A DNA stretch of 51,593 nt, taken from positions 1 to 51,593 of the forward strand of contig JAIXQA010000041.1 of the NCBI GenBank assembly GCA_027485915.1, read 5' to 3'. The translations under genes were made by a program, and so were the position numbers. The stretch comes from Alphaproteobacteria bacterium. GTDB taxonomy: Bacteria > Pseudomonadota > Alphaproteobacteria > Caulobacterales > Aquidulcibacteraceae. The notes under the pieces are model-generated. The model was given only the letters and a program-made list of their open reading frames with translations, had not been told where the DNA came from and did no database searches. Shown here piece by piece: positions 1 through 51,593 of this stretch. How positions within the stretch are numbered: the first letter of the stretch is position 1; every line of letters begins with the position of its first letter.

Positions 1-84
1 ATCGACACCGGCAGCCCACGCGCCTTCTTCTTTATGCCACGCCGCGGTCGTAGCGTTGGTCTGGAACTGAAGGTCAATTATTAG
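1..84 (+). CDS. C-terminal end of an outer-membrane beta-barrel protein, probably a TonB-dependent receptor (partial)
   Basis: Frame 1 is open from the window edge and encodes 27 residues ending PRRGRSVGLELKVNY before TAG. A short run of alternating hydrophobic residues ending in an aromatic residue is the usual last strand of an outer-membrane barrel, recognised by the BAM complex. The wording (PR-x-GRSVGLEL) resembles the closing strand of TonB-dependent receptors. A strong intrinsic terminator follows after 25 nt. Only the tail is in the window, so the substrate and even the exact family are uncertain; another barrel class is possible. Confidence 0.5.
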   Translation: MDTGSPRAFFFMPRRGRSVGLELKVNY

Positions 85-108
85 ATCTAGCTAGCTGACT
101 TGCTGAAG

Positions 109-137
109 AGCCCGGCAGGTAAGTGCCGGGCTTTTTT
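109..137 (+). terminator. Rho-independent terminator after the receptor gene
   Basis: A perfect 9-bp stem (AGCCCGGCA, 109-117, with TGCCGGGCT, 124-132), a 6-nt loop and a run of T to 137. It ends the receptor transcript. The remaining leader to the chemoreceptor (138-294) is AT-richer and should carry that gene's promoter, but no clear -35/-10 pair was picked out. Confidence 0.9.
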
Positions 138-294
138 GTTCTATCTTCAAATACTCAAAAGTACTCAGCAACAAACTATATTCAAGTATATGTGAATTTG
201 ATCACGCCTTGGTTATCTTAGCCTAGTGATTAAGCATTAGGCAACAAAGCATAGGCTAATGCCCCCTCCGAAGATACTAACTTTGGAGTTATTC

Positions 295-2379
295 ATGTCT
301 ATGAAAACCATTGCCATGGCGACATGCGCGGGTATTACCCTGACAACGATTGTCTGTTCTGCGTTTGCATTGTCGCAGTCTTGGGACAAACGCCAAGCCG
401 GGCAAGCGTTGGTATCCTCTGTTTTGGTAAGCGACAAATTATATGACGCGACAACAAAGCTTTCGCTCGAACGCTCCCTGACGCAAGTGGGCTTGAACCT
501 GCCGAGTGCCCTGCCTTCTGAACTGGCTGGTCTCTTGAGCCAGCAGCGCACCACCGTAGACAAAAGCTTCGACGAATTGAAGACCATGGTGACCGAAGCA
601 CCTCACCTTGATAAGACTGACCAATTCAACAAATCGCTCGGTGGCTATCTCGACAGGATCAAGACCTTGCGTAGCAGTGCAGATCCTGCCTTGGGCATAG
701 AAGCTGCCGCGCGTGATCCAGATTTGGTACGCACAGTCCCGTCAGGGATTAAGTCGACGGTAGAGGCGATCCGCTCACTGGATTCTGATTTGATGCCGGC
801 AGACGCAGTGGCCCCAAGCACCGTTATTAATCTTCAAGCAATTCAACGCTTGGCGTGGGAGCTCCGGGAGTTTGGCGGTCGCGAGCGCACGATCCTAGCC
901 ATCGCGACGGCAACCCAAGCACCAATTTCTGCAGAGCAAGTGGGGCAGGCCTCTGTTTATGCGACCCGCGCGCAGGCGGCTATGACTGAGATCAAGATGC
1001 GCACCAGTCATCCGCACACACCTGAGGCGGTCAAAAATGCTGTGGCCAAGATTGAGTCTACCTATTTTGGCACCTACGCCCAAACGCGCGCGAAACTGTT
1101 CGCGAGTGCCGCAAATGGTGCTTACGGTATGGACTTGAACAACTTCTTTGGCGAGTCTTCGGCCGCTCTTGCAACGGCAGAAGAACTTGTTTCGCTTGCT
1201 GGTCAGGACCTAGACAAAGAGTCGAGCAAAATCTCTGAAGCCGCCAACAACATGCTTTTGTTTACGCTTTTTCAAGCGATCGTTTCACTCGCGCTCGTTG
1301 GCTTTCTAACTTGGTTCATCAGTCGCAGAGTGGCGGGCCGCGTGGTGGCGATCTCTGCGGAGATGCGTGCGCTGGCAGATGGTAAACTTGATGGGGATAT
1401 CGATCGGTTTGCCTCAAAGGACGAGATCGGTGAAATGGTTGCCGCGCTAAAAGTCTTCCAAACAAATGCTCGTGAAGTCAAAGCTCTATCGGATAGCCAA
1501 GAGGAGCAGCGCGAACGGGTGGAAGCTGAGAAGCGCGCTATGATGAATGGTTTGGCAGATAGCTTGGAGCGTTCGGTTGGGCAAGTGGTGGAGATTGTCG
1601 CAGCGTCAGCCTCGGAGTTGACTGCAACCTCAGAGGCATTGGCACGCACCGCCCGTGACACCAGCACCCACTCTGACTCTGTGGCTCATAGTGCTGCCAC
1701 CTCTTCGGCCAATGTGCAGACAGTGGCCTCAGCGTCTGAGGAATTGAGTGCCTCGATACGTGGAATTGCGGATCAGGTCACTTCAGCGGCTATGATTGCC
1801 CGTCAGGCAGAGCAAAAGGCCACCGCAACCAATGACACGGTTCATGCCCTTTCACGTGCTGCAGAGAAAATTGGCCAGGTCGTGTCGCTAATCTCGGATA
1901 TAGCTTCGCAGACTAATCTACTGGCGCTGAATGCGACGATCGAAGCCGCACGCGCCGGGACTGCTGGCAAAGGATTCGCGGTTGTCGCTTCCGAGGTTAA
2001 AAGCTTAGCAGAGCAAACTTCGAAAGCCACAGATGAAATTTCGGTACAAATCAATGAAGTTCAGGCAGCGACCAATGAAGCTGTTGCTGCCATCTCAGGC
2101 ATCAGCAGCACCATTGGCGAGATCAATCAGATTTCCTCCGCCATCAGCGTGGCGGTAGAAGAGCAGATGGCGGTGGTCAATGAGATTGCCCGCAACACCA
2201 TCGATGTTGCCAATAGCACGGCCGAAGTTTCTCAGTCGATTGGCCTTGTCCAAGCCGGATCTGCGGAAACAGGCGCAGCCTCGGAGCAATCGTTGTCAGC
2301 CGCACGTGAACTAGGCATCCAAGCTACAAAACTGCGTGATGAAGTCGACAGCTTTCTGGTCCGGGTGCGCGCCGCCTAA
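295..2379 (+). CDS. Methyl-accepting chemotaxis protein (transmembrane chemoreceptor)
   Basis: Inner-membrane chemoreceptor that would signal through CheW/CheA. After ATG 295 (GGAG at 285-288, 6 nt upstream; an in-frame ATG at 259 lacks this) there is a first membrane helix at about residues 5-25. A helical periplasmic sensor region of about 290 residues follows, then a second helix ([20 protein letters not shown], about 319-342), a HAMP domain, and a long coiled-coil signalling domain. Its hairpin tip carries the invariant-type stretch [20 protein letters not shown] (about residues 535-555), followed by [18 protein letters not shown]. The sensor is alpha-helical rather than Cache-like, so its ligand cannot be read from sequence. 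No other chemotaxis gene is nearby, so it looks like an orphan receptor. Confidence 0.95.
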
Positions 2380-2492
2380 ACCCGCTGCTGCTGGCACATT
2401 GTGATTCCAGTTTGCGTGTCTCATTTCCAAGCTGGGCGCTTGACGCCCATCATTGTGCCTATCACACTGACTCCAAGAAATAAGAGTCGTGG

Positions 2493-3323
2493 GTGGTGAG
2501 GATGCAAGTAGAAGCCAGGGAAGGAGTTGGCGCTGAGGTCAAAGCGATTGATCTTCGGACGATGACCGACAGCGAAGAAAGCCTTCTGAAGCAAGCCTTT
2601 GCAAATTATGGCGTTTTATTCTTCCGCGATCAAAATTTGACGCCTGACGACCATATCGCGTTTGCTCGCCGTTTTGGACCAATCAATATCAATCGGTTCT
2701 TTAAGGCTACACCGGCCCACCCAGAAATTGCCGAGGTTCGCAAGGAGAGGGATCAAACAACCAATATTGGTGGAGCGTGGCACACCGACCATTCTTATGA
2801 TCAAGAGCCTGCTTTGGGTTCGGTTCTCGTTGCCCGCGACCTACCGCAGACAGGCGGAGACACGCTGTTTGCTTCTATGTATGCGGCTTATGATGGCTTA
2901 TCAGATGGCTTGAAAGACACTTTGTCCCGGCTCTATGCGGTACATTCCAGTCGCCATGTGTTTGGCGCACAGGGGGCGTATCGTGACGATGCTGGTGAAC
3001 GCATCGGCAACCCTCAAGCGGCGACCCAAGATGCCGTCCATCCTGTGATAATCACCCACCCATTAAGTGGACGGAAAGCGCTCTATGTAAACCCAGCTTT
3101 CACTTTGCATTTTGAGGGCTGGACACAAGAGGAAAGCTGGCCGCTGCTAAGCTATCTCTATAAACACGCGACCCAGGACGCTTATATTACCCGCTTTGTT
3201 TGGCAGCCCGGTTCGGTTGCCTTTTGGGACAATCGGGCCACTTGGCACTACGCCCTCAATGATTATCACGGCGACTTTCGCTTAATGCACCGCATAACCA
3301 TCGAGGGCTGTCCATTGGTTTAG
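2493..3323 (+). CDS. TauD/TfdA-family Fe(II)/2-oxoglutarate-dependent dioxygenase
   Basis: A 276-residue cytoplasmic oxygenase of the taurine-dioxygenase family, close to the usual length. The iron facial triad is visible: H-x-D in GGAWHTDHSYDQ (about H97, D99) and the distal His in FWDNRATWHYALND (about H252). The 2-oxoglutarate-binding Arg is likely in the following DFRLMHR. The family hydroxylates sulfonates, phenoxyacetates and other carboxylates, often to release sulfite or an alcohol; the substrate here is unknown because no sulfonate transporter adjoins. The start may be GTG 2493 (AAGAG 6 nt upstream) or ATG 2502. The stop overlaps tail to tail by 4 nt with the S9 peptidase gene on the other strand. 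Confidence 0.9.
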   Translation: MVRMQVEAREGVGAEVKAIDLRTMTDSEESLLKQAFANYGVLFFRDQNLTPDDHIAFARRFGPININRFFKATPAHPEIAEVRKERDQTTNIGGAWHTDHSYDQEPALGSVLVARDLPQTGGDTLFASMYAAYDGLSDGLKDTLSRLYAVHSSRHVFGAQGAYRDDAGERIGNPQAATQDAVHPVIITHPLSGRKALYVNPAFTLHFEGWTQEESWPLLSYLYKHATQDAYITRFVWQPGSVAFWDNRATWHYALNDYHGDFRLMHRITIEGCPLV

Positions 3324-5521
3324 GCCTTGCCGACGCACCAGAGTGCGAAGGCATGGCTGTCAGCGACCTCCTTTAGTCGGTCAAAGCGACCTGAAGCCCC
3401 ACCATGGCCTGCCGTCATATTGACATTGAGGAGGAAGGGGCCCGCCTCTGGGCTTTTTTCCCGTAACTTCGCGACCCATTTGGTCGGCTCCCAATAGGTG
3501 ACCTGGCTGTCGGAAAGCGCGGTTTGAGCAAACAAGGGCGGATAGGCTTGCGTGCTTACTTGATCATAGGGGCTATACGCCATCATATAGTCAAAGGCTT
3601 CCTTCGACTTGATCGGGTCACCCCACTCAGTCCACTCAGGCGGAGTCAACGGCAATGCAGCATCTGAGATCGTGTTGATAACATCGACAAACGCGACACC
3701 ACCAATAACGCCAGCAAATAGCTCGGGTCGTTGGTTCATGACGGCACCAACCAGAAGACCGCCAGCGGAGCGGCCTTCAATGACGATCTGCTTCGGCGCA
3801 GCAAATTTCTGCTCAACTAAGACTTCAGCCGCGCGTGCGAAATCCGAGAAGGTGTTCTGCTTCTTCATCAGCTTGCCATCAAGGTACCATTGGTAGCCTC
3901 GGTCTTGGCCGCCGCGGATGTGTGCGATGCAATAAACCATGCCACGATCGACCAATGGTAGGCGCGCGGTCGAGAAGCTGGCCGGCATCGAAATGCCATA
4001 CGACCCATAGCCATAGAGCAAGGCAGGTGCGGTACCGTCGATCAGGGTCTTCTTGTGATAGAGGATGGTCAGCGGTATGCGGGCACCATCGCTGGCGACA
4101 GCGACAGTCCGGCGCACGACATAGTTATTCTTTTCATGGCCGGACGGGATTTCTTGCGTTTTCCGCAGGGTACGCGTCTTGGAGTTGAGATCATAATCCC
4201 ATGTTTCAGTTGGGGTGGAGGGAGAGTTGTAGGTGAAGCGTAACTTGGTCGTCTTCCATTCAAATCCGCGCAGAACCGAAAGATCATAGGCTTCCTCCGG
4301 GAAGTCGATCTGATGCTCTTTGCCATTGGCCATATTCCGAACGGTCAAGCGTGGTAGGGCGTCCACCGATTCCTCGCGGACCATATGCCCGGCATAGAGG
4401 TGGACTGACTCAATAAATCGACCGGCCTTGTGTGGGATATAGTCAGTCCAATTGTTGGCCGCCGTTTTGCTGACCGGGGTGCGCGAGATTTTGAAGTCTA
4501 CTGCTCCACCCGAATTATTGCGGATGTAGAAATGACGTCCACGGTGATCGGGAAGGTACTCGACACCTTTTCGATAGGGCGTGAACTGCTTCGGCATCGC
4601 CGTCGGGGTCACCAATGGCAGGAACAGCACATCCGAACTCTCGCTCTGGGACCGATAGATGATGAGGTAATCGCCCGAGGAGGTCTTGCCGATCCCAGTT
4701 TGGAAAGACGGATCTTTCTCCTCAAAAATCATGACGTCCGTTTTCGGATCTTCACCGACTACGTGCCGCATGATTTTAGCAACGCGGAAATTGTCGTCCA
4801 ACAAACAGTAGAAGCAAGTTCGACTATCTTTGGCCCAAACGAGCCCTGCCGATGCTCCCTCAATCTTGTAGGGCAGATCAGAGCCGTTGGCCGTGGCGCG
4901 GAAGCGCAACGTAACCTTGTTTCCGCCTTCATAGTCAACAAAATAGGCCAAAATGTCCTGATCGGGGTTTTGCTCCCAATCTTGCAAGCGCCAGAACTTC
5001 TCGCCTCTGGCCTCCTTATCGCCGTCGATCAGAATTTGCTCGGGGCCGGTTGCTTCGCCAGTCGCTGCATCTACGGTTTTGCGATATACAATCGGATACT
5101 GGCCACCAGTCCGGAAGCGAGTTGCATAGGCCCAGTCGCCATCCCGTGCTGGCACGCTTGAATCATCTTGCTTGATCTTGCCTTTCAATTCCTCAAAGAG
5201 GTCGGCACGCAACTTTTCTGTGGGATCCAAAAGCACGCTCTTGGTGTAGGCGTTTTCTGCTTCAATATGGGTCCGGATTTCATCGCTTAGCTTGGAAGGT
5301 TCATCTATGACGGCCTGCCAGTTAGCATCGCGCAGCCAATGATAATTGTCGATGCGCGTCTGACCATGTTGGGTAATCTCATGAGCTACCTTCTTGGCGA
5401 TGGGGCCTTGAGGGGCACCGCGGCGAGGTGCTGTCGATTGGGCGAAGGCGGGAAATGCGGTCAAAGAGGTCATAGCGGCACCTGCAAGCAGAACAGAGCG
5501 ACGGTCAAATAATTGTTGCAT
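3320..5521 (-). CDS. Secreted S9A oligopeptidase (oligopeptidase B/prolyl oligopeptidase family)
   Basis: A serine peptidase that cuts short peptides, probably after basic residues if it is a true oligopeptidase B. The start ATG at 5521 has GGGAG just upstream; an in-frame upstream Met gives a 24-residue extension without a signal, so it was rejected. The N-terminus (DRRSVLLAGAAMTSLTAFPAFAQS) looks like a Tat or Sec signal peptide with twin Arg, so the enzyme should be periplasmic. The family's entry motif NYHWLRD precedes the propeller domain. The catalytic domain shows the nucleophile in EGRSAGGLLVG (about Ser584), Asp in ALSDSQVTYWEP (about 671) and His in TAGHGGASGRFD (about 706). Length 733 aa is typical. 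It is transcribed divergently from oxyR. Confidence 0.92.
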   Translation of the reverse strand: MQQLFDRRSVLLAGAAMTSLTAFPAFAQSTAPRRGAPQGPIAKKVAHEITQHGQTRIDNYHWLRDANWQAVIDEPSKLSDEIRTHIEAENAYTKSVLLDPTEKLRADLFEELKGKIKQDDSSVPARDGDWAYATRFRTGGQYPIVYRKTVDAATGEATGPEQILIDGDKEARGEKFWRLQDWEQNPDQDILAYFVDYEGGNKVTLRFRATANGSDLPYKIEGASAGLVWAKDSRTCFYCLLDDNFRVAKIMRHVVGEDPKTDVMIFEEKDPSFQTGIGKTSSGDYLIIYRSQSESSDVLFLPLVTPTAMPKQFTPYRKGVEYLPDHRGRHFYIRNNSGGAVDFKISRTPVSKTAANNWTDYIPHKAGRFIESVHLYAGHMVREESVDALPRLTVRNMANGKEHQIDFPEEAYDLSVLRGFEWKTTKLRFTYNSPSTPTETWDYDLNSKTRTLRKTQEIPSGHEKNNYVVRRTVAVASDGARIPLTILYHKKTLIDGTAPALLYGYGSYGISMPASFSTARLPLVDRGMVYCIAHIRGGQDRGYQWYLDGKLMKKQNTFSDFARAAEVLVEQKFAAPKQIVIEGRSAGGLLVGAVMNQRPELFAGVIGGVAFVDVINTISDAALPLTPPEWTEWGDPIKSKEAFDYMMAYSPYDQVSTQAYPPLFAQTALSDSQVTYWEPTKWVAKLREKSPEAGPFLLNVNMTAGHGGASGRFDRLKEVADSHAFALWCVGKA

Positions 5522-5594
5522 GTTGGTCTCCCGAATACGGCAACGCGTGCATTCTTTGCGTAATGGCATGCGCAATCCCCACATGGCCGTCAAG

Positions 5595-5624
5595 TTGCAT
5601 TTAGTTCATCTTGTCGCAGATAAT
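5595..5624 (+). promoter_or_regulatory. Candidate sigma-70 promoter for oxyR
   Basis: TTGCAT (5595-5600) and GATAAT (5619-5624) are separated by 18 nt, placing a start site near 5631, 26 nt before the oxyR ATG. The -10 is one base from consensus and the -35 is poor. The 135-nt gap is shared with the divergent peptidase gene and is where OxyR autoregulation would act, though no clear tandem ATAG-type OxyR site was found. Confidence 0.35.
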
Positions 5625-5656
5625 GACATTGCTGTGGTTTGGGGTATAGCAATCCC

Positions 5657-6541
5657 ATGTCCCAACCCACTTTGCGTCAATTATCTTTCCTAACTGCCAT
5701 TGCCGATCATGGTTCGTTTGTTGCGGCGGCAGAGCAAGCGCTTGTAACCCAACCCTCTTTGTCAGCGGCGATCAAAGAGTTGGAGGCGATTCTTGGCGCG
5801 AAACTGATCGAAAGAGGCCGGAATGGGGCCACCTTGACCCCCGCTGGCGAGATTGCGGCCACCAGAGCGCGCGCGATTTTGTCTGCCGTTGATGAGCTGG
5901 GCGAGGCGGTCCAAGGTGCCGCAGAACCATTGACAGGTCCATTCCGATTGGGTGTGATTCCAACCATCGCACCATTCTTCTTGCCTAAGGTCCTCCCGCG
6001 CGCCAAGCAAGCGTTTCCCAAGCTGAAACTATATTTGCGTGAAGACCTAACCGGTCGTCTGATAGATGGGCTACGTGCCCACACGCTTGATGCGGCGCTG
6101 ATTGCTTTGCCCTATGAAGCTCAGGGTATCGATACCCTGCCTTTATTTGATGATGAGTTTTTATTCGTGGGACCACCGGACCACCCGCTCTCAAAAAAGC
6201 CAGACCTTTCGGCTGCAGATCTGGAAGGAGAGCCAGTATTGTTGTTGGAAGATGGGCACTGTTTACGCGATCACGCGATTGGCGTGTGTGGTATGACGCG
6301 GCCAGGCCAAGAGGAAGTACGCGCGACGTCCCTGTTTACTCTAGTGCAGATGGCAGCTGGCGGGCTCGGGATTTCACTTTTGCCCAAAATGGCTGCCGAC
6401 GCAGGCATTGTTGCAGATGGCCTTACTGTGCGTGCATTCACCCCGCCGGTGATTGGCCGGCAGATCGGCTTGGCTTGGCGGCGCAGCTCTGGCCGACTTA
6501 TTGAAATCAAAGCTCTATCAGCAATTCTGAAATCGGCATGA
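5657..6541 (+). CDS. oxyR: Hydrogen-peroxide-sensing LysR-type regulator OxyR
   Basis: LysR-type transcription factor with an N-terminal winged helix-turn-helix (about residues 4-62, LRQLSFLTAIADHGSFVAAA) and a periplasmic-binding-type sensor domain. The OxyR redox signature is present: LEDGHCLRDHAIGVCG holds two cysteines nine residues apart (Cys202 and Cys211), matching the peroxidatic and resolving pair of E. coli OxyR (199/208). On oxidation OxyR activates catalase, peroxidase and iron-sequestration genes. ATG 5657 begins MSQPTLRQL, the expected LysR start; a TTG at 5639 would only add six residues. The stop overlaps the next ATG (ATGA), so the two genes are translationally coupled. No catalase gene is in the window. 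Confidence 0.93.
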   Translation: MSQPTLRQLSFLTAIADHGSFVAAAEQALVTQPSLSAAIKELEAILGAKLIERGRNGATLTPAGEIAATRARAILSAVDELGEAVQGAAEPLTGPFRLGVIPTIAPFFLPKVLPRAKQAFPKLKLYLREDLTGRLIDGLRAHTLDAALIALPYEAQGIDTLPLFDDEFLFVGPPDHPLSKKPDLSAADLEGEPVLLLEDGHCLRDHAIGVCGMTRPGQEEVRATSLFTLVQMAAGGLGISLLPKMAADAGIVADGLTVRAFTPPVIGRQIGLAWRRSSGRLIEIKALSAILKSA

Positions 6542-7320
6542 TCGACGCGTCACTACGCCTTGCGACCACGCTGGGCCTGCTTGCCCTATTTGCCCTGCTT
6601 GAGTGGATGCGTCCTGCCCGGCCGTTACAGGTCACTCTGCGTCGCCTAGCCCGACATGGGGCTTTATCACTACTTGGGTCAGTAGCTTCACGTCTTGTCT
6701 TGGCTGGCGGCTTGGCTTCAGTTGCAAGCTTTGCGCACTTGATCGGCTTCGGCTTGATAAATTGGATGCAATTGACGGGTGCTTGGGTCTGGATCGCGTG
6801 TTTTTTGATTTTGGACTTTGCCGTTTGGGGTCAGCATGTCCTAAGCCACAAGATTCCCTTGTTATGGCGGCTCCATCGCCTGCATCATAGCGATGTTTTC
6901 ATGGATGTGACGACCGCCCTACGGTTCCACCCGTTAGAAATCGTCGCATCCCTAATCTTTAAGGCTAGTTTTGTTGCGCTTTTGGGGGCACCACCTGCTT
7001 TGGTCTTTGCTTTCGAGTTGGTTTTGGGTGCAGGTGCCTTGTTCACCCACGCCAATATTGCCTTGCCAGAACGCCTAGACCGCATCCTGCGATGGTTTGT
7101 TGTGACGCCAGCCATGCACCTAATCCATCACCATCCAAATCCAGTGGCGACCAATAGCAATTATGGCTTTAGTTTCTCCGTCTGGGATCGGTTGTTTCGA
7201 ACCTATCGAGACGATGCCCCTTCACCGGCGCTGCCATCTGGCTCAGACATTGGCCTAGCGAAATGGCGCAACCCGCAGGACCAAACGCTTAAAGCGATGG
7301 TTCTAAACCCACTTGATTAG
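6538..7320 (+). CDS. Sterol desaturase/fatty acid hydroxylase superfamily membrane protein
   Basis: A 260-residue integral membrane di-iron oxygenase of the PF04116 type. Three to four hydrophobic segments surround the histidine clusters: H-x-x-x-H in HVLSHKIP, H-x-x-H-H in LHRLHHSD, a single His in FHPLE, and HLIHHHPNP near the C-terminal third. These bind the two irons that hydroxylate or desaturate lipids. The gene overlaps oxyR by 4 nt (ATGA), so the two are probably co-transcribed. Redox control linked to a lipid hydroxylase is an inference from this coupling only. The specific lipid (hopanoid, carotenoid or fatty acid) cannot be told. It ends 4 nt from the convergent GH97 gene with no obvious terminator between. 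Confidence 0.88.
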   Translation: MIDASLRLATTLGLLALFALLEWMRPARPLQVTLRRLARHGALSLLGSVASRLVLAGGLASVASFAHLIGFGLINWMQLTGAWVWIACFLILDFAVWGQHVLSHKIPLLWRLHRLHHSDVFMDVTTALRFHPLEIVASLIFKASFVALLGAPPALVFAFELVLGAGALFTHANIALPERLDRILRWFVVTPAMHLIHHHPNPVATNSNYGFSFSVWDRLFRTYRDDAPSPALPSGSDIGLAKWRNPQDQTLKAMVLNPLD

Positions 7321-7323
7321 AGC

Positions 7324-9345
7324 CTATTGAGCGACAAACCTAATTGCTTGGCCGCCACCAGATGCCAAGCGGACGTCGAGCACGGTGTTGCGTGTCACAA
7401 CCTTCTCTTCAAACACAATGTTGAGCGGATTCTTGTCCCAGTCGGCCTTGGGCCCGTCGCGATAGATTTGTGCCTTATAGGTTCGCCCGGCATCGAGGAA
7501 GTTGAGCGGCACTTTGAAGCGTCGTGCATGTTCGTCCGTGATAGCACCCAAATACCAGTTGTCACTCGCACGATCCTTACGTGCGATCGTGACAAAGTCC
7601 CCGACTTCGCCATTTAGCGCGCGCGTTTCCGACCAGTCGACAGGAACGTCTTTGATGAATTGAAAAGGCATGGGATTGGCCTTGTAGTTTTCCGGCAAAT
7701 CGGCGGCCATTTGGATCGGGCTATACAGCGTGACATAGAGTGCGAGCTGTTTGGCAATCGTTGTGCGCACCCGATGGCCTTCTTGGGTCGGGTTGATTGC
7801 GAAAATGCCGGGTGTGAAGTCCATCGGTCCCGCGAGCATGCGCGTGAACACTAGGTTGACTTCGTGTTCAGGCGGGTTCTCAGGATTGCCCCATGCATTA
7901 TACTCTTGGCCACGTGCCCCCTCGCGCGAGACCCAGTTTGGATAGGTCCGCCGCAGACCCGTATCTTTGATTGGTTCATGCGCATTAATCGCAATTTTGT
8001 GGCGAGCAGCCGTTTCAACAACGCGGAGATGATGGCGCACGGCCTCTTGCCCGTCATGCCATTCAAACACGATTTGACCATTGGCGTCGCGATAACGGGC
8101 ACCGCCAGCATCGGCGACATAGCCCGTCTTGACGCTATCCACGCCCAAGCTTTCATAGAGGGCAAAGGCCGCTTCCATCTGGGGTTCATAATTGGCGATA
8201 TTCGCCGCAGTTTCGTGATGCCCAACCAAATGAACGCCTTTAGACCGCGCATAATCCGTAACTGCCTTCAGATCGAAGTCGGGATAGGCGGTAATGAAGT
8301 CAAAGCCTGTTTCGCCCCCAAACCAATCACCATCCCACCCCTTATTCCAGCCCTCGACCAAGACGCCGCGAAAGCCATGTTCTGCAGCAAAATCGATATA
8401 GCGTTTAGCATTTTCTGTCGTTGCGCCGTGCTTTGGACCGCTGCCCCACGTCGACTTTTTGATGTGCATCTCCCACCAGATGCCGATATACTTAAATGGT
8501 TTCACCCATGAAACATCCCCTAAAGCGTTGGGATCATTCAAATTTAGGATCAGATGGCTCATCACCAAGCCTGCAGCATCATCGCTGATCTGGATTGTGC
8601 GCCAAGGTGTGGAGAAGGGGGTAGAACGCACCACCTTTGCCCCGCGCGAGCTGGGCGATAGCGTCGAGATAAATTTTGTACCGCCCGCGTGGCGCAGCCA
8701 CATGGACGAATAGTCCACCAGAGCGGCCTCGTGAAAGGATAGATGCAGGCCGCTCTTGGTACGAAGTGTCATAGGCGTATGGGCTTGGCCCACTTCGCGG
8801 ATTGGCGTGCGATTATAGAGATATTCATAGCGGTTCCATTCCCCCGCAGGCTGCCACCAAGCAGTGCCATCTTCAGCAAGATTGAACTCAGTCATTTCCT
8901 CGCTGATCGCAACCTGCCTCAGATTTGGTTGGTCTGGGAAGTTATAGCGAAAGCCAATGCCATCATCATAAACGCGGAAAGTGACGGAGAATTGCCGCGG
9001 TGCGCCTCTGCCATCTTCAAAGGTCACAGTCACCTCATTGTAGCGGTTTAAGATCGACTTGGCTTCGCCCCACGGTAACTCCCACCTTTCTTCGAATGAG
9101 CGCGTCGTGTGATTGATCGCTGATAGAGAGCGATCGAATTTCGGGGCATTGGTGAACAAGAAGCCCAATTTGGAACGAGTGATGACTGGTTTGCCAGCAT
9201 AACTGACTTGATACGTGGCCTCGCCATAGGAACTGCCAACCTCGACCACAATTTTTCCGTTGGGGGAGGTGGCCTTAAAGGACGGATCTGCGAAGGCAGG
9301 GCTCGCCCAGATCAGGCAAAGGCAGACAATTAGAACGCGCAGCAT
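7324..9345 (-). CDS. Glycoside hydrolase family 97 (alpha-glucosidase-type, periplasmic)
   Basis: A 673-residue secreted glycosidase. ATG 9345 follows GGGGGAAAG and starts a Sec signal (MLRVLIVCLCLIWASPAFADP); an ATG 14 codons upstream would mask it. The N-terminal GH97 sandwich begins SPNGKIVVEV. The TIM-barrel core holds FRGVLVEGWNKGW, GVHLVGHHETA, LGVDSVKTGYVADAG, INAHEPIKDTGLRRTYPN and SREGARGQEYNAWGN. The Gly/Tyr in VKTGY where retaining members carry an Asp nucleophile, together with the Glu of NAHEP (about 456) and REGARGQE, points to the inverting (SusB-like) subgroup acting on alpha-glucosides; that assignment follows family knowledge. A calcium ion is usually needed. It lies downstream of folD on the same strand. 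Confidence 0.93.
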   Translation of the reverse strand: MLRVLIVCLCLIWASPAFADPSFKATSPNGKIVVEVGSSYGEATYQVSYAGKPVITRSKLGFLFTNAPKFDRSLSAINHTTRSFEERWELPWGEAKSILNRYNEVTVTFEDGRGAPRQFSVTFRVYDDGIGFRYNFPDQPNLRQVAISEEMTEFNLAEDGTAWWQPAGEWNRYEYLYNRTPIREVGQAHTPMTLRTKSGLHLSFHEAALVDYSSMWLRHAGGTKFISTLSPSSRGAKVVRSTPFSTPWRTIQISDDAAGLVMSHLILNLNDPNALGDVSWVKPFKYIGIWWEMHIKKSTWGSGPKHGATTENAKRYIDFAAEHGFRGVLVEGWNKGWDGDWFGGETGFDFITAYPDFDLKAVTDYARSKGVHLVGHHETAANIANYEPQMEAAFALYESLGVDSVKTGYVADAGGARYRDANGQIVFEWHDGQEAVRHHLRVVETAARHKIAINAHEPIKDTGLRRTYPNWVSREGARGQEYNAWGNPENPPEHEVNLVFTRMLAGPMDFTPGIFAINPTQEGHRVRTTIAKQLALYVTLYSPIQMAADLPENYKANPMPFQFIKDVPVDWSETRALNGEVGDFVTIARKDRASDNWYLGAITDEHARRFKVPLNFLDAGRTYKAQIYRDGPKADWDKNPLNIVFEEKVVTRNTVLDVRLASGGGQAIRFVAQ

Positions 9346-9420
9346 GGTCTTTCCCCCGGAGACAGGATCTACCTTCCCTTGTCGCATATTGGTTTTTATG
9401 GCAAGCGAGGCTGGCTGCTC

Positions 9421-10308
9421 TTAGCCTATTGTCCAGCCGCGTCTCGTACAGGCTGCTTGCACTGTATTCTGCAGGAGGCAAGCAATCGTCATCGGACCCA
9501 CGCCGCCAGGAACCGGTGTGATTGCTCCGGCTATCTCAAGAGCTTCATCATAGGCGACATCGCCCACAAGGCGCGTGGCACCTTGGCCTTTGGTCGGGTT
9601 GTTGACCCGGTTAATCCCGACATCAATCACGGTGGCGCCTTGTTTTACCCACGCACCTTTGATGATTTCCGGCCGCCCAACTGCAGGCACTAAGATGTCG
9701 GCCGAGCGGCAAACAGCGGCGAGGTCACGCGTCCGAGAATGGGCAAGGGTGACGGTGCAATCTTCGGCCAAAAACAACAGACCCGCAGGCTTGCCTACGA
9801 GGATGGAGCGGCCGACTACCACCACATGCGCTCCTTTGAGGTCGCCTAACGATCGTTTAGCTAGAATGACGCAACCAGTAGGCGTGCATGGGCGTAAGCC
9901 AGGACGGCCTAAAACCAGCCTCCCGGCAGATACTTCGGTCAGGCCATCCACATCTTTTGCCGGATCGATGCAGGCGATAACGGCATCACTATCTAGACCT
10001 GCGGGCAAAGGCAGTTGTACCAAAATACCATCAACCACCGGATCCGCTGACAAGGCTTTGACGTGACCCTCAAGCTCTGACTGGCTAATGGTGGCTGGAA
10101 GCTTAATCTCCCGCGAGATCATCCCGGCAGCTTGGGTTCGCCGGCCTTTATTGCGCACATAGACTTGGCTTGCTGGATCATCTCCGACTAGCACCACGCA
10201 CAAACAAGGCGGAGCACCATAAGTCTCGACTAATTGTTGGACGTGGCGGGCCACTTCTTGGTCGACGGCCTCTGCAATGGCCTTGCCATCAATAATCCGT
10301 GCGCTCAT
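9421..10308 (-). CDS. folD: Bifunctional methylenetetrahydrofolate dehydrogenase/methenyltetrahydrofolate cyclohydrolase
   Basis: Cytosolic one-carbon enzyme that interconverts 5,10-methylene-, 5,10-methenyl- and 10-formyl-tetrahydrofolate with NADP. Length 295 aa is normal. Signatures seen in order: [13 protein letters not shown] (catalytic Lys region), [20 protein letters not shown], the Rossmann stretch [16 protein letters not shown], and [18 protein letters not shown] at the C-terminus. The usual VGRSNIVGKP reads GRSILVGKP here, a mild variation. ATG 10308 follows AAGGA by 6 nt. It is downstream of yggT on the same strand (84-nt gap). Confidence 0.97.
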
Positions 10309-10392
10309 CGGAAGTCCTTGCCTCAGGGTCAGTAAGGCTTTCCTCTATCCTGTGTGGCCCTTCTCAAACAAGATCAAGGCGCTGTATTCTGA

Positions 10393-10683
10393 TCAGAATG
10401 GGATGAGTGGAACAGCGAAATTTTGCAGGAATTGGATCCCGATGATCAGCGCGACGGGGGATAAGTCTACACCGCCCAAATTAGGGATTACTTTGCGGAT
10501 TGGGTTCAGTGCAGGGGTCGTTAAACGCTCGCACGTGTCATAGATCGTCGCAACGAAACGGTTACGCAGATTGATAACGTCAAACGCAACAAGCCAGCTC
10601 ATCACAGCCCCCGCGATCACAACCCACAGGTAGAGACCCAAAACTGTTCCCATAAGCCATTCAACTGGACCTGGTGGACCCAT
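10393..10683 (-). CDS. yggT: YggT family membrane protein
   Basis: A 96-residue inner-membrane protein with two hydrophobic helices (about 10-32 and 70-92) flanking the family motif LRNRFVATIYDTCERLTTPA followed by LNPIRKVIPNLGGVDLSP. The family is linked to osmotic shock tolerance, cell division or respiratory complex assembly in different bacteria; the exact role is not settled. ATG 10683 is preceded by GAGGAGAAA, a strong ribosome-binding site. It is upstream of folD, a common alphaproteobacterial arrangement near housekeeping genes. Confidence 0.93.
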   Translation of the reverse strand: MGPPGPVEWLMGTVLGLYLWVVIAGAVMSWLVAFDVINLRNRFVATIYDTCERLTTPALNPIRKVIPNLGGVDLSPVALIIGIQFLQNFAVPLIPF

Positions 10684-10752
10684 GATATTTCTCCTCGCGT
10701 GGTCGGACTAGCGCCACTAGCCGCCCTCAAGTGGGCGAAAGCACGCCTCTAT

Positions 10753-12099
10753 TCAAGGGGTTTGCTGTTGATCCTGTTCAAATCGTATAGATAGGGCCGC
10801 CTCAAAGCTGCTCAATTGAGTCCAGAGGAGGCGCTCAGCGTGTCCCGCGCAACCCAAGCGTTGGGCCCGATCCACTAGCAGTGTTGGGGGGGCAGCCGTC
10901 CCAGCCGAGGATGCAAGTTTGCCTTCGCCGTCAGTTTGAAAATAGAAAACCGGAGTTACTGCTGCAGCGTTACAATTCACCCGATACAAGGCAAACCCTC
11001 TGTCGGCATATAAAGGACGCCTTGCATTGCCCCCGTTGGTCTCCACCATAATAAGAATGGTTTGCTCCGCTGTTGCCGCAGAACCATCAAATTGCAGAAG
11101 CGGATTGATTTGCACTAATGAGTTCTTGGATAGATCATTGGGTGCTATTGACCAAGGCTGCCGGAGCAAAGTCCATAGGATCGGCTCAAAGTGGCTTTGG
11201 CAAGCTGCAAGGGTAGGCGTGTCGGTTGGAATCGTGGCCCCAGCCTTAGTTGCGAGCAGGATCAATGTGGCCATGGTTTGTGCGTCGTCAAATTGAGCGG
11301 CGTGCGTAGGTGGGAGTGCGTTCCAGGTCGGCTTTCTAGGGCCACTTTCGCGCGCCAAGTTCCAATGCGCTGATACGCTTTCCCAACAGCTGGCCAATTC
11401 TTCGCGTGCGCCTGCTGCTGTCGGGGACCGGACAGCAATGCGACCTCGCAGCTCTTTGATCTGAGACCTCGGCACGGGCGGATTTGGTTGCGAGCTTTTG
11501 GAAGAGGCGTGCTGAACCGATTGGCTTTGATCATTCATCGCCTGCAGCGCCACTTCATTGTTCGGCTGCAGTGCCAATGCCTGACTAAAATAACGCTGTG
11601 CTTCAGTTGGGTTTGGCTGTCCCAAAAAACCCATTTTTAACATGAGGCCCAGATTGGCGCAGGCCATGGCACTGCCGGCCTGACAGGCCGTTTCCATCAC
11701 TCTTTGCCCTTTTTTCGCGTCAGCCGCCACGCCTATTCCCTGAACCAGCATGAGCCCGAGACCTTGGCATGCATTGGCATTGCGGAGGTCGCAACCGCGT
11801 TGAAACAGCGCGACAGCCTGCTCAGGTGTGCCCATTTGGGTTTTGCCTTGAACAATCATTTCGCCGGCGACGGCACAGGCAATGGCCGTCCCGGCCTGGC
11901 AGGCGCGATCTGAAGATGTAAAGGCCACCTCGTTTTCGCCGCGTCTCATGGCTAATTGAGCTGCTACCCAATAGGCGTTTCCGTCCGAAGTCGTGCTGCC
12001 TAGATCCCCCGACCCAGCAATCGTGTGTTGAGCCGTTACTTCGCTAGACTGTGAAATGCATGTAATGGCAACTAAAAATGCAATGAAAGGCTGATTCAT
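10753..12099 (-). CDS. Secreted Sel1-like (TPR-like) repeat protein with an unassigned C-terminal domain
   Basis: A 448-residue exported protein starting with a Sec signal (MNQPFIAFLVAITCISQS). Residues about 45-195 hold Sel1-type helical repeats with regularly spaced Cys/Ala (AVALFQRGCDLRNANACQGL, then ETACQAGSAMACANLGLMLK, then EAQRYFSQALALQPNNEVAL). This resembles cysteine-rich Hcp-like proteins in which each repeat carries a disulfide. The C-terminal half (about 220-448) contains dispersed Cys and Trp but no domain I recognise. Such proteins scaffold envelope complexes; no specific partner can be named. The ribosome-binding site is weak. It stands alone, with an AT-rich 427-nt gap behind its start. 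Confidence 0.8.
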   Translation of the reverse strand: MNQPFIAFLVAITCISQSSEVTAQHTIAGSGDLGSTTSDGNAYWVAAQLAMRRGENEVAFTSSDRACQAGTAIACAVAGEMIVQGKTQMGTPEQAVALFQRGCDLRNANACQGLGLMLVQGIGVAADAKKGQRVMETACQAGSAMACANLGLMLKMGFLGQPNPTEAQRYFSQALALQPNNEVALQAMNDQSQSVQHASSKSSQPNPPVPRSQIKELRGRIAVRSPTAAGAREELASCWESVSAHWNLARESGPRKPTWNALPPTHAAQFDDAQTMATLILLATKAGATIPTDTPTLAACQSHFEPILWTLLRQPWSIAPNDLSKNSLVQINPLLQFDGSAATAEQTILIMVETNGGNARRPLYADRGFALYRVNCNAAAVTPVFYFQTDGEGKLASSAGTAAPPTLLVDRAQRLGCAGHAERLLWTQLSSFEAALSIRFEQDQQQTP

Positions 12100-12526
12100 A
12101 AATTTGGGTTTGCCTTTTCCGATACCAACTATTTCTAACTACTATAGCGTGGCTCCTGCTCAAGGGAATAGTTCTAAATTCTAGAGGCTGCTTGAGATCA
12201 TTATCTTACTCGCTAGATATCAGTTGCTACCGGTTGTTACTTGATTTGCTGACTAGCCGCCATTGAGGCCACCGTTGAGAGTGAGAATAAGCAATGCAAT
12301 CCAACCCAAATCACACTTTTTTATCATTCTGAATGGAAATTTTTATTGAATACCACAAAAACAAATCAAAATTACATTTTAGTTTAACATAATATAAATC
12401 ATAAAACTCTTAGATAAATAAATCATTTATCAATTTTAATGCCCTAATCTAAAATTTTATCAAATATAAAATCTAAGTTTTATTATGTTTGTGGGACACT
12501 GACCATCTTAACCGGGGGATGGTTCT
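12100..12526. other. AT-rich intergenic region between divergent genes
   Basis: No gene is visible. From about 12290 to 12490 the sequence is strikingly A/T-rich, with many A- and T-tracts, unlike the flanking genes. It separates housekeeping genes from the polysaccharide locus and must hold the divergent promoters for 12099 (minus) and 12527 (plus). I found no sigma-54-type element here. Such tracts are typical binding ground for nucleoid silencers, but that is inference. Confidence 0.6.
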
Positions 12527-13618
12527 GTGAAATTACGTGCTGTTAGTTGGTTGATGCTTGGTCAAATGTTTTGGCTTACGTCAGCTTGCTCTACTCTTTC
12601 TAAGCAACGCCCAGTCGATAACTGGTCACAGTCATCGTCGCAAGCAAAGCAGTACGCAGCTGCACCCCGTGTGGAAGCAAGTCCGGTGGATGGTCATCAC
12701 GCCGTCAGCCGCTTAACCAACCTTGAAAGCGCTAAGCCGTCACAACGTGCTAATTTTGGAGAACCGACCTCTAAAGCGCAGTCAACTAAGCTCAAACAAG
12801 GGCCCGCGATGATGATGGGCGACCGTGAGACTGCCCCACAGGGGCTCCGGGACTTCTGCCAGCGCCAACCGCAACTCTGTAACGTCACATTTAGCCAACG
12901 TGCCCGTCCTGAGCGGCAATCAGATGGATTCATATTGACTGGCTTAGGCCCAGATTTGACTGACGCACCCCCGATCCAACCTGTCGTTAGCTCAAAGGCT
13001 CAGCCAATTCAGGCCTTCGCTGTCAGCCCACAAGATTTGGCACAAATCAATCAAATCAACCGCCACATTAATCGCGCCATGATAGGTGTGACCGACCAGA
13101 TCGCTTTCGGCCGAACTGAGTTTTGGACCATGCCGTTGTCCGCCCCCGAATATGGCAGCCTTCGGAAACGGCCTTTGGCGGATTGTGAGGATTTCGCGCT
13201 TGAGAAGCGTCGAGCGCTTATCGCTGCGGGCATTCCTGAGGACGCGCTCTATCTCGCCGTCGTTTTTTCACCACGTACAAGCTTACACGCCGTTTTGGTC
13301 GTTGCCACAGATAAAGGCGATCTAGTTCTGGATAACCTCAACGATTGGATCGTTCCATATCAAGAAACGGCCTACACATGGATTAAGACTCAGTCGACGA
13401 CTTCCTTGCTGGATTGGGCGGTTGCCGGTCAACGAGAGCAACCAAAGTCGCTGCAGCTTGCCAATTACGAGACACGCATCTCCATTCTGCCGCGGGGAAG
13501 TGAAGCCCAAGCACCAACCATTTCGATGGCTTATGTGTGGGAAAGTACGTCAAACAATTTGGATATGTCTGAACCGGTAATTTCCTCCATACGTCCCACA
13601 GGCGGTCGATCGAAATAG
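12527..13618 (+). CDS. Transglutaminase-like cysteine peptidase (BTLCP/LapG-like), exported
   Basis: A 363-residue periplasmic cysteine peptidase of the bacterial transglutaminase-like (PF06035) family. GTG 12527 follows a GGGGG-rich site. The N-terminus is a signal with a lipobox-like end (FWLTSACSTLS), so it may be a lipoprotein, although Thr at -3 is atypical. Residues about 25-110 are low-complexity. The catalytic domain begins near INQINRHINRAM and shows EFWTMP, the nucleophile in LADCEDFALEKRRAL (Cys220), His254 in SLHAVLVV and Asp269 in LVLDNLNDW, a complete triad. LapG relatives clip surface adhesins under c-di-GMP control through LapD; neither LapD nor an adhesin is in the window. 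Its position at the head of the polysaccharide locus is seen for this family in other alphaproteobacteria, as I recall. Confidence 0.88.
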   Translation: MKLRAVSWLMLGQMFWLTSACSTLSKQRPVDNWSQSSSQAKQYAAAPRVEASPVDGHHAVSRLTNLESAKPSQRANFGEPTSKAQSTKLKQGPAMMMGDRETAPQGLRDFCQRQPQLCNVTFSQRARPERQSDGFILTGLGPDLTDAPPIQPVVSSKAQPIQAFAVSPQDLAQINQINRHINRAMIGVTDQIAFGRTEFWTMPLSAPEYGSLRKRPLADCEDFALEKRRALIAAGIPEDALYLAVVFSPRTSLHAVLVVATDKGDLVLDNLNDWIVPYQETAYTWIKTQSTTSLLDWAVAGQREQPKSLQLANYETRISILPRGSEAQAPTISMAYVWESTSNNLDMSEPVISSIRPTGGRSK

Positions 13619-13910
13619 GAAAACTGAACCCCTCTGTACCTATCCACGTTGTACTGGAGCTGAGCGTCAAACCAGAATGATTGCGAAGTTACCGAGTTGA
13701 CGATTACCATAGGCATCAAGCCCTGTGCGGTTCAATTTTAATTCTTCGTCGTACGAGCAAACCTGCGCTTACTCTTGCATTACCCACTCGTGTGTGACCA
13801 GTATGTTGTGCAACGTTGGATTAGTTGCAATTCAGGTGAGTTCTTTGTTCATTCTTTCGCGTTAGAGCTTTTGGCAAACCAGAGTCTTCAATTATTCTAC
13901 AAGAGCGTGC

Positions 13911-14822
13911 ATGGCCGGTCTCTCCATCGTGTTATCAACATTTAACGGCGCGGCATGCCTGCAAGAAGTCTTGGACGGTTATTTGACTTGCAATCGCCCG
14001 AGTACTGCTTGGGAACTTATCATTGTCAATAATGGCTCGACGGACAATACTGAGGATATTATTCGGCATTTTGCGGGCAAATTGCCTCTTACGCTTCTGC
14101 GACATGACGTGCCGGGCAAGAATGGTTCGTTGAACTATGCCCTATCCATCGCCAAGGGCGATCTAATTGTCCTGACCGATGATGACGCGATACCAGATAT
14201 TGACTTTATTCTCGCTTGGGAAGGCATCCTTTCAGAAGCCGAGAACTATGATATCTTTGGCGGTAAGATCTTGCCCCGCTTCCCTGGTCCAATTCCAGAG
14301 TTCCTAGAGAAAAATCGCCAGCATTTCCCCGCACTATTCGCTGCGATTGATCTTCAGCATGGCCCTGTGGATAAGCACTCCATATTCGGCCCCAATATGG
14401 CCGTCCGACGTCGCGTTTTTGATGGCGGGCTTATGTTTGATGAGGCAATCGGCCCAAACTCTTCGCAACATTATTATATGATGGGTAGCGAAAGTGAGTT
14501 TTGCGACCGAGCCGATCGAGAAGGGCTGAAATTCTGGTTTAATTCCAAGGCAATCGTGACTCACATTATCCGGCCGCACCAAATGAGCCGAGAATTTGTT
14601 AAGGCTCGGGCATTCCGGCACGGTTGCGGAATCGCTTACCGTGAAAGCATCGAAAGTGATATTCCCAATTCGATGCCGCTGAGCATGCAGAAGGCAAATT
14701 GGATCATCCGGGAATGGCGGTACCGGCTCTTTCCAGACACGCAAAGCGACGTGAACCTCTGGAACTATCATTGGAAGCGGGGCTATGTTCAAACCAAGCT
14801 AAAACTGATTAGGTCAATCTAA
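13911..14822 (+). CDS. Glycosyltransferase family 2
   Basis: A 303-residue GT-A fold sugar transferase. It opens with SIVLSTFNGAACLQEVLDGY, the nucleotide-binding strand, then WELIIVNNGSTDNTEDI and the metal-binding DxD-type motif LIVLTDDDAIPD (about residue 88). A later segment MMGSESEFCDRADREG supplies the acceptor-side acidic residues (ED-like). No membrane helices are seen, so it acts at the cytoplasmic membrane face on lipid-linked sugars. Donor and linkage cannot be deduced. It is preceded by a 292-nt gap with no recognised gene and faces the convergent O-antigen-ligase-like gene. Confidence 0.9.
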   Translation: MAGLSIVLSTFNGAACLQEVLDGYLTCNRPSTAWELIIVNNGSTDNTEDIIRHFAGKLPLTLLRHDVPGKNGSLNYALSIAKGDLIVLTDDDAIPDIDFILAWEGILSEAENYDIFGGKILPRFPGPIPEFLEKNRQHFPALFAAIDLQHGPVDKHSIFGPNMAVRRRVFDGGLMFDEAIGPNSSQHYYMMGSESEFCDRADREGLKFWFNSKAIVTHIIRPHQMSREFVKARAFRHGCGIAYRESIESDIPNSMPLSMQKANWIIREWRYRLFPDTQSDVNLWNYHWKRGYVQTKLKLIRSI

Positions 14823-14951
14823 CGCGCTCAGAATGAAAATTTCTATGGCCTCTGGAGTTGGAGGGGCCTCGTGTTAGGTCTATCATTTGCGTCATTTCAT
14901 AGGGCTTTTGCCCCAAAGCTTTACTGTGCCCAAGATGGTAAAGGGTTCGAG

Positions 14952-16220
14952 CTATCGAGGACTTATTGAAGTCGTCGAGGGAGACACTCTGGCAGCCAAA
15001 ATCGGCCCATAGGCTAAAGCCATAAAGAAGAATACCGTATTCACATTTAGGGGTGCAGCACCGATCACTTCTAACCCTGCTCGTGGCAAAGTCGATACGA
15101 GAATACTCAAAGATAGGATAACCAGCGCATTCGGCCGATAAATGAAATTGCCGATATTGCGTATGATACAATAGGTTAGAGGCAGGAAAAACAACAACAT
15201 TCCAACGACCCCGACATTCACCATTAAATCTATTGGCGTATTATGAAAATTAAATGGTGCGCCTTGTTCTACGTCCATGGCATCCCACAAGAATTGAGCA
15301 TCAGAGTTTTCGATCCTCCAAAATCCAGCATATCCACCCCCAAAAAGTGGGCGCTCGGCAATTAATTTGCCTGCGGATTCCCACAGGATGGTTCGTCCAG
15401 TTAGAGTTACGTCCTTTTGTACCAAGGATAAAGCTGTCGACATAGCTTCGTTTAACCAGAACGGTGCCGTGAGGCCGAGCAGGGCGGCGAAGAATGCGGT
15501 AGCCAAAACCGCGACGCCTCTGATAGTCGGCTTGGTCCGCGCAAATATCATCATGACAATTAGCGCACTTACACCGATGGCTGAGAATACAATCGCGGAC
15601 ATCGCCTTCGATAGCGCCAAAGAGTAAAGACCAGCGAGTATCGCAAGTGGACCAATAACCCAAACGGCGACGCGTTGCCTCCCCTTGGTCGTCAATATCG
15701 CGGTCAAGATCGATAAGATGGCCAATAGGGTAATGTCGGCAGATTGGTTTTTGCTGCCTGCCAGTCCAGCAAATGCAACTTCACCGTCAGCGCCAACGGG
15801 CACGAACCTGCCAAATGGGATGGCCATCAAAGCATAGGTCGCCAAGCCCAGAAACACCGCTAAGATGATATGATCAAACCGCACAATATGAACAATCAGC
15901 ACTGCTGCATAGATTGTGATCAGAAACTGAATTGCATAATAAATGGTAGCCGTTGGATATGCAGACCAGACTGTCGAAAGCATGCAAAATGCTGGCAGGA
16001 GAAAAATAAACCAAGATTCCAATATCACTTTGTGAATTTGAGATCTGTTTACCACTGAAAGAAGCGCAACCAACAACAAAAACGCCAATGCGCCTATGCT
16101 TCCGAGGGTAACGTTTAGGCTCAGGATTAGAAAAATCAGCGCAACAATCGCGATTTCTAGCATGTTCTTGCGAGTTACGTTTGTATTGAGCGACGGCACG
16201 TTGTTTCCAATCGGATGCAC
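14952..16220 (-). CDS. O-antigen ligase/polymerase-like membrane protein (PF04932 type), first of three
   Basis: A polytopic inner-membrane protein of 422 residues with about ten to twelve hydrophobic helices. The periplasmic loop region contains TGRTILWESAGKLIAERPLFGGGYAG and FHNTPIDLMVNVGVVGML, the pattern of the Wzy_C/WaaL family, whose Arg and His residues act on undecaprenyl-linked glycans. Members either polymerise repeat units (Wzy) or attach them to lipid A or protein; sequence alone cannot separate these. The start is GTG 16220 or possibly ATG 16163, as neither has a clear ribosome-binding site. It is convergent to the GT2 gene and divergent from the flippase gene. Confidence 0.85.
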   Translation of the reverse strand: MHPIGNNVPSLNTNVTRKNMLEIAIVALIFLILSLNVTLGSIGALAFLLLVALLSVVNRSQIHKVILESWFIFLLPAFCMLSTVWSAYPTATIYYAIQFLITIYAAVLIVHIVRFDHIILAVFLGLATYALMAIPFGRFVPVGADGEVAFAGLAGSKNQSADITLLAILSILTAILTTKGRQRVAVWVIGPLAILAGLYSLALSKAMSAIVFSAIGVSALIVMMIFARTKPTIRGVAVLATAFFAALLGLTAPFWLNEAMSTALSLVQKDVTLTGRTILWESAGKLIAERPLFGGGYAGFWRIENSDAQFLWDAMDVEQGAPFNFHNTPIDLMVNVGVVGMLLFFLPLTYCIIRNIGNFIYRPNALVILSLSILVSTLPRAGLEVIGAAPLNVNTVFFFMALAYGPILAARVSPSTTSISPR

Positions 16221-16666
16221 TAACTGAAGCCAAGCCGCACCCTCTCTGCTTCATATGTCGCTATTGGCCGGATTTCAAGGCAGTCGGTGCGACTGATCGC
16301 CTCAAGAACCACTCGTTAGACCTCATCTGATCCTTGACTTTATCCAGTTTTTCGTGCGCTGCTTAGCTCGAGGCTTACACTAATCCCAATAACAAAGATG
16401 ATTGGCTAGGCGCGTGAAGCGCTGATCTTCAGCGGTTGTCCACTTAAGGAGAGCTAATAAACACGAAACAATGGATGCAATCTTCGCCGGAACAAAGAAA
16501 TGGATGGACAAACTCAATTGGTGCTAGTTTGTATGTGAAAGCGACCCTCAATTTTGGTGTCAAATCTATGCCTGTCACACCTGTATGCACCGGTATTTAA
16601 AAGTAAGAGTTTTGGAGATTTAATGCCCGTGTCATCAAGCCAATTGCCAAAGCCGATTGGGTCGCT
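16221..16666. other. 446-nt divergent intergenic region
   Basis: No credible gene on either strand. It separates the divergent polymerase-like and flippase genes and should hold both promoters. I looked for GG-N10-GC sigma-54 elements and found only near misses with wrong spacing (for example around 16555-16625), so transcription here may be sigma-70 driven. Nothing else stands out. Confidence 0.5.
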
Positions 16667-18187
16667 ATGAGCAGCATCAGGGAAAAGGCATCCACAGGCG
16701 CGGCATTGCTCATAACTGCCAAGGCGCTAACGGCGGCATTGAGTTTTGTCGTCACAATTATACTTGCACGCATACTCATCCCCGAAGATTTTGCTCTTGC
16801 GGCAATCGCCATTACGATCGTGGGGCTGTTAGCGGCGTTTACGGAGCTCGGGCTCAACAACGCTTTGGTACACCATAAGAGCCCAGAGCGCGCGCACTTC
16901 GACACAGCTTGGACACTCAACATGTGCCGCGCGCTTATTCTTGCGGCGATCTTGGCGGCGGCGGCAAATTCCCTTGCTAGCGCTTATAATGAGCCGCGCT
17001 TAGTCCATGTGATCTACGTTCTGGGAGTGTCCATCGTTGTCGGGGCCGTGGCCAATCCAACTATGGTTGTTTTCACGCGGAATTTGTCATTTTCACAGGA
17101 ATTTTTCGTTTCGGTCACGGCCAAGCTCATTGGTGCCGTGTGTGCAATTCTATTTGCTGTTATTTATCACAGCTATTGGGCAATCCTGATTGGAGCAATC
17201 GTTGCGCAAGCTGTTACCACAATAAACTCTTATATTCTGCGGCCCTATCTGCCGAGAATCTCCTTTTCTAAGACAAAGGAACTATTAGATTTTTCTCTTT
17301 GGCTTTCGCTAAGCAGCATTGTGCATGGGATCAATCATTATATCGTTCAATTGATTGTTGGACTGGTGCTGCCGCGGGCCCAATTCGGATATCTCGTTTT
17401 TGGACAGCGGGTTGCGGCCGTAACGCTCTATGAAGCGCTTGAACCTGTCCGCCAGGTTCTTTTTGCAAGTTTTACGGCCATTCAAGACGATGCAGCCCGC
17501 TTGAAGAAAGCCTATCTCAAGGCCCAGTCAATTCTCGTTTTCGCAATTTTGCCAGTTGGGGTTGGGCTGGCCCTGATGGCGCACCCCGTACTCTACTTCA
17601 TCGTCGGCGAAAAATGGTTGCCAGCGGTCCCAGTGCTCCAAGTGATGGCAATGGTTTATGCGATACAAGCCATAATTGCCCCCGCAGGGGCAGTGGCTAT
17701 GGCAACCGGAAATACCCGTGCATCCTTTTATCGGGATACTTTAAGCTTAAGCGTGAGGCTTCCGCTTGTTGTGGCTGGGGCTTATTTCTATGGGTTAAAT
17801 GGATTGCTCATCGCTGTTTTTGTTGAAACATCTTTCTTTGTTTTTATTTCAGCGCACCTCGTTCGCCGTATTCTCAAGATCGGCATCACCAATCAGCTAA
17901 CCAATTGTTTGCGAACGATCATCGCAGTGACAATAATGGCCTTGGCTGTCCTCGTCGCCCAACAAGCATTTCGTGACTTTGGCTTTGGGCCAAATGATCT
18001 CCTACCCGCAGTGGCGCAGGTCGTGATTGGCGCATTAACTTATGTTGGCGTAATTGGGCTGCTTTGGTGGCAGCAAAGATTTCCACCCGGACCAGAGCGA
18101 GAGCTGCTCAATGTTTTACTTGGACTTCGCAGGAGATTTTTCGGGCAATCAATCGCTTTGCTTTTTCACCGAGACCGAGTTGAATGA
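16667..18187 (+). CDS. MOP-superfamily polysaccharide flippase (Wzx/lipopolysaccharide biosynthesis type), first of two
   Basis: A 506-residue membrane protein with about 12-14 helices. The N-terminus (SIREKASTGAALLITAKALT followed by a helix and ILARILIPEDFALAAIAITI) is characteristic of the AglR/WzxC-like branch of polysaccharide transporters (PF13440). It should move undecaprenyl-pyrophosphate-linked repeat units across the inner membrane. Charged residues within helices, such as R and E in the segment EPVRQVLFASFTAIQDD, fit the family. ATG 16667 was taken as the start because it opens the conserved N-terminal helix, though the ribosome-binding site is weak. The gene is convergent with the ExoA-like glycosyltransferase gene. 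Confidence 0.92.
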   Translation: MSSIREKASTGAALLITAKALTAALSFVVTIILARILIPEDFALAAIAITIVGLLAAFTELGLNNALVHHKSPERAHFDTAWTLNMCRALILAAILAAAANSLASAYNEPRLVHVIYVLGVSIVVGAVANPTMVVFTRNLSFSQEFFVSVTAKLIGAVCAILFAVIYHSYWAILIGAIVAQAVTTINSYILRPYLPRISFSKTKELLDFSLWLSLSSIVHGINHYIVQLIVGLVLPRAQFGYLVFGQRVAAVTLYEALEPVRQVLFASFTAIQDDAARLKKAYLKAQSILVFAILPVGVGLALMAHPVLYFIVGEKWLPAVPVLQVMAMVYAIQAIIAPAGAVAMATGNTRASFYRDTLSLSVRLPLVVAGAYFYGLNGLLIAVFVETSFFVFISAHLVRRILKIGITNQLTNCLRTIIAVTIMALAVLVAQQAFRDFGFGPNDLLPAVAQVVIGALTYVGVIGLLWWQQRFPPGPERELLNVLLGLRRRFFGQSIALLFHRDRVE

Positions 18188-18251
18188 TTATTCCAAAACT
18201 CAGCCTCTATCTCTTAATCACGCACCAACCGAACGCTCCACGCTGAATCGG

Positions 18252-19292
18252 TTAACGCAATCTGCTGTCCTGTCTTGATCGCCTGCTGCCAAGATCTGAG
18301 ATCACAGGCTTGATGGGCTGGAATGCGAACTTTGGCCCAACGCCGTTGGGCTTCGTGAGTAGTTCGTGCAGGAATCCGAGGCCCCATGAAAGATGCATGA
18401 TTGCCGCAGCCGGTCCCGCCGCAAACCGCCAACCACCACCGGACTTTGCCCCGATCACAGCGCCGCCGGTTATGCAGGCCAAAAGCCATATCAAAAAAGG
18501 AATGAGGAATATTGGGTGGATTGGTGCCAATAACGCCAAGAGCGCGGCAATGGCGACGCCCACGGGCATAAGTTGCCGCAGCTTTAGTATCAGTTGATGC
18601 CGCAGAACATTTCGTGCACGGCCTTTGCCATAGCGAAAATACTGGCGCCAAAGCGCTCTAGGAGTCTTGCGCGGGAAATAGGTTATAGGGAGACTGGTCT
18701 CCAGCCAGATTTTGGCACCATTTTGGCTGAGGCGATGATCAAGCTCTGCGTCTTCATTGCACGTCATTTCTTCGCAATAGCCACCGGCCGCTTTGAAACA
18801 TTTAATCGACATGAGGGCATGGTGCCCATGATCGACAAATGTACTCTGACCAACATGACGATGAGCCGAGCCGCCGGTTCCGAGCCAGCTATTTTGCGCG
18901 GCTGCAACCCCGTCCTGAAAGCCCCCGTGACCGACGGTCAACATCGGAACTACAACACTATCGGCTGCGGAAGCGGCTTGGGCCGCAAGAAGGCTGCTGA
19001 CGAATTGCTCGGGATAGCCACAGTGTGCATCCATGCGGACAAGCCATGCTGCGCATTCTTGAAACTTGAGTATTGCTAAGTTCACACCGGCGCTTTGTAA
19101 TCTCGCAGGATTGTCCAAGAGTATAACGCGCGAGTCATCGCGGCCGTGACGTTCAACAATTGCTTGACTGCCATCATCGCTGCCGCCATCTGCGACAACA
19201 ATGAGGGTCGAAGCTAGATCCCGCCGGACCAAGTGCAAAAGATTGTCCAAATGCGCGGCTTCGTTGAGGCACGGAATTACGACTAACGCCAT
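18252..19292 (-). CDS. Glycosyltransferase family 2, succinoglycan ExoA-like
   Basis: A 346-residue GT2 enzyme with C-terminal membrane helices. The donor-binding start VVIPCLNEAAHLDNLL, the strand LIVVADGGSDDGSQAIVE, the DxD-type RMDAHCGYP and the ED motif TCNEDAELDHRLSQNG are all present. A YFRYGKGRARNVLRH segment precedes two to three hydrophobic segments (about 245-310). This layout matches ExoA, which adds a beta-1,3-linked glucose in succinoglycan, but that specificity is only an analogy. It is the last gene of a minus-strand operon, starting 4 nt after the preceding glycosyltransferase stop. Confidence 0.88.
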   Translation of the reverse strand: MALVVIPCLNEAAHLDNLLHLVRRDLASTLIVVADGGSDDGSQAIVERHGRDDSRVILLDNPARLQSAGVNLAILKFQECAAWLVRMDAHCGYPEQFVSSLLAAQAASAADSVVVPMLTVGHGGFQDGVAAAQNSWLGTGGSAHRHVGQSTFVDHGHHALMSIKCFKAAGGYCEEMTCNEDAELDHRLSQNGAKIWLETSLPITYFPRKTPRALWRQYFRYGKGRARNVLRHQLILKLRQLMPVGVAIAALLALLAPIHPIFLIPFLIWLLACITGGAVIGAKSGGGWRFAAGPAAAIMHLSWGLGFLHELLTKPNGVGPKFAFQPIKPVISDLGSRRSRQDSRLR

Positions 19293-19296
19293 TGGA

Positions 19297-20400
19297 TTAC
19301 CCTAGTTTTTCAAGTGTTGCACGAAGGGCGAGACATTCTTCCTTCGATGTCAGTAGATCTTTGGCTGGAATGCGAGAAAGGGCTGCCTGTAGATCGGATA
19401 TCTCTGGTTCTGTCAGCGCTAAGAGTTGATCTAGGACATTTGATCCACCGGTCCTGAGCAAAAGTCCCGCTTGATGGCGTTCGAGCCATGCGCCAGTTTC
19501 TACGTCTGCCAACGCAATTGGAATGGTGCCGTGTGCCGTAGCCTCATAAAGACGATTTGGTAGGAGCCACGCGCTATTCTGGCCCTCTTCATACCAATCG
19601 ATGCACCAAGCAAAATGACATTGCCCATAAAGCGCAGGCAAGTCGGCTGGTTTATAGGGGCCGTGGAAATGAATGTTTTCGTGTCCCGAAATAGAGGCCT
19701 CAAAACCAGGAAGTTGTGCTGGTGAAGGCTTACCAGCAATCAAGACTTTGATTTGCCCTTCACCTTTCGCCGCCACCTCGAGAAGCAACTTCAGGGTTTT
19801 CCGGCACCGCAGCATCCCAAACCAGCCAATAACGAGTGGTCGACCCTGCTTACACATAAGTGACGCTATTCCTTCATCGGTAAGATCGAGGACCTTGTTT
19901 TCCAGCAAGATAATTTCTTTGGGGCACGCCGGCTTCTTACTGAAGTAATGCGTCACAAATCCGGGTGAAGACGTGATTAGGGCCTTGGTTTCTTGTAATA
20001 AATGGGTTTCCACGGCTTGGATGGCGCGATGCGGCATTGTCTGGCCAAGTAGGGCCCGATGAATGTCCAAGCACTCATAGACAACTGGTCGGCCTTTTGC
20101 GACACGGTGGGCCAAGACCAAACACTCAAGATTTCGCGCGATGATTAAGTCACAGCCCGCAAAATGATTTTCCAATGAAGAACAAAAAACAAAATTCCTT
20201 AAGACGGACAAGGCGCGTTTCCCTAGCGCAGCGTCTTCTGTTATTCCAAGCACCAGCGATTTTTCTTCTTGATCGTGCGCATTTTTCTGATCTCGGACAA
20301 AGCCCGCCGAAACGACAAGCAGGTCTGCGGCCTCCAGCATGCTAATCCTTCGCTTTACCGCTGCGTCTCCAAGATCATGAACAAGATAGCCTATTCGCAT
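19297..20400 (-). CDS. Glycosyltransferase, GT-B fold (GT4-like)
   Basis: A 367-residue GT-B enzyme. The N-terminal domain starts MRIGYLVHDLGDAAVKRRI and has the ARNLECLVLAHR and YECLDIHR segments. The C-terminal domain has IGWFGMLRCRKTL, LIAGKPSPAQL, HFHGPYKPADLPALYGQCHF and the nucleotide-sugar-binding region LLPNRLYEATAHGTIPIA. This last stretch replaces the common E-x7-E with a single Glu, as in ExoL-like relatives. It should add a hexose or amino sugar at the cytoplasmic face. It sits in the middle of a three-gene minus-strand set (nucleotidyltransferase, this gene, ExoA-like gene). Confidence 0.85.
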   Translation of the reverse strand: MRIGYLVHDLGDAAVKRRISMLEAADLLVVSAGFVRDQKNAHDQEEKSLVLGITEDAALGKRALSVLRNFVFCSSLENHFAGCDLIIARNLECLVLAHRVAKGRPVVYECLDIHRALLGQTMPHRAIQAVETHLLQETKALITSSPGFVTHYFSKKPACPKEIILLENKVLDLTDEGIASLMCKQGRPLVIGWFGMLRCRKTLKLLLEVAAKGEGQIKVLIAGKPSPAQLPGFEASISGHENIHFHGPYKPADLPALYGQCHFAWCIDWYEEGQNSAWLLPNRLYEATAHGTIPIALADVETGAWLERHQAGLLLRTGGSNVLDQLLALTEPEISDLQAALSRIPAKDLLTSKEECLALRATLEKLG

Positions 20401-20477
20401 ACTCGATGCCCCTACGTCATGACATTGAAAGTGGTGTCCAAACCAGTCGCCACAGGTCTAAGCCTGAGGGCTGTCAG

Positions 20478-21617
20478 CTAGGTTTGCTCCGATAACTGGG
20501 ACGTCTTGCGCTGCCCTTGGACGTCGAACTGGCGGGTCAAAGTACGCCATAGTTCGCTCGTAAACTTCCAAATCACTTCACGTGGGAAATCGAGCGCGGT
20601 GTCACAAAGGGCTATCAACATTTGTGTCCGGTGCGGCCATTCAAGATCTGCATCGGATGCCCGCAGGACCATTCTTGCCAGCACTTCGTCCGAGAATAGG
20701 CGCTTTGTCTTTGCAGGTTCTGCGAGTTGCAGTGGGAATTTTGCTCCAAACACGACTTCAACAGCGCGCGTTGCCAAGCAGAGCGTTTGCATCAACCCTT
20801 GTTCTTTGGCGATCCGAATAACATCTTCAGCGTCTGCTTTGCTAATTCTCCCGAATGCCTTCGCAAGGTCTGCCGCATATTTTCCGCTGCTTTCACGATG
20901 AACCATGGCTTTGACGAGGCTCAGCGCGGCTAGCAAGATATTTTCCTTTAGTTCCAGAGAATAGCAAGGGATGCTCCCAACCAGTTGGGTTGTTGCCCTC
21001 TTGAGAAAGAAGTCCTTCTCCCGTGGCCCGGGGCAACCGGGCTGCTGAGTCCGATGATGTAAATCTACGGCCAGATAGCTAGAGTCCGGCGGTAGCAAAT
21101 GCTGCTCACCCAAGAAAAACCACCACCATGTTGATTTACATTCATCGGCAAGCTTAAAGCCATGCTGCTCCAATATGGTACGAGCAGGCTTAAAATCGCT
21201 AAAGGTCACGTAGAGGTCAAGATCTGTAGCATGTTTGACGAAGTAGTCACCGTAAATGACATGCTGGGATAGCGCACCTTTAAAAAATGCGGCTTGGATT
21301 CCCTGCTTTGCCAGTGCGCGCGCAACAAGGCGCGCTGTCTGTAATAAGCAGGAGTTTCGTTGGAAGCAGAGTTGCTGGTAAGCGTCTAGGGCTTTCTTGA
21401 GGGTCGGCGGCAATACTGTTCCTGTAAGCTTCGAGGTCTTCAGAACATGCGTAGCTAACCGGTTTTCAAAAACGATAGCTTGGACAAGATCCAAACTGGC
21501 GGCGGAAACATTATTCCAGTTCACAGGGTCAAATGACGTCACGCCAAGAGATGGGCCTACGGCTGCCGCAACAATCTGAAGTTCTACAGCTTTCAATACA
21601 TTATTCCCAAAGAACAA
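20478..21617 (-). CDS. Nucleotidyltransferase family protein (NTP_transf_5, PF14907 type)
   Basis: A 379-residue soluble protein. The centre carries the family signature: AAFFKGALSQHVIYGDY (Lys and Tyr region), then HATDLDLYVTFSDF with the D-x-D metal-binding pair of the polymerase-beta superfamily, then VDLHHR. The rest is helical. PF14907 proteins occur in exopolysaccharide clusters and beside lasso peptide kinases, where I recall that a member modifies the phosphorylated C-terminus. Substrates are mostly unproven. The start is uncertain: TTG 21617 or TTG 21593 (GGGA 8 nt upstream); no in-frame ATG is near. It heads a minus-strand operon with two glycosyltransferases, and a lasso operon with an HprK-like kinase lies 25 kb downstream. 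Confidence 0.82.
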   Translation of the reverse strand: MFFGNNVLKAVELQIVAAAVGPSLGVTSFDPVNWNNVSAASLDLVQAIVFENRLATHVLKTSKLTGTVLPPTLKKALDAYQQLCFQRNSCLLQTARLVARALAKQGIQAAFFKGALSQHVIYGDYFVKHATDLDLYVTFSDFKPARTILEQHGFKLADECKSTWWWFFLGEQHLLPPDSSYLAVDLHHRTQQPGCPGPREKDFFLKRATTQLVGSIPCYSLELKENILLAALSLVKAMVHRESSGKYAADLAKAFGRISKADAEDVIRIAKEQGLMQTLCLATRAVEVVFGAKFPLQLAEPAKTKRLFSDEVLARMVLRASDADLEWPHRTQMLIALCDTALDFPREVIWKFTSELWRTLTRQFDVQGQRKTSQLSEQT

Positions 21618-21874
21618 ATAGCACGCTTAGCTCGCGCGCTCTGAGTTAGGTTGTTGCAGCTATTCTACGATCGGCAGCCCACACTTGTCATGCTTTACCT
21701 ACTCAATGCTTCAAGGCCTAGCATTTTTTTTAACGCAATAATTAGGCCACTTGAGCAAGTGCCAGATTGACTAATTCATGATACAGGCCACTGAAATCGG
21801 AAGTGGCACCTTAATCTCATTCCTGAGTTGCGTGTACCAAAACGCATCATTGACGGCCGTTTGAAAGCAGCTCC

Positions 21875-22684
21875 ATGAAACACATACTCATATTGGGGGC
21901 TAGTGGGATGCTCGGATCCCAATTGATCGCTCGACTGGGGACATGCGCCCACGGAATTAGCGGCCACGATGTTCGGAACTGGGACGCGTTTGAAGCCATC
22001 CTGACTGAATCGAGCGCTACAACCATCATTAATGCGATTGGATGGGTTAAACAGCGTGACTTCAATGGGGATCCCACAGAACTAATCGAGGTAAACGCTC
22101 TTTTTCCACACCGTTTGGCTCAGCATTGCAGGAAATTTGGTCGGCGGTTGATCCATTTTAGCACGGATTGTGTATTCTCCGGGCGCACTGGCAACTATTG
22201 CGAGACCGATACACCCGATCCTATTGATCTCTATGGGCAGTCAAAACTGTTGGGCGAAGTAAGTGGCCCTAATGTATTCAACCTGCGAACGTCGTTCATC
22301 GGATTAGAACCTAGGCGCAAGACCGGCCTTGTTGAATGGTTTCTCGCGCAAACCCAGCCCATACTGGGTTATAGCGATGCGATCTATAGCGGCTTCACAA
22401 CTTTGGAGATGGCAAGGATTGTTGAGCAGATCGTTGCCGTGCCAGAGGAATTGGCAGGACTCTATCATGTGGCGAGCGCTCCGATTTCAAAGTACGATTT
22501 GCTTTTGGAACTTCGTGACACTCTTGGATCAGAATTAAGTATTTCGCGCTACAGTAACTTTTCTTGTAATCGTTCGCTTAATGGCGAAAAATTCAATTGC
22601 GCCTTTGGTTATACGCCGCCCAGTTGGCCGGCGATGATCCAAGAATTAGCGGTCCAGATAAAGAGTCGAGAACATGAACTTTAA
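21875..22684 (+). CDS. RmlD-like NAD(P)-dependent sugar-nucleotide reductase (probable QnlB/WbvR-type)
   Basis: A 269-residue short-chain reductase of the RmlD_sub_bind family. The N-terminal dinucleotide motif is LGASGMLGSQL, the strand STDCVFSGRTG is typical of RmlD, and the catalytic pair is in DLYGQSKLLGE (Tyr-x-x-x-Lys). It lacks the C-terminal cupin of CapF/FnlB, the equivalent reductase of UDP-L-FucNAc synthesis, and so resembles the RmlD-like WbvR/QnlB that works in UDP-L-QuiNAc synthesis. The next two genes supply the other two steps, and all are coupled: its stop overlaps the next ATG by 11 nt. The likely reaction is reduction of a UDP-4-keto-6-deoxy-HexNAc. The assignment is by family and context. 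Confidence 0.85.
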   Translation: MKHILILGASGMLGSQLIARLGTCAHGISGHDVRNWDAFEAILTESSATTIINAIGWVKQRDFNGDPTELIEVNALFPHRLAQHCRKFGRRLIHFSTDCVFSGRTGNYCETDTPDPIDLYGQSKLLGEVSGPNVFNLRTSFIGLEPRRKTGLVEWFLAQTQPILGYSDAIYSGFTTLEMARIVEQIVAVPEELAGLYHVASAPISKYDLLLELRDTLGSELSISRYSNFSCNRSLNGEKFNCAFGYTPPSWPAMIQELAVQIKSREHEL

Positions 22685-23744
22685 TGGCAAGCGTATCCTG
22701 ATCACGGGTGGAACTGGCTCTTTAGGACAAACCTTGGTGCGACGACTGCTTGGCCTAGGTCCGAACGCCCCGGAAAAGGTCATTGTGATGTCGCGTGACG
22801 AGGCTAAGCAGCATGACATGCGTGTTGACTACCTGCTTCGTCACTCGGCCACTGACGCGATCATGTATGACAATTTTAGGCGCGCTCTAGAGTTTCGGAT
22901 CGGCGACGTCAGAAATTACTCGGATGTCGTCTCGGCGTTACACGATTGCGATGGCGTGATTCATGCGGCAGCCCTAAAGCAAGTACCTGTTTGTGAATAT
23001 TTTTCAGAGCAAGCTATCCTGACTAATTGCATTGGGCCTATCAACATAGTCCGGGCTATTCGCGAACATAATATGCCAGTTGAAACCGTCGTTGGTGTCA
23101 GCACTGACAAGGCGTGCGAACCCGTAAATGTTATGGGCATGACCAAAGCGCTCCAAGAACGCATCTTTATTGGGGCCAATGTCCTTAATGCCCGAACGCG
23201 GTTTGTAGCGGTGCGATACGGGAATGTGTTGGCGTCTCGGGGTAGCGTAATCCCGCTATTTCAGGATCAAATCCTAGCTGGCGGACCTGTTACCATAACG
23301 GACAGCCGCATGACCCGCTTCCTGATCAGCTTGGAACAGGCCGTCGATACCGTTTTGGAAGCTTATAGCGAAGCTCTGCCCGGTGAGACCTATATCCCGA
23401 CCGCCCCTGGAGCTCGCATGGAGGACGTCGCCGCAATTCTGATCGGTGATCGCCCTATCGCCATTCAGATGGTTGGAATTCGACCCGGGGAGAAAATTGA
23501 CGAGGCGCTTATCTCGCATGAAGAGGCGCACCGAACTATCCGCCGTGGCACGCATTATGTCATTCGTCCAATGCTGCCGGAATTGTCGCACCCAGAGGTC
23601 GATGCATTGCCGCGACCGCTTGAGTGTGCATTTTTATCGAGCGGTGAAATTTTAAGCCGCACAGCATTGCACGAATTGTTGGTCAAGAATGACTTGATTG
23701 CGCCAAGTTCTGGCCGGATTGGAACGCAGGATCTAAACGCGTGA
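22674..23744 (+). CDS. UDP-GlcNAc 4,6-dehydratase/5-epimerase (CapE/WbjB/FnlA-like)
   Basis: A 356-residue extended short-chain dehydrogenase of the Polysacc_synt_2 family. The NADP motif is ILITGGTGSLGQTLVRRL; VIHAAALKQVPVCEY and VGVSTDKACEPVNVMG follow. The YxxxK Tyr position is held by Met in MGMTKALQERI, a substitution that I recall as usual in CapE-type 4,6-dehydratase/5-epimerases. The downstream segment RYGNVLASRGSVIPLFQDQI is family-typical. It should turn UDP-GlcNAc into UDP-2-acetamido-4-keto-2,6-dideoxy-L-hexose, the shared first step toward UDP-L-FucNAc and UDP-L-QuiNAc. It overlaps the reductase gene upstream and the epimerase gene downstream (GTGA), so the three form one coupled operon. 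Confidence 0.92.
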   Translation: MNFNGKRILITGGTGSLGQTLVRRLLGLGPNAPEKVIVMSRDEAKQHDMRVDYLLRHSATDAIMYDNFRRALEFRIGDVRNYSDVVSALHDCDGVIHAAALKQVPVCEYFSEQAILTNCIGPINIVRAIREHNMPVETVVGVSTDKACEPVNVMGMTKALQERIFIGANVLNARTRFVAVRYGNVLASRGSVIPLFQDQILAGGPVTITDSRMTRFLISLEQAVDTVLEAYSEALPGETYIPTAPGARMEDVAAILIGDRPIAIQMVGIRPGEKIDEALISHEEAHRTIRRGTHYVIRPMLPELSHPEVDALPRPLECAFLSSGEILSRTALHELLVKNDLIAPSSGRIGTQDLNA

Positions 23745-24865
23745 ACAAATTCAAGCTGTTAACATTGGTCGGCACCCGGCCTGAATTGATCAAGCTCTCT
23801 GCAATCATCGCAGAGGCCGATCGTTGTTTTGAGCACATCCTTGTTCATTCAGGTCAGAATTTTGATGATGGCCTAAACGGGGCCATTTTTAGAGATCTCA
23901 GTATTCGCGCGCCTAACTATACCCTCAATATTGCCGGCGGCAATTCTGCTACAGCAATCGCCCGCGTGATCGAGCTCGTGGATCCGATTTTGGAACAAGA
24001 AAAGCCCGATGCTTGTCTTGTTCTTGGGGATACAAACTCATGCTTCGGCATGATTGCCGCTAAAAAGCGCAAAATCCCAATTTTTCACATGGAAGCTGGA
24101 AATCGATGCTTCGATCAACGTGTGCCGGAGGAAGTCAATCGCCGGCTCATCGATCATTTGGCCGACATTAACCTAACCTATAGCGACCAAGCCCGTAACA
24201 ATCTTTTGGCTGAGGGCCTTCCCAGTGATTGCGTACTTAAGCTCGGCTCACCAATGGGGGAGATATTGGCCCAACACCGGCAGAGTATTCTTGGCTCATC
24301 GGTGTTAGAGCGCCTGAAGTTAACGTCAAAACACTATTTTGTTGTCAGTGCGCACCGCGAGGAAAATGTCGATACTCCAGCTATTTTATTGACACTTATT
24401 CGTAGCTTGAATGCGATCGCCGCCACTTATGATTATCCAATTATCGTCTCGTTGCATCCCAGAACAAAAAGCCGGCTCGCAGAACTCGGCTCTCACGCAG
24501 CGCCCCATCCACTAATTCAGTTTCATGAGCCGTTTGGCTTTTTCGACTATGTCAAACTACAAACCGCGGCGGCTTGCGTTTTGTCCGATAGTGGAACCTT
24601 GACGGAGGAGGCCGCAATATTGGGCTTCCCGTCTGTTATGCTTCGAGAGGCCCATGAGCGACCGGAGGGGATGGATCATGCGGTATGCCTACGAAGTGAT
24701 CTTGATGAACGTCGACTGCTTCGGACTTTGGAAATGGCCCTAATGCAGGCGGGACGGTTAGTTGAAGTGCCTCAAGCTTACCAAACCACCGACGTTTCAC
24801 GCCGCACGGTTCGAACAATCATGAGCTACACAGATTATGTAAATCGGACAGTTTGGTCGAAATAG
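23741..24865 (+). CDS. Non-hydrolysing UDP-N-acetylglucosamine 2-epimerase family (WecB/WbjD-like)
   Basis: A 374-residue GT-B-fold epimerase. The family landmarks are LVGTRPELIKLSAI, LVLGDTNSCFG, FHMEAGNRCFDQRVPEEVNR, VSAHREENVD and LSDSGTLTEEAAILGFPSV, followed by REAHERPEG. These residues bind UDP and catalyse C-2 epimerisation by anti elimination and syn addition. Next to the dehydratase/epimerase and RmlD-like reductase it would do the last step, giving UDP-L-FucNAc or UDP-L-QuiNAc rather than UDP-ManNAc. GTG 23741 overlaps the upstream stop by 4 nt. WecB itself lacks this context, so the generic name would mislead. Confidence 0.92.
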   Translation: MNKFKLLTLVGTRPELIKLSAIIAEADRCFEHILVHSGQNFDDGLNGAIFRDLSIRAPNYTLNIAGGNSATAIARVIELVDPILEQEKPDACLVLGDTNSCFGMIAAKKRKIPIFHMEAGNRCFDQRVPEEVNRRLIDHLADINLTYSDQARNNLLAEGLPSDCVLKLGSPMGEILAQHRQSILGSSVLERLKLTSKHYFVVSAHREENVDTPAILLTLIRSLNAIAATYDYPIIVSLHPRTKSRLAELGSHAAPHPLIQFHEPFGFFDYVKLQTAAACVLSDSGTLTEEAAILGFPSVMLREAHERPEGMDHAVCLRSDLDERRLLRTLEMALMQAGRLVEVPQAYQTTDVSRRTVRTIMSYTDYVNRTVWSK

Positions 24866-24881
24866 GACGGTTAGTATTTTG

Positions 24882-26072
24882 ATGAGGCTCTTGCTGATTG
24901 TCGATTCGTATCCGCCAGAAATGCGCAATGCCGCTGGCAGGATGATGAAAGAACTCGGCCACAGTTTAGCGGAGCTAGGTCATGAAGTCCTCATCGCGAC
25001 TCCGTCACCGTCTATCTCTGACCGGTTTGAAGTGGCTCACGATGGGAAGCTATCCGTCCTACGAGCGCGTAGTCAGCGTGCCAAAGGGCAGGGACATTTT
25101 GTTCGGGGGGTTGCCGAATTGGGCTTTCCATGGGCCCTGTACCATTCTTTGAAAAAAATCGACTGGATGCGCGGGCCAATAGACGGCATTATTTGGTATT
25201 CACCCAGTATTTTTTTCGGCCCTCTGGTGGCGTGGCTTAAGTGGCGTTATCGAGCGAAAGCCTATCTGATCCTAAGAGACATTTTCCCCGATTGGGCCAT
25301 CGAGACAGGATCAATTCAGTCTGGTTTGGTTGCTAGGGTTCTGCGCTTGATTGCTGAATTGCAATATTGGGTTGCTGACACGATTGGCATTCAAGCTGCA
25401 CATGACGCCACCTATCTCAGCCACATACCGAATGAGAAGCTGCAAGTTCTGTCCAATTGGGTCGGCACATCATCCGAGACTGCTTTGCCGCCCGACTGGA
25501 TGCAGGAAGCATGGTTTAATGAGGCCGAGATTGTTGTAATGGGCGGCGCACTTGGACCGGCACAGGACCCGGACAATATTTTGCGACTTGCGGAACGCCT
25601 GCAATCGCGGGACCAATGCATTCTGCTTTGTGTAGGTGACGGTGATCGTTACGCTTTTCAAGCGGAAGCTGAAAAGCGGGGACTGAAAAATATTGTTATC
25701 AAGCCCAGCCTAGCTCGCCCCGAATTTGACTATCTTTTGAGGCACGCCAGCCTTGGGCTGATATCCCTGCATCCAGATTTGAGAACTCAAAATGTGCCTG
25801 GCCGGCTTCTGTCACACTTACATGCTGGCTTACCGACGATTGCCAGTCTCAACTCAAACAGCCAGCTATTTGAGTTGTTTAAGGAATCAAAATGCGGGAT
25901 CGCGGTCGAAAATGGTGACGATGAAGGCTTTTACCAGGCTGTCGTCCAACTCTTAGATCACCCAGAGCAGCGCGAGTTTCTTGGCAATAATGCCAAGCAC
26001 TTGGCACAAATGTTTCAGCCAGACGAAGCAGCACGGACGATCACAAATTGGCTTTCGTCTGTCAAAACTTAA
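24882..26072 (+). CDS. Glycosyltransferase, WbuB-like (GT4), probable L-FucNAc/L-QuiNAc transferase
   Basis: A 396-residue GT-B transferase. It starts LLLIVDSYPPEMRNAAGRM, where the PPE-x-x-x-A-G-R pattern and the later LILRDIFPDWAIETG are hallmarks of the WbuB branch. WbuB enzymes of O-antigen clusters transfer 2-acetamido-2,6-dideoxy-L-hexoses. The C-terminal domain shows VVMGGALGPAQDPDNI, LLCVGDGDR, and LISLHPDLRTQNVPGRLLSH. ATG 24882 follows AGGACGG (24864-24870); a TTG one codon earlier is less likely. It is 16 nt behind the epimerase gene, so precursor synthesis and use are in one operon. The link between transferase and sugar is inference from context. Confidence 0.88.
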   Translation: MRLLLIVDSYPPEMRNAAGRMMKELGHSLAELGHEVLIATPSPSISDRFEVAHDGKLSVLRARSQRAKGQGHFVRGVAELGFPWALYHSLKKIDWMRGPIDGIIWYSPSIFFGPLVAWLKWRYRAKAYLILRDIFPDWAIETGSIQSGLVARVLRLIAELQYWVADTIGIQAAHDATYLSHIPNEKLQVLSNWVGTSSETALPPDWMQEAWFNEAEIVVMGGALGPAQDPDNILRLAERLQSRDQCILLCVGDGDRYAFQAEAEKRGLKNIVIKPSLARPEFDYLLRHASLGLISLHPDLRTQNVPGRLLSHLHAGLPTIASLNSNSQLFELFKESKCGIAVENGDDEGFYQAVVQLLDHPEQREFLGNNAKHLAQMFQPDEAARTITNWLSSVKT

Positions 26073-26171
26073 GCGCACAGACCTTTAACCCATTAAGAGT
26101 TGCAGCCGCAGCAAGCTACTTGGCGCATAAGGGCGCAAAAAACCTAGGCGCTAATGCTTTAACGCGACCGC

Positions 26172-26194
26172 GCAGGAACCTTCAAGGTTCCTGC
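26172..26194. repeat. Perfect 11-bp inverted repeat over a convergent gene end
   Basis: GCAGGAACCTT (26172-26182) and AAGGTTCCTGC (26184-26194) surround a single C, giving a perfect palindrome. It covers the last codons and stop of the minus-strand gene at 26182 and lies in the gap between convergent genes. No T-run follows on either strand, so it is not a classical terminator. It could still block or process transcripts, or bind a dimeric protein. Confidence 0.6.
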
Positions 26195-27423
26195 AACCAG
26201 TCCCCAAATTCTTTTAGTGCCGCTTGATCGGAAAAATAATGACGCGCAACCGCCAGAGCGCTACCCCCCATTTCGGCACGCAAAGCCTCATTATATAAAT
26301 ACTTGCAAATACCAGCTGCGAACTCGCTCGCGTCATCAGTAACGAAAACCGCGCCTTCACATTGTTCTTCAACGCCTTGAGTGGTGATTGTGGTGGCCAC
26401 TACCATTTTCCCCCGACCAAGACTTTCGATCAACTTGATTTTTAGCCCGCTGCCCTGGGTTAAGGGGGATATTACAATCCCAGCACGGGTGTATTCAGCT
26501 TCAAGACTTTCCAATAGTCCTAAAAATTCAATATTTTTGACATTATACCCTACAAAGGAATCCGATACTGACCCAGCGACTCGCAGTTTTGCGTTTGGCC
26601 AAGCTTCTAAAACAAATGGCCAGATTTCAGAGATAAACCAATTTAACCCGACAATATTAGGTAAGGCGGAACTGCCCACGAACAAAAGCGTCCCATCCGA
26701 ACCGGGCTGTGGTGCGTCGACGGCCTCGGTGGACATCGGTGTCACGATCACACGAGTGTTTGTGCAATTCGCCCGAACGAACTCTGCCTCGGCGGCCTGA
26801 ATGGCTAAAACCACATTGGCTTTCGAAAGCAGCTCAATCTCCGCCTCTTTCGTCAGCATATTCACACGGTCATGAGCCTGATCCGGGTCAAATTGGCCCT
26901 TACGGGTGTGAAAGAGATCGTGCATCACCACCGCTGTACTGAACGTTTCAACTGGTAAGCTGGTTAAAACGTCTGTCTGAAAAGCATAATCCAGCATCAG
27001 TTTCGTCGTCTTTGGATCAAATATCCGAGAAACAAAGCTGCGATCCGCGTCGGTCCAACGGATGCCAATAGCATATGGTTGCTTATTGTCTTTGATTTGA
27101 AGCTTCAGCTTTTTGTTTAGTTGGCGTATCAGAACTCCGACTAGGCCCTTAAGCCAAACGCTGGGTGATAAAGCAATCCGCCAGTCGCCAAACGTGAGAG
27201 CACCCCGAATTGAAACCGCGCACAAGTCTGTCAACTCTCGATGGATCTTCACGAAAGGGGTTCTGCCGAAAACACTGGGCGATGGCATAATTAACTTAAG
27301 TGCGAAGCCTTGATACTTTGCGAACTGCATCAGACGCATCAAGTATGTAGAGCTACCATTTGTTGGGCCAACTAAACGTTGGCGAGTTATAACCGTCAAA
27401 ACGCGGCCGGATTTATCTACCAT
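26182..27423 (-). CDS. Glycosyltransferase, GT4-like (Glyco_trans_1_4 type)
   Basis: A 413-residue GT-B enzyme. The N-terminal domain opens VLTVITRQRLVGPTNGSSTY and includes VVMHDLFHTRKGQFDP. The C-terminal domain starts at LLFVGSSALPNIVGLNWFIS, then KLRVAGSVSDSF, IEFLGLLESLEAEYTRAGIV, and the sugar-nucleotide site ISPLTQGSGLKIKLIESLGR with its Lys/Glu pair. This is the pattern of transferases annotated in exopolysaccharide clusters. Donor and acceptor are unknown. It is a single minus-strand gene between plus-strand units; its last codons form an 11-bp inverted repeat. Confidence 0.85.
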   Translation of the reverse strand: MVDKSGRVLTVITRQRLVGPTNGSSTYLMRLMQFAKYQGFALKLIMPSPSVFGRTPFVKIHRELTDLCAVSIRGALTFGDWRIALSPSVWLKGLVGVLIRQLNKKLKLQIKDNKQPYAIGIRWTDADRSFVSRIFDPKTTKLMLDYAFQTDVLTSLPVETFSTAVVMHDLFHTRKGQFDPDQAHDRVNMLTKEAEIELLSKANVVLAIQAAEAEFVRANCTNTRVIVTPMSTEAVDAPQPGSDGTLLFVGSSALPNIVGLNWFISEIWPFVLEAWPNAKLRVAGSVSDSFVGYNVKNIEFLGLLESLEAEYTRAGIVISPLTQGSGLKIKLIESLGRGKMVVATTITTQGVEEQCEGAVFVTDDASEFAAGICKYLYNEALRAEMGGSALAVARHYFSDQAALKEFGDWLQEP

Positions 27424-27764
27424 TATGCACCCGTAACTTGAAACGCCTAGGTCGTTTGATCATTGTTGGATAACTCAGCCTTGGCTTGCGTTAGTTGTAA
27501 GCAACCACTCACGTCTAATGCGCGCTCTGAATGAATTTAGTCCTGTAGCGCTCTTATCGTCTCCAGACTTTGGGTGTTGTTACCTTGACAACAACCATCT
27601 GGCCAGCGTGCTAGTACTTGCGAAGCTGCTAAGTGAAGTGGTGTGCCAAGATTGCGTGCGGATGCCCATGAGTTGCCCGCACGCGGCTAATGGTGATTTT
27701 GTTGCGCATTTCCAGCACAAAGCAGTACATGTCTCGAATCATGCGACGTGTCATTGAATTCATG
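27424..27764. other. Intergenic region upstream of the phosphoglycosyl transferase gene
   Basis: No convincing gene: the small open frames here match nothing I recognise and lack ribosome-binding sites. It lies between divergent genes, so it should contain a promoter for the minus-strand glycosyltransferase. The sigma-54-like element for the plus-strand gene lies at its right edge. Confidence 0.5.
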
Positions 27765-27781
27765 TTGGCAAGGAAAATGCA
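27765..27781 (+). promoter_or_regulatory. Candidate sigma-54 (RpoN) -24/-12 promoter
   Basis: TTGGCAAGGAAAATGCA matches the consensus YTGGCACGRNNNTTGCW except for A in place of the C after TGGCA and A for the first T of TTGC. GG and GC are exactly 10 nt apart. It would start transcription near 27792, about 50 nt before the phosphoglycosyl transferase ATG (27844). It is one of five such elements in this locus. Confidence 0.6.
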
Positions 27782-27843
27782 GGTAAAGGGGGCTTCGGTT
27801 CTGAATTGCAATTGGGTGGCCTTGTGGATAGGTTTTGGTAAAG

Positions 27844-28887
27844 ATGCCTGAGAATTCCCATCCTGATGCGGTCGCTCAAAACAGCATTAAGTCTTGTTTG
27901 TTGATTTATGCGCGTATGTATGAAGTCATCCAGCTTATGGCCGATTCGGCCGCTCAATCGCGGCAAGACCTTGGGTGGCGGGGAATTGTAACGCCAGATC
28001 CAAGCCCAACTGGTCAATTTTATAACGGCATCCCAATTAAATCTGGGCCGGAATCCTTGCGAGATTTGATACAGGTTCAACGCCAAGATGGTTTTGACCA
28101 TGTGACTCTCGTGGTTGGTGGGTCTGTTCCGGCTTTGCCACCCGACCAAATGCTTCAATCGGGAACCATCTTCGGCCATCTTGGGTTTCATCTCATCAAA
28201 CTCACACCGTTTCTGCACGCGGACCGTGATGCTATTCTGTCCAATCTGCCGATAAAGGCCTTCAGTTATCCGGCAAAGCGCTGGCTTGAGCTTGGTTTGG
28301 CTAGCTTAATTGCCATAGTCCTTTTGCCCATATTTGGATTGATTGCCCTCGGGAATTTTATAAATGCGCCAAAAGAGCCTATTTTTTTTGGCCAATGGAG
28401 ACCTGGGCTGATGGGCAAGCCGTTTTTGCTTTATAAGTTCCGGACATTTAGCGGCACAACTGAGCTGAGTGACGCCATGGGCGTTGAAGCGAATGCGCGG
28501 ATCACTATTTGGGGCAGTTTTCTTAGGCGTTGGCGATTGGATGAGCTGCCACAGCTTTGGAATGTAATCCTTGGCGACATGGCATTGATCGGTCCACGCC
28601 CGTTGCTCATGTGCGATCAGCCTTCGACTCATGACCGCTTACGCGTTCGACCTGGCCTTACAGGATGGGCACAGATCAATGGCGGGCAATTGTTATCCAT
28701 TCAGGAGAAAAATGCCTTAGACTTGTTTTATGTGCGTCGGGTTAGTCTGCTGTTTGACCTGAAGGTGCTCGCATTGACCGCTTGGAGGCTTTTCAAGGGC
28801 GACCAACTCCACGAAAAAGCGTTGCAGGAAGCCTTTCAAGAACGAACGTTAGGGTTGGCCTCTGAGGTGCAGCCAATTGAGCGGTAG
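27844..28887 (+). CDS. Phosphoglycosyl transferase (bacterial sugar transferase) with a soluble N-terminal domain
   Basis: A 347-residue initiating sugar transferase that loads a sugar-1-phosphate onto undecaprenyl phosphate. The C-terminal half (about residue 140 on) is the PF02397 domain: one re-entrant membrane helix (LASLIAIVLLPIFGLIAL), FGQWRPGLMGKPFLLYKFRT, DELPQLWNVILGDMALIGPRP and RPGLTGWAQINGG. The N-terminal 135 residues contain GWRGIVTPDPSPTGQFYNG and LRDLIQVQRQDGFDHVTLVV, which look like the Rossmann-like domain of large WcaJ/WbaP-type enzymes, but the four preceding membrane helices are missing. ATG 27844 is preferred over TTG 27835. The gene ends overlap by 39 nt with the convergent polymerase-like gene. 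Confidence 0.9.
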   Translation: MPENSHPDAVAQNSIKSCLLIYARMYEVIQLMADSAAQSRQDLGWRGIVTPDPSPTGQFYNGIPIKSGPESLRDLIQVQRQDGFDHVTLVVGGSVPALPPDQMLQSGTIFGHLGFHLIKLTPFLHADRDAILSNLPIKAFSYPAKRWLELGLASLIAIVLLPIFGLIALGNFINAPKEPIFFGQWRPGLMGKPFLLYKFRTFSGTTELSDAMGVEANARITIWGSFLRRWRLDELPQLWNVILGDMALIGPRPLLMCDQPSTHDRLRVRPGLTGWAQINGGQLLSIQEKNALDLFYVRRVSLLFDLKVLALTAWRLFKGDQLHEKALQEAFQERTLGLASEVQPIER

Positions 28888-30399
28888 TTTTAGGTCTGTG
28901 CTTTTGACAGTCATGGCAACAATCATTCCAATCCAGAGGATCATGCCAATGCCACCTAGCGAAAATAAGGTCGCCTCGGCAAGGTTTGATATGGTCAGAT
29001 AAGCTCCTGCAGCCAGCCCAGCGGGGCCCGATTTAATGGCCACGGCAAGCAAATAAGCAAACAGGCCGAGCCAAAGCGTTCCACCGATAACACCGCTTTC
29101 TTCTAAAGCAGCCAAATATGCGTTACCTTTGTCCGGAAGTACTTCGCTTCCCAAGCCCATTTTGATGCGTTGACTGGTTTCTTGGGCAAAGGCTGGATCC
29201 AGTAATCTGGGGTCAGATGGGACGCCAAACCCAATTCCTACAAACGGCTCTTGGATAAAATTGTCATAGCTTCGATAAAGTGCGAAAGTCCGCGCGCCGG
29301 CATAGGCCTCTTCCGAAAAAAGTTGCGTACTCGTTTCAAGTGCATAATCGGCTGGCTTTAAAGTTGAGGCATAGATCGCAGATAAGATTGTCAGGCTTGC
29401 CACTGCACCCATGGTTGAAAGCGTCGCTATGGAACGCCCGTGGCGAAACCTTGGCTGCCATTGTTGCCAAAGCATCCACAGCCCAATCATGACTGCAGCA
29501 ATTAGCAATGCCACAAAGGCAGTGCGCGTCCATGACATGAACATCATGACAAGGGCGATGAGAAACCACGTCATTCGGAGCCAATTTGGCAGGCGCGGCA
29601 AAAGTGCGCTGAAGATACAGGCAAGACCAAGTGCAAGCCCGCAGGTCTGGGGGTGCCAAAACAACCCTTGGAAATCTGTCTTGTTAAGTGTGAAACCAAG
29701 TCCCAAAAGCCAGACCAAGAGGCTGCCAAATGTGGTAGCTGCCAAAACCCCAGCAAATGCATAGGTCGACGGTCCAAGACCAAGTCCTCGGCGCACAAGT
29801 TGATCTGCCCAAAACATCAGCGGCATCAAAGGGGCAATAAACTTGATGGTACTCATTGCGGATTCGCCCGGAGCTGTGCTCGTGAGCGCTCCAAACAGGC
29901 CACCGACCACCCCGAAAACCGTCAGGAGGATGCAGAGCTTACCGGGGCGCAAGCGCTGTTTGATCAGCATCCGAAACACTGCAGCGTAGCTTGCGGCAAT
30001 CAAGACAAACTGAACGCCGAGTGTGCCTTGATCCCGCAAAAAAATCGTCGAATTCAATGATGTGAGTAACGGAAAGCACGCAAGGCATACCACTATCATA
30101 CCCGGGGAAGATAAAAAGAAGTAGGCGGACAAACTAATAACCAGCGCGCCAAGGACCGGATGAAGCAAACATGCGATTAGGCCTAAAGAAGTAATCAAGG
30201 CCGCAGCCAAGAAGCTGCCCCTATGGCCAGAAGTTTGCCTCCAAGGTTCAAATCTCTTCGCAAACTGCGCGAGTACCTGACTGGCTATAAGTGCTTTGTG
30301 CTTCCTCGGCCTCGGTGATTCCTGAAGCTCAGGGTCTGGGGTGACGATGATCGTCTTAGATTGATCCAAGTCAGGCGGATCACCTGTGTCTTCGCGCAT
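28849..30399 (-). CDS. O-antigen ligase/polymerase-like membrane protein (PF04932 type), second of three
   Basis: A 516-residue polytopic protein with a charged 60-residue cytoplasmic N-terminus (PDPELQESPRPRKHKALIAS) and about 11 membrane helices. The central periplasmic part SWTRTAFVALLIAAVMIGLW and the loop YRSYDNFIQEPFVGIGFG, followed by NAYLAALEESGVIGGTLWLG, follow the Wzy_C pattern. It is the last gene of a four-gene minus-strand operon (wall hydrolase, GT4, flippase, this), where a polymerase role beside the flippase is the simplest reading. Its 3' end overlaps the phosphoglycosyl transferase gene on the other strand by 39 nt. Confidence 0.83.
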   Translation of the reverse strand: MREDTGDPPDLDQSKTIIVTPDPELQESPRPRKHKALIASQVLAQFAKRFEPWRQTSGHRGSFLAAALITSLGLIACLLHPVLGALVISLSAYFFLSSPGMIVVCLACFPLLTSLNSTIFLRDQGTLGVQFVLIAASYAAVFRMLIKQRLRPGKLCILLTVFGVVGGLFGALTSTAPGESAMSTIKFIAPLMPLMFWADQLVRRGLGLGPSTYAFAGVLAATTFGSLLVWLLGLGFTLNKTDFQGLFWHPQTCGLALGLACIFSALLPRLPNWLRMTWFLIALVMMFMSWTRTAFVALLIAAVMIGLWMLWQQWQPRFRHGRSIATLSTMGAVASLTILSAIYASTLKPADYALETSTQLFSEEAYAGARTFALYRSYDNFIQEPFVGIGFGVPSDPRLLDPAFAQETSQRIKMGLGSEVLPDKGNAYLAALEESGVIGGTLWLGLFAYLLAVAIKSGPAGLAAGAYLTISNLAEATLFSLGGIGMILWIGMIVAMTVKSTDLKLPLNWLHLRGQP

Positions 30400-30423
30400 T
30401 TTCCCAGCCTTCGACTTTGATTT

Positions 30424-31662
30424 TTAGTTGACCCTAACAGACAGCGAGGCCACCGCAAATCCGCATCTGATGAGTACGCTGAGACTTGTACCAACGAGGA
30501 GAGCAGCCGGAGATAAAGCGGCGTAGCTGGCGTAAAACAAGAGGCTTAAGCAGCCGGCAAGATTTATGGCTGACCAAGTCCCGTAGCGATGTTGCGCCTG
30601 CAAGATTGGGCCAACAGCGGCAAGAAAAGCCCAACCGGTCATGATCCAGGCAACCTGTCCGAGATAGGGCATAAGCTGGCTAAAGGGTGAAAGAGGGGTC
30701 TCGCCGATCTTGGGTCCGAGCCAAAGGACAAGCCCAGCAATCATGATACCCCAAAAGACAGACACCCCAATTAAGGTCCACTCTTCCATGTTGAGCCGAT
30801 TTGCGCGAAGAGCCCCCGGTTCTGCCCTGAGTTTGATGAGATTTTGGCTTCGACTAAGAGTCAGGATTTGCAAGGGAAATAGGCCCGCACTGATCCACAA
30901 AAGGGCCAGTCCGAAAATGACCTCAATATTGAAGTCTGGGCCTCTCGCTGAAGCAATGGAGAGGGCCAATGCCGGACTTAGCGACATAGCAAGCGTATTG
31001 ATCAAATTGGGACCCAGAAGGCTGGTGAATTTGATTTGGGGCTTTGAGTTTTGTGCAAGGCTGAAATCGGCGTGAGAAATAAGCTTGTGTTGTATCAAGC
31101 TCAGCAAGAAACCCATCGAGATGGCGGCGCTAATACCACCAATTCCAAGCATGATGACAAAGGTTTCCCAAGCTAAAGTTCCGCAAATCGTCAACCAGAT
31201 TGCGTGCATTAGGCTTTCCAATAATGCCAATCCGATGAGAGGCTTACTTTGTCCCAAGCTCCAGCAAATAATAGCAAGAAGGTTGCTGACACCTAGTGTC
31301 AAGCACGCCCATCCTGTCGCGAGCCGGAGCGAGAGCCCAGTCGCGCCTTCTGGATCACGCAAGGGGCTTAGGGCGACGGCGACCAGGGCCAAGCCCGCGA
31401 TCAGGGGCATGCCAAGGCGTGTGAGCTCCGCGATCAATACTTTATTGCTGGTAGCCTGCACGGCTGTTCGGCTGACTAAGGCTGGGAAAAGCCCTAAACA
31501 TATCCCCACAATCGCGTTGACCCAAGCAAACGCTAGCACGAAGGAGCCATAATCTTGGCTCGGCAGTGTTACTACCGCAATCCACCCAAGCAAGAATGGG
31601 CCGGCTCTAGTAGCCATCATCCAAATAGCTGTTGCGAGTAAAGAAGTTGATGGCTGGGTCAA
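30424..31662 (-). CDS. MOP-superfamily flippase-like membrane protein, second of two
   Basis: A 412-residue hydrophobic protein with about 12 predicted helices. The opening LLATAIWMMATRAGPFLLGW and LPSQDYGSFVLAFAWVNAIVG follow the Wzx/MATE-like pattern, in which an early helix is followed by a P-x-D/E-Y/F-G turn. It is shorter and more divergent than the flippase at 16667. Its position between a GT4 gene and a polymerase-like gene supports a Wzx role for a second glycan or a second repeat unit. The start is TTG 31662, overlapping the upstream stop as TTGA, which indicates translational coupling. Confidence 0.8.
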   Translation of the reverse strand: MTQPSTSLLATAIWMMATRAGPFLLGWIAVVTLPSQDYGSFVLAFAWVNAIVGICLGLFPALVSRTAVQATSNKVLIAELTRLGMPLIAGLALVAVALSPLRDPEGATGLSLRLATGWACLTLGVSNLLAIICWSLGQSKPLIGLALLESLMHAIWLTICGTLAWETFVIMLGIGGISAAISMGFLLSLIQHKLISHADFSLAQNSKPQIKFTSLLGPNLINTLAMSLSPALALSIASARGPDFNIEVIFGLALLWISAGLFPLQILTLSRSQNLIKLRAEPGALRANRLNMEEWTLIGVSVFWGIMIAGLVLWLGPKIGETPLSPFSQLMPYLGQVAWIMTGWAFLAAVGPILQAQHRYGTWSAINLAGCLSLLFYASYAALSPAALLVGTSLSVLIRCGFAVASLSVRVN

Positions 31663-32687
31663 CTGATGGCTCTGGCCACTGCAGTGGCCTTACTTATTTT
31701 GGACGCCTCGGCGAGCATCACCCTTTGGAACTCCGCTTGGCTAGAAAACAGAACCAATCCAGAGCGTGCCTCCCATCCTGTTTGTTCTGAAGCGATAACG
31801 GTTCTGCCAAGCGCCAATGCTTCGGCAATTACGAGGCCGAAGTTCTCTGTCAGGCTGGGGGCGAGCACGAGATTTCCTGTTGCTAGAGCCTCAAATCGTT
31901 CGTCAGGCTTGACCTCAGGGTGAAACGAAACACGTGGAAGATTGAGATTATCGACTTGCTTCTTGAAATGGCTTGTCCAAGGCTCCTCTTGAGGCCCAAT
32001 CAGATCAAGATCCCAATCAGGCAGGTGTTGGTGGATTTCTTTCCACGCCTCAAGGATGGCACCAATGCCCTTAATCGGGTGGATTCTGCCAAAGTATAAA
32101 AGCCGCCTTCGGGGACCGTCTGGGGCGGGAACCGGCGCGATACTCGGCACGGAAAGCGGAACAAGTTGAATATTCGCTCGTGGCAAATGCCGCTTAATCC
32201 CTTCAAGCTCACGCGTAGATGTAGCAATTAAAGTGCCTGCACGGCTTAGCGCCCATTTTTGAGTGAGGTGCCAAGAAAATTGTTTCTTAAGATAGCCGTA
32301 ATGCATGGCGGCTTGGTCCAGTGCGCCATGGGGGGCATGGCGAATTTTCGCGCAACTAGATTTCGGCAAGAACAGCGCACATAAAGCCGACCGGCTCCAA
32401 AGCCCATGACTGTAGATCTGATCGACGCCCCCACTAAGCTCGTGCACACCCCGGATCAAGTCGCGCATGGATGTGGCGATACGGGGTTCATTTGGGGCAG
32501 CAGCTTGAAACTCGGCCAGCCGCTGCGGTGAGACATTTGGCGGCCAGAAATTCACCGAAAGTACTGTGTGGCCAGCGGCTATTTGTTGCCTGATCTGGTT
32601 AAAGATTGCGATTGGCATGCCACTAGCCAAAATCTGTGGCACATCAAAAATGTGCAATAGACGGCTAGGCTGAACTTCAGCGCGCAC
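31659..32687 (-). CDS. Glycosyltransferase family 4
   Basis: A 342-residue GT-B transferase. The donor domain reads RRRLLYFGRIHPIKGIGAIL, DWDLDLIGPQEEPWTSHF, and the classical E-x7-E region SLTENFGLVIAEALALGRTV followed by ASEQTGWEARSG. The acceptor domain includes IYSHGLWSRSALCALFL and HAPHGALDQAAMHYGYLKK, the latter resembling WcaI-like and capsular mannosyl-type transferases. It acts at the cytoplasmic membrane face. GTG 32687 directly abuts the stop of the wall-hydrolase gene (1-nt overlap) and the stop overlaps the flippase start, so all are tightly coupled. Confidence 0.9.
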   Translation of the reverse strand: MRAEVQPSRLLHIFDVPQILASGMPIAIFNQIRQQIAAGHTVLSVNFWPPNVSPQRLAEFQAAAPNEPRIATSMRDLIRGVHELSGGVDQIYSHGLWSRSALCALFLPKSSCAKIRHAPHGALDQAAMHYGYLKKQFSWHLTQKWALSRAGTLIATSTRELEGIKRHLPRANIQLVPLSVPSIAPVPAPDGPRRRLLYFGRIHPIKGIGAILEAWKEIHQHLPDWDLDLIGPQEEPWTSHFKKQVDNLNLPRVSFHPEVKPDERFEALATGNLVLAPSLTENFGLVIAEALALGRTVIASEQTGWEARSGLVLFSSQAEFQRVMLAEASKISKATAVARAIS

Positions 32688-34006
32688 TAGAGGCCCTCTA
32701 ACGCCCGGCCCCGTGTGTCTTGACGCGTCGGGTTCGGATTGGCCGGTGCGGTCACGACCGGACGCTTTGGCAGCGGTACTTCTTTGGGCACCACATATTT
32801 GGGCATAATGTCGGCCAAGTCGGGCTCTGGCATCAGGCCGTCAGGTCCAATGACAGGTGTACTTGGCTTGATGGGTGCCGCTTCGCTTGGCCAAGTGCGA
32901 CCAATCTCGTCTTCCTCGCTCGCGATACGCCCGTATCCGCTGCGGCCAGCGTTTGCATCACTCAGCCCTGCACCCGGATAAAGCCTACTGCCCCCAGCCG
33001 TATCTGTCGGTTGATTTGCCCGCATGCCTGAATTGTTCAATGTACCTTCTGGCAGCGGCACGGCAAGCGTCGTAACCAAGCCCGCCGCATCGCCAGTTAG
33101 GATCGGGTCAACGATAGCAGCGCCGAGATTTGAAGCCGTCGCCGCTGCTTTGCTAGGCCAGGCCTCTACCTCGGCATAAGCGGTTCGAAACGCGACACGA
33201 CTACCGCCTTTCCCGGGCCAGGTGTAGAAGATATGCGTCCCAATTTGGGCCAGCTTGCGAAGCTTCGGTGCCCAATAAGGGGCAACCCAATCTGTATGAT
33301 AGTGCGTTGCCCAACCGACTTGTTTACTGACGCTTCCGTTTACGGCCGCGCTTGCAACATTCTGAGACATTTTCCAAAGACGGCCCGACGGAGGGCGCCG
33401 CATCGAGCCGTCGCAGGTAAAGGTGAATTGGCAGCCAGTCTTTCGCTCTGATCCTTGAAACACGACGCCGCAAACACTGTGCGGCCAAGCTGGGTGACGG
33501 ACACGATTAAGAACCACTTGCGCAACGGCTAATTGACCAGAATACGACTCATTGCCGGCCTCATAATAAATTGCAAGGCTCAAACAATGCTGCGCGCGCG
33601 CCTGATCAAGCGGCGTCTTTGCGCGCAAGAAGAAAGGGTCTGCTGCTTCCATTGCCTCCTTGGAAAATGCGAGTTGGTTGTTGATTTTGCGCGCTTCTTC
33701 CTTGCTTACATCTTCATAAAATGCCGGAGCATTAACGGTCTCTTCAACGTTGAAGTCGGCCAAATTCCAATCCGGGCGCTCGGTCCCGAATGCGAGTTCA
33801 ATTGGATTGGTTGGAATATCCGGACTCTTGGGAGCTGGTGGCAATTTTGAAAGATCAACAGCGGTCGGAGGAATAGGGCCGCGGAACAAATTCACTGCAA
33901 CTGTGACGCAAGCTGCTAGGAAAAGCGCCAAAAACCCGCCGACAATGATCATGGCCGCAGCGTTAGGGCCACGTCTGTTAAAATTAGTCGGCCGCATGTT
34001 GTTCAT
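32687..34006 (-). CDS. SleB-like cell wall hydrolase (Hydrolase_2), membrane-anchored
   Basis: A 439-residue protein with one N-terminal membrane helix (AAMIIVGGFLALFLAACVTVAV) and a periplasmic remainder. The SleB domain lies at about residues 140-265: QHCLSLAIYYEAGNESYSGQ with its catalytic Glu, VAQVVLNRVRHPAWPHSVCG, CQFTFTCDG, and ATHYHTDWVAPYW. These enzymes act as lytic transglycosylases or amidases on peptidoglycan. The C-terminal 170 residues are Pro-rich and probably disordered. Its role here may be to open the wall for the polysaccharide export complex, but this is inference. It leads a four-gene operon, and a sigma-54-like promoter sits 70 nt upstream. Confidence 0.88.
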   Translation of the reverse strand: MNNMRPTNFNRRGPNAAAMIIVGGFLALFLAACVTVAVNLFRGPIPPTAVDLSKLPPAPKSPDIPTNPIELAFGTERPDWNLADFNVEETVNAPAFYEDVSKEEARKINNQLAFSKEAMEAADPFFLRAKTPLDQARAQHCLSLAIYYEAGNESYSGQLAVAQVVLNRVRHPAWPHSVCGVVFQGSERKTGCQFTFTCDGSMRRPPSGRLWKMSQNVASAAVNGSVSKQVGWATHYHTDWVAPYWAPKLRKLAQIGTHIFYTWPGKGGSRVAFRTAYAEVEAWPSKAAATASNLGAAIVDPILTGDAAGLVTTLAVPLPEGTLNNSGMRANQPTDTAGGSRLYPGAGLSDANAGRSGYGRIASEEDEIGRTWPSEAAPIKPSTPVIGPDGLMPEPDLADIMPKYVVPKEVPLPKRPVVTAPANPNPTRQDTRGRALEGL

Positions 34007-34075
34007 AAGTTCCCAAAGGCGTGTCAGTAGCGTAAACAGTTAACAAAGTGAAGGCTAAGTCCTTGACATGACCAC

Positions 34076-34092
34076 AGCAAAACATATGCCGA
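34076..34092 (-). promoter_or_regulatory. Candidate sigma-54 (RpoN) promoter for the minus-strand operon
   Basis: On the minus strand TCGGCATATGTTTTGCT has GG and GC 10 nt apart, with GGCA and TTTGCT intact; the T of TGG is C. A start site near 34064 would give a leader of about 58 nt before the wall-hydrolase ATG (34006). It is the weakest of the five elements in the -24 box, but its -12 box is the best. Confidence 0.45.
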
Positions 34093-34168
34093 AGTTCGAG
34101 TGTTTGCTCAGGCTGAACAGTGGCAATTTGTATTACTTATGCTGCGCAAATAACGTCGAGTACAATGC

Positions 34169-34966
34169 ATGTTTGATTGGTTGAAATCTCTTCCACGAGT
34201 GGAACCTTACATACCAGAGCGGCAACTTATCTATGCCGTCGGCGATGTGCATGGCATGATTGATTTGCTTAAGGCGCTTGTTCGTAGAATTCTTAAGGAT
34301 GCGGCTGTATTCCCAGAGTTCCGCGCCCGCATTGTGTTCCTTGGAGACTTCATTGACCGCGGCGATCACTCTAAAAGTGTGATTGATCAATTGATCGCCT
34401 ACAGCCAACTTACGCAAGTCGATTGGACATTTCTGCGAGGCAATCACGAGGATTCATTGTTGCGCTTTTTGAAGGATCCCGAATTTGGGCCTCAATGGGT
34501 AGCTTTTGGCGGTGCACAAACTTTTGCCTCTTATGGCGTACCTGTGCCGTCAAATCGCCAGGACATTGAGGCCTGGTCGGAGGCGGCTGAAGCCTTGGCT
34601 GGGGCAATCGGGCCATCGCACATGGCATTTTTAGAAAATTTATCGACTAGTTTCAGCTGTGGGTCGTATTTCTTCGTGCATGCTGGCGTTCGCCCTGGCG
34701 TGCCTTTAGCAGAACAGTCAAAAAATGACTTGTTGTGGATTCGAGGCCAATTTCTGCACGATAAAAGAAACTTGCCTGCCATAATTGTGCATGGCCATTC
34801 GCCTGACGCAGAGCCATTTATTGATTATCGTCGGATCGGTGTTGATACCGGTGCCTACGCAACCGGTCGGTTGACGGCGGTCAGGCTAATGGGCAGTGAT
34901 GCTGAACTAATCTCAGTTATGAGTCCCAATGGGCGAAGCAGGCATCAATTAGGTGCTTGGGAGTAG
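34169..34966 (+). CDS. PPP-family metallophosphatase (serine/threonine protein phosphatase type)
   Basis: A 265-residue soluble phosphatase with all PPP metal motifs: AVGDVHGMIDLL, VFLGDFIDRGDHS, FLRGNHEDSLL, FVHAGVRPGV and IVHGHSP. Together these bind two metal ions. Bacterial relatives dephosphorylate proteins on Ser/Thr/Tyr/His or cleave dinucleoside polyphosphates. In other alphaproteobacterial exopolysaccharide loci such a gene occurs beside polymerase genes, as I recall. No low-molecular-weight tyrosine phosphatase (Wzb) is in the window, so this enzyme could serve the tyrosine kinase at 41685; that is a hypothesis. It is followed by a polymerase-like gene 44 nt downstream on the same strand. 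Confidence 0.9.
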   Translation: MFDWLKSLPRVEPYIPERQLIYAVGDVHGMIDLLKALVRRILKDAAVFPEFRARIVFLGDFIDRGDHSKSVIDQLIAYSQLTQVDWTFLRGNHEDSLLRFLKDPEFGPQWVAFGGAQTFASYGVPVPSNRQDIEAWSEAAEALAGAIGPSHMAFLENLSTSFSCGSYFFVHAGVRPGVPLAEQSKNDLLWIRGQFLHDKRNLPAIIVHGHSPDAEPFIDYRRIGVDTGAYATGRLTAVRLMGSDAELISVMSPNGRSRHQLGAWE

Positions 34967-35010
34967 TTTGTACGTGCCTCTTTTATCGTTTGACAGCATG
35001 AGAATTTTCC

Positions 35011-36441
35011 GTGGCTAGACGTTCAAGACGCACGGAAGCCGCGCAGCTGCGGCCAAGCCCCCGTCACATTGGATATGTGATGTTGGATTGGTTAGGCCCC
35101 GTACTCGTGTTCTTAGTCTTGTTGGTTGCCAGCCTAACTGGCGGCGCGAATACCGCGATGTCGACGCAATTATTTGCGCTTTCCGTCGCCGCTATCCTCG
35201 CAATTGTTTTTATTGATCCAAAATTTCGTGCAGCCTATCATAGGTTGCCAAAACTCAATATTATATTTTTGGGTTCTGGATTGGTTGCGTGCGTATTATT
35301 CATTCAGTTTGCACCGATCATGATTTGCATGCCGAAACCGCAGCCTTGGGCTCGACCGGACATGGTGACGATTGATCCAGGTTGGACTTTGCGCGGCATA
35401 ACGGGGTTTTTTTCAGCAATAGGTTTGTTGGTCTTGGGTGCCATATTCGCTGCAGACCGAGATAGTCGCAAGGCGATCATTACTTTGTTTGGCCTATTCT
35501 TTATGATCGTTGTTGGAGCCGCGGCTGTTGAGTTTTTTGTCTTGTTGAGCCAACCTTCCAACCTCGCTGTGACCATACCAAACAGGTTGAATGGTGCCTT
35601 TGTGAGCGCCAATACCATGGCGAGTTTGTTGATTATAGGCGGCATTTCAAGCCTCGGATACTTTTTCAACGAGTTCAACTCAAATGGCGGGCGTTTCCGC
35701 ACACCTGCGGCTAGTCTAGCCATTGCTGTGGCGGTGTGCTGCCTGTTGGGGCTTATTGGAACCCAGTCGAAAGCGGGCTTGTTTGTTGCTGGGATAATTC
35801 TGTCAATCTTCTTGATGTTCATTCCAAGATGGAACCGCGGAACGACCTTGTTTTTCTTAGTCTTGGGTTGGTTGGCCATATGGGCAGCGGTGATGTACGG
35901 GGATGCATTTGGTTTTCCGGTACGCCAAAGTGACGTGAATCAGTCAATCTTCAATCGGATACCGGAATGGAATGGCGCGTTGAGCCTCTTTGGCTCTCGG
36001 CCATGCCTCGGTTGGGGTGGCGGGACTTTCTCGCTCGCGCTCAACCCAATTCAGCCACCCCCAACGCAATCGGTAACCTTGGTGGCGGCCACGCCACATA
36101 ACTTCATTCTGCTCATCCTATCTGAAACTGGATTGCTTGGTGCCTTGGCTTGGCTTGTTTTGGCTTACGCATGCGGTCGCTTGCTGATGCGAGCAATCAT
36201 GCAGGCAGAGGATCACGGCCCGCTCCTGTTTTCAATTACCCTTGGCCTAGCCGCCGTCCTGGCCCATAACTTAGTTGATTACTCGCTTGCGGTGCCCTTG
36301 CTCGCCGGCTTCTTCTGTTTGACCCTCGGCTTCGCCATCGGACTTGGCGGTCGGCCAAAAAGCCGTGATGTCAAAGACCAGTTGACCCTTATTCCAATAG
36401 AGGAGGTGCGTCGCTCCTTATCGCGGCGCACGGACGACTGA
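35011..36441 (+). CDS. O-antigen ligase/polymerase-like membrane protein (PF04932 type), third of three
   Basis: A 476-residue polytopic protein with about 10-12 helices. After a basic N-terminus (MARRSRRTEAAQ) come helices from about residue 28. The Wzy_C/WaaL hallmark is clear: SIFNRIPEWNGALSLFGSRP, LGWGGGTFSLAL, and AATPHNFILLILSETGLLGA with the conserved His-Asn before the E-x-G-L-x-G turn. This is the most ligase-like of the three family members in the window. GTG 35011 has only a weak ribosome-binding site; the gene probably shares a transcript with the phosphatase. Its 3' end overlaps the convergent small membrane protein gene by 53 nt. Confidence 0.88.
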   Translation: MARRSRRTEAAQLRPSPRHIGYVMLDWLGPVLVFLVLLVASLTGGANTAMSTQLFALSVAAILAIVFIDPKFRAAYHRLPKLNIIFLGSGLVACVLFIQFAPIMICMPKPQPWARPDMVTIDPGWTLRGITGFFSAIGLLVLGAIFAADRDSRKAIITLFGLFFMIVVGAAAVEFFVLLSQPSNLAVTIPNRLNGAFVSANTMASLLIIGGISSLGYFFNEFNSNGGRFRTPAASLAIAVAVCCLLGLIGTQSKAGLFVAGIILSIFLMFIPRWNRGTTLFFLVLGWLAIWAAVMYGDAFGFPVRQSDVNQSIFNRIPEWNGALSLFGSRPCLGWGGGTFSLALNPIQPPPTQSVTLVAATPHNFILLILSETGLLGALAWLVLAYACGRLLMRAIMQAEDHGPLLFSITLGLAAVLAHNLVDYSLAVPLLAGFFCLTLGFAIGLGGRPKSRDVKDQLTLIPIEEVRRSLSRRTDD

Positions 36442-37042
36442 TCCGCTCAAGGCGCGATTTAACCGCGGCAAAGGCCGCGACTTGGCCCTTCTGGGCGAGG
36501 TCTAAGGTGCGCTTTAGGCCAGATTGAACGCAAACATCTTCGGCATCTAGAAGCGCGAGTGCACGCGTCTTTGGTGTTAGCGCATCCCACTTATTGGTTG
36601 CGATAGCCAAACGCCAAGCTTGCGTCTGTCCCCCGTGGGGCGCTGTCGCATACCAATCGTTTAAGGCTTGATTCAAGCGGACGGGATCGGTCCCGAGTTG
36701 CGCAATATAAAGACTTAGTCGCATGCGCGCCCAAGGTTGGGCAGGGGCGATCGCAACCGACTTCTGGCTACTTTCGATTGCGGCAGCCAATTGCCCTCGA
36801 GATGCTTGATAGCTCGACAACACATCCCACATCCGGGCATCGCGCGGCTCTTTCAGTTGGTTGGTGACCCATTGATCATAACCTTGTTGGCCAATTGGGA
36901 AGATTGGCATGTCGATCATTTCCGCTGCGCGCTCGGCCCGGAAGGTTTGCCAAGCGAGAAAGCCTGCGGTGATGGCAACTAAGCCAGCAGTGCCGATCAA
37001 TATCCAAGGAGTCCTAATCTGCAACGCTTTTGCCTGTGCCAT
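36389..37042 (-). CDS. Single-pass membrane protein with a TPR-like periplasmic region
   Basis: A 217-residue protein (224 from the upstream ATG at 37063). ATG 37042 was chosen because AAAGGG lies at the right distance, while 37063 has no ribosome-binding site. One membrane helix (WILIGTAGLVAITAGFLAW) is followed by a helical segment resembling tetratricopeptide repeats (MWDVLSSYQASRGQLAAAIE then SQKSVAIAPAQPWARMRLSL). I cannot name a family. Similar small anchored helical proteins accompany polysaccharide polymerase genes and may hold the complex together. The gene is convergent with, and overlaps by 53 nt, the polymerase-like gene, and is divergent from the export operon. Confidence 0.7.
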   Translation of the reverse strand: MAQAKALQIRTPWILIGTAGLVAITAGFLAWQTFRAERAAEMIDMPIFPIGQQGYDQWVTNQLKEPRDARMWDVLSSYQASRGQLAAAIESSQKSVAIAPAQPWARMRLSLYIAQLGTDPVRLNQALNDWYATAPHGGQTQAWRLAIATNKWDALTPKTRALALLDAEDVCVQSGLKRTLDLAQKGQVAAFAAVKSRLERISRPCAAIRSDAPPLLE

Positions 37043-37402
37043 TCTGGACCCTTTTGCCGACATGGAGCGTTGCCACCTTACTTATGGCAACCCCGACTCA
37101 CCCTCAATCTTTAATTGATTGTTACTCGAAAAACATACTTGGTCATTAGTATTCGCCTCAGAGGTGTAGGGGTTTGAATTCTTGTTCATCTTGAGGTCAT
37201 TAAGAATGCTCTAAAGGTTAGCAGGTAATGCTTAAAAAATAGGAAAGTCTAACAAATCTCAGTTCGGAAAATAAAAAATTTCGATAATTCAATTTACTAC
37301 CGCACTGCAGCATTTAGTGGATATTGGCAGAAAATTGAACGATATGCATCATAAGAGTGTTAAGGAAGTCAGGTACTGAGTGGGAATCGGTGTTGGTTTT
37401 GT

Positions 37403-37419
37403 CTGGCATAATATTTGCT
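37403..37419 (+). promoter_or_regulatory. Candidate sigma-54 (RpoN) promoter for the export operon
   Basis: CTGGCATAATATTTGCT fits YTGGCACGRNNNTTGCW at every defined position except two (T for C and A for G after TGGCA). GG-N10-GC spacing is exact, so a start near 37430 is expected. It is the best match of the five. The region 37064-37402 upstream is AT-rich, holds no gene, and offers space for an enhancer-binding activator. Confidence 0.7.
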
Positions 37420-37456
37420 AGATTTTCTTAAGTTTATTGGTCGAGGAGTTGACCCT

Positions 37457-38137
37457 GTGTTTTTTATCCAAAGTGACCTGAAAAAAATGCCAGCATCCGT
37501 AGAGCAGGTTCCTGAAATATCCAGCTACTCGAATTCCCCTATGAAGCGCGCTTTTGATGTTGTGGTGTCCGGAACAGCGCTTGTGTTTCTCGTGCCTTTC
37601 CTGTTGTTTTTATATGCTGTTGTAAGAATTGAAGGCGGAGCACCAGCGCTATTTCGGCATACGCGAATCGGTCGCAATGGTAGAGCGTTTTCTTGCCTCA
37701 AATTTCGAACGATGGTGGTCGACGCGGATCGCCGCTTGGAAGAATTGCTGCGTGACCCGGTCGTTGCTGCAGAATGGCGCGAGACCCAAAAACTCCGGAA
37801 TGACCCTCGGATTACTCGAATCGGACGATTCTTGCGCCGCACAAGCTTGGATGAGCTTCCACAATTGTGGAACATTTTCGTCGGCGATATGAGTTTGGTT
37901 GGGCCGCGTCCGGTGACCCGCACTGAGCTTAGCCGTTATGGCGCAATCGTTGGCTGCTATTTGGCCGTAAGACCTGGCCTGACCGGCCCGTGGCAAGTTG
38001 GCGGTCGCTCTAACACGACATTTAGTTACCGCGTGGAGCTTGATCGACGCTATTCAGTCAATTCTTCTTTCTTCGGGGACATTGGTTACTTGTTCAAAAC
38101 GGTTCGGGTGGTCTTTGGCGATAGATCTGCTGCTTAA
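37457..38137 (+). CDS. Phosphoglycosyl transferase, ExoY-like (undecaprenyl-phosphate sugar-1-P transferase)
   Basis: A 226-residue monotopic membrane enzyme that starts repeat-unit synthesis. GTG 37457 has a strong GAGGAG (37443-37448) 8 nt upstream. The longer frame opening at TTG 37415 begins inside the -12 box of the candidate promoter and would precede the transcript start, so it was rejected. The re-entrant helix (VVVSGTALVFLVPFLLFLYA) is followed by LFRHTRIGRNGRAFSCLKFR, DELPQLWNIFVGDMSLVGPR and RPGLTGPWQVGGRSNTTF. The SNTTFSYRVELDRRYS ending matches ExoY-type galactose-1-phosphate transferases, though the sugar is not certain. It is the first gene of the export region. Confidence 0.92.
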   Translation: MFFIQSDLKKMPASVEQVPEISSYSNSPMKRAFDVVVSGTALVFLVPFLLFLYAVVRIEGGAPALFRHTRIGRNGRAFSCLKFRTMVVDADRRLEELLRDPVVAAEWRETQKLRNDPRITRIGRFLRRTSLDELPQLWNIFVGDMSLVGPRPVTRTELSRYGAIVGCYLAVRPGLTGPWQVGGRSNTTFSYRVELDRRYSVNSSFFGDIGYLFKTVRVVFGDRSAA

Positions 38138-38303
38138 CAGAAAGATTGGCATCCCAAGCAATCAATAAAGATTGATCTGATGGGTGCGGAGTATTTTTGG
38201 TAGTTGGAACGTGCTATCAGGTCGAGACAAAAGAGGTTGTGCCTGAATTGACTACACGTCAGTCATGCGCCGTTCAGCCAAAAAGGTTAATTCTCGGCAG
38301 TTG

Positions 38304-38320
38304 TTGGCATAAGAAATGCT
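38304..38320 (+). promoter_or_regulatory. Candidate sigma-54 (RpoN) promoter upstream of the exporter gene
   Basis: TTGGCATAAGAAATGCT shares TTGGCATAA with the ExoY promoter family and keeps the 10-nt GG-to-GC spacing. A start near 38331 leaves a leader of about 205 nt before the exporter ATG. The 399-nt gap (38138-38536) otherwise holds only small open frames with no coding character; a TGACT...AGTCA inverted repeat at about 38249-38265 could be a regulator site. Confidence 0.55.
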
Positions 38321-38536
38321 GGCTACCTGAACGTGGTTCTTTGCCGACGAATGCGTGGAACCATAACTCTAGGGCGGTCAGCCAGTCTAACGGTGATCTG
38401 GCCATGCTGCCTTTGGGAATAACGTTTGAATGAGACTGGTACTCTTTAGTCAGAACGACGACGGTAGGCAGGCAAAACGCACAAAAAGCGATGGCCTGAG
38501 TAATGCCGGACAAAAAGAACGAGGTGGAGTGAAATA

Positions 38537-39688
38537 ATGTCGAGCAATCATTCTGGGTGTTTCTCGGTGAACCATAGGTGGTTTGGGCCTATACTGCGCA
38601 GAGTTCAGTCGCTGTGTCTGATAGCCTTACTGACCGCTACGATTGTGGCCGGTGCGGCTCCCACTGATGCGCTCGCGCAAACCACCCAGCTGAGGTCTGA
38701 GATTTCTCTGTCTGGTCAGAGTGGGGCCTGGGTGCAAGCTGTAACCCCGGCTCAGCCGGTTGCCGCAACCGTGGTGGAAGCAGCCGGGGCTGACGAATAT
38801 GTTTTATCCCCGAATGACAAACTGAAAATTACGGTGTTCGGCGAAGAAGACTTGTCTGGCGAATTTGTTGTTGATGCTACGGGTAATGTCTCAATCCCTT
38901 TGATCGGCGAAGTTCGCGCAGCGGGTACTTCCTTGCGTGCTTTTCAACGGAATATCGAAGCCCGGTTGCGTGCGGGCTATCTGGTCGATCCACGCGTGAG
39001 CGCAGAAATTCTGAACTTCCGCCCGTTCTATGTTCTGGGCGAAGTAAAGAATCCCGGAGAATATGCTTACACTTCCGGCCTAACCCTGTTGAATGCGATC
39101 GCACAAGCAGGCGGTTTCACGCCACTTGCAAACACCTCAACGATTGCCATCAAGCGTCCAGGCGCTGAAGGTGAGCTGCGGGCTGTCGTTCAGGCAGGGA
39201 TGCCGATCTCTCCGGGAGATACGCTGCGCGTCGAGAAGGCTGCGGTCTATATCATCGGTGAAGTGAAGCGGCCCGGTGAATATCCTATCCCGCCTGGACT
39301 GAATCTTGTGACGGCCGTTGCACAGGCTGAGGGTTACACTGACCTGGCCGACCTCAATCGAGTTTTTGTAAAGCGTGCTGGCAGCAATGTCGAAGTCGCA
39401 ATGCCAGTATCAACGGGTGCTTTGGTTCAGCCTGGCGACACGTTGCGCGTCGGCAGGGCGTCTTTCTTCATTTTGGGCGAAGTGAATCGACCCGGCGAAT
39501 ATCCTGCGCCAGAGAATTTAACGGTGAATAATGCAGCCGCAATCGCTGGAGGATTCACGTTCCGTGCAGATACCAAACGCATTTGGTTGCGTCGTTCTGG
39601 TGAGTTAGAAGAGAAACGAGTCAAGATCACAGACTCGCTTGTTATTCGCCAAGGTGACACTATTCGAATAGCCGAGCGCTTCTTCTAA
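38537..39688 (+). CDS. Polysaccharide export outer-membrane protein (Wza-like) with three SLBB repeats
   Basis: A 383-residue exported protein. A long signal segment (about residues 20-48, LCLIALLTATIVAGAA...DALAQ) precedes the Poly_export domain (YVLSPNDKLKITVFGEEDLS, then VSIPLIGEVRAAGTS). Three soluble ligand-binding beta-grasp repeats follow with a period of 70-73 residues, each opening with the same phrase: GEVKNPGEY (about 171), GEVKRPGEY (241) and GEVNRPGEY (314). No lipobox Cys is seen, unlike E. coli Wza. It should form the periplasm-to-outer-membrane channel together with the kinase at 41685. GGAG sits 9 nt before the ATG. Confidence 0.95.
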   Translation: MSSNHSGCFSVNHRWFGPILRRVQSLCLIALLTATIVAGAAPTDALAQTTQLRSEISLSGQSGAWVQAVTPAQPVAATVVEAAGADEYVLSPNDKLKITVFGEEDLSGEFVVDATGNVSIPLIGEVRAAGTSLRAFQRNIEARLRAGYLVDPRVSAEILNFRPFYVLGEVKNPGEYAYTSGLTLLNAIAQAGGFTPLANTSTIAIKRPGAEGELRAVVQAGMPISPGDTLRVEKAAVYIIGEVKRPGEYPIPPGLNLVTAVAQAEGYTDLADLNRVFVKRAGSNVEVAMPVSTGALVQPGDTLRVGRASFFILGEVNRPGEYPAPENLTVNNAAAIAGGFTFRADTKRIWLRRSGELEEKRVKITDSLVIRQGDTIRIAERFF

Positions 39689-39736
39689 ACTCAATGAGAA
39701 TGCAGGTTGCGGCCTTTTTGTCACTTTCTTTATTTC

Positions 39737-39753
39737 GTGGCATCGCAAATGCA
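39737..39753 (+). promoter_or_regulatory. Candidate internal sigma-54 (RpoN) promoter
   Basis: GTGGCATCGCAAATGCA retains TGGCA and ATGCA with the required 10-nt GG-to-GC spacing. It lies in the 184-nt gap after the exporter gene and would start transcription near 39764, about 109 nt before the small exported protein gene. It would give the barrel, kinase and downstream genes their own start. Confidence 0.5.
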
Positions 39754-39872
39754 TATTTTCCTATGCAATCATATGTCGTCAGTACAAAATCGGTGACTTG
39801 GTAAACATTGTCGTGTAACTACAGTCAGTACCATAATTTTGTTTTTTAATTCCTCGAGCAGGAGCGTACGCC

Positions 39873-40310
39873 GTGTTCAAATTTCTCTCAGTCGTGGCCG
39901 TATCCTTTGTGGCGGTAACATCGGCTTACGCCGCAGAGACGGTGCAGTCCTTGGCGAGCAAAATCGTTGCGGCCGCAGCAGCGGCGGAAGCTTCGGGCTC
40001 TGACTTGGCCAGTGCAATCAATTTGACCATTGAAACTTCTGGCGCGACGCCAGATACGATCAATAGAGCTGTGAATTCCTTGCTCAACCAATGCCCTTCG
40101 GGGGAATTGATGCGCGAGTTGATGAAGCGGCCCGGTGCTAAACCGCCGACCTTTTGCTTGGAAGATGCTCAGGCCGCTTTGCGTGCGCAGCGCGCGACGG
40201 CTTTGGCGTTACTCGGCACCGGCGCGACCGGTGCTACTGCTGGTGGCACCAATTTACCAACACCTCCAACCGGCGGAACCTCGGGCTCTGGCTCTGATTA
40301 TCAGCCGTAA
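39873..40310 (+). CDS. Small secreted protein of unknown function in the export operon
   Basis: A 145-residue protein with a Sec signal (MFKFLSVVAVSFVAVTSAYA, cut after AYA). The mature part is a helical, Ala-rich region (ASKIVAAAAAAEASGSDLAS), then a compact segment with two Cys (LLNQCPSGELMRELM and PPTFCLEDAQAAL), then a Gly/Thr-rich tail that should be unstructured. The Cys pair may form a disulfide in the periplasm. I do not recognise the family. GTG 39873 has AGGAG 8 nt upstream. It lies between the exporter and barrel genes and is 48 nt before the latter, so a role in the export complex is likely but unproven. Confidence 0.75.
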   Translation: MFKFLSVVAVSFVAVTSAYAAETVQSLASKIVAAAAAAEASGSDLASAINLTIETSGATPDTINRAVNSLLNQCPSGELMRELMKRPGAKPPTFCLEDAQAALRAQRATALALLGTGATGATAGGTNLPTPPTGGTSGSGSDYQP

Positions 40311-40358
40311 GATAAAATTTGGCCGCAAGCGCCCAAAAGTTAAGATCGAGGGACACCT

Positions 40359-41654
40359 ATGAAATACCAATTGTTGTTAGCTGCGGCGGTTGTTGGCCTG
40401 CCGACATTTGCAAGTGCGCAAATCGTCAACCCAAACCCGGGCGTCGTAGACAGCGGTTTCCGGCTGAAGTTTGAAGACCGGGGCAATAACACCTCGGTCC
40501 GCGAGCGCGCGCGTCCTGACTATGATCCCGTTGGCATCCGGATCGGCAGCTTTATGTTGCGTCCAACTTTGGATGTCGAAGTTTTCAACACCGATAACGT
40601 TTTACGAGATGACACCAACCAAGAAGAAGCTACTGGGACGATTCTTCGCCCAAAGTTTCGACTGAATTCAAATTGGTCAAATCATTCGCTGGAAGTCTAT
40701 GGTGGTCTCTCGCGGACCGACGTCCCAGATTATGATTCGGAAAGCGTCGGCGAAGTTGAGTTTGGTGCCTCAAGCCGTCTCGACATTCAGCGCGGTTCCA
40801 ATATTCAGGCAGCAGTGCGCTATTTCGCTGGCCGTGAAGCGCGCGGTTCAATCGGCACAGTTGCTGACACTGTCGAGCCGATTGAATATGATGAATTGAC
40901 CGGAACCTTAGCAGGGATCTGGGAAGTAAACCGTGTTCGTGCTTCTGCACGCGTCGACATGTCGCGGCTGAACTATGAAGATGGCTTACTTCAGTCCGGT
41001 GGCGTAGCAAATCAAGATGATCGCGACCGCACGACCAACAGCTTTACGTTGCGCTCTGATTATGCCCTCAGCCCGTCGTTCGCGCTGTTTGCCCAATATT
41101 CCTGGGACACGCGTGACTATAAGGCTGTCAGCGCACCATTTGTTTCTCGTAATTCCAAGGGCGAAACTGGCTTGGCCGGTGCGAACTTTGATATCGGGGA
41201 TCTAGCACGGGGCGAAATCGGCATTGGCTATGTGAAACAAAATTACGAGGCACCTGTTTATGGCGATACGGACGGCTTTGGCTATCGTGCCGCCGTTGAG
41301 TGGTTCCCAAGCCCTCGTTTAACCGTTGCCGCAACCGCATCGCGTTCGGTGGAGGATTCAGCAGTTGCTGGATCGGGCGGTGCTTTGAATTCGGGTATGG
41401 GTCTGCAATTTGACTATGAGCTGCGTCGCAACATCATTTTGACCGCCAAATCCACAAGCGTCGAAGCGGAATATACGGGTTTTGGCCGAACCGATCGGCG
41501 TGTCACCCATTCGTTAACGGGTGCATACCTTCTGAACCGCAATGCTGCACTGTCGGCAAGCGCAGTAAAGAGTGATTTATACTCCTCGGGCCCGCGTTCC
41601 GGCCCAGAATATGCTGAGTGGAGATTCTGGTTGCGCTTAGCTTTGCGCATGTGA
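40359..41654 (+). CDS. Outer-membrane beta-barrel protein (BBP2/PF10082 type)
   Basis: A 431-residue outer-membrane protein with a Sec signal (MKYQLLLAAAVVGLPTFASA). The phrase RPDYDPVGIRIGSFMLRPTL, followed by EVFNTDNVLRDDT, is the start of the putative beta-barrel porin 2 family. The rest alternates polar and hydrophobic residues in strands, closing WRFWLRLALRM. Members sit in exopolysaccharide operons of alphaproteobacteria beside Wza/Wzc homologues and may form the outer-membrane exit or a glycan-binding barrel; the function is not settled. GAGGGA precedes the ATG. It is 30 nt upstream of the kinase gene. Confidence 0.9.
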   Translation: MKYQLLLAAAVVGLPTFASAQIVNPNPGVVDSGFRLKFEDRGNNTSVRERARPDYDPVGIRIGSFMLRPTLDVEVFNTDNVLRDDTNQEEATGTILRPKFRLNSNWSNHSLEVYGGLSRTDVPDYDSESVGEVEFGASSRLDIQRGSNIQAAVRYFAGREARGSIGTVADTVEPIEYDELTGTLAGIWEVNRVRASARVDMSRLNYEDGLLQSGGVANQDDRDRTTNSFTLRSDYALSPSFALFAQYSWDTRDYKAVSAPFVSRNSKGETGLAGANFDIGDLARGEIGIGYVKQNYEAPVYGDTDGFGYRAAVEWFPSPRLTVAATASRSVEDSAVAGSGGALNSGMGLQFDYELRRNIILTAKSTSVEAEYTGFGRTDRRVTHSLTGAYLLNRNAALSASAVKSDLYSSGPRSGPEYAEWRFWLRLALRM

Positions 41655-41684
41655 ACCAAAATGAACCAGAGTGTGGAGTAAATA

Positions 41685-43898
41685 ATGTCCGATGCGGGTT
41701 CGCAGGCCTACGTTGACACGCCGAGGCGTGTCAACGAAACAGTTGATGATCAGTCTTTTGGTGCATTGTTAGAGAGCGTCTATGCGTTTTTCCAGCGACG
41801 CCGCTTAGTTCTTATTGGTTTTGTCCTTTTTGGTCTGCTTCTGGGGATTCTAAAGACAGTTACAACCTCGCCAGTTTATATGGCGAGCACCTCTGTCGTG
41901 ATTGAAAGCAAAGAGTCTCAGATTTCTGGTGTTCAAGTTGAACAGTCTAAATCCATCGCATCGACGACTGTCGACGGCGAGGTTCAGGCTTTAACGTCTC
42001 CAGATTTAATGGAGCGAGTTGTAATCGAGCAGAATCTTGTCCAAGATCCTGAATTCAATCCATTTTTGGCTGCTCGCATCGCGAATGCCGCTGCAGATCC
42101 ATCCAAGGTGCCGCCACGCGTATCGCCAGAGCGCGAGCTACGTGCCACCGTCCAAGTATTCGCCTCGCACATCAGTGCCCGCCGGCAGGGCCTTAGCTTT
42201 GTCATTGCCATTACCGCACGCTCGAAAAATGCCGTGAAAGCAGCAAAGCTAGCTGACGCGATGGCACGCGGTTATTTGGCGAGCCAGTTGGATGCTAAGC
42301 TTCTCAGCACGCGCCAAGCAAGCACGTGGCTGCAGCAACAAGTTGATAGCCTAAAGAAGGAGCTCGAGAAGCAGTCAGCGGCCGTCCAGGCAGAGCGGGC
42401 TTCGAGTGGCATGATGTCGGGCACTGGCGAAGGCAGCGTTGCTGACCAGCAAGTGCGCGCTTTGTCCGCGCAGCTTTCCCAAGCGCGTGCGGACCTTGCT
42501 GCCCGTGAAGCACGTTTCGGATCGAGTGCAAGCCTTGGTGCCGGCGCAGCATCGGCAAGCGAAGTGCTTTCGTCGCCTGTTATCCAAGGTTTGCGCCAAC
42601 GTGAGTCGGAGGCAAATCGTAAGATTAGTGAATTGTCCATTCGCTTTGGCCCTGCCCACCCTCAGATGCAGTCTGCCCGCCAAGAAAAGGCTGATATTGA
42701 GCGCCAAATCCAACAAGAGACCGCACGAATTGTTCGCGGTAATTCAAGTGAATTGGATGTGGCCCGTCGCAGCGTTGCGTCTTTGCAAGCTGACTTGAAC
42801 CGTTGGACCAATGCATTGGCCGATGACACTCGTCGTGCATCGCGGCTCCAACAGCTTGAAGGGCAAGCTGAAGCAACTCGAACAACGTATCAAAATTATG
42901 TCACACGTTTGCAGCAAGTTACCGACCTCGAAAAGCTGCAGCGCCCAGATGCACGTATTATTGCAAAGGCGTCTGTTCCAGGTCGTCCTAGCTCACCCGT
43001 GCCGGCTTTTGACCTTGCTCTGGGCCTCATCCTTGGCTCGATCTTGGCCATTTCTGTCGCCGCTGTGCTCGAGTTCTTGCAGCGTGGCTTAAGAACCCTG
43101 CAGGCTGTCGAAAGCGCAAGCAGCCTTCCAGGATTGGTGTCGATTCCGGCTTTGACAAAGCGAGAGCTTAAAGAGCTTCGTGCAAACTCCGCTCTGGGTC
43201 CTGCCGATTATATTACTCGGAAGCCGCTCTCAATCTATTCGGAGGCGTTTCGTAAGCTCCGCGCGGATCTGATGCTAGGAAATTCGAGTGGCAAGGCACC
43301 ACAAGTGGTCCTGTTTACCTCGGCCTTGGCCGGTGAAGGCAAGTCTACGACAGCGCTTGCTTTCGCGCGGACCATGGCTCAAGCTGGGGCGTCCACCCTC
43401 CTTGTGGAGGCCGATCTTCGCCGACCCTCCATTGCTGCGGTAGCCGGCCTTGAGCCCAGCCTCGCCCTTACCGATGTCATTATGCAGCCTGGGCTTCTAA
43501 ACCAGGCAGTTTTGCCAGACCCAATCAGCACTCTGAGCATTCTGCCGTCTTTGCCCGTCGGCGGTCGTTCTGGCGTGGATCAAGCCCTTGAGAGCTTTAA
43601 AGGCTTTATCGAGAGCTTGCGCCAGCAATATGATTTCATTGTTATTGATACCGCGCCGGTGCTCGCCGTTGCTGAAACCCAGCTAATGACCACATGCGCC
43701 GACGCAGTTGTGTTGGTTGTTCGCTGGGATAGAGCCACACGCGATGCGGTTCGGTTGGCGTCCAAAGCGATCTCGACACCGACTTATCAAATTCGCGCAT
43801 CCATTCTAAATGGCGTTAATCTTGAGCTTCAGTCGCGGTATCTCAGCGGTGATACGGCGTCTTACTATGCTTATAACAAAGCATATTATGCTGAGTGA
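41685..43898 (+). CDS. Polysaccharide co-polymerase/tyrosine autokinase (Wzc-like BY-kinase)
   Basis: A 737-residue inner-membrane protein that sets chain length and drives export with the Wza-like protein. Order: a Wzz domain with first helix LVLIGFVLFGLLLGILKTV (about 40-58), a long periplasmic coiled coil (about 190-420), GRPSSPVPAFDLALGLILGS into the second helix (about 440-465), then the cytoplasmic kinase. Walker A is SALAGEGKSTTALAFA (about 545-560); Walker A' is LLVEADLRRPS, where Glu stands in place of the first Asp of the usual D-x-D; Walker B is DFIVIDTAPVLAV. The C-terminus is a tyrosine cluster (ASYYAYNKAYYAE) that is the autophosphorylation site in the family. GGAG precedes the ATG. 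Confidence 0.95.
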   Translation: MSDAGSQAYVDTPRRVNETVDDQSFGALLESVYAFFQRRRLVLIGFVLFGLLLGILKTVTTSPVYMASTSVVIESKESQISGVQVEQSKSIASTTVDGEVQALTSPDLMERVVIEQNLVQDPEFNPFLAARIANAAADPSKVPPRVSPERELRATVQVFASHISARRQGLSFVIAITARSKNAVKAAKLADAMARGYLASQLDAKLLSTRQASTWLQQQVDSLKKELEKQSAAVQAERASSGMMSGTGEGSVADQQVRALSAQLSQARADLAAREARFGSSASLGAGAASASEVLSSPVIQGLRQRESEANRKISELSIRFGPAHPQMQSARQEKADIERQIQQETARIVRGNSSELDVARRSVASLQADLNRWTNALADDTRRASRLQQLEGQAEATRTTYQNYVTRLQQVTDLEKLQRPDARIIAKASVPGRPSSPVPAFDLALGLILGSILAISVAAVLEFLQRGLRTLQAVESASSLPGLVSIPALTKRELKELRANSALGPADYITRKPLSIYSEAFRKLRADLMLGNSSGKAPQVVLFTSALAGEGKSTTALAFARTMAQAGASTLLVEADLRRPSIAAVAGLEPSLALTDVIMQPGLLNQAVLPDPISTLSILPSLPVGGRSGVDQALESFKGFIESLRQQYDFIVIDTAPVLAVAETQLMTTCADAVVLVVRWDRATRDAVRLASKAISTPTYQIRASILNGVNLELQSRYLSGDTASYYAYNKAYYAE

Positions 43899-43957
43899 TG
43901 GTGCGCAGTCACACCGATTTGCAACTCCGATAAAGAACCATTTGAAGGTGTCTAGCG

Positions 43958-45004
43958 GTGTCTAAAGTCACGAGCGAGCGGGTCGATGTCACATGCGTCA
44001 TCGCTTCCTATAACACGCTGCGCTATTTAGAATCCGCCGTCGAATCCGCACTCGCTCAGCAAGGGGTGTCGGTTGAAGTTATCATTGTCGACGACGGCTC
44101 GAAGGATGGAAGCTATGAGTTGGCAAAGCAGCTTGCAGCGCGAGACTTACGCGTCCGTTGCTTCCAAACGCCAACCAACCAAGGCCCAAGTGGTGCACGT
44201 AACCTCGCACTCGATAATGCTCGAGGTGAGTGGATCAGCATTTTGGATAGTGATGACTTGGTCCACCCCGGTCGTGCCGCTTCTTTGATTGCGTTGGCTG
44301 AGGAGAAGCAGGCTGACTTGGTCTCCGATGATATGCTTGTTTTTCAAGAGGACGATGGGCAACTTGTATCTGTTGAGAGATTTCTGCCATTAGAAGGATC
44401 ACAAAACAGTTTTGAACTTTCATTAGTTGACTATCTTAGACCGTCATCTTTATTTCGGCGTTCACCAGAGTTCGGCTATCTGAAGCCGCTTTTCCGCGCC
44501 AGCAGTCTTGCTGACCTGCGCTATAATCCAAACCTCCGCATCGCAGAGGACGATGACTTGATTGTGCGATTATTGTTGCAGGGCGCGAAGTATTGGGTTT
44601 CGAAAAGGGCTTTATACTTTTACAGGAAGCATAATGCTTCGATTTCGCATCGACTAAGTCTTGAGAATTTAGAGCTCATGATCGCCTCTAACCGAGCCCT
44701 AGCGCCACGTTTGGAGTCCCATGGCCTGCCCTGTTCAGCTTTCTGGGATGGCCGATGGAAGCAATGGATGCGTTTTAGGGCCTTCACAAAATGGGTGCTG
44801 GCGGTCAAAGGGAAAGACTATTTGGAGGCTTTGCGCCTTTTGTTCCAATTCCCAAGCCTAGCACTCTGGTTCCATGCTCCTATTTGGGCGGCTATTAAAC
44901 GAGCCTTCAACCTCGGTGTACATCTGCCGGCCAAATCTGTGCCGGAAACAGTCGATCTTCCATTGCGTCAACGCCTTGAAACATTTGCTGATTACTCAGC
45001 ATAG
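43958..45004 (+). CDS. Glycosyltransferase family 2
   Basis: A 348-residue GT-A enzyme. VTCVIASYNTLRYLESAVES and VEVIIVDDGSKDGSYELAKQ form the UDP-sugar site, WISILDSDDLVHPGR is the metal-binding D-x-D (about residue 95), and RIAEDDDLIVRLLLQG is the catalytic-base region. A basic C-terminal segment (FWDGRWKQWMRFRAFTKWVL) may lie on the membrane. GTG 43958 has AAGGTG 8 nt upstream. It is 59 nt after the kinase gene and is the last gene of the export operon; an 829-nt AT-rich gap follows. Confidence 0.9.
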   Translation: MSKVTSERVDVTCVIASYNTLRYLESAVESALAQQGVSVEVIIVDDGSKDGSYELAKQLAARDLRVRCFQTPTNQGPSGARNLALDNARGEWISILDSDDLVHPGRAASLIALAEEKQADLVSDDMLVFQEDDGQLVSVERFLPLEGSQNSFELSLVDYLRPSSLFRRSPEFGYLKPLFRASSLADLRYNPNLRIAEDDDLIVRLLLQGAKYWVSKRALYFYRKHNASISHRLSLENLELMIASNRALAPRLESHGLPCSAFWDGRWKQWMRFRAFTKWVLAVKGKDYLEALRLLFQFPSLALWFHAPIWAAIKRAFNLGVHLPAKSVPETVDLPLRQRLETFADYSA

Positions 45005-45759
45005 ACATCGGCGCGCGACGTAAGGTGAAAGCTGATTTTGATCTGCAGATTTCTGAAAAAAATCTGAAGCGCAGGAGCTTTCTCCCACTCCGAGCGACAC
45101 TCAGATCCGTGCCGTCATAGGGTCTATTCGACCCCAGCCACGTCAATAGCTAGGGCTGATGCGATGTCACACGTTGGGATAATAATCTCGAGGAAAGCAC
45201 AAAGCTCTGCCTCGAATCACCTGGCCGTAAAGCCCCTATCAAAGGCTTCCAGCGGCTTGAAACACCGCTCGCCACTCCATTGGCGTCAAGCAGTTTGCCG
45301 ATTAGGCGACACTCCGTTCTTCATTGTTTCATATTTGTCACGCTTCCCACGATCGATGCTTCTCGCAAGGATTTGCTGCAGCGCAACATGCCTGAGCCAA
45401 ATATTATAGGCCTATGAGAGTCAATTTTGCGAGAATAATGAGATTTATCCCACAACGCCGCGCCTGCATTCTTATTTGGCAGAAAAGAGCATCGTTAATT
45501 TCGAAAGATATACTGATTTCGTTGATCGGTCGATTTACTTTTATTTTGAGATATAGCAATTGTTTCAGGTTAATATTTTATAATATACCGAACAGAGGAA
45601 TGTATAAAAGTCCGACTTATTGGTAAATTCGAATATTGGTTATTTCGCCTCTATAGCTTATTATCGTTTTTGAGCATAATTCGCCTATTTGGCTATTTTT
45701 TAATATTGATTTTCTCAGAAAATTATTGTACACAGCATTGCGATAACTCATTTTTATCC
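45005..45759. other. Long non-coding, partly AT-rich region before the lasso operon
   Basis: About 750 nt without a credible gene. The first 400 nt have normal composition and several short frames broken by stops in every frame, consistent with decayed coding sequence that I cannot identify. From about 45410 to 45759 the sequence is strongly A/T-rich. No -24/-12 element with correct spacing was found. A boundary between two independently acquired blocks is plausible. Confidence 0.5.
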
Positions 45760-45788
45760 TTGACTTAACAGACCCTTGTCCTTACTCT
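45760..45788 (+). promoter_or_regulatory. Candidate sigma-70 promoter of the lasso operon
   Basis: TTGACT (45760-45765) is followed after 17 nt by TACTCT (45783-45788), with CTAAAA just after. The -35 is one base from consensus; the -10 is weak. The expected start near 45795 leaves a leader of about 40 nt before the precursor ATG, whose ribosome-binding site is GAGG at 45825-45828. Confidence 0.5.
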
Positions 45789-45833
45789 AAAACCGTGAAG
45801 CGTTCATCCAGGGCGTTTCCAAATGAGGTATTT

Positions 45834-45977
45834 ATGATGACCAAAGAAGTATACAGCGCTCCAGAAGTTGAAACCCTGGGTTCTTTCGAAGCTCTGACCC
45901 AAAGCACCAACAGCGGCCCAAACACCGACTTCGCTTACGCGGCTCAAGCTCCATCGATCCTCGGCGCTCTGTCGTAA
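45834..45977 (+). CDS. Lasso peptide precursor (A)
   Basis: A 47-residue ribosomal precursor. The leader carries the lasso recognition signature in YSAPEVETLGSFEALTQ: Tyr7, Pro10 (Y-x-x-P), Val12, Gly16 and the penultimate Thr22. Cutting after Gln23 gives a 24-residue core. Its first nine residues, STNSGPNTD, would close a macrolactam between the Ser1 amine and the Asp9 side chain. The tail, FAYAAQAPSILGALS, threads the ring; Phe10, Tyr12 or Gln15 could be steric plugs. The last residue is Ser, the site used by HprK-like lasso kinases. Start ATG 45834 or 45837, both served by GAGG. The gene is followed by a hairpin, then RRE, peptidase, cyclase, kinase and exporter genes. Ring size is a prediction. 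Confidence 0.9.
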   Translation: MMTKEVYSAPEVETLGSFEALTQSTNSGPNTDFAYAAQAPSILGALS

Positions 45978-45999
45978 GTTTGGTGTAAACCAGCTTTAG

Positions 46000-46030
46000 G
46001 TGACGGCCGGCGCAACCGGTCGTCACTTTT
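46000..46030 (+). terminator. Hairpin attenuator/terminator between lasso precursor and maturation genes
   Basis: GTGACGGCCGG (46000-46010) pairs with CCGGTCGTCAC (46016-46026) through 11 base pairs including one G-U, with loop CGCAA and TTTT after. It sits 22 nt after the precursor stop. Partial termination here would yield more precursor than enzyme mRNA, a common arrangement for ribosomal peptides. Confidence 0.8.
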
Positions 46031-46093
46031 CGTTTGGGTGGGCCTTTCTTTCGCGGATTGAATATCAGGAAGTTGTTTTAGGTGGGCTTCCCT

Positions 46094-46378
46094 ATGCAAA
46101 TTGATAGTAATATTTTGTTTGTGCGGCAGCCTGATGTGGTTGCCTGTGAACTTGGTACTGGCATGGCCCTGTTGAATATGCAGGAAGGCAAGTACTATCG
46201 GTTAAATGATACCGCTAAGCTCATCTGGGATAAGTTGGAAGAGCCGTCGAGTGTCGAGTCTCTCGTGGACTCAATTGTTAACAGATTTGAGATAAGCGTA
46301 GCTGACTGCACGGGCGATGTTGTCGCTGTGGTGACAAAGCTTTGCGAGGATAATCTTGTCCGACAGTTTAGTGCGTGA
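46094..46378 (+). CDS. Lasso B1: PqqD-like RiPP recognition element (leader-binding protein)
   Basis: A 94-residue stand-alone RRE. The fold shows in MALLNMQEGKYYRLNDTAKL, then IWDKLEEPSSVESLVDSIVN and VVTKLCEDNLVRQF, the three-strand plus three-helix PqqD pattern. It should hold the precursor leader (Y-x-x-P region) and deliver it to the B2 peptidase. ATG 46094 has AGGTGGG (46080-46086) 7 nt upstream; GTG 46082 is an alternative. The 3' end overlaps the B2 start by 23 nt. Confidence 0.92.
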   Translation: MQIDSNILFVRQPDVVACELGTGMALLNMQEGKYYRLNDTAKLIWDKLEEPSSVESLVDSIVNRFEISVADCTGDVVAVVTKLCEDNLVRQFSA

Positions 46379-46796
46379 TCTAAGTCGAAAGATTAGATTG
46401 GCCTGCAGCCATGGCCCTTTGCTTGCGGTCAGTTTTTTTTTGGTTGTGATTGTCCGGCTAACTTTAACTTTTCGGGGCCATGCGCCCGTTCTCGCTGAAA
46501 TCCGACGTATTGAAGATCGTGGACTTTTAGGTCCGCGCCAACACACAGTTGCCAGCATCGTCTGGGCGGTTCGCCACACCTCTCGCTTGGTCCCTAAAGC
46601 TACGTGCCTGACCCAATCTCTCGTGGTTCGGCTCTTACTCGCGCGCAGTGGTCATGACAGCCGGATCCGGATCGGCGTTTCCAATTCCAACGATGGAAAA
46701 TTTGAAGCTCACGCATGGGTTTTATATGACGGCTTAATCGTGATTGGGGGCACCGACGAGAGTGTGGCACGCTATATGCCCATGGTAGATTTATGA
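46356..46796 (+). CDS. Lasso B2: transglutaminase-like leader peptidase
   Basis: A 146-residue cysteine peptidase of the Transglut_core3 (PF13471) type. It removes the leader after the penultimate Thr. The catalytic Cys is in KATCLTQSLVVRLLLARSG, the His in FEAHAWVLYDG and the Asp in VIGGTDESV, giving the full triad. A hydrophobic N-terminal stretch (LLAVSFFLVVIVRLTLTF) is typical. TTG 46356 is used because GAGGA (46346-46350) is 5 nt upstream; GTG 46371 lacks this. The gene overlaps B1 by 23 nt and its stop overlaps the cyclase ATG (ATGA), so B1, B2 and C are coupled. Confidence 0.93.
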   Translation: MSDSLVRDLSRKIRLACSHGPLLAVSFFLVVIVRLTLTFRGHAPVLAEIRRIEDRGLLGPRQHTVASIVWAVRHTSRLVPKATCLTQSLVVRLLLARSGHDSRIRIGVSNSNDGKFEAHAWVLYDGLIVIGGTDESVARYMPMVDL

Positions 46797-48580
46797 TCCA
46801 GAGCACATCTACTTATGACGGTGCCGTCATAGACATCTCAAAGCTGGGTTTGACTGCCAACAAAAGCTCAGGCGCGAGCTCCAGTCGATCGGCTCAAGTA
46901 ATTTTCATTTCTTATGCCTTTCGCCTCGACAATCGCGCCGAGGTATTGGCTGAACTCAAGCTGTCCGACCGCGCATCTGACCAAGAGATTCTCGCCGAGG
47001 GTTGGTTGGCTTGGCGCGAGGATCTTGCACATCGACTAAGAGGCGCTTTTGGCTTTGGCGTTTTCGATGCGGCTTCCCGCACAATTTATGTGGCCCGAGA
47101 TATTTTCGGTACAAGCCCCGTCTTCTGGGCCACTGACGAGAGCCAGGTGATCATTGCCGCAAGCAGCAGGGGCACGCGCGCGCTTTTATCATTCTCTCCG
47201 GCCCACAATAAAACCACGTTGGCGGATTTCATCTGTGGTGGGGAAATCCAGCGAGAGCAAACCTTTTTTGAAGGCGTATCGCGGCTTCCGCCGGCACATT
47301 GGATGACCATCGATCAAAGTGGCATCCAAATAACCAGATACTGGTCTTCGGCCGATGTGCCACGAGCCCAGGAAGTGGATAATCCGATCAAGCGATTCCG
47401 CGAACATTTTCAGCGATCAGTCCGAAATTGTTTTTCATCTGGCAAGTCCGTGCTTTTCTTGAGTGGTGGGCTTGATTCGTCGTCCATTGCAGGTGCCCTT
47501 CACGCCGAAGGCGTCACAGTTCCAAGCCTCAGCCTCGTTTATCATGAAACCAAGGATTGGACAGACAAAGCCTATCTTGCCGCTTTGGAAGATGGATTGG
47601 GGATTACGCTTGATGGCACTGCGAGTGATGCGCACAATCCGCTGGAAGATATTTCAAAATGGCTTGCCGTTGTGGATGGGCCATATTTGCCATATGGCCA
47701 TTCAGTATCGAGCCAGCTCCTTCTAAAGGCGCGAGCCTTAGGCTATAAAGTTGTGCTTTCAGGGCATGGCGGGGATGAAATAGTTTCCTACGGCTTTGGT
47801 CGGCTCAATGAGCTCGCCCGCCAAGGTCGATGGCTACGCTTGTGGCGCGAGACACGCGCCGCAGCGGGCCTGTATCACGAGTCGAGGTTTCGGCTGTTCC
47901 GACGCTACCTCAGCCAAATTAATTGGTTCCGCAAAGTCGAGCGTAAGCTTCGCTTTCAGGTCAAAGGCAAAACCTGGTCTGGCCAACAATATATGTCGGA
48001 AGCTTTTGCCAAAACGGTTGATCCCGCGCGATTTCGACGCAAGTTTGCCGGTGAGCGGTTGGATCATGATGAACGCATGATCCATGAGGAAGTCCTAAAT
48101 TCCCCGCTTCAGCCGCTTTCACTAGAAGTGATCGCTACTTGCAGCCATGCAGAAGGCATTGAAACGCGGATGCCCTTCTATGATCGTGAACTTGTTGAGC
48201 TTTCGCTCTCCTTACCCTCTGAATGGAAATTGCGCGAGGGTCTATCGCGCTATATACTTCGGAAGGCCATGGCGGACACATTGCCCCGCGCAGTCGTCCT
48301 GCGACAGGACAAATTTGACTTTACCGACAACTTTAAACGTGGCCTTCTGGAAAATAAGGACGAAGTTCTGGCGCTCACAGATCCTGAAACCCAAAAACTT
48401 AGCGATTGGGTTAACGTCGATCTTCTACAAAACATTAGGTCGCAATTTATGGGGGCTATTGACTCGATTGAGACCGCTGATGCGTTCTTTGTTTGGCGAG
48501 CGGCAGTCCTTGCTACGTGGCTAAAGGTCTCTTCCGAACCTCTGTCTAAGCCGCAATTGCGCGTGATCCAAGAGGGATAG
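46793..48580 (+). CDS. Lasso C: asparagine-synthetase-like lasso cyclase
   Basis: A 595-residue enzyme that adenylates the Asp9 side chain and closes the macrolactam. The N-terminal glutaminase-like domain (about 1-200) has RGAFGFGVFDAASRTIYVAR and DIFGTSPVFW but no Cys at position 2, so it does not use glutamine. The synthetase domain begins at SVLFLSGGLDSSSIAGAL (pyrophosphate loop, about residue 220), then VVLSGHGGDEIVSYGFGR, IETRMPFYDRELVELSLSLP and LRKAMADTLPRAVVLRQDKF. Related asparagine synthetases would keep the N-terminal Cys. It overlaps B2 by 4 nt and precedes the kinase gene by 5 nt. Confidence 0.94.
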   Translation: MIQSTSTYDGAVIDISKLGLTANKSSGASSSRSAQVIFISYAFRLDNRAEVLAELKLSDRASDQEILAEGWLAWREDLAHRLRGAFGFGVFDAASRTIYVARDIFGTSPVFWATDESQVIIAASSRGTRALLSFSPAHNKTTLADFICGGEIQREQTFFEGVSRLPPAHWMTIDQSGIQITRYWSSADVPRAQEVDNPIKRFREHFQRSVRNCFSSGKSVLFLSGGLDSSSIAGALHAEGVTVPSLSLVYHETKDWTDKAYLAALEDGLGITLDGTASDAHNPLEDISKWLAVVDGPYLPYGHSVSSQLLLKARALGYKVVLSGHGGDEIVSYGFGRLNELARQGRWLRLWRETRAAAGLYHESRFRLFRRYLSQINWFRKVERKLRFQVKGKTWSGQQYMSEAFAKTVDPARFRRKFAGERLDHDERMIHEEVLNSPLQPLSLEVIATCSHAEGIETRMPFYDRELVELSLSLPSEWKLREGLSRYILRKAMADTLPRAVVLRQDKFDFTDNFKRGLLENKDEVLALTDPETQKLSDWVNVDLLQNIRSQFMGAIDSIETADAFFVWRAAVLATWLKVSSEPLSKPQLRVIQEG

Positions 48581-48585
48581 ATTAC

Positions 48586-49506
48586 ATGTACAAGTATCAA
48601 GCCTTTGGGATGAGGATTGCAAGCGACGTGCGTCTGGATGAATTGTCGCTGGCCGATGACACTGGCGCGCCCGCCGATCTCCATATTCGGCGGACAAAAT
48701 TGGACTATTCGATCCCAGAGCTCGGGGCCGCTCAGCCGAGCATGGTTTCCGATGACCCTCTAGGGGTTGTCATGATTTGGCCAGGAGCCGCGGCGGTACG
48801 CGTAGTTGGTCCGTCCTTGGTGGAGATCGATACATTTCCGGGCGTCCCCGAAAAATACCTCGCTTTTCCATTATTAGGCCCAGTGATGGGATGGGTTCTG
48901 CATGTGAAGCAGCTATTTGTGCTGCATGCCAGCGCCGTCGTTCATCGAGGCAAAAGCATCGGCTTCATGGGGGATAAAGGGGCTGGAAAATCAACGACCG
49001 CTGCCGCCTTTCTCAGCGACGGGGCACAGATTCTCACCGATGACTTGCTGGCCTTTGAGACGGATAACCCAACCGGGCCGAGGATCTTGCCAGCATTTGC
49101 TCAAGTGAAATTGAATGAGACGTCTGCACGCGAGGTAGCGGTGCACGGCGCAGAGCCGCTCCCCTTAATTATGGAGGGCTTCGAGAAGCGTCAGTTCCGC
49201 TTGCCGTCTATGCACCATCAGCCTGCAGATTGTGATGTTCTGATCGTGTTGGAGCGGGGCCTAGAGGCCCCATCCATTGAATTATTGGATCATTTGTCCG
49301 CTTTAAAGGCCTTAATGCGCTTTAGTTATAATGTCAGATTTTCAGAACTTCCTGTTGTGTTTCAAGAGCGTGAGCGATGCTTTCGCCAAGCGGCGTTCCT
49401 CGCCCAAAAGGTGCGGGTCGCCTGTCTGAAAGTTCCAAACGACATCACACGCTTGCCGGAAACGGTGGAATTCGTACAGAGCCAATTGCAAGCAGGTTTC
49501 CAGTGA
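48586..49506 (+). CDS. Lasso K: HPr-kinase-like protein, probable lasso peptide C-terminal Ser kinase
   Basis: A 306-residue P-loop kinase of the HprK C-terminal-domain type. Walker A is GDKGAGKSTTAAAFLSDG (about residues 129-146), preceded by LHASAVVHRGKSIGFMG, the usual approach strand, and followed by ILTDDLLAF, the metal and base region of the HprK family. Known lasso kinases of this family phosphorylate the C-terminal Ser of the precursor, which matches the Ser ending the core here. It is 5 nt after the cyclase gene and its stop overlaps the exporter start (GTGA). A role in regulation instead of tailoring is unlikely because no phosphotransferase genes are nearby. Confidence 0.9.
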   Translation: MYKYQAFGMRIASDVRLDELSLADDTGAPADLHIRRTKLDYSIPELGAAQPSMVSDDPLGVVMIWPGAAAVRVVGPSLVEIDTFPGVPEKYLAFPLLGPVMGWVLHVKQLFVLHASAVVHRGKSIGFMGDKGAGKSTTAAAFLSDGAQILTDDLLAFETDNPTGPRILPAFAQVKLNETSAREVAVHGAEPLPLIMEGFEKRQFRLPSMHHQPADCDVLIVLERGLEAPSIELLDHLSALKALMRFSYNVRFSELPVVFQERERCFRQAAFLAQKVRVACLKVPNDITRLPETVEFVQSQLQAGFQ

Positions 49507-51278
49507 CCTTGTCAGCGAACCTGCAATTCTTCTGGTATATTTGGCGTCTAACCAAAGGCAGAATTGCGGCGACCGCGCTCTTATCGGTACTTGTGAGCTT
49601 AACGGAGGGCTTGTCCCTCTTCATGCTCATTCCAATTGTAAGCTCGTTAAGCTCGAGCAACGCCAATATCTTTGAGAAAATCCCAATCATCAAAAACTGG
49701 ATACCGCAGTTTGACATTGACCTCTCCGTTATGCTGGTCTTGTTTGTCTTATTGGTTACGTTTCAGGCAGCTTTGGCTCAGTTTAAAATGCTGTATACAC
49801 AGCGTTTAATGCACAAGACCTTGGATCGAGCCCGGCTTATGCTTTTTGAACGCATTAGCATGGCTAACTGGGCAACGATCGCTGGAAAGCGAACCAACGA
49901 CATCAACCATATTCTGCGAACCGAGACCGAGCGGATGCTGAATGCGGCAAACACCGCGCAGACTTTGTTCCAAAGCATTATTTTGTTGGGCGTGTATTTG
50001 ATCGTCGCTGCCGCTGTCTCTTGGCAAATGACCTTGTTTGCGGTGGCCGTCGGCGGGCTTTTATTTGGGGCGCTTTATCCAATCCGGCGTCGCGCCTCAA
50101 ATTTCGGCAAGACCATGACCGTGAGCTTTCAAGAGCAAAATCATATCACCATGGAGTTCATTTCCGGTGTTCGAATTGCGAAGCTCTTTACCGCAGAACA
50201 GCGCCACATCAACGCCTTCGCAAATCAGCTTGAGTCCATTCGCGGCGGTGTTGTCGAGTTTCTGAAGATCAGCTCTCTTGGAACCTTCATATTTCAAGTT
50301 GGGACCGCAGCCATTGCCGCAGGTTTCGTATGGCTATCCATTCGCGTCTTCATGTTGGATATCGCGCAAATCTGCATCATGCTGGTGGTGTTCATTCGAA
50401 TTGCGCCGAGATTCAATTCAATCCAAGAGGCAGTGCAGACCTATTTGACGAATGGCCCGGCATTTATCAGTTACTCTGAAGCGCTCGAATACTTCTCCAG
50501 CAACCAAGAAGAAGATCAAGAAATCTTGGTAAAGCCACCTGGACTAAAAGAGAAGATCGAGCTCCAAGACGTATCCGTCATCTATCATGAGTCAGATCCG
50601 CCATTATTGCACTCAATTGATTTAACAATTCGGGCCGGTCAAATAACCGCTCTGATTGGTCCTTCCGGCAGTGGGAAAAGCACCTTAGCAGATATCCTGC
50701 TGGGTCTAACTTTGCCCAATAAGGGCACGATCACCATTGATGGTATGCCGATTTCAAATGGAAATCGGCGCGCCTGGCGGTCGTCTGTCGCTTGCGTTCC
50801 ACAGGACACCTTCCTCCTTAACGCAACCCTTCGTGCCAATCTGCTGATCGGCCGTGAGACCGCCTCTGAAGCAGATTTGTGGCGGTGCCTAGATCAAGCC
50901 AATATGGGCGATCTGATCAGAAGCCTGCCAGACGGGTTGGATACAAATGCCGGCGACCGTGGCATGCGGTTCTCCGGCGGCGAACGGCAGCGCATCGCGC
51001 TTGCAAGAGCTTTGCTGCGTGAACCGCAATTATTGGTGCTGGATGAAGCGACCAGCGCACTTGATTGGGACAACCAAACCAAGATCACCTCCGCAATTCG
51101 GGCTTTGCGTGGCAAGTTGACGATCGTGACCATTGTGCACAGTGCGGCCCTGGTTGAATTTGCCGACGAAGTGATTGCCTTAGAAGCTGGTAGGGTCATC
51201 TCGCAGGGTAGTTATGCCGATCAAAAGAATGACCCGGATAGCCCGCTCTCTCGGATGCTTGCGTCGGACGGCCAATAG
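49503..51278 (+). CDS. Lasso D: ABC exporter (type I, fused membrane and ATPase domains)
   Basis: A 591-residue half-transporter that should work as a homodimer to pump the mature lasso peptide out of the cytoplasm, giving self-immunity. The membrane domain has six helices (about 20-310). The ATPase holds Walker A LIGPSGSGKSTLADIL, Q-loop CVPQDTFLLNATL, signature FSGGERQRIALARALLREPQ, Walker B LLVLDEATSALDW and the switch His in TIVTIVHS. No C39 peptidase domain is present, as expected because B2 removes the leader. GTG 49503 overlaps the kinase stop by 4 nt; a frame from ATG 49377 would lie inside the kinase gene and begins with non-membrane sequence, so it was rejected. Confidence 0.94.
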   Translation: MTLSANLQFFWYIWRLTKGRIAATALLSVLVSLTEGLSLFMLIPIVSSLSSSNANIFEKIPIIKNWIPQFDIDLSVMLVLFVLLVTFQAALAQFKMLYTQRLMHKTLDRARLMLFERISMANWATIAGKRTNDINHILRTETERMLNAANTAQTLFQSIILLGVYLIVAAAVSWQMTLFAVAVGGLLFGALYPIRRRASNFGKTMTVSFQEQNHITMEFISGVRIAKLFTAEQRHINAFANQLESIRGGVVEFLKISSLGTFIFQVGTAAIAAGFVWLSIRVFMLDIAQICIMLVVFIRIAPRFNSIQEAVQTYLTNGPAFISYSEALEYFSSNQEEDQEILVKPPGLKEKIELQDVSVIYHESDPPLLHSIDLTIRAGQITALIGPSGSGKSTLADILLGLTLPNKGTITIDGMPISNGNRRAWRSSVACVPQDTFLLNATLRANLLIGRETASEADLWRCLDQANMGDLIRSLPDGLDTNAGDRGMRFSGGERQRIALARALLREPQLLVLDEATSALDWDNQTKITSAIRALRGKLTIVTIVHSAALVEFADEVIALEAGRVISQGSYADQKNDPDSPLSRMLASDGQ

Positions 51279-51593
51279 CCACATGCGTCGCGCCAGCCTG
51301 TAGATCCCCTCCTCAACGGGCGCTGGGGCCAAGCGGACATGGGAGCAAGCGCTTGCGTGAGGCAATAAAGCCCGATCAGCTCGTAGATTCGCGGTGCTCG
51401 CTCTCTCCGGCCCAAACAGATCTTGGTGGACCGGAGGGATCGTCAAAGCGCTTCCAAGCTTTCTGAAACACCCATAGCCCCGCGTGGGAAACCACCGGGG
51501 GGACGCCGTGTGCCCTTGAAGAAAGGGCAGAGGGGCCGGGGCGCGTGGTCCGCGCCAAATAGAGTGGGCCAGATTAACGGACTGGCCCGGAAT
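51279..51593. other. Non-assigned downstream region to the window end
   Basis: No recognisable gene or strong terminator. From about 51450 on it is clearly GC-richer than the lasso operon, and frames on the minus strand stay open for 60-90 codons but match no family I know. A gene entering from the right on the minus strand is possible. Confidence 0.35.

Follow-up and report, generated by a model that had tools for sequence, protein, structure and literature searches.

A lasso peptide operon of the phosphorylated class beside exopolysaccharide genes in an alphaproteobacterium, with a candidate partner nucleotidyltransferase 24 kb upstream

The stretch of DNA analyzed here (the window) is a whole contig of 51,593 nucleotides, which ends 315 nt past an operon that, by its gene content, is a lasso peptide operon of the phosphorylated (paeninodin/SyanA-type) class, a known kind. 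It is assigned to this class because its predicted kinase, K, keeps the His, Lys, Asp, and Asp residues of known lasso kinases. Related operons recur among polysaccharide genes and together with a nucleotidyltransferase gene, N, which in the window lies 24 kb upstream of the lasso operon in the same polysaccharide locus. The product is almost certainly a lasso peptide, and the combined reading of a lasso peptide that is also phosphorylated at its terminal Ser is likely. The features are listed below by coordinates, strand, and description.

20478-21617, minus strand: N, predicted PF14907 nucleotidyltransferase and probable distant pathway member (Pfam NTP_transf_5, 2.5e-27)
37415-45004, plus strand: polysaccharide synthesis and export genes (sugar transferase, Poly_export, BBP2_2 porin, Wzz/AAA_31, glycosyltransferase 2; Pfam scan)
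45760-45788, plus strand: weak promoter-like pair, TTGACT (45760-45765) and TACTCT (45783-45788), found by eye; the -10 element matches at 3 of 6 positions
45834-45977, plus strand: A, lasso precursor of 47 aa (open frame; slightly under the cut-offs of NCBIfam lasso models)
45998-46028, plus strand: 13-bp hairpin in the A-B1 interval (z -4.3 over the 60 nt that follow A and -3.7 over 76 nt)
46094-46378, plus strand: B1, predicted PqqD-like leader-binding protein (Pfam PqqD, 1.1e-16)
46371-46796, plus strand: B2, predicted leader peptidase (Pfam Transglut_core3, 2.1e-22; NCBIfam lasso_biosyn_B2, 87.9 bits, cut-off 33)
46793-48580, plus strand: C, predicted macrolactam cyclase of the asparagine synthase type (Pfam Asn_synthase, 1.2e-40; GATase_7, 1.1e-12)
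48586-49506, plus strand: K, predicted HPr-kinase-like lasso kinase (invariant catalytic residues; HprK_rel_A, 2.5e-7)
49503-51278, plus strand: D, predicted ABC exporter (Pfam ABC_tran, 1.7e-33; ABC_membrane, 1.4e-11)

All six frames of the A-B1-B2-C-K-D series are present and open across 45834-51278. B2 begins at 46371, inside B1 (which ends at 46378), C overlaps B2 by 4 nt, and 5 nt separate the C stop from K. The D frame is open from 49377 to 51278; its most likely start is the GTG at 49503, which gives a 4-nt overlap with the K stop. The same single-pass order is found in 74 of 85 related loci, which excludes chance as the origin of the gene set; with the open frames and family matches, it also rules out decayed ORFs as the source of the operon. 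The preliminary description of a complete operon with this order, these overlaps, and intact catalytic motifs is borne out by the frames, by the family matches, and by the invariance of the K residues in relatives. A foreign base composition was considered and rejected, as GC and GC3 resemble those of the neighbors; GC3 of K is slightly higher (58.3), and the sole AT-rich stretch is upstream, at 45300-45790 (36% GC). A megablast search of a plasmid collection found no close copy of the operon. The reported lack of isopeptidase, TonB, sigma, and anti-sigma genes holds within the contig and, for the isopeptidase, across the whole draft genome, where the best match reaches 49.6 bits against a cut-off of 400, setting this genome apart from those with isopeptidase-bearing proteobacterial lasso clusters. 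The protein encoded at 3320-5593 was rejected as a lasso isopeptidase; its Peptidase_S9_N and S9 domains are those of a prolyl oligopeptidase.

Precursor A scores 18.1 bits (cut-off 19) and 23.5 bits (cut-off 33) against NCBIfam lasso models. It carries the lasso precursor hallmarks of Thr at leader position -2 and Asp at core position 9, the rule being Asp or Glu at positions 7 to 9, and the B1, B2, and C genes of lasso maturation accompany it (Pfam and NCBIfam matches). The core predicted to follow Thr(-2), STNSGPNTDFAYAAQAPSILGALS, has 24 residues and no cysteines, with Ser at positions 1, 4, 18, and 24; its predicted ring spans Ser1 to Asp9, and Asp9 is present in 83/83 K-type precursors. 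The lasso form of the core has a calculated mass of 2334.11 Da, to which each phosphate would add 79.97 Da. One related precursor (L020) is 68% identical to that of the window. An earlier impression that the core is new stands uncontradicted because the string occurs in no paper of the literature library searched.

Profile searches place K far from curated kinase models (HprK_rel_A, 30.1 bits against a cut-off of 200), and a relative among solved structures was rejected, with weak P-loop matches alone. Although the profile match is weak, H114, K135, D152, and D153 are invariant in 26/26 sequences and form the His-Lys-Asp-Asp motif described for lasso kinases (PMC9266682), with a spacing that matches the one reported for BsfK (PMC10368454). 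The window precursor ends in Ser, as do 82 of 83 precursors in K-type operons, the exception (L024) ending in Ser-Asn; none of 16 candidate precursors in K-less clusters does so. These patterns suggest that K probably phosphorylates the C-terminal Ser of the peptide, and the +80 Da form proposed as a possibility remains in place, the catalytic residues of K being intact and invariant.

N also has a conserved set of residues, with K113, G114, D132, D134, and H187 invariant in 25/25 sequences. Within the order (Caulobacterales), K was detected in 14 of 398 genomes, and PF14907 is found in all 14 of these versus 5 of the 384 others, the 5 genomes with N in which K was undetected by the K search. 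N is present in 78 of 82 K-type loci (59 of the 82 are from Mesorhizobium), and in one relative it is fused to B2. This co-occurrence makes it reasonably likely that N acts on the lasso peptide of the window. The gene was overlooked by the preliminary description and is a recurrent feature of K-type operons.

That description placed the lasso operon next to an exopolysaccharide operon and treated the latter as a mere neighbor. The adjacency is real and is a recurrent feature of this operon type: 79 of 82 K-type loci have a polysaccharide gene no more than 4 kb away, versus 0 of 20 fused-B loci, a result with which Pfam scans agree. This setting holds in 19 of 20 genus-level groups with K-type loci, but in only 4 of 11 loci of more distant K clusters and 2 of 5 plasmid K loci, which speaks against it being general. 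In Bacilli, the polysaccharide setting of paeninodin-type clusters has already been published (PMC13381572). No report of it for Alphaproteobacteria appeared in the literature listings searched. Term searches turned up none of these genes in a paper on Sphingomonas EPS; an Erythrobacter pan-genome paper names both lasso peptides and exopolysaccharide, but apart from each other. Most relatives of the operon are found with N and in the company of secreted-polysaccharide genes. This hints that the peptide may work with the bacterial coat, and we lean slightly toward a functional link between the two.

Many lasso peptides are antimicrobial, and this one could be an ordinary example, with the polysaccharide locus acting as a hot spot of gene turnover and N belonging to polysaccharide synthesis. 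The patchy distribution of K noted above would fit, as would a K tree that suggests lateral spread and a congener (G067) with a different lasso-like cluster behind a Wzc homolog. However, the fused-B lasso clusters of the order lie outside polysaccharide loci (0 of 20 within them), and none of 32 B2 matches has a Wzc homolog less than 30 kb away. PF14907 moreover tracks K and not polysaccharide genes: in the family (Aquidulcibacteraceae), 43 of 60 genomes have Wzc homologs and 7 have a strong PF14907 match. An antimicrobial role unconnected with the locus is thus doubtful.

Two other explanations concern the modification site and expression. K could target a ring residue, such as Ser4 in the window core, much as the known lasso kinase BsfK phosphorylates Ser3 and not the terminal Ser (PMC10368454). 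This is quite unlikely given that Ser is terminal in 41 of 42 distinct cores and fixed at none of the other 16 positions tallied, which comprise ring positions 1 to 9 and the last eight. The operon could also be intact yet silent, or without a natural product. Its proposed promoter-like sequence is weak: the -10 partner of TTGACT is poor, and a sigma-70-like scan of 45000-46100 gave no plus-strand site and one minus-strand site against 2.2 expected. Upstream of A there is one two-copy 14-nt repeat and inverted repeats were not found; no Rfam family reached its gathering score. The bsf cluster was silent in the laboratory (PMC10368454), and native P. alginolyticus clusters gave no visible product (PMC13381572). 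Against these precedents, the frames of the window operon are all open, its overlaps are kept, and its catalytic residues are conserved, making silence very unlikely.

In the pathway that we favor, the leader would be bound by B1, and K would phosphorylate the Ser24 hydroxyl of the linear precursor. B2 would then remove the leader, C would join the Ser1 amine to Asp9 to close the ring, and D would export the product, a 24-residue lasso peptide without cysteines. By analogy with the pseudomycoidin nucleotidyltransferase, N would probably add a group such as hexose to the phosphate. The exopolysaccharide of the producing cell itself is the probable place or target of the peptide's action. A bolder and rather unlikely version would make the peptide a dedicated exopolysaccharide part, in which N and the glycosyltransferases of the locus build a sugar on the terminal-Ser phosphate, turning the knotted peptide into a protease-proof end group, an anchor, or a primer that is linked to the polysaccharide via a phosphodiester. 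According to PMC13381572, paeninodin-type peptides have no known biological role. The recurrent setting and the matching nucleotidyltransferase outside Bacilli, together with a control group, make the question of their role testable in tractable alphaproteobacteria such as Mesorhizobium and Sphingomonas, and ask of whether the peptide, or a sugar-bearing form, belongs to the matrix.

Several described systems resemble that of the window. Those of paeninodin (PadeK), ThcoK, and SyanK (Sphingobium yanoikuyae) share the HPr-kinase-like K with His-Lys-Asp-Asp, the split B1/B2, D, and a Ser-ending precursor (PMC9266682, PMC8498205); the window differs in its core sequence, in a comparison that left out SyanA, and in having N 24 kb away. 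Pseudomycoidin is described as a phosphoglycosylated lasso peptide whose nucleotidyltransferase, PsmN, is reported to add a group to the phosphate (PMC9266682, PMC8498205). Its kinase (PsmK) and PsmN are paralleled by a kinase and a nucleotidyltransferase-type gene in one genome region, a likeness at the level of nucleotidyltransferase type. A nucleotidyltransferase gene within the cluster is the mark of the pseudomycoidin type; the PF14907 gene of the window is unlinked from the operon but co-occurs strongly with K. The bsf cluster of Bradymonas sediminis has A, B1, B2, C, D, K, and a nucleotidyltransferase N, with B1 reported to assist both K and B2; BsfK acts on Ser3 behind a leader with Ile(-2), whereas the window has Thr(-2) and a terminal Ser (PMC10368454). 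Paeninodin-like clusters and linear polyphosphorylated peptides (LPPs) of Bacilli share the kinase, the NTP transferase, and lasso genes amid polysaccharide genes; the linear family is described as having a signal-peptidase-like protease and no cyclase (PMC13381572), whereas the window operon has an intact macrolactam cyclase, C.

The window spans the whole of contig C14 (51593 nt), part of a draft genome totaling 3.31 Mb. The preliminary description had claimed a six-gene lasso operon in the order A-B1-B2-C-K-D (precursor, leader-binding protein, leader peptidase, macrolactam cyclase, HPr-kinase-like lasso kinase and ABC exporter), and this holds: all six genes lie in that order at 45834-51278, and every frame is open. 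Pfam and NCBIfam models identify B1 as PqqD, place B2 above the lasso B2 cut-off, and recognize C as an asparagine synthase that also carries a glutaminase domain, and D as an ABC exporter, with K matching HPr-kinase-related models weakly. Precursor A scores slightly below the NCBI precursor cut-offs, so automatic annotation may overlook it. The B2 of the operon is the only one detected by the B2 model across the draft genome. Two further features of the window are considered here:

20478-21617, minus strand: N, a PF14907 (NTP_transf_5) nucleotidyltransferase gene (E 2.5e-27)
45998-46028: a 13-bp hairpin directly 3' of the stop codon of A

A genome scan confirmed 158 relatives, and we analyzed 85 loci, comprising the best 80 of the 158 and five further loci (L020/L036 and L021/L045 are each one contig). 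The order A-B1-B2-C-K-D is found in 74 of the 85, and the deviations in the other 11 arise from contig ends, the sorting of long overlapping open reading frames, a missed B1, or precursors missed by the search pattern, three of which were later recovered (L111, L038, and L040). Across the same order, K is detected at E<=1e-5 in 14 of 398 genomes, including that of the window. In a quickly built tree of 52 K rows, with several long branches, the window K groups with those of Erythrobacter, Aurantiacibacter, Blastomonas, and a genome from another family of the window's order (six rows, SH-aLRT 99). The K of a congener (G043) falls outside this group, which suggests lateral spread. At L029:709-1695, L031:6618-7736, and L034:5261-6475, distant K relatives adjoin a sulfotransferase, a methyltransferase-like protein, and a 2OG-Fe(II) oxygenase; these loci possibly encode other tailored peptides.

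K residues His114, Gly129, Lys135, Ser136, Asp152, and Asp153 are invariant in 26/26 sequences and again in a more divergent set (n=15). A His-Lys-Asp-Asp motif is reported to be essential in lasso kinases (PMC9266682), and the corresponding residues are described as important in BsfK (PMC10368454). We compared the precursors of loci carrying K (K-type; n=83, counting the window and dropping two duplicates, with L100 lacking a precursor). Core position 9 is Asp in all 83, and the terminal residue is Ser in 82 (41 of 42 distinct cores). Among the 42 distinct cores, Ser is fixed at none of the 16 other positions tallied (ring positions 1 to 9 plus the last eight apart from the terminal residue). 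As controls, we took the best-scoring B2 matches of the order outside K-type loci, which gave 20 "fused-B" lasso loci lacking K (no match in a K-profile search). Terminal Ser occurs in 0 of 16 candidate precursors from 12 of these 20 loci, the other eight having yielded no candidate and one candidate (L158) being doubtful. From the invariant K residues and a terminal-Ser rule that is absent from K-less loci, we infer, as the best reading of these sequences, that the product would be phosphorylated on its C-terminal Ser. Its calculated lasso mass is 2334.11 Da.

Several precursors are unusual. L024:13121-13273 (minus strand) is the sole K-type precursor found with a Ser-Asn end. The predicted core position 1, instead of Gly, Ala, Ser, or Cys, is His in L111:6099-6299 and Asn in L021:4305-4568 (Asticcacaulis). 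In L064, L114, and L115, the core has one cysteine in the ring and a second in the tail, a pair that could form a disulfide in these kinase-type peptides.

N accompanies K closely. Strong PF14907 matches (E below 1e-20) occur in 7 of 60 genomes of the window's family, with three further genomes having borderline matches that narrowly pass the cut-off and five having weaker ones that fail it. These seven are the genomes whose lasso clusters are K-type or split-B; K was detected by the K search in five, and G067 and G077 have an HprK-related gene beside their lasso genes. Across the order, PF14907 at E<=1e-15 is present in 14/14 genomes with detected K versus 5/384 others (Fisher p 5e-22, uncorrected for relatedness). 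The five exceptions are G067 and G077, both with the HprK-related gene, G026, whose lasso B2 lies ~4 kb from its N, G146, and G181. At the locus level, 78 of 82 K-type loci contain N, upstream and in opposite orientation in 73 of these 78; the four lacking it are contigs of 4.5-12.3 kb. N of the window is unusually distant, 24 kb upstream of the operon with polysaccharide genes in between. At L031:2752-4383, N and B2 are fused in a single protein (NTP_transf_5 plus Transglut_core3). Paenibacillus and the archaeon Halopiger likewise have N close to K. The haloarchaeal plasmid pHALXA01 of Halopiger xanaduensis (L183) combines a lasso B2, PqqD, an asparagine synthase, and an ABC exporter with a PF14907 gene and a relative of K, close to a flippase and sulfatases.

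The polysaccharide setting recurs as well. BLAST searches for polysaccharide genes, with 21 window proteins as queries (13911-45004; six, including N, checked with Pfam and the others assigned by position and by eye), match the flanks of 81/82 K-type loci versus 0/20 fused-B loci, with Mesorhizobium contributing 59 of the 82 and the controls all drawn from one order. The one K-type locus without a match is a 4.5-kb contig (L087). Because K-type loci are longer, we restricted both sets to within 4 kb of the lasso genes and excluded N, substituting the locus center where control lasso genes escaped BLAST; matches remain in 79/82 K-type (all but L040, L041, and L087) versus 0/20 fused-B loci, and in 19 of 20 genus-level groups. 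Pfam scans agree. In K-type flanks (106 of 109 picked open reading frames, 14 loci; first 25 of 50 families listed), the commonest families are glycosyltransferase 2, NTP_transf_5 (11), GH16, O-antigen ligase, Poly_export, and Wzz. In control flanks (67 of 79 picked frames, 20 loci), the commonest are TonB receptors, autoinducer synthase, and others, an S9 peptidase (one) among them; none of the first 25 of 29 families listed is a polysaccharide family. Within the window's family, 5/7 K-type genomes have a Wzc homolog on the B2 contig at a distance of no more than 30 kb, versus 0/32 other B2 matches, some distances being concealed by contig breaks. In the congener G067 (L175:1836-9434), a Wzc homolog is followed by a different lasso-like cluster with another gene order (N, D, B1, C, B2, and an HprK-related gene) rather than a window-type operon. 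K-type lasso genes also lie amid annotated polysaccharide genes on two plasmids (of Paracoccus and Sulfitobacter), and galU lies near a paeninodin-family cluster on a Priestia plasmid. However, within the order only 4 of 11 more distant K clusters show the polysaccharide setting, as do 2 of 5 plasmid K loci, counts that may be low as the queries may miss distant genes.

The strong hairpin after A may plausibly favor A over the enzyme genes. A scan of the window region found one such site, no more than the count expected from shuffles. In 24 chosen loci, folding of the 60-nt stretch that follows A yielded z values below -3 for 12, all of them among the 18 non-rhizobial loci (0/6 rhizobial), compared with 0/192 control windows; the feature is not universal. 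The hairpins of relatives share no sequence similarity.

Lasso peptides phosphorylated on a terminal Ser are established from Firmicutes and Sphingobium (PMC9266682, PMC8498205); the operon is a sound addition to this known kind, and its core peptide is, as a type, unremarkable. Its interest stems from a recurring association of the lasso operon with N and a polysaccharide locus, through which the role of such peptides becomes testable. In the literature listings and open-license papers searched, we found no published report of a polysaccharide setting for lasso operons of Alphaproteobacteria. Reviews describe hexosylation of pseudomycoidin as dependent on a nucleotidyltransferase (PMC9266682, PMC8498205), and lasso genes of rumen Firmicutes are accompanied by kinases, nucleotidyltransferases, and glycosyltransferases (PMC7533575). 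In Bacilli, paeninodin-like clusters with an HprK kinase and an NTP transferase are described as co-located with capsule loci, with a role in biofilms offered there as speculation only (PMC13381572).
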